The translations under genes were made by a program, and so were the position numbers. From positions 1-37,103 of the forward strand of contig DATDEH010000105.1 of assembly GCA_036523395.1 (NCBI GenBank): a stretch of 37,103 nt of DNA. The letters run 5' to 3'. Shown one piece after another: positions 1 through 37,103 of the stretch (position 1 is its first letter; each line of letters begins with the position of its first letter). Below the pieces are notes generated by a model, which was not told the origin of the DNA, did not search any database, and was given only the letters and a program-made list of their open reading frames with translations. This DNA comes from Candidatus Limnocylindria bacterium (GTDB lineage Bacteria; Chloroflexota; Limnocylindria; P2-11E).

Positions 1-1118
1 GCGAGGACGAGCACGAGGACCGCGGGCACGATCGCCCGGCGCCACGGGAAGCTCCCACGCTCTTTCGGCGGGCTGAGGACCGCAGCGGTAGCACCGGCTG
101 CGCCGCCCGCGACGGCAGTCGCGACGAGGGTCGGCTCCGTCGCCGGTCGTGGCGGCACGACCGGCGCGACGGGACTGATGAGATCCGACGGTGAGACGAA
201 CGGCGAAGCGACCGACACGGGCGGCGTCGTTGGAACGATCGGCGGCTGCGACGGGCTGATGCTCGGAGCCGAGAACGCCGCCGCCGGAGCGGGCACCGTG
301 TACTGCGACCCCGCGAGGGCGCGCACGAAATCACCGGAGCGCGCGAAGCGGTCCTCCGGCTTCTTCGCGAGCGCGCGCAGGAGCGCGGCCTCGGCGCCGG
401 GCGGCAGCACGACGCCGAGTTGGCTCGGGAGTGGCACCGGTTTGTTGACATGCGCCATGAGCGCGGAGAGCGGATTGTCGGAAGGGAATGGATGGCGGCC
501 GACCAGCATCTGGAACGCGATGATCCCGAGCGCGTACTGATCGGCTGCGGGTCCCGCGGCCTCAGCGCCGCCGGCGAGCTCCGGCGCCATGTAATCCGCA
601 GTCCCCATGAGCGACCCGGCCTGCGTCATACCCGATCCGGGTCCGACGATCTTCGCGAGGCCGAAATCCGTGAGCACCGCGGTGCCTTCGCGCGTGAGCA
701 GTACGTTCTGCGGCTTGATGTCGCGGTGGACGATCCCGCGCGCGTGCGCGTAATCGAGCGCGGCCGCGATGGGTCCGAGGATCCCCAACGCGTAGTCGAG
801 GGGCAGAGGCGTTCCGAGCTGGTCCGCAAGCGTGCCGCCGTCGATGTAATCCGAGACCAGGTACGCGATGTCACCGTGCTGTGTGAAGTCGAAGGCCGTG
901 ACGATGTTCGGGTGCCGTAGCTTCCCGACCGCGCGCGCCTCCTGCGCGAAGCGCTCCCCGAAGGCCGGGTCGCCCGCCGTCTGTGGCGGCAGCACTTTGA
1001 TCGCGACGAAGCGACCGAGGCCCGGCTGATACGCCTTGTACACGGCGCCCATACCGCCCGCGCCGATCTTCTCGAGGATCTCGTAGTTCCCGAGCGAGGT
1101 CCCGGGTTGCAAGGTCAC
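1..1118 (-). CDS. PknB-type transmembrane serine/threonine protein kinase (C-terminus outside window)
   Basis: Reading from GTG at 1118 gives 372 codons, still open at the window edge. The kinase fold is complete: glycine loop GAGGMGAV (residues 19-26), ATP lysine in VAIKVL (K41), catalytic HRDIKPQN (D133), DFG (D151), then the GTADYMAPE activation segment. An Ala/Pro/Ser-rich linker follows, and a hydrophobic stretch ([13 protein letters not shown], about 360-372) begins a membrane helix. The kinase domain would therefore be cytoplasmic with a sensor or tail beyond the window; this topology is inferred from the PknB family. The GTG overlaps the cyclase stop in GTGA (1115-1118), so the two are translationally coupled and probably form one signalling module. 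The substrate cannot be predicted. Confidence 0.93.
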
Positions 1119-2137
1119 TGGTCGATCCCCTCCACCCGGTACGCGTCTACCGGGGTCCGCCGTCCTCGTAGTTCCAACGCGCCAAGGGGTGTCGTCCGTA
1201 CGCCCGCGCCAGCGGCCTGCAACGCGGCTGCCGAGCAGACCACCTCGCCCGCCTTGGCCTGCCCCTGGAGCCGCGCGGCGACGTTCACCGTGTCGCCGAT
1301 CGCGGTGAAGTTCTGGTACTGCTCGCTCCCGAGGTTGCCGACCATCGCCTCGCCGGTGTGCACGCCGATGCCGTAGCCGAGCTCGAGCCCGACCTCGCGC
1401 GCGGCTTCGCACATCGCGAGCGCGCCACGGAGCGCGAGACGGACATGATCGTCCTGTGGCGCTGGAGCGTTCCAGAGCGCGAGGATCGCGTCGCCGGCGA
1501 ACCGGTCGATCGTGCCACCGGTGGCGCGGATCGCCTTGGCCGCGGCGCCGTGGTACCGCATGAGGAGGGCGACGACGCGATCGGGCGGGAGCGCCTCGGC
1601 CATCGCGGTGTAACCCCGCACGTCCGCGTGCAGCACGCTGACGGTCTGCGTTTGGCCACCGACGTCGATGAACGACGGCCGCGCATCGACCATCTCCGCG
1701 ACGTTGTCGCCGAGGTAGCGGCGAAGCGCGTCGCGAAGCCGCACCTCGTTGTCGGCGAGCGCCTCGAGCTTCGGTGACGACGTGTCCTCGTCCGCGACGA
1801 ACAGGACTCCGCTCACATTGCCGCGCACGTCCTTCAGCGGGCCTGCCGTCGCTCGCAGCTTTACCCGGCGGCCGCTCGGGAGCGTCGCTTCGATGGCGCG
1901 CGCCTGTCCCTCAGCCCCGCCTTTCAGCATCAGCTTGAAGAGGCGCTGCGAGAGCGACTCTCCGAAGATATCCGTGTAGCTCTTGCCCACGGCGTCCGCC
2001 TCCGTCGTCGAGAGGAGCCGCTCCGCGTTGTGGTTGAGCGAGCGGATGCGGCCGTCGGTGTCGAGCAGCACCACTGACGACGGGTGGAACTGCAGCAACG
2101 CGAGGCTGAGTCCCTGTTCGTTCCGATCCGCTTCCAC
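1115..2137 (-). CDS. PAS domain-containing class III adenylate/guanylate cyclase
   Basis: 340 residues from GTG. An N-terminal PAS-like sensor (about 10-118, starting FHPSSVVLLDTDGRI) is followed by a short helical linker and a class III nucleotide cyclase domain (about 160-335). Metal-binding aspartates are present (D172 in HADVRGYTAM, D216 in FAGDAILALW), as are the transition-state pair N285 and R289 in GDTVNVAARL. The position usually occupied by the adenine-specifying lysine (family pattern EKFIGD) reads DRFAGD, so R212 replaces lysine and substrate choice is uncertain. There are no membrane helices, so it should be a soluble sensor cyclase. Upstream, AGGGAGA could be a ribosome site and GAGACT lies 7 nt before the GTG as a possible -10 box. 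It shares a GTGA overlap with the kinase gene. Confidence 0.93.
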   Translation of the reverse strand: MEADRNEQGLSLALLQFHPSSVVLLDTDGRIRSLNHNAERLLSTTEADAVGKSYTDIFGESLSQRLFKLMLKGGAEGQARAIEATLPSGRRVKLRATAGPLKDVRGNVSGVLFVADEDTSSPKLEALADNEVRLRDALRRYLGDNVAEMVDARPSFIDVGGQTQTVSVLHADVRGYTAMAEALPPDRVVALLMRYHGAAAKAIRATGGTIDRFAGDAILALWNAPAPQDDHVRLALRGALAMCEAAREVGLELGYGIGVHTGEAMVGNLGSEQYQNFTAIGDTVNVAARLQGQAKAGEVVCSAAALQAAGAGVRTTPLGALELRGRRTPVDAYRVEGIDQ

Positions 2138-2199
2138 AGCGGTCAGTCTCCCTATCCGTCGGTACCCCTACAAGCCCCACAGATGGGGGATTGCTCGAT

Positions 2200-2205
2200 T
2201 AGGCT
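2200..2205 (+). promoter_or_regulatory. -10 box for leaderless ftcD transcript
   Basis: TAGGCT lies exactly 6 nt (TCCGCC) before the GTG of ftcD, so transcription should begin at the start codon itself. No Shine-Dalgarno sequence and no convincing -35 box are visible. The 74-nt gap also serves the divergent cyclase gene. Confidence 0.6.
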
Positions 2206-2211
2206 TCCGCC

Positions 2212-3105
2212 GTGCCGCGGTTGGTGGAGTGCGTGCCGAACGTCAGCGAGGGCCGACGTCGCGACGTGATCGACCGGCTGGCGAAGTCCATCCGCGACGT
2301 TCCGGGCGTCCGGCTCCTCGACCAGACCAGTGACGTGGATCACAACCGCTCGGTCTTTACATTCGCCGGCGACGCGAACGCCGTCACCGCCGCCGCCCAC
2401 GCCCTCGTCACCGCCGCGTACCTCGAGATCGACATGCGCTCGCACAAAGGCGAGCACCCACGCCTCGGTGCGGTCGACGTGGTGCCGTTCGTGCCCCTCG
2501 CCGGAGTGACGATGGAGGACTGCATTGCCGTCGCACACCGCTTCGGACGCGAGGTCGCCGAGCGCCACAAGGTCCCGGTGTACTTCTATGCACGCGCGGC
2601 CTCGCGCCCGGAACGTGTCCGCCTCCCCGACATCCGGCGGCCCCAGTACGAGGGGCTCGCCGAGCTGCTGGCGACCACGCACGTGCCCGACGCGGGGCCG
2701 GCCGTCTTGCACCCCAAAGCTGGCGCGATCGTCGTAGGCGCGCGCCCGCCGCTCATTGCCTTCAACATCGAGCTCGACACGGCCGACGTGAAGGTGGCGA
2801 AGAAGATCGCCAAAGAGATCCGTGAGTCATCCGGCGGACTGCCGGCCATCCAGGCACTGGGTTTCGAGTTGACGGATCCGCCGCGCGCGCAGGTCTCGAT
2901 GAATCTGCTGGACACGACGCAGACTTCGCTGGCCACGGTCTGGCACGAGGTCGAGCGCCGCGCGACCGAGGCGGGTGTGAAGGTTCTCCGCGGCGAGCTC
3001 ATCGGCCTGCTGCCGCTCGATGCCGCACTTCAGGTCACGGCCGACGCGCTCAAGCTCGAGAACTTCGAGCGCAGTCGCGTGATCGAATCGCACTTCCTCG
3101 AGTGA
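2212..3105 (+). CDS. ftcD: Glutamate formimidoyltransferase
   Basis: 297 residues from GTG. The product transfers the formimino group of N-formimino-L-glutamate to tetrahydrofolate, the last step of one histidine-degradation branch. The sequence is collinear with the formiminotransferase N- and C-subdomains: it opens with LVECVPNVSEGRR, then shows DQTSDVDHNRSVFTFAG, MRSHKGEHPRLGAVDVVPF and PKAGAIVVGARPPLIAFN, all diagnostic of the family. The length matches single-domain bacterial enzymes; there is no cyclodeaminase domain as in the animal protein. The start follows from the leaderless promoter geometry. hutI follows after 16 nt, supporting histidine catabolism; hutH and hutU are not in the window. 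Confidence 0.95.
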   Translation: MPRLVECVPNVSEGRRRDVIDRLAKSIRDVPGVRLLDQTSDVDHNRSVFTFAGDANAVTAAAHALVTAAYLEIDMRSHKGEHPRLGAVDVVPFVPLAGVTMEDCIAVAHRFGREVAERHKVPVYFYARAASRPERVRLPDIRRPQYEGLAELLATTHVPDAGPAVLHPKAGAIVVGARPPLIAFNIELDTADVKVAKKIAKEIRESSGGLPAIQALGFELTDPPRAQVSMNLLDTTQTSLATVWHEVERRATEAGVKVLRGELIGLLPLDAALQVTADALKLENFERSRVIESHFLE

Positions 3106-3121
3106 CGTGAGCCAGTAGCGA

Positions 3122-4372
3122 ATGGCTCAAGCGGATCTCGTCATTCGCCGAGCCCGTTTGCTCACGCTGGCGCCCCTCAAAGATGAGAAGCCGCGCGTAG
3201 GAGCGGCGGCAGGCGATGTGGGAGCGATCGACGGCGGATGGCTCGCGTCGCGCGACGGCATCGTCGTCGCGACGGGGCGCGGCGACGCGTGGCAGGACCT
3301 TGAGCTCGTACCGGAGGCGGTCGAGGTCGACGCCGAAGGCCGCGTCGTCATGCCCGGATTCGTCGACGCGCACACGCACCTGTGTTACGCGGGGCAGCGC
3401 TGGGACGAATTCGTCACGCGTCGGAGCGGCGCGGACTATCTCGCCGTCCTCGAGCGCGGCGGCGGAATTCACGCGACCGTGCGCGCGACGCGCGAAACGA
3501 GCGACGCGGACTTGCTCGCGCTACTGCGCCGGCGACTCGCACGTGCGATCGCACTGGGGACGACGACGATCGAGGTGAAGAGCGGTTACGGGCTCGAGCC
3601 GAGCGAGGAGCTCCGGCAGCTGCGCGTGATCGCGGCGGCGGCGAAGGACTCGCGCATCGACGTCGCGGTGACCTATCTCGCGCTCCACGCGCTGCCCGCG
3701 GCGCGCGCCGATGACCGCCGCGGCTTCGTGCGCGACGCGGCTCAGGCGGTGCGCACCGTCGCCGACGAGGGTCTGGCCGAAGCGGTCGACGCCTTCGTCG
3801 AGAACGGCGTATTCGACATCGATGAGGTGCGGCCGCTCGCGAAGGCCGCGCGCGACGCGGGTCTCGCGCTCACGCTGCACGCCGATCAGCTGAACGACGT
3901 AGGCGCCACCGCGTACGCGGCGCGAGCCCACGCGCGTTCGGCCGATCACGTCGCGAACGCGTCGGCCGAAGGCCTGCGCGCGCTCGCCCGCGCCACGATC
4001 CCCGCGGTGCTCCTCCCAGGAAGCGCGTTCTTCGTCGGCTACTCACCGCCGGACGCGCGGCGGTTCCTTGCGGCGGACGTGCCGATCGCGGTGGCGACCG
4101 ACCACAACCCGGGCACGTCGCCGCTCGAGGGGATGCCGACGGCGATCGCGCTCGGCGTCGTGCTCTGCGGCCTTACCCCGCACGAGGCGATCGTCGCGGC
4201 GACGATCAACGGCGCCCATGCACTCGGCCGCGGTGGACGGACCGGGGCGCTCGTCAAAGGACGCCGCGCCGATGTGGTCGTGCTCGACACGGACGACGAG
4301 CGCGAGCTCGCGTATCGCCTCGGGGCGCCGCTGGTGCGCGAGGTGTACGCCGCGGGACGTCGCGTCCCGTAA
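3122..4372 (+). CDS. hutI: Imidazolonepropionase
   Basis: 416 residues from ATG. This amidohydrolase opens the ring of imidazolone-5-propionate to give N-formiminoglutamate, the substrate of the preceding ftcD product. Visible motifs are the metal site DAHTH (H84, H86), EVKSGYGLEPSEELRQL, HADQL (H253), H276 in ADHVAN, and ATDHNPGTSPLEGMP (D327). The length is normal for the family. Residues 18-40 form a longer, loop-like insertion in the N-terminal beta domain. No ribosome site is visible before the ATG, so it is probably co-transcribed with ftcD. The TAA stop at 4370-4372 directly abuts the stop codon of the convergent pirin gene. Confidence 0.95.
   Translation: MAQADLVIRRARLLTLAPLKDEKPRVGAAAGDVGAIDGGWLASRDGIVVATGRGDAWQDLELVPEAVEVDAEGRVVMPGFVDAHTHLCYAGQRWDEFVTRRSGADYLAVLERGGGIHATVRATRETSDADLLALLRRRLARAIALGTTTIEVKSGYGLEPSEELRQLRVIAAAAKDSRIDVAVTYLALHALPAARADDRRGFVRDAAQAVRTVADEGLAEAVDAFVENGVFDIDEVRPLAKAARDAGLALTLHADQLNDVGATAYAARAHARSADHVANASAEGLRALARATIPAVLLPGSAFFVGYSPPDARRFLAADVPIAVATDHNPGTSPLEGMPTAIALGVVLCGLTPHEAIVAATINGAHALGRGGRTGALVKGRRADVVVLDTDDERELAYRLGAPLVREVYAAGRRVP
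4353..4369. terminator. Possible bidirectional hairpin at hutI/pirin convergence
   Basis: CGGGACG, loop TCG, CGTCCCG: a perfect 7-bp GC-rich stem inside the last codons of hutI. No T-run follows on either strand, so it is not a canonical intrinsic terminator. It could still slow polymerase where two convergent genes meet with no spacer. Confidence 0.3.
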
Positions 4373-5086
4373 CTACAGCGGGGTGTCGACCAGGATGAGA
4401 TCGCTTTCCCGCTCGCCATCCAGCACGAGCTCACCCGCACCGAGGTAGGCCGCATCGCCGCGAGTCATATGTTGTCCGTTCACGCGAAGCGTTCCGTCGA
4501 TGAGATACAGGTATCCACCGCGACCTTCGCCGATCTCGTGCCGCACCTCGCGGCCTGCCGACAGCCGCGATGCGTACATCGACACGTCGCGCGCCACGGT
4601 CAACCCTTCGCCGTCGGCGCCCTCGGGCTTGAGGAAACGCAGCAGGCGGTCCGTCCGATCCGCGACCGTGTATTGCTTCTGCGCGATGGATGGCGGGAGG
4701 CCGCGCTGCGCGGGGATGATCCACATCTGGATGAACTCCATGGGCTCGGTCTTCGAGTGGTTGCGCTCAGAGTGCTCGGCGCCCGAGCCGAGTCGCATGC
4801 GTTGCACGCCGCCGGGCTCCAGGACCCCGCCGTTGCCGAGGCTGTCGGCATGCTCGAAATGACCCGACACCACGAACGTGATCCCTTCGATGTCGCGGTG
4901 CGGATGCATCGGCCACTCGGCGCCGGGCACGAGTGTGTCGTGGTTGAAGACGCGGAGCGTGCCGATGCCCATGTTGCTCGGATCGTTGTACCGGTCGAAC
5001 GAGAAGTGCCATCGCGCCTTGAACCAACCGCCGTCGATGCTGTAGATGGAACGGTCGGGACGGATCTTCACTTGCGCCGGCTTCAC
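4373..5086 (-). CDS. Pirin family protein (bicupin)
   Basis: 237 residues from GTG. The N-terminal cupin carries the pirin metal site: H61 and H63 in MHPHRDIEGITFVVSG and H105/E107 in AEHSERN, followed by EFIQMWIIP. A second cupin with YLYLIDGTLRVNG fills the C-terminal half. Bacterial relatives such as YhhW can act as quercetin 2,3-dioxygenases, while others are redox-dependent regulators, so the physiological role is open. All four metal ligands are present, so a metal-bound, possibly catalytic protein is likely. It is transcribed alone, divergently from coaD, with a leaderless-type -10 box 6 nt before the GTG. Confidence 0.93.
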   Translation of the reverse strand: MKPAQVKIRPDRSIYSIDGGWFKARWHFSFDRYNDPSNMGIGTLRVFNHDTLVPGAEWPMHPHRDIEGITFVVSGHFEHADSLGNGGVLEPGGVQRMRLGSGAEHSERNHSKTEPMEFIQMWIIPAQRGLPPSIAQKQYTVADRTDRLLRFLKPEGADGEGLTVARDVSMYASRLSAGREVRHEIGEGRGGYLYLIDGTLRVNGQHMTRGDAAYLGAGELVLDGERESDLILVDTPL

Positions 5087-5092
5087 CCGCTC

Positions 5093-5098
5093 ATTCTT
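5093..5098 (-). promoter_or_regulatory. -10 box for leaderless pirin transcript
   Basis: On the minus strand AAGAAT lies exactly 6 nt (GAGCGG) before the pirin GTG, the same geometry seen at six other starts in the window. It is divergent to the coaD promoter. Confidence 0.5.
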
Positions 5099-5110
5099 CC
5101 ACCCGCAGGG

Positions 5111-5116
5111 TACGAT
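5111..5116 (+). promoter_or_regulatory. -10 box for coaD operon, leadered
   Basis: TACGAT sits 42 nt before the coaD GTG. Transcription from about 5123 would give a leader of about 36 nt carrying AGGAGG near 5143-5148. The same hexamer occurs before panB (10998-11003). Confidence 0.5.
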
Positions 5117-5158
5117 TCGCCCTGGCGTGCACTACCAGACACAGGAGGCGCGACCGGC

Positions 5159-5680
5159 GTGAGCGATCGGGTGGCGATCTATCCGGGCTCTTTCGACCCG
5201 CCCACCAACGGCCACCTCGACATCCTCGAGCGTTCGGCCCGACTGTTCGACCGCGTCGTGATCGGCGTTGGCCGCAACCTCTCGAAGAAGACGCTCTTCG
5301 ACGCCGACGAGCGCGTCGCGCTCATGCGCGACGCGTGCAAGGCCTGTCACAACGTCGAGGTCCGCACGTTCGACGGGCTGCAGGTGACGTTCGCGAAAGA
5401 GGTCGGCGCGACCTTCATCATCCGCGGGATCCGCGCGCTCTCGGACTTCGAGTTCGAGTTCGAGATGGGCAACATGAATCGGAAGCTCGCCCCGGATATC
5501 GAGATGGTGTACCTGATGACCGCTCCTGATTACCTGTTCCTTTCCGCGTCGCGCGTGAAGGAGCTGGTCGCGTTCGGCGCCTCCGTCGAAGGTCTCGTTC
5601 CGCCGAACGTCGCAAAGGCGCTGCAGGCGCACATGGGTCATGGAGGCCTTCGCACCGGCGCCACCGAATCCAACGACTAG
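5159..5680 (+). CDS. coaD: Phosphopantetheine adenylyltransferase
   Basis: 173 residues from GTG 5159, chosen because AGGAGG precedes it by about 10 nt and the family begins here with VAIYPGSFDPPTNGH. It joins ATP and 4'-phosphopantetheine to form dephospho-CoA, the penultimate step of CoA synthesis. The nucleotidyltransferase signature TNGH is at 16-19. RGIRALSDFEFEFEMGNMNR and the C-terminal FLSASRVKELVAFG match the family's substrate and ATP loops. The frame stays open far upstream (to 4469), but that part is antisense to the pirin gene and has no family similarity. The stop is 1 nt before the coaX ATG, so it is the first gene of a coaD-coaX-coaBC operon. Confidence 0.96.
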   Translation: MSDRVAIYPGSFDPPTNGHLDILERSARLFDRVVIGVGRNLSKKTLFDADERVALMRDACKACHNVEVRTFDGLQVTFAKEVGATFIIRGIRALSDFEFEFEMGNMNRKLAPDIEMVYLMTAPDYLFLSASRVKELVAFGASVEGLVPPNVAKALQAHMGHGGLRTGATESND

Positions 5681-5681
5681 C

Positions 5682-6452
5682 ATGAGCGCCGTACTCGCGA
5701 TCGACGTCGGCAACACGAACATCGTCGTGGGTGCGTATGACAGAGACCGGCTCATCCGCACCTGGCGTCTCGTCACCGTTCATGACCGCACCGAGGACGA
5801 GCTCGCGGTGATGCTCGACGGTCTGCTGGCGCAGGAAGACCTGGCGCTCGACGAGATCGATGCGCTCGTGCTCGGCAGCGTCGTGCCGCCGCTCACGCAG
5901 GCGTTCACACGCCTCGCAGAGCGCTATCTCGATCGCGCGGCGTTCATCGTCGGGCCCGGCATCAAGACCGGGGTTCGCCTGCGTGTCGACAATCCGTCAG
6001 AGGTCGGCGCCGACCGCATCGCCAACACGCTCGCGGCTCACCGGCGCTACGGCGGCCCCGCCATCATCGTGGACTTCGGCACGACGACGAACTTCGACGT
6101 CGTGAGCGCGGAGGGCGATTTCCTCGGCGGATCGTTCGCGCCCGGGCTCGAGGTCTCCGCGGAGTCGCTCTTCGGTCGCGCGTCGCGGCTCTTCCGGGTC
6201 CCGCTCACACCGCCCGCGACGGCGATCGGAAAGAACACCGCCGACTGCCTGCGCTCCGGCATCGTGTTCGGGTACGTCGGCCTCGTCGAAGGTCTTCTCG
6301 CGCGCCTCGTCGCCGAGCTTCCCGCGAAACCGACCGTGATCGCGACCGGCGGCCTCGCCTCGACGATCGCGCCGCTCGCGAAGGGCATCGAGAAGGTCGA
6401 CGAGGACCTCACGCTCGAAGGGCTGCGTCTCCTCTACGAGCTGAACGCGTGA
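5682..6452 (+). CDS. coaX: Type III pantothenate kinase
   Basis: 256 residues. CoaX phosphorylates pantothenate using the ASKHA fold, the first committed CoA step. The phosphate-1 loop is IDVGNTNIVVG at the N-terminus. GADRIANTLAA, IIVDFGTTTNFDVV, GGSFAPGLEVSAESLFGRAS and VIATGGLAS are all type III motifs. I chose ATG 5682, 1 nt after the coaD stop, because the family begins directly with the phosphate loop. An in-frame ATG at 5640 would add 14 residues and overlap coaD. There is no ribosome site at 5682, so translation is probably coupled. Type III kinases generally escape CoA feedback inhibition, which is family knowledge, not visible here. Confidence 0.96.
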   Translation: MSAVLAIDVGNTNIVVGAYDRDRLIRTWRLVTVHDRTEDELAVMLDGLLAQEDLALDEIDALVLGSVVPPLTQAFTRLAERYLDRAAFIVGPGIKTGVRLRVDNPSEVGADRIANTLAAHRRYGGPAIIVDFGTTTNFDVVSAEGDFLGGSFAPGLEVSAESLFGRASRLFRVPLTPPATAIGKNTADCLRSGIVFGYVGLVEGLLARLVAELPAKPTVIATGGLASTIAPLAKGIEKVDEDLTLEGLRLLYELNA

Positions 6453-7660
6453 TGGAAGCGCTGCGCGGTCGCTTCATCGTGCTCGGCGTCACCGGCTCGA
6501 TCGCCGCGTACAAGTCGGTCGAGCTCGCGCGCCGCCTGACGCAGGCAGGCGCGACGGTTCAGGTCGTCATGTCGCGATCCGCCGCCGAGTTCGTGCGGCC
6601 ACTCACGTTCCAGGCCCTCACGTACCGCCCGGTCGAGATGGAGATGTTCCAGATCCAGGACGAGCGGGCGGCGGGGCACGTCGCGATGGGCCGCCAGGCC
6701 GACGTCGTGGTGGTCGCGCCCGCTACGGCGCACGTCCTCGCCCGTCTCGCGAACGGCTTCTCCGACGACCTCATCGCGACGACCGTACTCGCGACGGATG
6801 CGCCCATCGTCCTCGCGCCCGCGATGGAGACCCACATGTGGCAGAACGCCGCGACCCAGGCGAACGTCGCCACGCTGCGCGCGCGCGGCGCGCGCATCGT
6901 CGAACCGGAGTCGGGTCCGCTCGCGTCCGGTGATGTCGGTCCCGGCCGTCTCGCGTCGCTCGAGCGCATCGAGGCCGCCATCGCGGAGGCGCTCACGAGC
7001 TCGCAGTCGCTCGCCGGTCGCCGGATCGTCGTGACCGCGGGCCCGACCCTCGAGCCCATCGATCCGGTGCGCTTCGTCTCGAATCGCTCGAGCGGGAAGA
7101 TGGGCTACGCGATCGCGGCAGCGGCGTCCGACGCCGGCGCGGAGGTCTTCCTCGTGTCGGGACCGACGGCGCTGCGCGCGCCGGTGGGAACGCAGCTCGT
7201 TCCGATCGAGACCGCGGAGGAGATGCGCGATGCGGTGCTGGGCCTGCTCCCGAACGCCGATGCCGTGGTCATGGCCGCGGCGGTCGCGGACTACCGGCCG
7301 ATCGAGACGATGGAGCGAAAGATCAAGAAGCGGGACGCGGGCCGGGAGCTGAGCCTGCGGATGACGGAGAACCCCGACATCCTGAAGGCGATCGTTAGCG
7401 CCCGCCGTCCCGGCGCGGTCGTCGTCGGCTTCAAGGCGGAGACCGGCGACGCGACCGCGGAGGCCGGACGCATGCTGCGCGAGAAGAAACTCGACCTCGT
7501 CGTCGCGAACGACGTGAGCGAAGCGGGATCGGTCTTCGGGTCTGACACCGACCGCGTGACCTTCGTGAGCGCCGACGGTGTCGAGGCTCTGCCGCTGCTC
7601 GCGAAGACCGAGGTCGCGCGCCGGCTCATCGCGAAGCTCGCCGAGCGGCTCGCGCGTTAG
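6449..7660 (+). CDS. coaBC: Bifunctional phosphopantothenoylcysteine decarboxylase / phosphopantothenate-cysteine ligase
   Basis: 403 residues from GTG 6449 (or 402 from ATG 6452). The coaX stop is embedded in GTGATG, so translation is coupled. The N-terminal half is the FMN-dependent CoaC decarboxylase (GVTGSIAAYKSVELARRL, active-site H77 in GHVAMGRQAD). The C-terminal half is the CoaB ligase (TAGPTLEPIDPVRFVSNRSSGKMGY, AAAVADYRP, a lysine-rich KIKKR loop). Two positions differ from the E. coli Dfp pattern: the PAMN motif reads PAMETHMW (E127) and the flap ACGD reads ASGD (S160 instead of Cys). Variation at both positions exists in the family, so I do not infer loss of function. It converges with and overlaps the oxidoreductase gene by 4 nt. 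Confidence 0.95.
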   Translation: MMEALRGRFIVLGVTGSIAAYKSVELARRLTQAGATVQVVMSRSAAEFVRPLTFQALTYRPVEMEMFQIQDERAAGHVAMGRQADVVVVAPATAHVLARLANGFSDDLIATTVLATDAPIVLAPAMETHMWQNAATQANVATLRARGARIVEPESGPLASGDVGPGRLASLERIEAAIAEALTSSQSLAGRRIVVTAGPTLEPIDPVRFVSNRSSGKMGYAIAAAASDAGAEVFLVSGPTALRAPVGTQLVPIETAEEMRDAVLGLLPNADAVVMAAAVADYRPIETMERKIKKRDAGRELSLRMTENPDILKAIVSARRPGAVVVGFKAETGDATAEAGRMLREKKLDLVVANDVSEAGSVFGSDTDRVTFVSADGVEALPLLAKTEVARRLIAKLAERLAR

Positions 7661-9234
7661 GGGCGCACCGCCTGCGGGAAATCGAAGACGCGGTCGGGGT
7701 CGTACTTCGCCTTGACCTGCCTCAGGCGCGCGTAATTCGCGCCCCAGTACGCGTCTTCCCAGTCGGTCAGGTCGGCGTCCGCGTAATTGACGTATGCGCC
7801 ACGACCGATGAGCGGACGTGCGGCCGCGTAGAGATCGCGCAGCCACGTCTGCATGTCGTCCGCGACCGACGCGGGCCCCGCGGCGTTCCAGCTTGCGATG
7901 AGCTGAGCGACGACGAACGCGTCGCGGTGCGCGAAGGCTGTCGCCGGGGGCGCGACGCGTGACACAGCACCGCCGAGCGAATCGAGCAGCACCGCGCCGC
8001 CTCCGACGCCCTGTCGTCCCGCGATCGACTCGATCGCGCCGACGAGCGCGGCGATCGCGGCATCGGACGGCGGCTTCTGAGCGACCGCGGACTTCGCGAC
8101 ATACGTCTCACGTCCCAGGACCGCCGCGGGCGTGGCTCCGACGAGATGACACTGCTCGATCGAGCGTCCCAGGCAGCCCGCCTCGAGGAGCATGACCTCG
8201 CGGTAGGTGCGCACGCCCTGCTCGCGGTAGATCGGCAGACCTGCGCCCGCGACGAGCGTGTCGAAGCGCGACGCGAGATCCGCCGCGGTGCCGGTGAGCA
8301 CAGCGTGCATCGTGACCTCAGGTCCCTGCGCTCCGGTCTGGAGATGCAGCGTGGACCAGAGCGCGTCGGGCGCGCGCGACATCCACGCCTGCCATGCCGA
8401 GACGACCGCCGCCGCGCGCGACCACGGCCAGGACAGGAATCCGATCGCGAGGGCCGTGGCTGGGTGCGTGCGCAGGGTCAGCGACGTGACGACGCCGAAG
8501 CTGCCACCGCCTCCGCCGCGCAGGGCCCAGAAGAGGTCGGCGTCGCGCGTTTCATCGCAATCGCGTACCTGGCCATCCGCGGTAACGACCTGTGCCGCGA
8601 TGAGGTCGTCGCAGGTGAGGCCCCAGGCGCGCGAGAGCACACCGAGGCCGCCGCCCAGCGTGAGTCCGGTGATGCCGACGGTGGGGCAGCTACCGGCCGC
8701 GATGCCTTGTCCGCGCGCCGCGACGGCGTCGTAGACGTCGATGAGGCGCGCGCCCGCGCCGACGATCACGCGCCCGTTCTGCACATCGATCCCCGACATG
8801 CGACCGACGTCGATCACGAGACCGGTGCCGGTCGACCAGCCGCCGTAGCTGTGGCCGCCACTCCGCAGCGCGATCGGGACGTGGTACGCGCGAGCGAAGC
8901 GGACGCATTCCCGAACGTCGTCTGCGCTCGCGCAGCGCGCGATCGCCTGTGGGCGCACGCCGTCGAAGCGCGTGTTGTAGAGAATGCGCGCCGCGTCGTA
9001 TGTCGGATCGCTGGATCTCACGAGTCCATCGCGCAGCGCGGTGCGCAGCGCTTCCCAGTCGGGAGCGGCGATGGTCGGAGCAGGCGACGGCGTCGCCGGT
9101 ACGGCCGTGGCGGTCGCGGAAGAGGAGGTCGACGGCGATGCCGACGGCGACGATGTGACGTCGCCTCTTACGCAACCCGTCGCGATCGCGGTCCCGCTGA
9201 CCGCGAGTCCGCGGAGGAACGCGCGCCGTCGCAT
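7657..9234 (-). CDS. Exported FAD-linked oxidase of the berberine-bridge-enzyme family
   Basis: 525 residues from ATG 9234. The N-terminus MRRRAFLRGL is a twin-arginine signal, followed by AIATGC, a weak lipobox that would acylate C21. A Ser/Thr/Ala/Pro linker (about 25-57) leads to the FAD-binding PCMH domain. RSGGHSYGG (H128) and GSCPTVGITG (C183) fall at the two covalent flavin positions of berberine bridge enzymes, so bicovalent FAD is likely. The C-terminus YVNYADADLTDWEDAYWG and KYDPDRVFDFPQAV is the family's closing motif. Oligosaccharide or alcohol oxidation at the outer face of the membrane is plausible, but the substrate is unknown. The ATG overlaps the stop of the GNAT gene in TGATG, so the two are coupled. 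Confidence 0.92.
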   Translation of the reverse strand: MRRRAFLRGLAVSGTAIATGCVRGDVTSSPSASPSTSSSATATAVPATPSPAPTIAAPDWEALRTALRDGLVRSSDPTYDAARILYNTRFDGVRPQAIARCASADDVRECVRFARAYHVPIALRSGGHSYGGWSTGTGLVIDVGRMSGIDVQNGRVIVGAGARLIDVYDAVAARGQGIAAGSCPTVGITGLTLGGGLGVLSRAWGLTCDDLIAAQVVTADGQVRDCDETRDADLFWALRGGGGGSFGVVTSLTLRTHPATALAIGFLSWPWSRAAAVVSAWQAWMSRAPDALWSTLHLQTGAQGPEVTMHAVLTGTAADLASRFDTLVAGAGLPIYREQGVRTYREVMLLEAGCLGRSIEQCHLVGATPAAVLGRETYVAKSAVAQKPPSDAAIAALVGAIESIAGRQGVGGGAVLLDSLGGAVSRVAPPATAFAHRDAFVVAQLIASWNAAGPASVADDMQTWLRDLYAAARPLIGRGAYVNYADADLTDWEDAYWGANYARLRQVKAKYDPDRVFDFPQAVRP

Positions 9235-10046
9235 CACGCTCGCACCCAGTCGACCTCGGTGTACAGGAGACGCCATCCGAGCTCCTCGAGGTTGTGCGCG
9301 GAGGCCGGATTCTGGGTCTGACCGAAAAAGAGCCGCAGGCCGCGCTCCCACCCGGCATGCATGCGGTGGGCGATCATCGCGGTCTGGATCCCGCGTCCGC
9401 GGAACTCGCGCAGGACACTCCCGTTCCCGAGTCCACCGACGGGCCGCACGTCGAACAGCATCCCCGTGGCTGCCGGCACGCCGTCGATGCGACCGAGATA
9501 CGCGCTCAGCGACCGGCCGTGCGCGCGCCGCTTCACGAGCGCCTCGACGATGTCGCGGAAGTGCGGGCCGCGGTCTTTGAAGCTCGAATACGCGATACGG
9601 GCGTACTCCGCGGCGTCTTCGGCGCGCACGCGCTCCACGGTGAGGTCCTCGACCTGACGCGCACGCGGCAAAGAGCGACGGTCGTAGCAGTAGATGTGCT
9701 CGTCGGTGCCTTCCTCTGGCTCGTAACCGCGGCGCTCCAGCAGACGGAGCGCGGCACGCGGCGTCGGTCCCTGCGCGACCGCGATGCGCGTGGGACGGCC
9801 CGCGTCCGCGAAACGGCGCTCGAGCCGGTCGAGTACCGCCGCCGTCGCCTCGGACATCGTGCCGAAGCCGAGCGCGCGGTTGAGGAAGCCGTTGTCGGTC
9901 GACTTCATCGTCCAGCTCACCAGCCCACCCGCGTGACTGACGCGGACGCCGCTCTGTTTCGCGGCGCGCGGATCCGCGAGGAGGTAGCTCGTGATCTCCA
10001 CGCCCTCCGTCCGCTGCATCAGCGCCGCAAGCTCGCCCAGCCGCAT
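9234..10046 (-). CDS. GNAT family N-acetyltransferase, two-domain
   Basis: 270 residues from ATG. The C-terminal half carries the acetyl-CoA loop SVLREFRGRGIQTAMIAHRM, typical GNAT motif A, followed by LFFGQTQNPASAHNLEELGW (motif B region). The N-terminal half (FLNRALGFGTMSEATAAVLDRLERRF) resembles a degenerate GNAT repeat, as in enzymes with tandem domains. The acceptor is not predictable. It is the promoter-proximal gene of a two-gene unit with the exported oxidase; whether the two functions are linked is unknown. The start is supported by a TAGAGT -10 box exactly 6 nt upstream. Confidence 0.9.
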   Translation of the reverse strand: MRLGELAALMQRTEGVEITSYLLADPRAAKQSGVRVSHAGGLVSWTMKSTDNGFLNRALGFGTMSEATAAVLDRLERRFADAGRPTRIAVAQGPTPRAALRLLERRGYEPEEGTDEHIYCYDRRSLPRARQVEDLTVERVRAEDAAEYARIAYSSFKDRGPHFRDIVEALVKRRAHGRSLSAYLGRIDGVPAATGMLFDVRPVGGLGNGSVLREFRGRGIQTAMIAHRMHAGWERGLRLFFGQTQNPASAHNLEELGWRLLYTEVDWVRA

Positions 10047-10052
10047 CGGCGG

Positions 10053-10058
10053 ACTCTA
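10053..10058 (-). promoter_or_regulatory. -10 box for leaderless GNAT/oxidase transcript
   Basis: TAGAGT on the minus strand, then CCGCCG (6 nt), then ATG. There is no Shine-Dalgarno sequence, and transcription should start at or next to the start codon. Confidence 0.6.
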
Positions 10059-10178
10059 CCGATGCTCCGTGCGCGACGCTGCGGACGTACCGCATGAGGC
10101 GCTCGCAGCGTTCGCGCGAGGACAGTGCGCAAGGCCGCACTGGACCAACGTGGTTGGGATCAGAAGGGAGGCCTCGAC

Positions 10179-10316
10179 ATGGATGCGGAACACAAGTTGG
10201 CAGCGAGCGATGACGCACAGTCCCGCTCGCGCCGCTCCCGCCGGATCCACGCGTTTCTGGGCGCGTGGGCCAAGCGCCATTGGCCCGAGCGCGTGACCCG
10301 TTTCCCGAAGCGCTAG
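10179..10316 (+). CDS. 45-residue basic protein of unknown function
   Basis: ATG 10179 is preceded by AGGGAGG with 7-nt spacing, one of the strongest ribosome sites in the window. That is the main reason to believe this short frame. The product has an acidic or neutral head, an arginine-rich middle (SRSRRSRRIH), an aromatic segment (FLGAWAKRHW) and a basic tail (RVTRFPKR). I recognise no family. It could be a nucleic-acid-binding or membrane-associated microprotein. Its TAG stop is the first three bases of the -10 box of the next gene. The 132 nt before it, up to the divergent GNAT gene, hold no other feature I can name apart from that gene's -10 box. Confidence 0.55.
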   Translation: MDAEHKLAASDDAQSRSRRSRRIHAFLGAWAKRHWPERVTRFPKR

Positions 10317-10319
10317 CCT
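10314..10319 (+). promoter_or_regulatory. -10 box for the HAD hydrolase gene
   Basis: TAGCCT overlaps the stop codon of the 45-residue gene and lies exactly 6 nt (CCGCGA) before GTA 10326. That spacing matches the leaderless promoters elsewhere in the window and points to 10326 as the 5' end. Confidence 0.5.
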
Positions 10320-10325
10320 CCGCGA

Positions 10326-10973
10326 GTACCGATCAACTGGGTCACCTTCGATTGCTACGGCACGCTCATCGACTGGGAGCGCGGCATGACCGACGCGCTC
10401 ATCCCTCTGCTGCCTGCGCCGATAGATCGCGACGAGCTCGCACGTCGCTACATCGAGACCGAGGCCGAGGCCGAGGCCGAGTCGTATCGCACCTACCGCG
10501 ATATCCTCGACATGGCAGGTCGTCGGGTGCTGAGCACGTTCGGCGTCGACGCGCCCTCGCCACTGCCCGCTTCACTCCCGCGTTGGCGGCCGTTCGCCGA
10601 GGTGCCCGCCGCGCTCGCCGAGCTGCGGCGTCGCGGCCGGAGGATCGCCATCCTGTCCAACGTCGATCGCGACCTGATCGCGTCGTCGATCGAGCAGCTC
10701 GAACTCGAGCCCGACCTCGTCGTGACCGCACAGGACGCGGGCAGCTACAAGCCGGCGCCCGGACACTGGCGGGTCTTCCGCGAGCGCAGCGGTGCCGCGA
10801 TCGAGGCGACGATCCACGTCGGAGCAAGCCAGTTCCACGACATGCGGCCGGGCGCCGCCCTCGGCTACCGCACGGTGTTCGTCGACCGGCACGGCGAGAA
10901 GCTGACCACGTCGCCGACGCGGGTCATCCACGACCTAATGGCTCTCCCAGACGTCATCGACGCACTGGAATGA
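10326..10973 (+). CDS. HAD-superfamily hydrolase (haloacid dehalogenase type II-like), non-canonical start
   Basis: The HAD core is clear: motif I FDCYGTLIDWE with the nucleophile aspartate encoded at 10350, motif II SNVDRD, motif III region SYKPAPGHW, and motif IV GASQFHDMRPGAALGYRTVFVDR. Motif I lies upstream of the first in-frame ATG (10386), so translation must begin earlier. Between the in-frame TAG at 10314 and motif I there is no ATG, GTG, TTG or CTG; the candidates are GTA 10326 and ATC 10332. I place the start at 10326 because a -10 box sits 6 nt before it, giving 215 residues beginning VPINWVTFDCYG. A GTG mutated or misread to GTA would explain this. The substrate is unknown; a phosphatase or dehalogenase role is typical of the family. 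Confidence 0.8.
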   Translation, partial: VPINWVTFDCYGTLIDWERGMTDALIPLLPAPIDRDELARRYIETEAEAEAESYRTYRDILDMAGRRVLSTFGVDAPSPLPASLPRWRPFAEVPAALAELRRRGRRIAILSNVDRDLIASSIEQLELEPDLVVTAQDAGSYKPAPGHWRVFRERSGAAIEATIHVGASQFHDMRPGAALGYRTVFVDRHGEKLTTSPTRVIHDLMALPDVIDALE

Positions 10974-10997
10974 AACCTGCGAGGTACTCCGCCGCGC

Positions 10998-11003
10998 TAC
11001 GAT
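10998..11003 (+). promoter_or_regulatory. -10 box of panB, leadered
   Basis: TACGAT, identical to the coaD -10 box. Transcription from about 11010 would produce a leader of about 40 nt that holds a small hairpin (CCGGC, loop TTA, GCCGG at 11020-11032) and GGAGG at 11040-11044, 5 nt before the ATG. The hairpin is too small to call a riboswitch. Confidence 0.45.
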
Positions 11004-11049
11004 TGCGGTGACGCCGGGACCGGCTTAGCCGGCCTGGACGGAGGTTCAC

Positions 11050-11916
11050 ATGGACATCGCGAAGAAGGTCACGATCCCAGACGTCGTCGCCATGAAGCGC
11101 GACGGCAAGCGCATCACGATGATGACCGCTTACGACGCCGCGTTCGCGCGGCTTGTCGAAGCAGCGGGCATCGACATCATCCTCGTCGGCGATTCACTCG
11201 GGATGGTCGTGCTCGGGTACCCCAACACCGTGCCGGTCACGATGGACGACATGGTCCGGCACGCCGCCGCCGTATCGCGCGGCGCGTCGCGGCCGCTGCT
11301 CATCGGCGACATGCCCTTCGGCTCGTACCAGACGGGTCCGGCCGATGCGCTCCGCAACGCCGCGCGCTTCCTCAAGGAGGCCGGCATGGATGCGGTGAAG
11401 CTCGAGGGCGGTCACGAGACGGTCCCGCTCGTGAAGGCGCTCGTCGAGAACGGCATCGGAGTGATGGCCCATGTCGGCCTAACACCGCAGCGCGTCGCGC
11501 AGTTCGGCGGATTCAAGACGCAGGCAAAGAGCGCCCGCGCGGCGCGGCAGCTCATCGACGATGCGGTCGCTCTCGAGGACGCCGGCGCGTTCTCGATCGT
11601 GCTCGAGTCCATACCGGCGCCGGTCGCCGCGATGGTCACCGAACGGATCGGGGTCCCGACGATCGGCATCGGCGCCGGTATCGACTGCGACGGACAGGTC
11701 CTGGTCCTACATGACGTGCTCGGCCTGTACGGCGACTTCAAGCCGAAGTTCGCCAAGCGCTACGGCGAGATCGGGACAGCGGTCGTCGATGCGCTTCGCG
11801 CATTCGACAGCGACGTGAGGGAAGGCCGCTTCCCCGACGACGAGCACAGCTTCACGATGAAGGAGAACGAGCTCGCCGCGCTGCGGCAGAACGTCGCGCG
11901 GCCGAAGGCGGTCTGA
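11050..11916 (+). CDS. panB: 3-methyl-2-oxobutanoate hydroxymethyltransferase
   Basis: 288 residues from ATG with GGAGG 5 nt upstream. It uses 5,10-methylenetetrahydrofolate to hydroxymethylate 2-oxoisovalerate to ketopantoate, the first pantothenate step. The TIM-barrel residues are in place: VGDSLGM (D48), GDMPFGSY (D87), KLEGG (K117, E119) and the catalytic glutamate in VLESIPAP (E186), followed by GIGAG. The length is slightly above the E. coli enzyme. It is followed immediately by panE, whose probable CTG start overlaps the panB TGA (CTGA at 11913-11916), so the two successive steps are probably coupled. Confidence 0.97.
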   Translation: MDIAKKVTIPDVVAMKRDGKRITMMTAYDAAFARLVEAAGIDIILVGDSLGMVVLGYPNTVPVTMDDMVRHAAAVSRGASRPLLIGDMPFGSYQTGPADALRNAARFLKEAGMDAVKLEGGHETVPLVKALVENGIGVMAHVGLTPQRVAQFGGFKTQAKSARAARQLIDDAVALEDAGAFSIVLESIPAPVAAMVTERIGVPTIGIGAGIDCDGQVLVLHDVLGLYGDFKPKFAKRYGEIGTAVVDALRAFDSDVREGRFPDDEHSFTMKENELAALRQNVARPKAV

Positions 11917-12779
11917 CTCACATCGCGAATGCGGGCCCGCTGCGCGTCGCGATCATCGGCATGGGCGCGATCGGCCGCGTGGTGGAGAAAGCGCTCGCTG
12001 GTCGTGTCGACCTCGTCCGGATCGATCGTACAAAGGCGCCGCTCGGCGCCGACGAGAAGCCGGTTGACGCCGCGGTCGTCTGCGTCAAGACGCAGGGCAC
12101 GGTATGGGCGGCGGAGGTCGCAGCGCAGATCGTTGGTCGCGAGGGCGTCGCGATCACGGTCCAGAACGGGCTCGGCAACTACGAGACGATCGTCGCGGCA
12201 CTCGGCGAGCGGCGCGCTGCGGTCGGTGTCATCTACGTCGGCGCGCGTCTCGACAAGCATGGCGCGTTGCACGCGACCGGTCCAGGCCGTGTCGAGCTCG
12301 GACGGCCGATGGGGACCGCGTCAGCTCGCGCGCTCGAGGCGCTGGCAACGGCGCTCGCGGACGGCGGAATGACGGTGAGCGTCGTCGATGACGCATGGGC
12401 CTCGGTGTGGCGCAAGGTCGCGACGAACGCCGCCGTGAATCCAACGACCGCACTTCTCGGTTACACGAACGCGGAGCTTCTCGCGGACGTCGCGGGCTCG
12501 CGCGTTGCCGATGGGCTCGCGTCGGAGGTCGCGCGCGTCGCAACGGCTGCGGGTGTCGCAATGGGCGACGACGAGGCGCGGCGCTGGTGGCGCGAGATGG
12601 CGCAGCTCACCGGCGCGAATCGCTCGTCGATGCTCCAGGACGTGCAATCGGGCCGACCGACGGAGGTCGACGCCATCTGCGGCGCGGTGCACCGCGAGGG
12701 CGAGCGGCGCGGCGTCTCGGCGCCTCTCAATCAAGCGATGACGGTGCTCGTGAGTGCACTTGCGCCGAGCCGCGCCTAA
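11913..12779 (+). CDS. panE: 2-dehydropantoate 2-reductase, CTG start
   Basis: Reduces ketopantoate from panB to pantoate with NADPH. Visible motifs are the Rossmann loop RVAIIGMGAIG, VCVKTQ, VQNGLGN, the catalytic lysine region WRKVATNAAVNPTTALLG, and the C-terminal substrate motif NRSSMLQDVQSGRPTEVDAI. The first in-frame ATG (11961) would delete the first beta strand of the NADP fold, and no ATG, GTG or TTG precedes it in frame. The candidates are CTG 11913, which forms a CTGA overlap with the panB stop (288 residues), and CTG 11940, which would give the family-typical N-terminus MRVAIIG. I choose 11913 because NTGA overlaps are frequent here. Its stop overlaps the yceI remnant by 4 nt. Confidence 0.9.
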   Translation: MTHIANAGPLRVAIIGMGAIGRVVEKALAGRVDLVRIDRTKAPLGADEKPVDAAVVCVKTQGTVWAAEVAAQIVGREGVAITVQNGLGNYETIVAALGERRAAVGVIYVGARLDKHGALHATGPGRVELGRPMGTASARALEALATALADGGMTVSVVDDAWASVWRKVATNAAVNPTTALLGYTNAELLADVAGSRVADGLASEVARVATAAGVAMGDDEARRWWREMAQLTGANRSSMLQDVQSGRPTEVDAICGAVHREGERRGVSAPLNQAMTVLVSALAPSRA

Positions 12780-13166
12780 GGCTCTCGCGCAACGAGGTCG
12801 ATCTCGAGCTTCACGTCGTCGACGACCGGCAGGATGAGGCGGTTGGCGGGAACAGCCATCCCGTAGTCACCAAAGTGGAACGCGGTCGCGCCGACGACTT
12901 GGACCTCGTTGCCGGAGCGCGTCACCTGAACTGGCCACGTCACCTGACGCTCGACGCCGTGCATCTTCATCGTGCCCTCGAGCGTTGCGGCCCACTCACC
13001 TTGAGCCGCGATCGGCATGGGGGACACCGCTCACGCGCGCGAGCGTGAACTCGGCACGCGGGTAGATGGGGGTGTTGAGCGTGTTGAACTTGATCCATTC
13101 GTCGCGGAGCGGCTCGTCGCTCGTGAGCGAGTCGAGATCCGCCGCGAACGAGGAGGGTTCGGTCCG
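12776..13166 (-). pseudogene. Remnant of a YceI-family gene: N-terminus missing, one frameshift
   Basis: Two frames together spell the C-terminal two thirds of a YceI-like lipocalin-fold protein. The first frame (13166 to about 13020) reads FAADLDSLTSDEPLRDEW and NTPIYPRAEFTLARVSGVP. The second frame (to 12776) continues MPIAAQGEWAATLEGTMKMHG, VERQVTWPVQV and FGDYGMAVPANRLILPVVDD. The frames change in a run of five C (13019-13023); removing one C restores VSGVPMPIAAQG. The first frame begins directly after the TAG of the MFS gene, and the expected N-terminal YceI strands are absent. An 83-residue frame from GTG 13027 remains but lacks half the barrel. A homopolymer read error could explain the shift, but not the missing N-terminus. 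Confidence 0.75.
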
Positions 13167-14339
13167 CTAGGACGGCGCGCGCCGGAGCGCTCGCGCCGTA
13201 GGCCAGGCCGCGACGAGCGCGATCGCCGAAAGGACCAGGAAGATCACGGCGAGCCAGCCGTATGCGGCGGCCATGCCGATCGCCCCGGCGATGCCGCCGA
13301 AGATCGGGGCGGCCACGCCGCCGACAGGCTGATTGACCAGGTAATAGGTGCCGAGCACGGTCGATCGTCGCTCGGCGGGCGTGTTGTCGACGATGAGCAC
13401 CTCGGTCGTCGTGGCGCGGATCGAGAACGAGATTCCGATCAGCAGGAGCGGCAGGAAGACCAGCTCGTTCGGGACGACGGTGAGCGCCCACGCGGCGGGG
13501 CCCATGAGCGCGAGCCCGAGCAGGAGCACGATGCGCCGTCCGAAGCGGTCGGACAGCGTCCCGGCCATCGGCGCGCCGATGAGACCCGCAAGCTGCGGCA
13601 CACCGAACAGTGCCGCGGCGACGCCTGGCGACATCCCGCGCGCGTCGACGAGGTACGTGCTGAGGAACGCCATCGCGGCGGAGATCACGACCTGGAATAC
13701 GATCGACAGCGAGACGAGCGCTCCGACGCGTCGCGCCACCATCGCGATGTCGCCGCCGGTGGCGAGCCAGCCGTGACGGCCGGTCGAGCGCGTGCCCATC
13801 GGCGCGACGCGCCATAGCAGCAGCGCGCATGCGATCGGCGCGATCGCGAACGCGATGTACGGCGTTCGCCACGTGCCCGCGGTCGCCAGGATGCCCGCGA
13901 CGAGCGGCGCGGCGAAGAACGACAGATGCCCGGCGGTCGTGTGCGTGCCCATCGCCATGCCCCGGCGCGAGGAGAACATCTCGGCGATGAGCGCCGAGGC
14001 CGGCGCGTGATACGTGCCGCTCGCGATCCCCATGACCGCGAGGAACGCCAGCAGCTGCCAGTACTCGCTAGACAGGCCGATCGCGATGCTCGACAGGCCG
14101 ATGAGAACGAGGCCCCAGACGATGACGCGCCGCGCGCCGATCCGGTCGGCGAGGACGCCAAGCGGCGCGTTCGTCATGCCGGACGCGATCGAGTACGCGC
14201 TCACCAGGAACCCGGCGCTCGTGTACGACAATCCGAACGCGGCACTGATGAACGGAAGCAGCGCGCTGAGCAGGCTGTTCGTGACGTGATGCGCGAAGTG
14301 GGCGACGCTGAACGCGACGAGAAGTGAGCGCCGGGTCAA
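13167..14339 (-). CDS. MFS transporter, fosmidomycin-resistance-like
   Basis: 390 residues from TTG 14339. The start is fixed by a TTGA overlap with the panC stop; the open frame extends further upstream only as panC antiframe. About 12 hydrophobic helices are visible. The N-terminal pattern VAHFAHHVTNSLLSALLPF, then GVLADRIGARR, GIASGTYHAPASALIAEMF and GHLSFFAAPLVAG, resembles the Fsr branch of MFS drug/metabolite:H+ antiporters. The second half has the matching GTLSDRFGRR loop. It is the last gene of the six-gene overlapping operon. It might export a product of that operon or a toxic metabolite; the substrate is unknown. Confidence 0.88.
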   Translation of the reverse strand: MTRRSLLVAFSVAHFAHHVTNSLLSALLPFISAAFGLSYTSAGFLVSAYSIASGMTNAPLGVLADRIGARRVIVWGLVLIGLSSIAIGLSSEYWQLLAFLAVMGIASGTYHAPASALIAEMFSSRRGMAMGTHTTAGHLSFFAAPLVAGILATAGTWRTPYIAFAIAPIACALLLWRVAPMGTRSTGRHGWLATGGDIAMVARRVGALVSLSIVFQVVISAAMAFLSTYLVDARGMSPGVAAALFGVPQLAGLIGAPMAGTLSDRFGRRIVLLLGLALMGPAAWALTVVPNELVFLPLLLIGISFSIRATTTEVLIVDNTPAERRSTVLGTYYLVNQPVGGVAAPIFGGIAGAIGMAAAYGWLAVIFLVLSAIALVAAWPTARALRRAPS

Positions 14340-15184
14340 CGGAGGTCCGCCAGGTCGATGCCCAGGAGCACATTGTCGATGAGCCGCGCCTTGCCCACAC
14401 GCGCGGCGAGCGAGATGACCGCGCTGTCCGCCGGCGCGTGGAGCTCCGTGAGCGTGAACGGATCGGCGGCCGAGACGTACTCGAGCGAGATGCCCGGTCC
14501 ATCCGTGTACCGGCGCACCGCATCGGTCAGGCGCTCTGGCTCGCGCACGCCCTTCTCCCACAGCTCGCGGGCCGCGAAGAGACCGCGCGAGAGCGCGACC
14601 GCGTCTCTCCTCTGCTCAGGTGTGAGATACGCGTTGCGTGACGACATCGCGAGGCCGTCCGGCTCGCGCACGGTGGGACAACCGATGATGTCAGCGCCAA
14701 GCCGGAGATCGCGCGCGATGGTCTGCAGCACGCGCAGCTGCTGGAAGTCCTTCTGCCCGAAGAACGCGCTGTCGGGCCGCACGATCGCGAGCAGCTTCGC
14801 GACGACCGTCGCGACGCCGACGAAATGACCGGGGCGCGCCGCGCCCTCGAGCGGGGCGGCGATCGGTCCGGGAGTGATGCGCGTCGCGTCGCCGGGTGGA
14901 TAGATCTCGGCCACGGGCGGGACGAAGGCGGCCGCGCATCCATGGCTCTCGAGCAGTGCGATGTCCTCGGCCTCCTTCCGCGGGTAGGCGGCGAAGTCCT
15001 CAGTCGGACCGAACTGCGTCGGATTCACGAAGATCGATGCGATCGAGGCGTCGTTCTCACGCGCGGCGCGCTCCACGAGCGAGATGTGGCCGGCGTGCAG
15101 CGCGCCCATCGTTGGCACGAAGCCGACACGACCTGCGCCCGCGCGCCATGCGCGCACGTCGGCGACCGAATGAAGGACCTTCAA
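14336..15184 (-). CDS. panC: Pantothenate synthetase (pantoate-beta-alanine ligase)
   Basis: 282 residues from TTG 15184, close to the 283 of E. coli PanC. The start is fixed by the TTGA overlap with the preceding gene and by the family N-terminus. It condenses pantoate and beta-alanine using ATP. Motifs present: FVPTMGALHAGHISLVERA (HIGH-like, H30 and H33), SIFVNPTQFGPTEDFAAYPR, FFGQKDFQQL and MSSRNAYLTPEQR. It follows the GpgS fusion and precedes the MFS gene, so it is translated inside a carbohydrate operon and not next to panB/panE, about 1.6 kb away on the other strand. That placement is unusual. Confidence 0.97.
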   Translation of the reverse strand: MKVLHSVADVRAWRAGAGRVGFVPTMGALHAGHISLVERAARENDASIASIFVNPTQFGPTEDFAAYPRKEAEDIALLESHGCAAAFVPPVAEIYPPGDATRITPGPIAAPLEGAARPGHFVGVATVVAKLLAIVRPDSAFFGQKDFQQLRVLQTIARDLRLGADIIGCPTVREPDGLAMSSRNAYLTPEQRRDAVALSRGLFAARELWEKGVREPERLTDAVRRYTDGPGISLEYVSAADPFTLTELHAPADSAVISLAARVGKARLIDNVLLGIDLADLR

Positions 15185-16974
15185 CGTGCGCGCGAGGAGA
15201 TGTAGGCCGGCACGGTCGCCATGGGTGGACGCTCGGTCGCGATGATGTCGTGCATCTCCAGATGCAGCTTTCCTCCTTCCTCCGGTGTGATGAGCTTGAT
15301 GGACGAGTTCGCCTCGTCCCAGAGCCTCTCTCCGTGCGCCTCGCCGACGCGCCGGAGCGCGACCTGAAGGATCTCGAAGCTCATCTTGGAGAGCGCGAGG
15401 AGCGTCTGGTTGCGGTGGATGCGCTGCTTCATGTCGACCTGCGCGATCGAGCCGAGGCCCGCTCGGTGCAGCGTGTCGATCAGCAGGCCGGTCTCGACGC
15501 CGTAGCCGGTGAAGAAGGGAAGCTGCTCCAGCAGCGCGCGGCGTCCACCTTGTTCGCCGGAAAGCGGCTGCACCATCCCCGAGAGCTCCGGGAAGAAGAG
15601 GTTGAGGATCGGGCGCGCGGTGAGCTCGGTGACGCGCCCACCGCCGGTCGCCTGCAGCTCGCCGCCGACACGCAGTGGCCGCTGGTAGAAGGCCTTCACG
15701 AACTGCAGATCCGGGCGCATGAGCAGTGGACCGACGATGCCGTACACGAACTTCGGGTGCGCGTTCGAGACGTCCGTGTCGATCCACACGATGATGTCGC
15801 CGCGGAGGACGTGGAGGCTCTTCCAGAGCGCCTCGCCCTTGCCGATGTAGCTGCCCGTGCCGGGAAGGACCTGGCTGTGGATGTGGACCGGGACGCCTTC
15901 CTCACGCGCGATCTCGCGCGTGCGGTCGTCGGAATCCGAATCGATGACGACGATCTCGTCGACCAGCGGGAAGCGCTCCATCAAGCGCGTGCGGATCGCG
16001 CGGATGACGCGGCGCACCGTGGCCTCTTCGTTGAGCGTGGGCAGGCCGACCGAAATGGTCAGCCCCTGACGCTCTTTCGCCTCGACCAGACGGCGCAGGT
16101 CCGCGAACTCGGTGGAGCTGAAGGTGTTCTGGACGAACCACTTGTCGACGATCTCGCCGATGACACGGCTGCGGTCGGCCCGGTCCGCGGGCAGCGTCGG
16201 CAGCGGAAGCGTGAGCTCAGGGCTGACCGGCGTCGCCGTGCGCACGACGATGGCAGCACGGGCGTTCGCGACGATGGACTGACCGACCGGACCAAGTGGA
16301 TCCTCCTGATCCGTGCGTCCCGTCGCACCGAATGCGATCGCATCGTGTTCGGCCAGCTCCTCGTTGATCACGTCGGCAGGATCGCCGGTGCGCGTGATCA
16401 GCCGATCGACGCGGTCGTCGAGCGTGCGTTCGCCGAGCAGCTGGTAGAGCGTGGGGGTGCGGCGGCCCGGAGTCCGCACGTGGAGCAGGGTCACACTGCC
16501 GCCGCGCGCGCGGGCCCAGCCGATCGCGACCTTCGCTGCGAGGTCCGCGTAGCGGCCGCCGCGCACCGGGACGAGCATGCGCCGCGCGCGCGACAGCGGA
16601 CCCTTCACCACGGCGATGTCGCACGGCGGATTGCGGAGGACGTCCTCGATCGTCGTCCCGAGGAGATCCCAGCCGGGACGCCGCCACGACAGCAGAAGCA
16701 GGTCGGGGCGTTCGTTCGCAACGGTCTCCTGTATCGCCTGCCATCCCAGTCGCGCGACGGTCACCAGTGTTCGTGCTCGTGCGTTCGCCGGCACGAGCTG
16801 GTCCAGCGTGCGCCGCAGCCGGCGCGCTTCGGGCTGGACCGAGGCGAGCGCGTCGCCCTCGGGCACCTCGATCGCCGACACGAGGACGAGCTCGTCTCCG
16901 GCGGCGAGGGCGACGGCCAGATCGACGACGGCGCGGTCGCGCTCCGGGTCGACGATCGCGACGAGACACTTCAT
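15181..16974 (-). CDS. Fusion of two universal-stress-protein domains with a GpgS-type glucosyl-3-phosphoglycerate synthase
   Basis: 597 residues from ATG 16974, overlapping the GT4 stop in ATGA. Residues 1-125 (MKCLVAIVDPERDRAVVDLA to PPCDIAVVKGP) and about 130-246 (RRMLVPVRGGRYADLAAKVA to AIVVRTATP) are tandem Usp-like alpha/beta domains. From about 270 on is a GT-A glycosyltransferase: ISVGLPTLNEEATVRRVI, VVIDSDSDDRT, GSYIGKGEALWKSL, WIDTDVSN (D399, D401), MVQPLSGEQGGRR and GYGVETGLLIDTL. These are hallmarks of GT81 GpgS enzymes, which glucosylate 3-phosphoglycerate to start glucosylglycerate synthesis. Stand-alone GpgS is about 320 residues, so the Usp half is an addition, possibly a nucleotide-sensing regulator. 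No dedicated GpgP phosphatase is visible. Confidence 0.88.
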   Translation of the reverse strand: MKCLVAIVDPERDRAVVDLAVALAAGDELVLVSAIEVPEGDALASVQPEARRLRRTLDQLVPANARARTLVTVARLGWQAIQETVANERPDLLLLSWRRPGWDLLGTTIEDVLRNPPCDIAVVKGPLSRARRMLVPVRGGRYADLAAKVAIGWARARGGSVTLLHVRTPGRRTPTLYQLLGERTLDDRVDRLITRTGDPADVINEELAEHDAIAFGATGRTDQEDPLGPVGQSIVANARAAIVVRTATPVSPELTLPLPTLPADRADRSRVIGEIVDKWFVQNTFSSTEFADLRRLVEAKERQGLTISVGLPTLNEEATVRRVIRAIRTRLMERFPLVDEIVVIDSDSDDRTREIAREEGVPVHIHSQVLPGTGSYIGKGEALWKSLHVLRGDIIVWIDTDVSNAHPKFVYGIVGPLLMRPDLQFVKAFYQRPLRVGGELQATGGGRVTELTARPILNLFFPELSGMVQPLSGEQGGRRALLEQLPFFTGYGVETGLLIDTLHRAGLGSIAQVDMKQRIHRNQTLLALSKMSFEILQVALRRVGEAHGERLWDEANSSIKLITPEEGGKLHLEMHDIIATERPPMATVPAYISSRAR

Positions 16975-18191
16975 ACGGCGCCCCCGAGGATGACGGGTAG
17001 CACGCGCTCGCGCAGAACGCGCGGCCAGGCGTGCTCGCGCGCGCGGACGCGCATCCGCATCACCGGCGTGTCGAGCGCGCGCTCGATCGCGTCCGCGATG
17101 ACCTCGCCGCTCGCGTCCGGCGGGACGTAGATCGGGTCGTCGCCGCCCGTTTCCCGCAGGGCGGGGATGTCGCTGCACACGATCGGCATGCGGTGCAAGC
17201 CGGCCTCCAGCATCGGGATCCCGAAGCCTTCGCTCTCGCTCGGGAAGACGAGCACGTCAGCGAGCGCGAAGAGGTCCACGACCGTGCCGTATTTGACGCG
17301 CAGGCCGAGCGCGGCGAGGAGGTGAACACCCTCCACCTTCTTCGCGCGCGCCGACAGCTCGGCGAGGTACGCCTTGTTCGTGGCGTCGTGCGGCCCAACG
17401 GTCCCGGTCACGACGAGCACCGCGTTACGACCGCGACGGCGAAGGACCGCGGTGGCGTCGATCGCCGCCTCGATGCGCTTGCGCCGCGTGAGCCGGACCG
17501 GGAGGAGGAGCAGCGGGTCCGCGTCGAAGAGCCCAAGGCGCTGCGCGAGATGCAGCCCCGTCGGCGCGAGACCGAGCACTTCGCCGACGTCGACGCCGTT
17601 GGTCACGACCTCGATCTCGTCGCGCGAAAGCCGGGTGAGCTGCGACAGCTGCTGCGCCCTTTCCCGCGACACCGTGACGTAGCGAACGCCCGGCACCGCG
17701 CGAGTCACGATGTCCCACGGCGGGCCGTCGCGTCGCAGGGCGGCGTAGCGCTGATCGTAGTACGAGATGTCGTGCGTCCAGGCGATGAAACGGCCGGGAT
17801 GCTCTTGCGCGAGTGTTGCAAGGACCTCCGTGAGCGCGAGGTTGAGCGGCATCGTCATGATGTTGTGCACGACGACGCGGTCCGCACGCTCCACGTGTGG
17901 ACGGATCTTGGCCTCCAGGCGCGCGACGAGCTTTTCATGATCCCTCGTGACGACGCCTTTCGAAAGCGCCGCGAGGTCGCGCTCGACCGCCGGATGTCGC
18001 GAGTCGGCCTCCGCGACGCGGACCACGCGCACGCCGGGCGGCTTCGCTCCGCCACGGCCGGCCAGGACCGCCACCTCTTTACCCGCTGCGAGGAGCGCGG
18101 CGATGTGCGCGCCCATGACCTGCTCGACGCCGCCGAGGATCTGTGGCGTCGTGTAGTGGACGAACAGGATGCGGCGCACGCCGCGGGTCAC
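16971..18191 (-). CDS. GT4-family glycosyltransferase
   Basis: 406 residues from GTG 18191, which overlaps the previous stop in GTGA. GT-B fold: the N-terminal loop ILGGVEQV (19-26) binds the acceptor side, RLTRRKRI (233-240) gives the sugar-nucleotide phosphate contacts, and the EX7E motif is in SESEGFGIPMLEAG (E321, E329). There is no signal peptide or membrane helix. It lies directly upstream of the GpgS fusion with coupled translation. A mannosyl or glucosyl transfer onto the GpgS product would parallel mannosylglucosylglycerate synthesis known from Petrotoga, but this is inference; GT4 enzymes are too diverse to assign donor and acceptor from motifs. Confidence 0.9.
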   Translation of the reverse strand: MTRGVRRILFVHYTTPQILGGVEQVMGAHIAALLAAGKEVAVLAGRGGAKPPGVRVVRVAEADSRHPAVERDLAALSKGVVTRDHEKLVARLEAKIRPHVERADRVVVHNIMTMPLNLALTEVLATLAQEHPGRFIAWTHDISYYDQRYAALRRDGPPWDIVTRAVPGVRYVTVSRERAQQLSQLTRLSRDEIEVVTNGVDVGEVLGLAPTGLHLAQRLGLFDADPLLLLPVRLTRRKRIEAAIDATAVLRRRGRNAVLVVTGTVGPHDATNKAYLAELSARAKKVEGVHLLAALGLRVKYGTVVDLFALADVLVFPSESEGFGIPMLEAGLHRMPIVCSDIPALRETGGDDPIYVPPDASGEVIADAIERALDTPVMRMRVRAREHAWPRVLRERVLPVILGGAV

Positions 18192-20311
18192 GCGGGAGCG
18201 GCCATCCTCGTCTGCGAGAGGCGGCCCTGGCCGCCGGCGACGTGGTCGCCCTTCGCGCCGCGACGTACGCGGAACGTCACGCGCTCGCCGAAGATCTGCA
18301 TGTCGCGGACGTCGATGAGCTCCAACCACGGCGGCAGCGCCGGATCGATGAGCAGCTGCTGCGTCGCTAGGTCAGGCGTCAGCCCGAGGAGGGTGCGCAT
18401 GCAGAGGAAGACCATGCCTGCCGACCACGCCTGCGGGATGCACGAGACGAGGTAGTCCGCCGGGCGCGACGCGAAGCGGAGGTCGCGCTGGAAGCCACAG
18501 AAGAGCTCGGGCAACCGCGCATCCGGGAAGCGTCGACCGGCCTCGATGAGCGCGCTCGTGATCTCCGCCGCTTCCTCGCGGAAGCCGTACCGCGCGAAGC
18601 CCTGCGCGATGAGCGAGTTGTCGTGCGGCCAGACGGAGCCGTTGTGATAGCTCATCGGGTTGTACGTCGGATACGTGCTCGCGAGCGTGCGGATGCCCCA
18701 GCCGGTGTACATGTCCGGCGTCATGAGCCGGCGCACGACCGCCGCAGCGTGATCCGGACTCGCGATGCCGCCCCACAGCGCGTGTCCCGCGTTGCTCGTC
18801 ACGGCGCGCACCTGCTCCTTGTCGCCGTCGAGCGCCTGCGCGTAGCACCCCTGGTCCGGCATCCAGAAGTCGCGTTCGAAGCGCTCGCGCAGCTCGCGCG
18901 CCTCGCCGCGGAGTCGGTCCGCGCGCGCCGCGTCGCCGTCGAGCGCGTAAAGGTCGGCGAGCCCCATCTTCGCGGCGTACAGATACGCCTGGACCTCGAC
19001 GAGCGCGGCGGGGAGCTTCGACCACGTCCCGTCGGGTTCGGAGAGGGACTGGGGCGAATCCTTCCAGCCCTGACTGTGCAGTCGATCCGCGTTGCGGCGC
19101 TCCGCGCGCGACCCGTATTCGACGTACCCATCGCGATCGGCATCGCCGTACGTGTCGCACCACGTGAGCGCGCGCTCCGCCGCGGGCAGCAGCTCGCGCC
19201 AGAGCTCGCGGTCCGCCGTCCACTTCACGGTCTCGGCGACGAGGAGCGCGAAGAGCGGCGTCGCGTCGACGGATCCGTAGTACGGACGATGTGGGATCTC
19301 TCCGAGTCGCGCGAGCTCGCCGCGGCGCAGCTCGTGGAAGATCTTTCCCGGCTCTTCCTCCGAGAAGTCGTCGACCTTCTGGCCCTGGTACTTCGCGAGG
19401 AGCCGGAGCGTGCCGCGCGCGACGTCGGGATTCCAGCCGAGCGTCTGGTACGCGCAGATGAGTCCGTCGCGCCCGAACGGTACCGCGTACCAGGGGATGC
19501 CCGCGGTCGGGTACGGGCCGCTGTCGTGGAACTCCATGAGCGCGCGCAGATCGAGAGCGCTGCGCGTGATGAGGCCCTCGTCGAGCGTCTCGGAGCTCGT
19601 CGTGTAGCGAGCACAGCCGCGAAGGAAGCGGCGATAACGGGCGTTGAGCGCGTCGATGGCGTCGTCGAAGCGATCCGGCGAGGGCGCGGCGCCCGCGCCG
19701 TCCTCGCGCGGGATCACGATGAGCTCGATCGTGAGCACGCCCTGTGGCGGCAGATCGCGCTCGATGTGGAAGACGTTGCCCTCGATGCGATCGGGCGCCG
19801 GGCGCATCGTGATGTCCGTCGTGCGTCGCACCGCGTCGCGGCCGACGCGCTCGAAGACGATGCCGCCCTCGCGGGTGCCCCGCTTGATCTCGTGCGGTGT
19901 CGCGGCGACCTCGCGGTACCCACGCACTGCGAACATGTCGCGGAACGATGCCTCGAACTCGAGCTCGAGCGCGACGTGCACCGGTTGGGGGTTCGCGTTG
20001 AGCACCCCGATGCGCTCGCGCATGCCGTCCGCGAGGAAACGCGTTCGCCGGATGGAGAGCGCTCCAGCCGTGTGGCGCGCGGTGCCGATCGTCGCTCCCT
20101 CCGCGCGCATGAGCTGGAACGTCGCGACGTAGTTCTGCTCCGTGTTCGCCGAGAGCAGGATCGGCGGTGACCCGTTCACGCGCAGCGCGTATCCCGAGAG
20201 GAACTGGGTGTCGTGGTAGTAGAGCCCGAACGGACTCGCGCTCCCGAGCGTCAGCGAGCCATCGTTCTCCGTGATGAGGACGAGGGCGTCCTCTTTGAGC
20301 GAAACGCTCAC
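18188..20311 (-). CDS. Glycogen-debranching-type glycoside hydrolase (amylo-alpha-1,6-glucosidase-like)
   Basis: 707 residues from GTG 20311 (GTGA overlap with the preceding stop). The N-terminal beta domain (about 1-225: LITENDGSLTLGSASPFGLYY, YHDTQFLSGY) matches the GDE_N_bis type. The (alpha/alpha)6 barrel that follows has PWYAVPFGRDGL (D282), SQGWKDSPQSL, TSNAGHALWGGI and SYHNGSVWPHDNSLIA (555-569). Relatives are annotated as amylo-alpha-1,6-glucosidases, and related clan members hydrolyse glucosyl- or mannosylglycerate. Between two glycosyltransferases, a role in trimming or degrading the operon's glycoside is as likely as glycogen debranching. There is no signal peptide. Confidence 0.88.
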   Translation of the reverse strand: MSVSLKEDALVLITENDGSLTLGSASPFGLYYHDTQFLSGYALRVNGSPPILLSANTEQNYVATFQLMRAEGATIGTARHTAGALSIRRTRFLADGMRERIGVLNANPQPVHVALELEFEASFRDMFAVRGYREVAATPHEIKRGTREGGIVFERVGRDAVRRTTDITMRPAPDRIEGNVFHIERDLPPQGVLTIELIVIPREDGAGAAPSPDRFDDAIDALNARYRRFLRGCARYTTSSETLDEGLITRSALDLRALMEFHDSGPYPTAGIPWYAVPFGRDGLICAYQTLGWNPDVARGTLRLLAKYQGQKVDDFSEEEPGKIFHELRRGELARLGEIPHRPYYGSVDATPLFALLVAETVKWTADRELWRELLPAAERALTWCDTYGDADRDGYVEYGSRAERRNADRLHSQGWKDSPQSLSEPDGTWSKLPAALVEVQAYLYAAKMGLADLYALDGDAARADRLRGEARELRERFERDFWMPDQGCYAQALDGDKEQVRAVTSNAGHALWGGIASPDHAAAVVRRLMTPDMYTGWGIRTLASTYPTYNPMSYHNGSVWPHDNSLIAQGFARYGFREEAAEITSALIEAGRRFPDARLPELFCGFQRDLRFASRPADYLVSCIPQAWSAGMVFLCMRTLLGLTPDLATQQLLIDPALPPWLELIDVRDMQIFGERVTFRVRRGAKGDHVAGGQGRLSQTRMAAPA

Positions 20312-21528
20312 GCGGTGGACGTGCTCCTGGCTTTCGCCTGGCTGCGTCTCTCCATGAATCGGAGCTTCTCCTCCTCCATCGAGCGCGCCCCGTCTTCGAT
20401 GACGGCCTCGGATTGCGCCGTGGTCATATCGGCCACGTCCTCGATGAATGTTGCTGTGCGCAGCTGATAAAGAGGCAGCAACGCTTTCGCGAGGCGCTCG
20501 CTGTCTTGCGGACGCACCAGCGCGGCGTCAAGAAAGCGGAACACGACGCCGGCCCACGTTTCTACATCGAGCCGTTGATGCGGAAGGTTGTCGCCGAGGA
20601 TCTCGCGCCAGACGGCCATCTGCTCCTTCGCTCCGGCCTCGTACTTCTCGCGTAGACGAGCGGCGACCGCCGGCACCGCCTCGGGTTCGACCGGGATCAC
20701 CTCGCCGATGAGCGGAACGTCCTTCGAGCCCTGCACCTTTGACCACATCGCTTCGTTCTCGGCGGCCATGCGGAAGAGCGTCCCGACGACCTGCGTGAAC
20801 ATCGGGCCGAGGTCGGCCGCCGGGTCCTTCGGGTCGTGCACCTTCGCGCCGAGGAACGCCTGTGCGACGCGCGCGCCGCGCGCGATCGCGGTCGTGGTCA
20901 TGAAGATGTCGATCCCAAAACGCGCAACGTCCGTGTCCCATACGGGCCGGTCCAGATACGCGCGCGCGAGGTCGGCGCGGAACCCGAACTCGCCGCCGAT
21001 CGGCTGGCGCACGCGGAGTCCGTACAGCGCGCGAGTGAGTGGATAGGCGACCGAGTTCGTGATCGTTCCGTCGTGCTTGTGCCGTGCGTAGAGCGGAGTC
21101 ATGTAGTCGGCGTCGCCGCTCGTGATGGGGGTCAGGAGCCGCCCGATCCACTCGGGAGTGATGCTGCGCAGGTCGCTGTCGACGACAGCGCACGCCCGTG
21201 CGCCGAGCATGCCGACCGCGGTGAAGATCGCGCGGAACGCGGAGCCCTTGCCCGGCGGTCCGATGTAACTGCCCACCGCCACGGGCACGCCGGCCGCCCC
21301 GTCCACGACGCGATCGGGCGTGCCGTCCTGCGAGCCGCCGTCCGCGTTCACGATCGCGACGCGCGCGCCGCGGAAATGCTCGCGCAGTCCCTTCGCCGCG
21401 GTCGACGCGACGAATCCGATCGTCGCCGCATTGCGGAAGCTCGGGATCCCCACGACGACATCGGCCGAGCCGATCTTCGTGATCCCGCCCTTGAGCTGTT
21501 CGTCGAGTGTCAGCTGATCGTCAGGCAT
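20308..21528 (-). CDS. GpgS/mannosylglycerate-synthase-like glycosyltransferase (GT-A)
   Basis: 406 residues. I prefer ATG 21528 over ATG 21540 because GGAGGG (21538-21533) lies 4 nt before it. GT-A motifs: VVVGIPSFRNAATIGFV, VNADGGSQDGTPD, GSYIGPPGKGSAFRAIF, VVDSDLRSITPEWI (D117, D119), RQPIGGEFGFRADLARAYL and TDVARFGIDIFMTT. The GSYIG-GKG block and DSD/DTD metal site parallel the GpgS fusion encoded three genes downstream, so the two are probably related enzymes acting on glycerate-type acceptors. The overall pattern also recalls mannosylglycerate synthases (GT78). The C-terminus is a charged helix (MEEEKLRFMERRSQAKAR). It is the first gene of the six-gene chain, with its own promoter. Confidence 0.82.
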   Translation of the reverse strand: MPDDQLTLDEQLKGGITKIGSADVVVGIPSFRNAATIGFVASTAAKGLREHFRGARVAIVNADGGSQDGTPDRVVDGAAGVPVAVGSYIGPPGKGSAFRAIFTAVGMLGARACAVVDSDLRSITPEWIGRLLTPITSGDADYMTPLYARHKHDGTITNSVAYPLTRALYGLRVRQPIGGEFGFRADLARAYLDRPVWDTDVARFGIDIFMTTTAIARGARVAQAFLGAKVHDPKDPAADLGPMFTQVVGTLFRMAAENEAMWSKVQGSKDVPLIGEVIPVEPEAVPAVAARLREKYEAGAKEQMAVWREILGDNLPHQRLDVETWAGVVFRFLDAALVRPQDSERLAKALLPLYQLRTATFIEDVADMTTAQSEAVIEDGARSMEEEKLRFMERRSQAKARSTSTA

Positions 21529-21571
21529 GCGTCCCTCCATGTGAGTTCACGCACCCTTCCTGTCCTCGGGC

Positions 21572-21578
21572 CATCATA
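21572..21578. promoter_or_regulatory. Overlapping divergent -10 boxes (GT operon and dedA)
   Basis: The plus strand reads CATCAT (21572-21577) exactly 6 nt before the dedA GTG. The minus strand reads TATGAT (21578-21573), 44 nt before the glycosyltransferase ATG 21528. The two elements are the same base pairs read in opposite directions, so polymerase can bind only one way at a time. The gap between the two genes is only 55 nt. Confidence 0.55.
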
Positions 21579-21583
21579 CCGGC

Positions 21584-22216
21584 GTGCTCGAAGCGCTCGA
21601 CGCGATCGTTCTGCCCTTTCTCGAATCGCTCTACGAGCGGTTCGGCTACGTCGGTGTCGTCATCGCGATGACCATCGAGAGCTGTGCGATCCCCGTGCCA
21701 TCTGAGCTGATCCTTCCGTTCGCCGGTTGGAGCGTGTCGCGCGGACTCGTCGAGCCACTCACGTCGTCGCCGTGGAGCTACTGGGGCGCCGTGCTCGCTG
21801 GGGTGCTTGGCAATACGCTCGGGTCGCTCGCCAGCTACGCGATCGGAGCATATGGTGGCCGCCCCCTGGTCGAGAGATACGGCAGATACGTGCTCATCAG
21901 CGCTCACGATCTCGAGCTCGCGGAGCGCTGGTTCGCGCGCTTCGGCGAGGCGACGGTGTTCTTCTCGCGCATGCTGCCGATCGTGCGCACCTTCATCTCG
22001 GTGCCCGCGGGTATCGCGCGCATGCCGCTGTGGCGCTTCACGTTGTTCTCGATCCTCGGCGCCATCCCCTGGGTGATGCTGCTGGTCTGGGGCGGGATGC
22101 AGCTCGGTGATCACTGGCTCGAGCTGAAGCAGTCGCTCAAAGGACTGGACTATCTCGTCGCTGCCCTCATCGCCCTGGGCGTTGGCTTCTTCGTGTGGCG
22201 GCACGTGCGCCGCTGA
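21584..22216 (+). CDS. DedA family membrane protein
   Basis: 210 residues from GTG. The product is an integral membrane protein with the DedA/SNARE-associated pattern: amphipathic N-terminus, IESCAIPVPSELILPFAG (re-entrant loop with an acidic residue), GNTLGSLASYAIGAYGG, and RMLPIVRTFISVPAGIARMP with the conserved arginines. Members such as UptA transport undecaprenyl phosphate across the membrane; others move phospholipids. The next gene begins with a PAP2 phosphatase domain, and DedA plus PAP2 is a sensible polyprenyl-phosphate recycling pair. The stop overlaps the next ATG (TGATG), so the two are coupled. The start is supported by a leaderless-type promoter. Confidence 0.93.
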   Translation: MLEALDAIVLPFLESLYERFGYVGVVIAMTIESCAIPVPSELILPFAGWSVSRGLVEPLTSSPWSYWGAVLAGVLGNTLGSLASYAIGAYGGRPLVERYGRYVLISAHDLELAERWFARFGEATVFFSRMLPIVRTFISVPAGIARMPLWRFTLFSILGAIPWVMLLVWGGMQLGDHWLELKQSLKGLDYLVAALIALGVGFFVWRHVRR

Positions 22217-25191
22217 TGGAAGGGGTCTTCGCGTTCGACCGCCAGCTCTACGGCGCGATCGTCACCGCCGTCTCCAACAACCTGCTGCTCGCCTTTCTCG
22301 CGATCATCGTCGCCTACCTCAACTGGAACGGACTGGTGTGGTGGATCGCCGGGCTCTTCGTCGCTCGCTCGCGAGACTGGGGGCGTCGCGGGCTGTGGGG
22401 AATGCTCACGGTCTATCTCGGACTCTGCGATGGCTGGCTCACGGCCGAGCTGCTGAAGCTCGTCTTCCAGCGCCCGCGTCCGTTCACGGTGGTCCTGGAT
22501 CTTCCGCGCCCGCTGATCGACGAACCGACGAGCTTCTCGTTCCCCTCGGGCGACGCGACATTCGCGTTCGGCGCAGCGGTGGCGCTCGGTCAGGTCGCTC
22601 CCGCGTGGCGACTTCCGGCGCTCTTGTTCGCGTTCGCCGTTGCCTTCGAGCGCGTTGCGGTCGGCGTGCACTACCCCATCGACGTCACCGCCGGTGCGAT
22701 CCTTGGCACGGTCTCCGGTCTCACCGCGCCGCTCGTGGTCGGTCTCTTGCGGAGACGCGTGCGCTGGCGTGCCTTCGTCGTTCCGCACACGCACTGGGAT
22801 CGCGAGTGGTACGAGCGCTTCGAGGGCTATCGCGCGCGGCTCGTGCCGATGGTGTCGAAGCTCCTCGATCTCCTCGAGCGCGACGATGCGTTCCGTTCGT
22901 TCACGTTCGACGGGCACACCATCTGGGCCGAGGACTACCTCGAGAAGCGACCGGCCGATCGCTCGCGCATCGAGGCGCTGGTGCGCTCGGACCGTCTCCT
23001 CATCGGACCGTGGTACGTGCTCGCCGACAACCTGCTCGTCTCGGGCGAGTCGCTGCTCCGCAACTTCCAGGAAGGACTGCGGGTCTCTGGTTCGTTCGGT
23101 CGCGCGATGCGCGTCGGCTACGTCGCGGATCCCTTCGGCCATCCCGCGCAGACGCCGCAGATCCTTCGCGGCTTCGGATACAGCTCGTACGTCTTCTCGC
23201 GTGGCGTCGGCGACGAGGGCGAACGGGTCGGCGCGGAGTTCCGCTGGCAGGCGCCGTCGGGAGACCGCGTTCTCGCGACGCACCTCGTCGACCACTACTC
23301 AGGCGGGCTACAGCTGGTGGGGGAGCTCAGCGAGACGCCGGAGCAGCTTCGCGCGAGGATCCGCCGCCGGTTGGGCCGGATGCTCGACGTCACGACGGCG
23401 TACGCGAACGGCAAGACGCTGCTGTTCATGGTCGGCGACGATCACGTCGACGCGTACCCGCGCCTGCCCGAAGCGGTCGCCGCGCTTCACGAGGCCGCGA
23501 GGAACATCGATGCGCGCATCGGGAACCTCGAGGAGTACGAGGCCGAGATGGCCGAGCCGCGCGGCGAGGTCGTCGGCGAGATGGTGCGCGGCAAGTACCG
23601 CCCGATCCTCCGCGGCGTGAATTCCGCGCGTGTCTGGATCAAGCAGGAGAACGCCCGGTGCGAGCGGCTGCTCCTGGAGCGCTGCGAGCCGCTCGACGCG
23701 CTCGCGGGCGGGATCGCGCGCGACGAGGTGCGCTCGCTGTGGCGCACGCTCCTCCAGAACCACCCGCACGACTCCATCTGCGGCTGTTCGATCGACGCCG
23801 TGCACGACGTCGACATGGCGCCGCGTTTCGCGCGCGTCCGGACGGAGGGCGAGGCGCTCGCGGCCCGACTCGAGCGGCGGCTTGCCGGGCGCGGGAACGT
23901 GCCGGTCGTGTGGAGCGCGGTGCCCTGGGAGCGCGCCGCTGTCGTCACGCTCGACGGACGACCCACGCGCGTGCACTGCGCCGCGCTCGGTACGGCGCCG
24001 GCGCAGCGCGCGGAAGGCCCAGGGGTTGCGTCCTCGGACAAGGGAGTCATCGAGAACGAGGCCCTGCGCGTCGAGGTCGCGCTCGACGGCTCGTTCGTGG
24101 TGACCGACCGCGCGAGCGGCGAGCGTTCCGGCCCGCACGGCGCGCTGCTCGACGAGGGCGACCGTGGCGACGAATACACCTATTCGTATGCGGGCCCGAC
24201 GCTCGGGTCGCGCGATCTCGCTGGGACGCGGCGCGCTTCGGTCGCCGGCGATCGCGCCACCGTGACGGTCGAGTTCGAGCTGCGGCTTCCCGCAGGTCTA
24301 CGGGAAGACCGCCTGGCTCGCACGCCGGAGCTTGTACCGTGCCCGGTCCGCAGCGAGATATCGCTCGACGCCGGTGCGCGACGCGTGGATGTGCGCATCG
24401 TGGTCGATAACCAGGCACGCGATCACCGGCTGCGCGTGCTGTGTGAGACCGGCACGCGGTCGCTGACGCACGTCGCGGGCGCGGCCTTCGCCTGGCTGGA
24501 GCGCGAGACGCGCGTTGCCCCGCGCCCGGGCTGGATCGAGCAGCCGACCGCTGAGCGCGCACTCCACGACCTCGTGGCAGTCCAGGGAGCGACGCGCGGT
24601 GTCGCCATCGGCGTCGACGGCCTTCGCGAGTACGCCGTTCTTCACGACGGGCGGACGATCGCGATCACGCTCCTCAGGGCGGTGGGGTTCCTGTCGCGCG
24701 GCGATCTCCCCGAACGCAAGGGACACGCCGGACCCGCGCTGGTGACACCGAGCGCGCAGTGCATCGGCGAGCGTGCGTACCGCTACTGCGTCGTGCCGCT
24801 CGGAGGCGACATGACGCTGCCGCGCGCCGCGCGAGAGATCCGCGAGTGGCTCTCACCCCCGTGGAGCGGCCAGGGCGACGCGGCATGGCGCTCCTTCTAT
24901 TCGGTCGAGGGCGATCCGGCGGTCCAGCCGTCCGCGCTGCGCGCGGGCCCGGACGGCGCGATCGTTGCGCGTGTCTTCAATCCGTCGCGCGACCCGTCGT
25001 CCGTGACGCTCCGCTTCGCGCGGCCTGCGCTGGATGCCCGTGCCGTCGATCTGCGCGAAGGCGATCTCGCCCTGGGCAACACGGGACTCGACATCGTCCG
25101 CACCGCGGCACCGCCGGATGTCGCCGACGGCACGGTCGCCGTCAGGCTCGCGCCGTACGAGATCGGTACGTACCTCGTCCGCCTCGCCTGA
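22216..25191 (+). CDS. Fusion of a PAP2 membrane phosphatase with a GH38 alpha-mannosidase
   Basis: 991 residues in one uninterrupted frame from ATG 22216. Residues 1-178 form a multi-helix PAP2 domain: KLVFQRPRPF (K81), FPSGDATF (110-116) and ERVAVGVHYPID (H152, D156). The usual PSGH histidine reads D113 and the usual SR reads ER. After RRRVRWR the GH38 domain starts at VVPHTHWDREWY (H191, H193, D195). It continues with YVADPFGHPAQTPQIL (nucleophile D305), FMVGDDH, QENARCERLLLERCEPL and LQNHPHDSICGCSIDAVHD (H516, D519), then beta domains to the end. The GH38 part is closest in pattern to MngB-type enzymes acting on mannosylglycerate derivatives. Positive charges after the last helix suggest the mannosidase faces the cytoplasm. 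I know of no described protein with this architecture. Confidence 0.9.
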   Translation: MEGVFAFDRQLYGAIVTAVSNNLLLAFLAIIVAYLNWNGLVWWIAGLFVARSRDWGRRGLWGMLTVYLGLCDGWLTAELLKLVFQRPRPFTVVLDLPRPLIDEPTSFSFPSGDATFAFGAAVALGQVAPAWRLPALLFAFAVAFERVAVGVHYPIDVTAGAILGTVSGLTAPLVVGLLRRRVRWRAFVVPHTHWDREWYERFEGYRARLVPMVSKLLDLLERDDAFRSFTFDGHTIWAEDYLEKRPADRSRIEALVRSDRLLIGPWYVLADNLLVSGESLLRNFQEGLRVSGSFGRAMRVGYVADPFGHPAQTPQILRGFGYSSYVFSRGVGDEGERVGAEFRWQAPSGDRVLATHLVDHYSGGLQLVGELSETPEQLRARIRRRLGRMLDVTTAYANGKTLLFMVGDDHVDAYPRLPEAVAALHEAARNIDARIGNLEEYEAEMAEPRGEVVGEMVRGKYRPILRGVNSARVWIKQENARCERLLLERCEPLDALAGGIARDEVRSLWRTLLQNHPHDSICGCSIDAVHDVDMAPRFARVRTEGEALAARLERRLAGRGNVPVVWSAVPWERAAVVTLDGRPTRVHCAALGTAPAQRAEGPGVASSDKGVIENEALRVEVALDGSFVVTDRASGERSGPHGALLDEGDRGDEYTYSYAGPTLGSRDLAGTRRASVAGDRATVTVEFELRLPAGLREDRLARTPELVPCPVRSEISLDAGARRVDVRIVVDNQARDHRLRVLCETGTRSLTHVAGAAFAWLERETRVAPRPGWIEQPTAERALHDLVAVQGATRGVAIGVDGLREYAVLHDGRTIAITLLRAVGFLSRGDLPERKGHAGPALVTPSAQCIGERAYRYCVVPLGGDMTLPRAAREIREWLSPPWSGQGDAAWRSFYSVEGDPAVQPSALRAGPDGAIVARVFNPSRDPSSVTLRFARPALDARAVDLREGDLALGNTGLDIVRTAAPPDVADGTVAVRLAPYEIGTYLVRLA

Positions 25192-25212
25192 ACGCGGTAC
25201 CTCTTTTGTGTC

Positions 25213-25261
25213 ATGCCTCGTCGCACGAACGTGTGACGGGCGAGGGACAGACACGAGGCAT
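25213..25261. repeat. Nested inverted repeats upstream of secreted-protein gene
   Basis: The outer arms ATGCCTCGT (25213-25221) and ACGAGGCAT (25253-25261) are perfect 9-bp inverted copies. Just inside is a second imperfect palindrome (CGTCGCAC, GAAC, GTGTGACG) with one mismatch. The right outer arm lies between a weak -35 (CAGACA, 25248-25253) and the -10 at 25271. It may be an operator, or a transcription-ending structure for the GH38 gene. Confidence 0.45.
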
Positions 25262-25270
25262 CTCGCGGTC

Positions 25271-25276
25271 TAACGT
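25271..25276 (+). promoter_or_regulatory. -10 box for leaderless secreted-protein transcript
   Basis: TAACGT, then CGCGGC (6 nt), then ATG 25283. CAGACA 17 nt upstream matches four of six -35 positions, the best -35 candidate among the leaderless promoters here. Confidence 0.6.
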
Positions 25277-25282
25277 CGCGGC

Positions 25283-25810
25283 ATGCGCCGGACCCTCTTG
25301 CTCGCACTCGTACTGCTCGCCATCGTCGTTGCGCCCGCAGCCGCCGATGATGACCGCACGCATTTCCGTCGGACGACGCCGCGCGCGACGCTCGAAGAGC
25401 AAGCTGGCATCTTCGCGCTCGGCGTTCCGAGTGGACGCGCCTGGGGCATCGAGAGCGAGCTCCGTCCGTTGCCGCCTGAGGGTGCCCTCGCTGTGCGCCT
25501 GGCCGTCTCGGATAGCGAGGTGCGTGAGGCCTTCGTCCGCATCGCTTACTACGCGAGCGCGACGGGGCGTCCCCGGCAGATCGCCATAGCCGACAGCGAG
25601 GCCGTAGCGGCCGGCGAGGGACGCGTCCTGTTCGTGCGGCTGGATCCGCCGCCCGGCGCGGTGGCCTACCGGATCCGCGTCCTGGCGCGCGTCCGGCCGG
25701 ACGCCGACCGCTCGCGCGACGACGCCGTCCAGGCGCGTGTGACGCTCATCGACCGGGCGGCAACGCGGTTCGGCTCGTTGTTCTCGCGCCTGCTGCCCGA
25801 CGCGCCTTGA
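25283..25810 (+). CDS. Secreted hypothetical protein
   Basis: 175 residues. A classical signal peptide (MRRTLLLALVLLAIVVAPAA, cleavage probably after AAA near residue 21) is followed by an Asp/Arg-rich start and a mostly beta-rich body (GIESELRPLPPEGALAVRLA, VREAFVRIAYYAS, YRIRVLARVRP). I do not recognise a family; a small beta-sandwich in the cell envelope is plausible. There is no lipobox and no cell-wall anchor. It has its own leaderless promoter behind an inverted repeat. The next gene starts 18 nt downstream with its own -10 box overlapping the gap, so co-transcription is not required. Confidence 0.75.
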   Translation: MRRTLLLALVLLAIVVAPAAADDDRTHFRRTTPRATLEEQAGIFALGVPSGRAWGIESELRPLPPEGALAVRLAVSDSEVREAFVRIAYYASATGRPRQIAIADSEAVAAGEGRVLFVRLDPPPGAVAYRIRVLARVRPDADRSRDDAVQARVTLIDRAATRFGSLFSRLLPDAP

Positions 25811-25813
25811 CAT

Positions 25814-25819
25814 TAGACT
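25814..25819 (+). promoter_or_regulatory. -10 box for ABC ATPase operon, nearly leaderless
   Basis: TAGACT, then 9 nt, then ATG 25829, giving a leader of about 3 nt. No Shine-Dalgarno sequence is visible. An overlapping TTGACA (25807-25812) is too close to serve as its -35. Confidence 0.45.
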
Positions 25820-25828
25820 GACCGCGGG

Positions 25829-26914
25829 ATGGCGACGGTCACCTACGACCACGTGACGAAGAGCTTCGGTGACTTCACCGCGGTCAAGGATCTGAATCTG
25901 CAGGTCCGGGACGAGGAGTTCCTCGTTCTCGTGGGCCCGTCGGGCTGCGGCAAGACGACCGCGCTCCGGATGCTCGCCGGGTTGGAAGAGCAGAGCACCG
26001 GGGATATCTTCATCGGCGAGCGCCGCGTGAACGATGTCGCCCCGAAGGACCGCGACATCGCCATGGTCTTCCAGAACTACGCGCTCTATCCGCACATGAG
26101 CGTGTACGACAACATCGCGTTCGGCCTCAAGCTCCGGAACGTCGCGCGCCCCGAGATCGAGCGGCGTGTGAACGAGGTCGCGGAGATGCTCTCGATCGGT
26201 CAACTGCTGAAGCGCAAGCCGAAGGAGCTCTCCGGCGGTCAGCGACAACGGGTCGCTGTTGGTCGCGCGATCGCACGCGAGCCCGCGGTCTTCCTGATGG
26301 ACGAGCCGCTTTCGAACCTCGATGCGAAGCTGCGTATCCAGACACGCGCGATGTTGCAGAAGCTCCATCAGCGTTTGCTGCGCACGACGATCTACGTCAC
26401 GCACGATCAGGTCGAGGCGATGACGATGGGCGACCGCATCGCGGTGATGAACGCGGGAGTTCTCCAGCAGCTCGATACACCCGAGAACCTGCACGAGCGT
26501 CCGACGAATCTGTTCGTGGCGGGCTTCATCGGATCCCCGTCGATGAACTTCTTCCCAGCGAAGATCGTTGGATCCGGAGGCGGCGCGGTGGCGGACGCGG
26601 GGTTCTTCCGCGCGCCGGTGAAGGGTCAGGCCGCCGAGGCGACCGGACGCGACGTGATCCTGGGTATCCGGCCCGAGGACATCGACGATCTGGCGAGCGC
26701 GCAGCAGAACGGCCACCTGCCCGTTGAGACAAAGGTGGAAGTCGTTGAGTTCCTTGGCAACGAGCTGCAGCTTCAGCTCTCGGCGGATGGCCAGACGTTC
26801 GTCGCGCGCGTCTCGACCAATACGCAGACCCGCCCGGGCTCGACGCTGCGCGTGGGCTTCAATCTCAAGAAGCTTCACGTCTTCGATAAGGCGACGGAGG
26901 CCGCTCTGCGGTGA
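25829..26914 (+). CDS. Sugar-type ABC transporter ATP-binding protein (MalK/UgpC/MsmK-like)
   Basis: 361 residues. Walker A GPSGCGKTT (36-44), Q-loop FQNYALYPHMSV (Q82), signature LSGGQRQR (134-141), Walker B VFLMDEPLSNLD (D158, E159) and switch histidine H192 in YVTHDQ. The C-terminal OB-type regulatory domain includes GIRPEDI and VVEFLGNELQLQL. This is the carbohydrate-uptake ABC subfamily (CUT1), where one ATPase can serve several permeases. No permease or binding protein is adjacent, so it is probably a shared, orphan subunit. The next gene starts within its stop codon (GTGA at 26911-26914). Confidence 0.95.
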   Translation: MATVTYDHVTKSFGDFTAVKDLNLQVRDEEFLVLVGPSGCGKTTALRMLAGLEEQSTGDIFIGERRVNDVAPKDRDIAMVFQNYALYPHMSVYDNIAFGLKLRNVARPEIERRVNEVAEMLSIGQLLKRKPKELSGGQRQRVAVGRAIAREPAVFLMDEPLSNLDAKLRIQTRAMLQKLHQRLLRTTIYVTHDQVEAMTMGDRIAVMNAGVLQQLDTPENLHERPTNLFVAGFIGSPSMNFFPAKIVGSGGGAVADAGFFRAPVKGQAAEATGRDVILGIRPEDIDDLASAQQNGHLPVETKVEVVEFLGNELQLQLSADGQTFVARVSTNTQTRPGSTLRVGFNLKKLHVFDKATEAALR

Positions 26915-28908
26915 CGCTGCGCGGAAGCGTCCAAGACTTCCCGCTCCGATCGGTCCTCGAGATGCTCGCTCAAACGAAGAAGACCGGAGAGCTGCAGCTA
27001 CGCGCAGGGGACCAGGTGGGTGCGCTTGGCATCGCCGATGGCCGTGTGGTCACCGCTGTGCTCGGCGAAGAGGAGCCACTGCTCGCGCTGGGCGCGATCT
27101 TCGCGCTCGAGGGAGCGGAGTTCGAGTTCACGCCATGGGATGACGCGCCGCCCGCGAATCTCGAGGGAAAGCTCGATGAGCTCTTGCGCAAGGCCGACGA
27201 AGCGAAGAAGCAGCGCGAAGAAGCGCGACGGAAGGCCGAGGAAGAGCGACAGGCCGCGATCAAGAAGGCCGAGGAAGAAGCCGAAGCCGCGCGCAGGAAG
27301 GCGGAGGAGGAACGCGAGGCCGAGCGCAAACGGATGGAAGAGATCCGAGCGCTCATCCCGAGCGACGACCTACCCTTCCGACTGTCCGAGCGCGCTGTCG
27401 ACCAGGGCGCGGTGACCCTCACGTCGGAGCGCTGGCGTGTCGTGCTCGCGGTGAACGGCGAGCGCGACGTGAACGCGATCGCCGCGATGCTTCATTTCGA
27501 TCATGACGCCGCGCTCACGTCGCTCGCGGCTCTGGTCCGCGACGGCGTGATCGAGCCGGTGGCGAGGCCGGCCGCAGCGCCCGCACCGGAGGCGACTGCA
27601 TACCAGGCACCGGCGCCCCAGACACCCGCCTACGAACCTCCGGCGTACGAGCCCCCCTCCCATCAGGCGCCAACGTTCGAATCGCCGGCGCCCACGTTCG
27701 AGCCGCCCGCCCGCACGTTCGAGCCCGCTGCGGACACGTTCGCGCCGTCGCCCGAGGCCGCGCCGGCCGAGGTCCCCGCGCCGACGCAGGACTGGATCAC
27801 GCCGGATCAGGCCGTGCCGGACGGGCCCTGGACGGCGACGCCGGCGGAGCCGGCGCCGATCTCCGAGGTCGCGCCGCAGTGGCCCGCGCCTGAGAGTCCA
27901 GCGCCGCCTCAGGACTGGATCACGCCGGACGCGGCGGCGCCCTCGTCCATGGACGATCGCCTCAGCGCCCTTTCCGGGATCTTCGGCCCGGCTCCGACCG
28001 AGCCTGACGCACCCGCGCCCGTCGAACCGCCGGTGAGCTCGTGGGCACCGCCAGCGACCGATCAGTGGGGCACTCCGGCGCACCCGGTCCCCGGGGCCGA
28101 ACGCTGGACAAAGTCTGCGGCGCCGGATCCCGCGTCGCCCGCGACGTCCGACGACCCGTGGGGCACACCACCCTCCTCGTCGCCGGCGGCGCCGTCCTCG
28201 TGGTCGCCACCACCGTCCGCACCCGCGCCGGACACGGATACCTGGGTCGCGCCCACACCGCCGGCGAAGAGCACGTGGTCCGCCCCTGCGGCTCCCGCCG
28301 CTCAGGACGCGAGCTCCGCCGATCCCTGGGGAGCTCCACCCGGCGCCGCATCGCGCATCCCTCCGCTCCGGCCCGCCGGAACACCCGTTCCGCCGGTCGA
28401 GGAGTGGAGCGCACCGCCGGCGGCACCTCCCGAGAAAAAGAAGCGCGGGCTCTTCGGCTTCGGTCGCGACAAACCGGCGCCGCCGCCCGTCGCGGGCATG
28501 CCGCTACCGACCGCGGGCGTCATGGGCAGTCGCGCCGGCATGGTGGCCGCGCTCGCAAACGCGCTCATCGCCGAATACAACAACGGCCAGTACGGCAAGA
28601 GCCGTATCGAAGAGCGCATCGCCAACCTGCTGATGCGCGTCGATGAGCAGGCCGATCCGATCGATCGGCCGCTCCCGATCGTCGACGATCGCATCGACGT
28701 CGAGGCGCTCGAGCGCGAGCAGATCGCTGATTCGCAGGCGCTGCCGTACCTCGCGCTTCTCGTGACGACCATCTTCGCCGACGCCGAGAAGACGTTCGGC
28801 AAGGACAAGGCGAAGAAGGGCTATAAGGCCGCGACGAAGAGCGTCATGCTCGGCGATGCCAGCGTGCTGTCGTCGCCGGAGCTCGCGGGCAAGCTCCCCA
28901 GGGTCTGA
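26911..28908 (+). CDS. DUF4388-like protein with charged coiled coil and long Pro/Ala-rich linker
   Basis: 665 residues from GTG overlapping the previous stop. Residues 1-80 (LRGSVQDFPLRSVLEMLAQ, KTGELQLRAG, IADGRVVTAVLGEEEPLLAL) match the DUF4388/PATAN pattern found in bacterial regulatory and motility proteins. Residues 85-146 are a Glu/Lys/Arg/Ala helix, likely coiled coil. About 150-217 looks like a winged-helix-type domain (GERDVNAIAAMLHFDHDAAL). About 218-507 is Pro/Ala/Ser-rich with repeated QDWITPD (twice) and DPWGTPP/DPWGAPP units. EKKKRGLFGFGRDK is a basic patch. Residues 529-665 form a conserved-looking helical C-terminal domain I do not recognise. The role is unknown; a scaffold or polar regulator is plausible. 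Confidence 0.8.
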   Translation: MTLRGSVQDFPLRSVLEMLAQTKKTGELQLRAGDQVGALGIADGRVVTAVLGEEEPLLALGAIFALEGAEFEFTPWDDAPPANLEGKLDELLRKADEAKKQREEARRKAEEERQAAIKKAEEEAEAARRKAEEEREAERKRMEEIRALIPSDDLPFRLSERAVDQGAVTLTSERWRVVLAVNGERDVNAIAAMLHFDHDAALTSLAALVRDGVIEPVARPAAAPAPEATAYQAPAPQTPAYEPPAYEPPSHQAPTFESPAPTFEPPARTFEPAADTFAPSPEAAPAEVPAPTQDWITPDQAVPDGPWTATPAEPAPISEVAPQWPAPESPAPPQDWITPDAAAPSSMDDRLSALSGIFGPAPTEPDAPAPVEPPVSSWAPPATDQWGTPAHPVPGAERWTKSAAPDPASPATSDDPWGTPPSSSPAAPSSWSPPPSAPAPDTDTWVAPTPPAKSTWSAPAAPAAQDASSADPWGAPPGAASRIPPLRPAGTPVPPVEEWSAPPAAPPEKKKRGLFGFGRDKPAPPPVAGMPLPTAGVMGSRAGMVAALANALIAEYNNGQYGKSRIEERIANLLMRVDEQADPIDRPLPIVDDRIDVEALEREQIADSQALPYLALLVTTIFADAEKTFGKDKAKKGYKAATKSVMLGDASVLSSPELAGKLPRV

Positions 28909-29876
28909 GCGACAACCACTTCCTCGGCGTCGACCTCGGCGGTACGCAGATCCGCTCGGTCATCGCGACGCTTGACGGCGACCGCCACGAGATCGTCGCG
29001 CGTGATGAGCGTCGCACGCCACGAGACGGCGCCGAGTCGATCGTTCGCGCGATCGCGGACTCCGCTCGCGCGAGCGCCCGCGAGGCCGGCTTACCGCTCC
29101 ACGAGCTCGTCGCTGTCGGTTGCGCCGCGCCGGGTCCCCTCGACCACCGCACCGGTCTGGTGCATCAGGCGCCGAACCTGGTCGGATTCATCGAGTTCCC
29201 GCTCGCCGCCCGTCTGTCCGATGCGCTCGATGGGCTCACCGTCTTCGTCGACCGCGACACCGCGATGGCCGCGATCGCCGAGGGTCGGGTCGGCGCCGCG
29301 CGCGGCGCGCGCGACTTCATCTACGTGACCGTGTCCACCGGGCTCGGCGGAACGATCGTGAGCGGCGGTCGCATGCTGCGTGGCGCGACGAACACCGCCG
29401 GTGAGATCGGGCATTGGCCGGTCGCGTTCCAGCTCGATCCATCGCGTGACGCGGCCGCGGATCTGCCGCGCTGTGGCTGCGGCTCGTTCGGCTGCGCCGA
29501 GTCGTTCGCGGCGGGCCGCAACATCGCCGATGCCTACGGGGTCACAGACGCGGCCGAGGTCTTCGCCGCCGCCGCACGTGGCGAGCCCCGCGCGACCACG
29601 ATCGTCGTGCGAGCGGAACGTGCGCTCGCGAACCTCGCGGTCGGCCTGGTGAACGTGCTGAATCCCGCTCTCATCGTCGTCGGCGGATCCATCGCGGACA
29701 AACAACCAGCTCATGTGCTGGAGCCGATGCGTCGCGCGATCGCGGAGCGCGCGTTCCGCGCGCCGGCCGGCGCGGTGCGGGTGGTGCCGGCGGAGCTCGG
29801 CGCCGATGTCGGCATGCTGGGTGCGGTCTTCGCTGCCAGACAGCGTCTGTCGGGGCAGGGGGAGTGGTTCCTTTAG
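28905..29876 (+). CDS. ROK family sugar kinase (glucokinase-like), CTG start
   Basis: 323 residues if read from CTG 28905, which overlaps the previous stop as CTGA. The frame is correct and carries the ATP motif [13 protein letters not shown] at 8-20, which every later ATG or GTG would delete (the first is GTG 29160). The catalytic aspartate is D118 in [13 protein letters not shown]; the usual asparagine before it reads Arg. The ROK zinc motif is complete: H170 in AGEIGHWPV and [11 protein letters not shown] (C190, C192, C197). [13 protein letters not shown] matches the second phosphate loop. A hexokinase-type role on glucose or another sugar is likely, feeding the glycolytic genes that follow. 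Confidence 0.9.
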
Positions 29877-29879
29877 TCT
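29874..29879 (+). promoter_or_regulatory. -10 box for gap operon
   Basis: TAGTCT overlaps the TAG stop of the ROK gene. Transcription from about 29886 gives a short leader of about 16 nt with AAGGGGG at 29889-29895, 6 nt before the gap ATG. This is one of the few clear Shine-Dalgarno sites in the window, as expected for a highly expressed gene. Confidence 0.5.
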
Positions 29880-29901
29880 CACCATCACAAGGGGGTCAGC
29901 C

Positions 29902-30924
29902 ATGGGTGTGCGCATCGGCATCAACGGTTTCGGACGCATCGGCCGGCAGTTCCTCAAGGCGGTCCTGGAGCGGCACCCTGAGCTCGAGGTCGTCGCCGTG
30001 AACGATCTCACGGACCCGCAGATGAACGCCTACCTGTTCAAGCACGACACCAACTACGGCGACTTCAAGGGCGAGGTCTCCGCCAGCGCGGACTCGCTCG
30101 TGATCGATGGCCACAGCATCAAGGTGCTGCAGGAGAAGGATCCCGCCAAGCTCCCCTGGAAGGCGCTCGACGTGGACATCGTCATCGAATCGACCGGCTT
30201 CTTCACCGATGGGACGAAGGCGAAAGCCCACCTGGACGCCGGTGCGAAGAAGGTCATCATCTCCGCGCCCGCGAAGAACGAGGACGTCACCGTGGTCCTC
30301 GGCGTGAACGAGGAGCGCTACGACCCAGCCAAGCACAACATCATCAGCAACGCGTCGTGCACCACGAACGGCCTCGCGCCGGTCGCGAAAGTGCTCAACG
30401 ACGAGTTCGGCATCAAGAAGGGCTTCCTCACGACGGTCCATTCGTACACGAACTCGCAGCGCACGCTCGACACCGCCGCGAAAGAGCCGCGCGACGCGCG
30501 CGCGGCCGCGGAGAACATCGTCCCGTCGGAGACCGGCGCCGCGAAAGCGGTGGCGCTCGTGATCCCGGAGCTGAAAGGGAAATTCGTCGGTATGGCGTTC
30601 CGCGTGCCGACGTCGACCGTGTCCGTCGTCGACTTCGTCGCGACGCTCGGGCGGGAGGTCACGAAGGACGAGGTGAACGCGGCCTTCAAGCGCGCAAGCG
30701 AAGGCGACCTCAAGGGGATCATGGGTTACACGGAGGAGCCGCTCGTCTCGAGCGACCTGAAGGGCGATGACCGTTCCACGATCGTCAGCGCGATCGACAC
30801 GATCGTCCTCGGCGATACCGTGAAGGTCATCTCCTGGTACGACAACGAATGGGGTTACGCCTGTCGGCTCGCTGACATCGCCGCGTTCGTCGCGTCGAAG
30901 CTCCGCGTTCCCGCCGCGGCGTAG
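29902..30924 (+). CDS. gap: Glyceraldehyde-3-phosphate dehydrogenase, type I
   Basis: 340 residues from ATG with a strong ribosome site. The NAD-binding N-terminus is [17 protein letters not shown], with D35 in VAVNDLTDP favouring NAD+. The catalytic cysteine is C153 in [13 protein letters not shown], paired with H180 in [19 protein letters not shown] closes the protein as usual. The phosphate-binding stretch reads [12 protein letters not shown], where most enzymes have STGAAKAV after a threonine; the change is conservative. First gene of gap-pgk-eno, producing 1,3-bisphosphoglycerate, whose downstream product 3-phosphoglycerate is also the GpgS acceptor. Confidence 0.97.
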
Positions 30925-30930
30925 CTTCGC

Positions 30931-33434
<2,504 letters not shown>

Positions 33435-33437
33435 CCC

Positions 33438-35963
33438 GTGAATCAGCGTCTCGTCGTTCCGCTCTCTGCGCTCGGCGCGCACGATCTCCCGATCGCGGGC
33501 GGTAAGGGCGCGAACCTCGGCGAGCTCATCCTCGCGGGCTTCCCAGTTCCCGACGGCTTCGTGATCACCACCGACGCATACGTCGCGGCCGCGAGCGCGG
33601 CCGCGGTCGACCCGAAGGACCCAAAGGCGGCGCGCGCCAAGTTGATCGAGACAGCGATGCCGGCGGAGATCGCGAACTCGGTGCGCGATGCGTACCGCGC
33701 GCTCGGCGGCCGAGTCGCGGTGCGCTCGTCGGCGACCGCGGAGGACCTGCCCGAGGCGAGCTTCGCGGGACAGCAGGACACCATCCTCGACGTGGTGGGC
33801 GATGATGCGCTCCTCGACGCGGTCCGCCGCTGCTGGGCGTCGCTGTGGAACGAGCGCGCCGTCTCCTATCGGGCAACGAACGCGGTCGACGAGCGTGCCC
33901 TGCGACTGGCGGTCGTCGTGCAGCGGATGGTGCCCGCGACGATCGCGGGCGTCCTCTTCACCGCCGACCCCATCACCGGCCGCCGCCGGCGCGCCGCGAT
34001 CGATGCGGTGCGCGGGCTCGGCGAGCAGCTCGTATCCGGGGCGGTGAATCCGGATCACTACCTCGTCGACACGACGACCGGCGCGGTCCTCGAGCGCCGC
34101 GGCGACATTCTCGACGATGCTGGCCTACGCGAGATCGCGGCGATGGGCGCCCGCATCGAAGCGCACTATGGAAAACCGCAGGACATCGAGTGGGCGATCG
34201 ACGAACAGAAGCTGTGGATCGTGCAGTCGCGCGACATCACGACGCTGTATCCGATCCCCGCGAGCGCTCCCGATCCGGAGCGCGACCTGCGCGTGTACTT
34301 CTCGGCCAGTGTCGCGCAGGGCGTTCTTCAGCCCTTCACGCCGATGGGTATCGAGACCTTCCGGTTGCTCAGCGCGGCGTTCGCCTCCGCGGTTGGTAGG
34401 CCTCTCGCGGATCCGGCCGCAGGTGCGTCCGTCATCGCGGATGCGGGCCTGCGCCTCTGGGTCGATCTCGCCGCGGTCCTTCGGAACTCGGCCGCGCGGC
34501 AGATACCGGTCCGGGTGTTTTCCATCATGGAAGCGCGCAGTTCGGTGATCTACACGCGGCTGCTGGACGACCCGCGCCTCGCCCCGCGCGGTGGCTCGCG
34601 CATCCGCGCGATCGTTTCGATCCTTCGCGCGGTCGAGCACGCCGGAGTGCCGCCGTGGGTGATCCGCGCCTTCCTCCGTCCCGAGGCGACGCGCGACCGG
34701 GTCCTGCGCGACATGGAGTCGCTCGTCACGAGCGACGTGGGACCGCTCACGACACCGGGCGAGCGGCTCGACGCGTTCGAGCGTCTGCTCGTCACGATAC
34801 CGCCGCGCATGTTCCCGAGGCTTGTCGGGGTAGCCGCCGCCGGTCTTGTCTCGTACAACCGCGTCGCAAGACTGCTCCGCGGTGTCGCCAGCGATGACGA
34901 AATGCGGACGGTGCTCCGCGGCCTGCCCTTCAACCCGACGACCGAGATGGACCTGGACCTGTGGGCTATCGCGCGCCGCGCTCGCGACGATCCGTCGTCG
35001 CGCACAGCCCTGGCGGACCGGGCGCCAGTGGAGCTGAGCGCGGACTACCGACGCGGTGCACTACCGCCAGTGCTCCAGCAGGAGCTCGAGACGTTCCTGG
35101 TGCGGTACGGGCACCGTGCGATCGCCGAGATCGATCTCGGCCTGCCGCGCTGGTCGGAGGATCCGTCACATCTCCTTGGCGCGATCGCGAACTACCAGCG
35201 CCTCGACACGGCGGCTCTGGCCCCCGACGCGCAGTTCGCGCGCGGCGCGCGCGAGGCGGATGCGACGATCGCAACGCTACTGTCGCGGGTCCACGGTCCG
35301 CGTCGATTCGTCGCGCGAAAGCTCCTCCGACGGGTTCGCGCCCTCGCCGGCGTGCGCGAGGCGCCGAAGTTCCAGGTGGTCCGCGTCTTCGCCCGCGGCC
35401 GAGCGATCCTCGCGCCCGTGGGAGTGGCGCTCGCCGCCGACGGGCGCGTCGCCGCGGCGGACGACATCTGGTTCCTCACGCTTCACGACGCGCGTCGCGC
35501 GGTCGCCGGCGAGGACATGCACGCCCGCGTCGCAGAGCGTCGCGCGGAGTACCGCCGCGAGGAGCGGCGGCGTCACATCCCGCGTGTGCTCCTGTCGGAT
35601 GGGACCGACGCCGAGGCCGCGTTCGCCTCACCCGCGACTGACGGTGCGATCCGCGGCACGCCGGCATCACCGGGCACCGCGCGCGGCGTCGCGCACGTGA
35701 TGCTTTCGCCCGCAGGCGCACGGCTCGAGCCCGGCGAGGTCCTCGTCGCTCCGGCCACCGATCCGGGTTGGACGCCGCTCTTCCTCACGGCGAGCGCGCT
35801 GGTGATGGAGATGGGCGGGATGATGTCCCACGGCGCGGTCGTCGCGCGTGAATACGGGATACCCGCGGTCGTCGGCGTTCCGGAAGCGACAACGCGGATC
35901 GCGACGGGCGAGCACGTCGTCGTCGACGGCTCTGCTGGGACGGTCGCGCTCGAGGGGCCCTAG
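33438..35963 (+). CDS. Rifampin-phosphotransferase-like / PEP-synthase-like dikinase without the PEP-binding barrel
   Basis: 841 residues from GTG. The N-terminal ATP-grasp of the pyruvate phosphate dikinase family (GGKGANLGELILAGFPVPDG, VAVRSSATAEDLPEASFAGQQ, VLFTADPITGRR, DIEWAIDEQKLWIVQSRDI) is followed by a long helical middle domain (about 290-690). The swivelling phosphohistidine domain is at the C-terminus (GTPASPGTARGVAHV, MEMGGMMSHGAVVAREYG, with H798). The order ATP-grasp, middle, His domain and the length match rifampin phosphotransferases. The TIM barrel that binds PEP/pyruvate in PEP synthase is missing. The position after gap-pgk-eno suggests a metabolic role, the architecture suggests phosphorylation of another acceptor; I cannot decide. 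It ends with a 4-nt overlap (CTAG) with rpsT. Confidence 0.85.
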   Translation: MNQRLVVPLSALGAHDLPIAGGKGANLGELILAGFPVPDGFVITTDAYVAAASAAAVDPKDPKAARAKLIETAMPAEIANSVRDAYRALGGRVAVRSSATAEDLPEASFAGQQDTILDVVGDDALLDAVRRCWASLWNERAVSYRATNAVDERALRLAVVVQRMVPATIAGVLFTADPITGRRRRAAIDAVRGLGEQLVSGAVNPDHYLVDTTTGAVLERRGDILDDAGLREIAAMGARIEAHYGKPQDIEWAIDEQKLWIVQSRDITTLYPIPASAPDPERDLRVYFSASVAQGVLQPFTPMGIETFRLLSAAFASAVGRPLADPAAGASVIADAGLRLWVDLAAVLRNSAARQIPVRVFSIMEARSSVIYTRLLDDPRLAPRGGSRIRAIVSILRAVEHAGVPPWVIRAFLRPEATRDRVLRDMESLVTSDVGPLTTPGERLDAFERLLVTIPPRMFPRLVGVAAAGLVSYNRVARLLRGVASDDEMRTVLRGLPFNPTTEMDLDLWAIARRARDDPSSRTALADRAPVELSADYRRGALPPVLQQELETFLVRYGHRAIAEIDLGLPRWSEDPSHLLGAIANYQRLDTAALAPDAQFARGAREADATIATLLSRVHGPRRFVARKLLRRVRALAGVREAPKFQVVRVFARGRAILAPVGVALAADGRVAAADDIWFLTLHDARRAVAGEDMHARVAERRAEYRREERRRHIPRVLLSDGTDAEAAFASPATDGAIRGTPASPGTARGVAHVMLSPAGARLEPGEVLVAPATDPGWTPLFLTASALVMEMGGMMSHGAVVAREYGIPAVVGVPEATTRIATGEHVVVDGSAGTVALEGP

Positions 35964-36232
35964 GTCTTCTTGGTGCTCTTCGCTGCGCGCTTCGCGACGC
36001 GGCTGCGCTTGCGCCGTGCCGCGTTCTTGTGGATCGCGCCGCGCTTCGCCGCACGGTCGAGCATGCTCGCGGCTTCGGCCACGGCCTCCTGGACCGCCTC
36101 GCCGCCCTTCTCGATCGCGGAGCGCGCGGTCTTCACCGCGCTGCGCGCGGCCGAGCGCGCCACGGTCTTGATGGTGGTGCGACGCTGCGTCTGACGGATG
36201 CGCTTGAGAGCGGAGCGCTTCTTCTTCGCCAT
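35960..36232 (-). CDS. rpsT: 30S ribosomal protein S20
   Basis: 90 residues from ATG 36232, chosen because S20 begins MAKKKRSALKRIRQ; an in-frame ATG 18 nt further upstream lies within the promoter. The product is a Lys/Arg/Ala-rich three-helix bundle (RQTQRRTTIKTVARSAARSA, KGGEAVQEAVAEAASMLDRA, KRGAIHKNAARRKRSRVAKR) that binds 16S rRNA. The C-terminal tail KSTKKT is normal. It is transcribed alone, convergent with the phosphotransferase gene, sharing the palindromic CTAG as both stop codons, and divergent from murJ. Confidence 0.96.
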   Translation of the reverse strand: MAKKKRSALKRIRQTQRRTTIKTVARSAARSAVKTARSAIEKGGEAVQEAVAEAASMLDRAAKRGAIHKNAARRKRSRVAKRAAKSTKKT

Positions 36233-36241
36233 AGGGCCGGA

Positions 36242-36247
36242 ACGATA
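36242..36247 (-). promoter_or_regulatory. -10 box of rpsT, nearly leaderless
   Basis: TATCGT on the minus strand, then 9 nt, then ATG 36232, giving a leader of about 3 nt. The geometry matches the ABC ATPase promoter at 25814. Confidence 0.5.
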
Positions 36248-36288
36248 CACGACATCCGTCGCAGGACCGTATGGCCGCCCGGCTCGCT

Positions 36289-36294
36289 CATACT
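36289..36294 (+). promoter_or_regulatory. -10 box for leaderless murJ transcript
   Basis: CATACT, then CACGCG (6 nt), then GTG 36301. The 68-nt gap holds both this and the divergent rpsT promoter. No ribosome site precedes the GTG. Confidence 0.55.
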
Positions 36295-36300
36295 CACGCG

Positions 36301-37103
36301 GTGACGATGTCCATCGCTCGGGCGTCGCTCGTCATGATCGCCGCACTCATCGCCAGCCGGATCCTCGGCTGGCTTCGCCTTTCGGTCTTCGGTGCGACGT
36401 TCGGCGAGACGCCGCAGCTCGACGCCTTCTGGGCCGCCTTCCGCATCCCGGACGCGCTGTTCAACCTGGTCGTGGCGGGCGCGCTGGCATCGGCGTTCAT
36501 CCCGGTGTTCGCGGGCTACCTCGCGAAAGAGAACGAGGACGAGGCGTGGCACGTCGCGTCGAGCGTGATGAATGTCCTCGTCCTCGCGCTCGTGCTCCTC
36601 TCCGGTGTGATGTGGCTTGCCGCGCCGTGGATCGTGCCTACGCTGATCGTCTCGCCGGCTTTCGCGAGCCAGCCGGGTCAGCTCGACCTCACCATCGAGC
36701 TCACGCGGATCATGCTGCTCAGCCCGATCTTCATGGGGCTGTCCTCGCTGGTCACGGGAGTGCTCCAGTCATACCGGCAGTTCCTCGCCGGAGCGATAGC
36801 GCCTCTCGTCTACAACGGCGTGCAGATCCTCTTCGCGCTGTTCGCGTCGCCATTCGTCGGGATCAACGCTCTCGCGTACGGCGTCGTCGCCGGCGCGGTG
36901 ATGATGTTCCTCGTCCAACTGCCCGAGCTCACGTTCCGTCGCACGAAGTACCAGCTCACGTTCGATCTCGGCCATCCGGGCGTGCGTCAGATCTTCGCGC
37001 TGGCCGGGCCGCGAACCCTTTCACTCGGCGCGGTCCAGGTCGTGTTCTTCGTGGACACGTATCTCGCATCCGGCATGCGCCCCGGATCGCTCACGGCGCT
37101 GAA
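36301..37103 (+). CDS. murJ: MurJ/MviN-family lipid II flippase (C-terminus outside window)
   Basis: 267 codons from GTG, open at the window edge; the family is about 500 residues or more. The N-terminus MIAALIASRILGWLRLSVFG matches the MurJ signature, with the conserved arginines of the first helix, followed by LDAFWAAFRIPDALFNLVVAGALASAFIPVF. Later helices include RIMLLSPIFMGLSSLVTGVLQ and FALAGPRTLSLGAVQVVFFVD, both typical. MurJ moves lipid II across the membrane for peptidoglycan synthesis. It may instead be a mviN-like exporter of another polyprenyl-linked sugar, since Chloroflexota-type lineages often have several. The start is set by the leaderless promoter; ATG 36307 is an alternative. 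Confidence 0.92.
   Translation, partial: MTMSIARASLVMIAALIASRILGWLRLSVFGATFGETPQLDAFWAAFRIPDALFNLVVAGALASAFIPVFAGYLAKENEDEAWHVASSVMNVLVLALVLLSGVMWLAAPWIVPTLIVSPAFASQPGQLDLTIELTRIMLLSPIFMGLSSLVTGVLQSYRQFLAGAIAPLVYNGVQILFALFASPFVGINALAYGVVAGAVMMFLVQLPELTFRRTKYQLTFDLGHPGVRQIFALAGPRTLSLGAVQVVFFVDTYLASGMRPGSLTAL

Follow-up and report, generated by a model that had tools for sequence, protein, structure and literature searches.

A PAP2 membrane domain and a GH38 mannosidase domain joined in one conserved protein of uncultured Chloroflexota

A single protein of Candidatus Limnocylindria joins a PAP2 membrane phosphatase domain to a complete GH38 alpha-mannosidase domain. Both domains are well known; what is new is their combination, which is real, old and conserved, and runs through an entire order of uncultured soil Chloroflexota. 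A literature search found no published description of a PAP2-GH38 architecture, in agreement with a preliminary description of this DNA, which knew of no characterised enzyme with the pairing. If both halves are active, a single protein would place one hydrolase on each side of the membrane and would physically tie the recycling of a lipid carrier to mannoside metabolism. The gene lies in a stretch of 37,103 nucleotides (contig DATDEH010000105.1, positions 1 to 37,103), here called the window, and its parts are as follows.

22216-25191, plus strand: PAP2-GH38 fusion gene, 991 amino acids
22216-22764, plus strand: membrane PAP2 part, residues 1-183 (Pfam, motif invariance, model helices)
22738-22770, plus strand: basic junction, approximately LLRRRVRWRA (residues 175-185), leading from the last PAP2 helix to the first GH38 strand
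22768-25188, plus strand: putative GH38 alpha-mannosidase part, residues 185-991 (domains and conserved residues)

The fusion gene and its distribution

The reading of the window gives one open frame of 991 codons at 22216-25191 on the plus strand. Because long frames come cheaply in this GC-rich window, where long antisense frames are frequent, length alone is no evidence, and we used homology instead. Pfam places a PAP2 domain at residues 74-174 (PF01569; E 1.3e-17, 64.2 bits against a cut-off of 27.2), followed by Glyco_hydro_38N at residues 186-447 (PF01074; E 6.5e-35), Alpha-mann_mid at 466-552 (PF09261; E 6.1e-10) and Glyco_hydro_38C at 612-823 (PF07748; E 1.9e-6), all above their cut-offs; PF17677 scores slightly below its own. 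The GH38 region is complete, occupies residues 186-990 and begins straight after the PAP2 domain, the hinge between the halves being LLRRRVRWRAFVVPHTHWDREWY. The single 991-codon frame with a basic hinge, as originally read from the letters, is thus borne out by the Pfam domains and by the recurrence of the fusion in the window's family (f1; 24 genomes) and in a sister family (f2).

Homologues were sought in 101 relatives and then class-wide in 177 genomes. In the 24 f1 genomes, PAP2 and GH38 share a single frame with no internal stops, and the fusion is also present in the one f2 genome searched, which encodes a second, stand-alone GH38 as well (G028; L170:3702-6365). The f1 members without the fusion are incomplete genomes, and within the order the two domains are joined wherever the pair can be read; the possibility that homologues are always two separate genes, raised in the preliminary description, is therefore contradicted. 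The class-wide search of 177 genomes found no fusion in families f3, f4 and f5 of the same class. When a 400-genome sample of the phylum was queried with the PAP2 part, strong matches in frames longer than 1000 codons came only from the fusions of f1 and f2, and the nearest other PAP2 domains were stand-alone or joined to kinase-like domains. For other phyla, the exclusion of fusions comes solely from a scan of the GH38 collection. Named matches to the fusion are Chloroflexota metagenome-assembled genomes from soil and other environments. GH38 proteins outside the order begin at the GH38 opening motif, and the sequence around 60 loci, many of them short or incomplete, held no PAP2 or DedA frame beside a stand-alone GH38. 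In the tree, all fused GH38s group in a single, fully supported clade on a long branch; the fusion therefore has one origin, no later than the f1/f2 ancestor.

Could the fusion be an artefact of assembly or reading, or two proteins made by way of an internal start? We regard this as largely refuted and scarcely credible. An in-frame GTG does occur at 22759, but the residue encoded there varies among the fusions. The frame is stop-free in at least 25 separately assembled genomes, which rules out an assembly error or hidden frameshift, including the stop or frameshift at 22750-22790 that had been named as a weak point. The AlphaFold model of the whole protein is, moreover, a confident single chain (pLDDT 95.8, pTM 0.92).

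The two halves and the membrane

The PAP2 half carries the C1 (K81-x6-RP) and C3 (R146-x5-H152-x3-D156) motifs of its family; its C2 reads PSGD at residues 110-113. An alignment of 18 fusions shows no variation at K81, R88-P89, P110-S111-G112-D113, R146, H152 or D156. In every fusion, position 113 of C2 is Asp and not His (PSGD instead of PSGH), a feature that the preliminary description had not recorded. The closest solved PAP2 protein, both in sequence (6ebu, profile 7.6e-22) and in structural comparison (2.2 A, TM 0.82 over the target), is LpxE of Aquifex, which shares the Asp in C2 and the same helix plan, and is an active phosphatase that works best on C55-PP and also on PGP and lipid A 1-phosphate; it replaces the C55-PP phosphatases of Escherichia coli in a strain that lacks them (PMC6581854). 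Aquifex aeolicus LpxE differs in having no GH38 part and is about 28% identical in the structural alignment. We do not accept, given an active enzyme with the same Asp, that the fused PAP2 is dead for want of the C2 histidine; by analogy, it looks like an active lipid pyrophosphatase rather than a relic. Between the window's fusion and its closest partner (L031), dN/dS is 0.21 for PAP2 and 0.11 for the catalytic part of GH38, and both halves are under purifying selection. One fusion (L042:7983-10961) no longer has the lysine of C1 or the glycine of C2 (PSSD), so that phosphatase activity is not expected to be universal among the fusions. In that protein the PAP2 half may be decaying, and the GH38 half is intact.

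The role of the C2 histidine is itself disputed. In PgpB, the H163A mutant kept 27% of its activity on C55-PP and 0.09% on PGP in one study, and a second study disagrees about the role of this histidine on PGP (PMC7413402). The fusions offer a natural PSGD lineage of PAP2 in which to test that role, which the first of these studies found for PGP and not for C55-PP.

In the GH38 half, the zinc ligands are H193, D195, D305 and H518, the nucleophile is D305 and the acid/base is D409; these roles are ones we take from alignment to Drosophila Golgi mannosidase II numbering. H193, D195, D305 and D409 are invariant in the 24 fusions and H518 is nearly so, and the metal and nucleophile residues are intact, as first described. 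The fold matches, over its full length, the GH38 alpha-mannosidases of Enterococcus faecalis (5kbp, 3lvt) and Streptococcus pyogenes (2wyh) (E 2.9e-64 and 3.5e-62), with which the fused half also shares its catalytic residues. Those enzymes, in contrast, are soluble and without a membrane domain, are 24-26% identical to the fusion and lie apart from the long branch that the fused clade occupies in the tree. Judged by its residues and domains, the GH38 half very probably works as an alpha-mannosidase.

Its substrate is a separate matter. The best NCBIfam model for the GH38 part is MngB (PRK09819), at 394.5 bits against a cut-off of 1138; in the tree, E. coli MngB is distant, on a long branch of its own on the other side of the starred branches, and the fused GH38 lacks the PTS transporter context of that enzyme. 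The score below cut-off and the tree position rule out MngB orthology. The lack of any match to mannosyl-3-phosphoglycerate synthase (MPGS, PF09488) in 30 genomes likewise speaks against a mannosylglycerate pathway through MPGS.

How the halves sit across the membrane can be read with some confidence. In the model, the last PAP2 helix (residues 154-181) runs directly into a strand (184-193), with 2-3 residues between them. This helix begins at the C3 motif and ends on the opposite face of the membrane. In PgpB (PMC7413402) and LpxE (PMC6581854), the PAP2 motifs are at the outer face. The mean net loop charge over 24 fusions is +6.4 on the GH38 face and +0.8 on the motif face, matching the positive-inside rule, and the GH38 domain is therefore expected in the cytosol. 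Together these results argue strongly for a PAP2 active site outside and a GH38 domain inside. The first GH38 strand leads from the membrane to the zinc ligands H193 and D195 in the model, and barrel geometry and strand order lead us to expect a GH38 pocket that faces away from the bilayer.

The DedA partner and the neighbouring sugar genes

The genes around the fusion, in order along the window, are these.

15181-17178, minus strand: glucosyl-3-phosphoglycerate synthase with N-terminal Usp domains (NF010496, 373.6 bits, cut-off 262)
16971-18329, minus strand: GT4 glycosyltransferase, almost confined to fusion-bearing genomes
18188-20311, minus strand: GDE_N_bis / MGH1-like glycoside hydrolase (PF14742 2.8e-43, PF22422 5.4e-23)
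20308-21540, minus strand: divergent GpgS-like glycosyltransferase (NF010496 4.4e-14; PDB GpgS about 1e-6), kept across the class
21584-22216, plus strand: DedA-family protein (VTT domain), UptA-like (PF09335 3.6e-23), directly upstream of the fusion
25283-25810, plus strand: conserved 175-residue protein whose start resembles a signal peptide, immediately after the fusion
25829-26914, plus strand: orphan UgpC-type ABC ATPase, no permease seen adjoining

The start of the fusion lies on the stop of the DedA gene: its ATG overlaps the DedA stop codon in TGATG (22214-22218), an overlap that had also escaped the preliminary description. The DedA protein matches UptA best among NCBIfam models (NF052604; 172.6 bits, 1e-50, below the cut-off of 250) and is, on this evidence, likely an undecaprenyl-phosphate flippase. 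DedA stands directly upstream of the fusion in both f1 and f2 loci; the spacing to genes beyond the pair differs in f2. DedA-PAP2 fusions (COG0586) are known and have been interpreted as dephosphorylation followed by flipping (PMC10127716). The pairing of a PAP2 phosphatase with a DedA flippase is common to both arrangements, but here DedA stops at 22216, so that there are two overlapping genes and not one chain, and PAP2 is joined instead to GH38. The position of the fusion start on the stop of an UptA-like DedA makes recycling of a lipid carrier the most likely role of the PAP2 half. C55-PP may be its substrate, by analogy with LpxE and from the DedA context; the SepP model scores the fusion at 56.4 bits against a cut-off of 250. 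It would not be the sole C55-PP phosphatase, a role ruled out by BacA, which turned up in each of 30 genomes (in fragmentary form in that of the window itself), and the PAP2/DedA system would thus be an additional one.

The minus strand carries a conserved cluster of glucosylglycerate type. The glucosyl-3-phosphoglycerate synthase with N-terminal universal-stress-protein domains is found class-wide, and both GpgS-type genes are linked across the class even where there is no fusion. The GT4 gene, by contrast, is present in 25 of 29 f1/f2 genomes and in 2 of 32 others, the latter at 38-42% identity; more distant relatives of the GDE-like hydrolase are widespread. It follows from these distributions that GT4, GDE and the fusion all joined the locus in one and the same ancestor. 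Without amounting to proof, this single evolutionary event fits a scheme in which GT4 makes a mannosylated product of glucosylglycerate type and GH38 removes the mannose. Our best guess for the GH38 substrate is therefore a cytosolic alpha-mannoside related to this cluster; a literature search for mannosylglucosylglycerate mannosidases found nothing relevant. The plus-strand frames 14896-17130 and 17031-18455 were rejected as genes, since they merely shadow, in antisense, the GpgS and GT4 genes of the minus strand. Further downstream, genes for GAPDH, PGK, enolase, a PPDK-like protein and MurJ stand in a row (29713-37103, plus strand).

A proposed two-sided enzyme and its alternatives

We propose a two-sided enzyme. 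Its N-terminal half would be an LpxE-type PAP2 lipid phosphatase whose active site lies at the outer side of the cytoplasmic membrane. Its most likely substrate is undecaprenyl pyrophosphate, and DedA, to which it is linked in translation, would return the dephosphorylated product to the inner leaflet. The C-terminal half would be an active retaining GH38 on the cytosolic side, anchored through the last PAP2 helix, where it would most likely trim a cytosolic alpha-mannoside, the leading candidate being a mannosyl-glucosylglycerate-like compound made by the adjacent cluster. As a full explanation, we give this about an even chance. We hold the two proposed substrates only loosely, as we do the idea that the halves are linked in function, and the tie to the sugar cluster, which consists of synteny and one shared evolutionary gain, may be coincidence. 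With their sites most likely on opposite sides of the membrane, the halves probably act on different molecules. A bolder version would have lipid-carrier recycling outside, with DedA, linked to alpha-mannoside turnover inside, one molecule controlling both envelope synthesis and the pool of mannosylated solute or glycan; this seems to us unlikely.

The two-sided enzyme has to be set against readings in which one half or the other does something else. PAP2 could be a mere anchor with little or no catalysis left, which would make the protein no more than a cytosolic alpha-mannosidase fixed to the membrane. The C2 histidine is replaced in all fusions, PAP2 evolves faster than the catalytic part of GH38, further motif residues are gone in L042, and BacA is present anyway. 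Against this, the nucleophile H152 together with D156, K81, R88 and R146 is invariant in 18 fusions, Aquifex LpxE is fully active with the same Asp, and the DedA partner suits an active phosphatase; we think a pure anchor a serious but lesser possibility. Another proposal is that GH38 trims alpha-mannose from undecaprenyl-linked glycan intermediates at the inner leaflet, as quality control or recycling coupled across the membrane to dephosphorylation of C55-PP outside. The context of DedA and PAP2 and the direct tether, with almost no linker, are in its favor, but the pocket is expected to face away from the membrane and no gene cluster for a lipid-linked mannan adjoins. GH38 enzymes, moreover, act on alpha-mannosides, whereas polyprenyl-phosphate mannose is generally beta-linked, and we consider this trimming quite improbable.

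The preliminary description had suggested that dephosphorylation and mannose removal might be coupled on one phosphorylated or lipid-linked mannoside, the two sites acting in sequence. The domains do form one covalent chain, and no lineage that has them has separated them. However, the PAP2 sites lie outside and the last helix ends inside, to judge from solved PAP2 proteins (PMC7413402, PMC6581854) and the loop charges, and a GH38 pocket reached through strand 184-193 should, from barrel geometry, face away from the bilayer. This topology argues against one coupled reaction, which we hold to be very unlikely, and for a membrane-tethered cytosolic alpha-mannosidase beside DedA. The other suggestion made at that time, a tethered mannosylglycerate hydrolase next to DedA, therefore comes close to our best reading: its anatomy stands, but its mannosylglycerate identity finds no support in the MngB score, the tree or the search for MPGS in 30 genomes.

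PAP2 serves as the membrane partner of another enzyme domain elsewhere in the phylum too. In other Chloroflexota (L131-L148), it is joined, in both domain orders, to apparent diacylglycerol-kinase-like domains, whose kinase identity was assigned by eye; these proteins differ from the GH38 fusions in having PSGH in C2, another partner and a different lineage.
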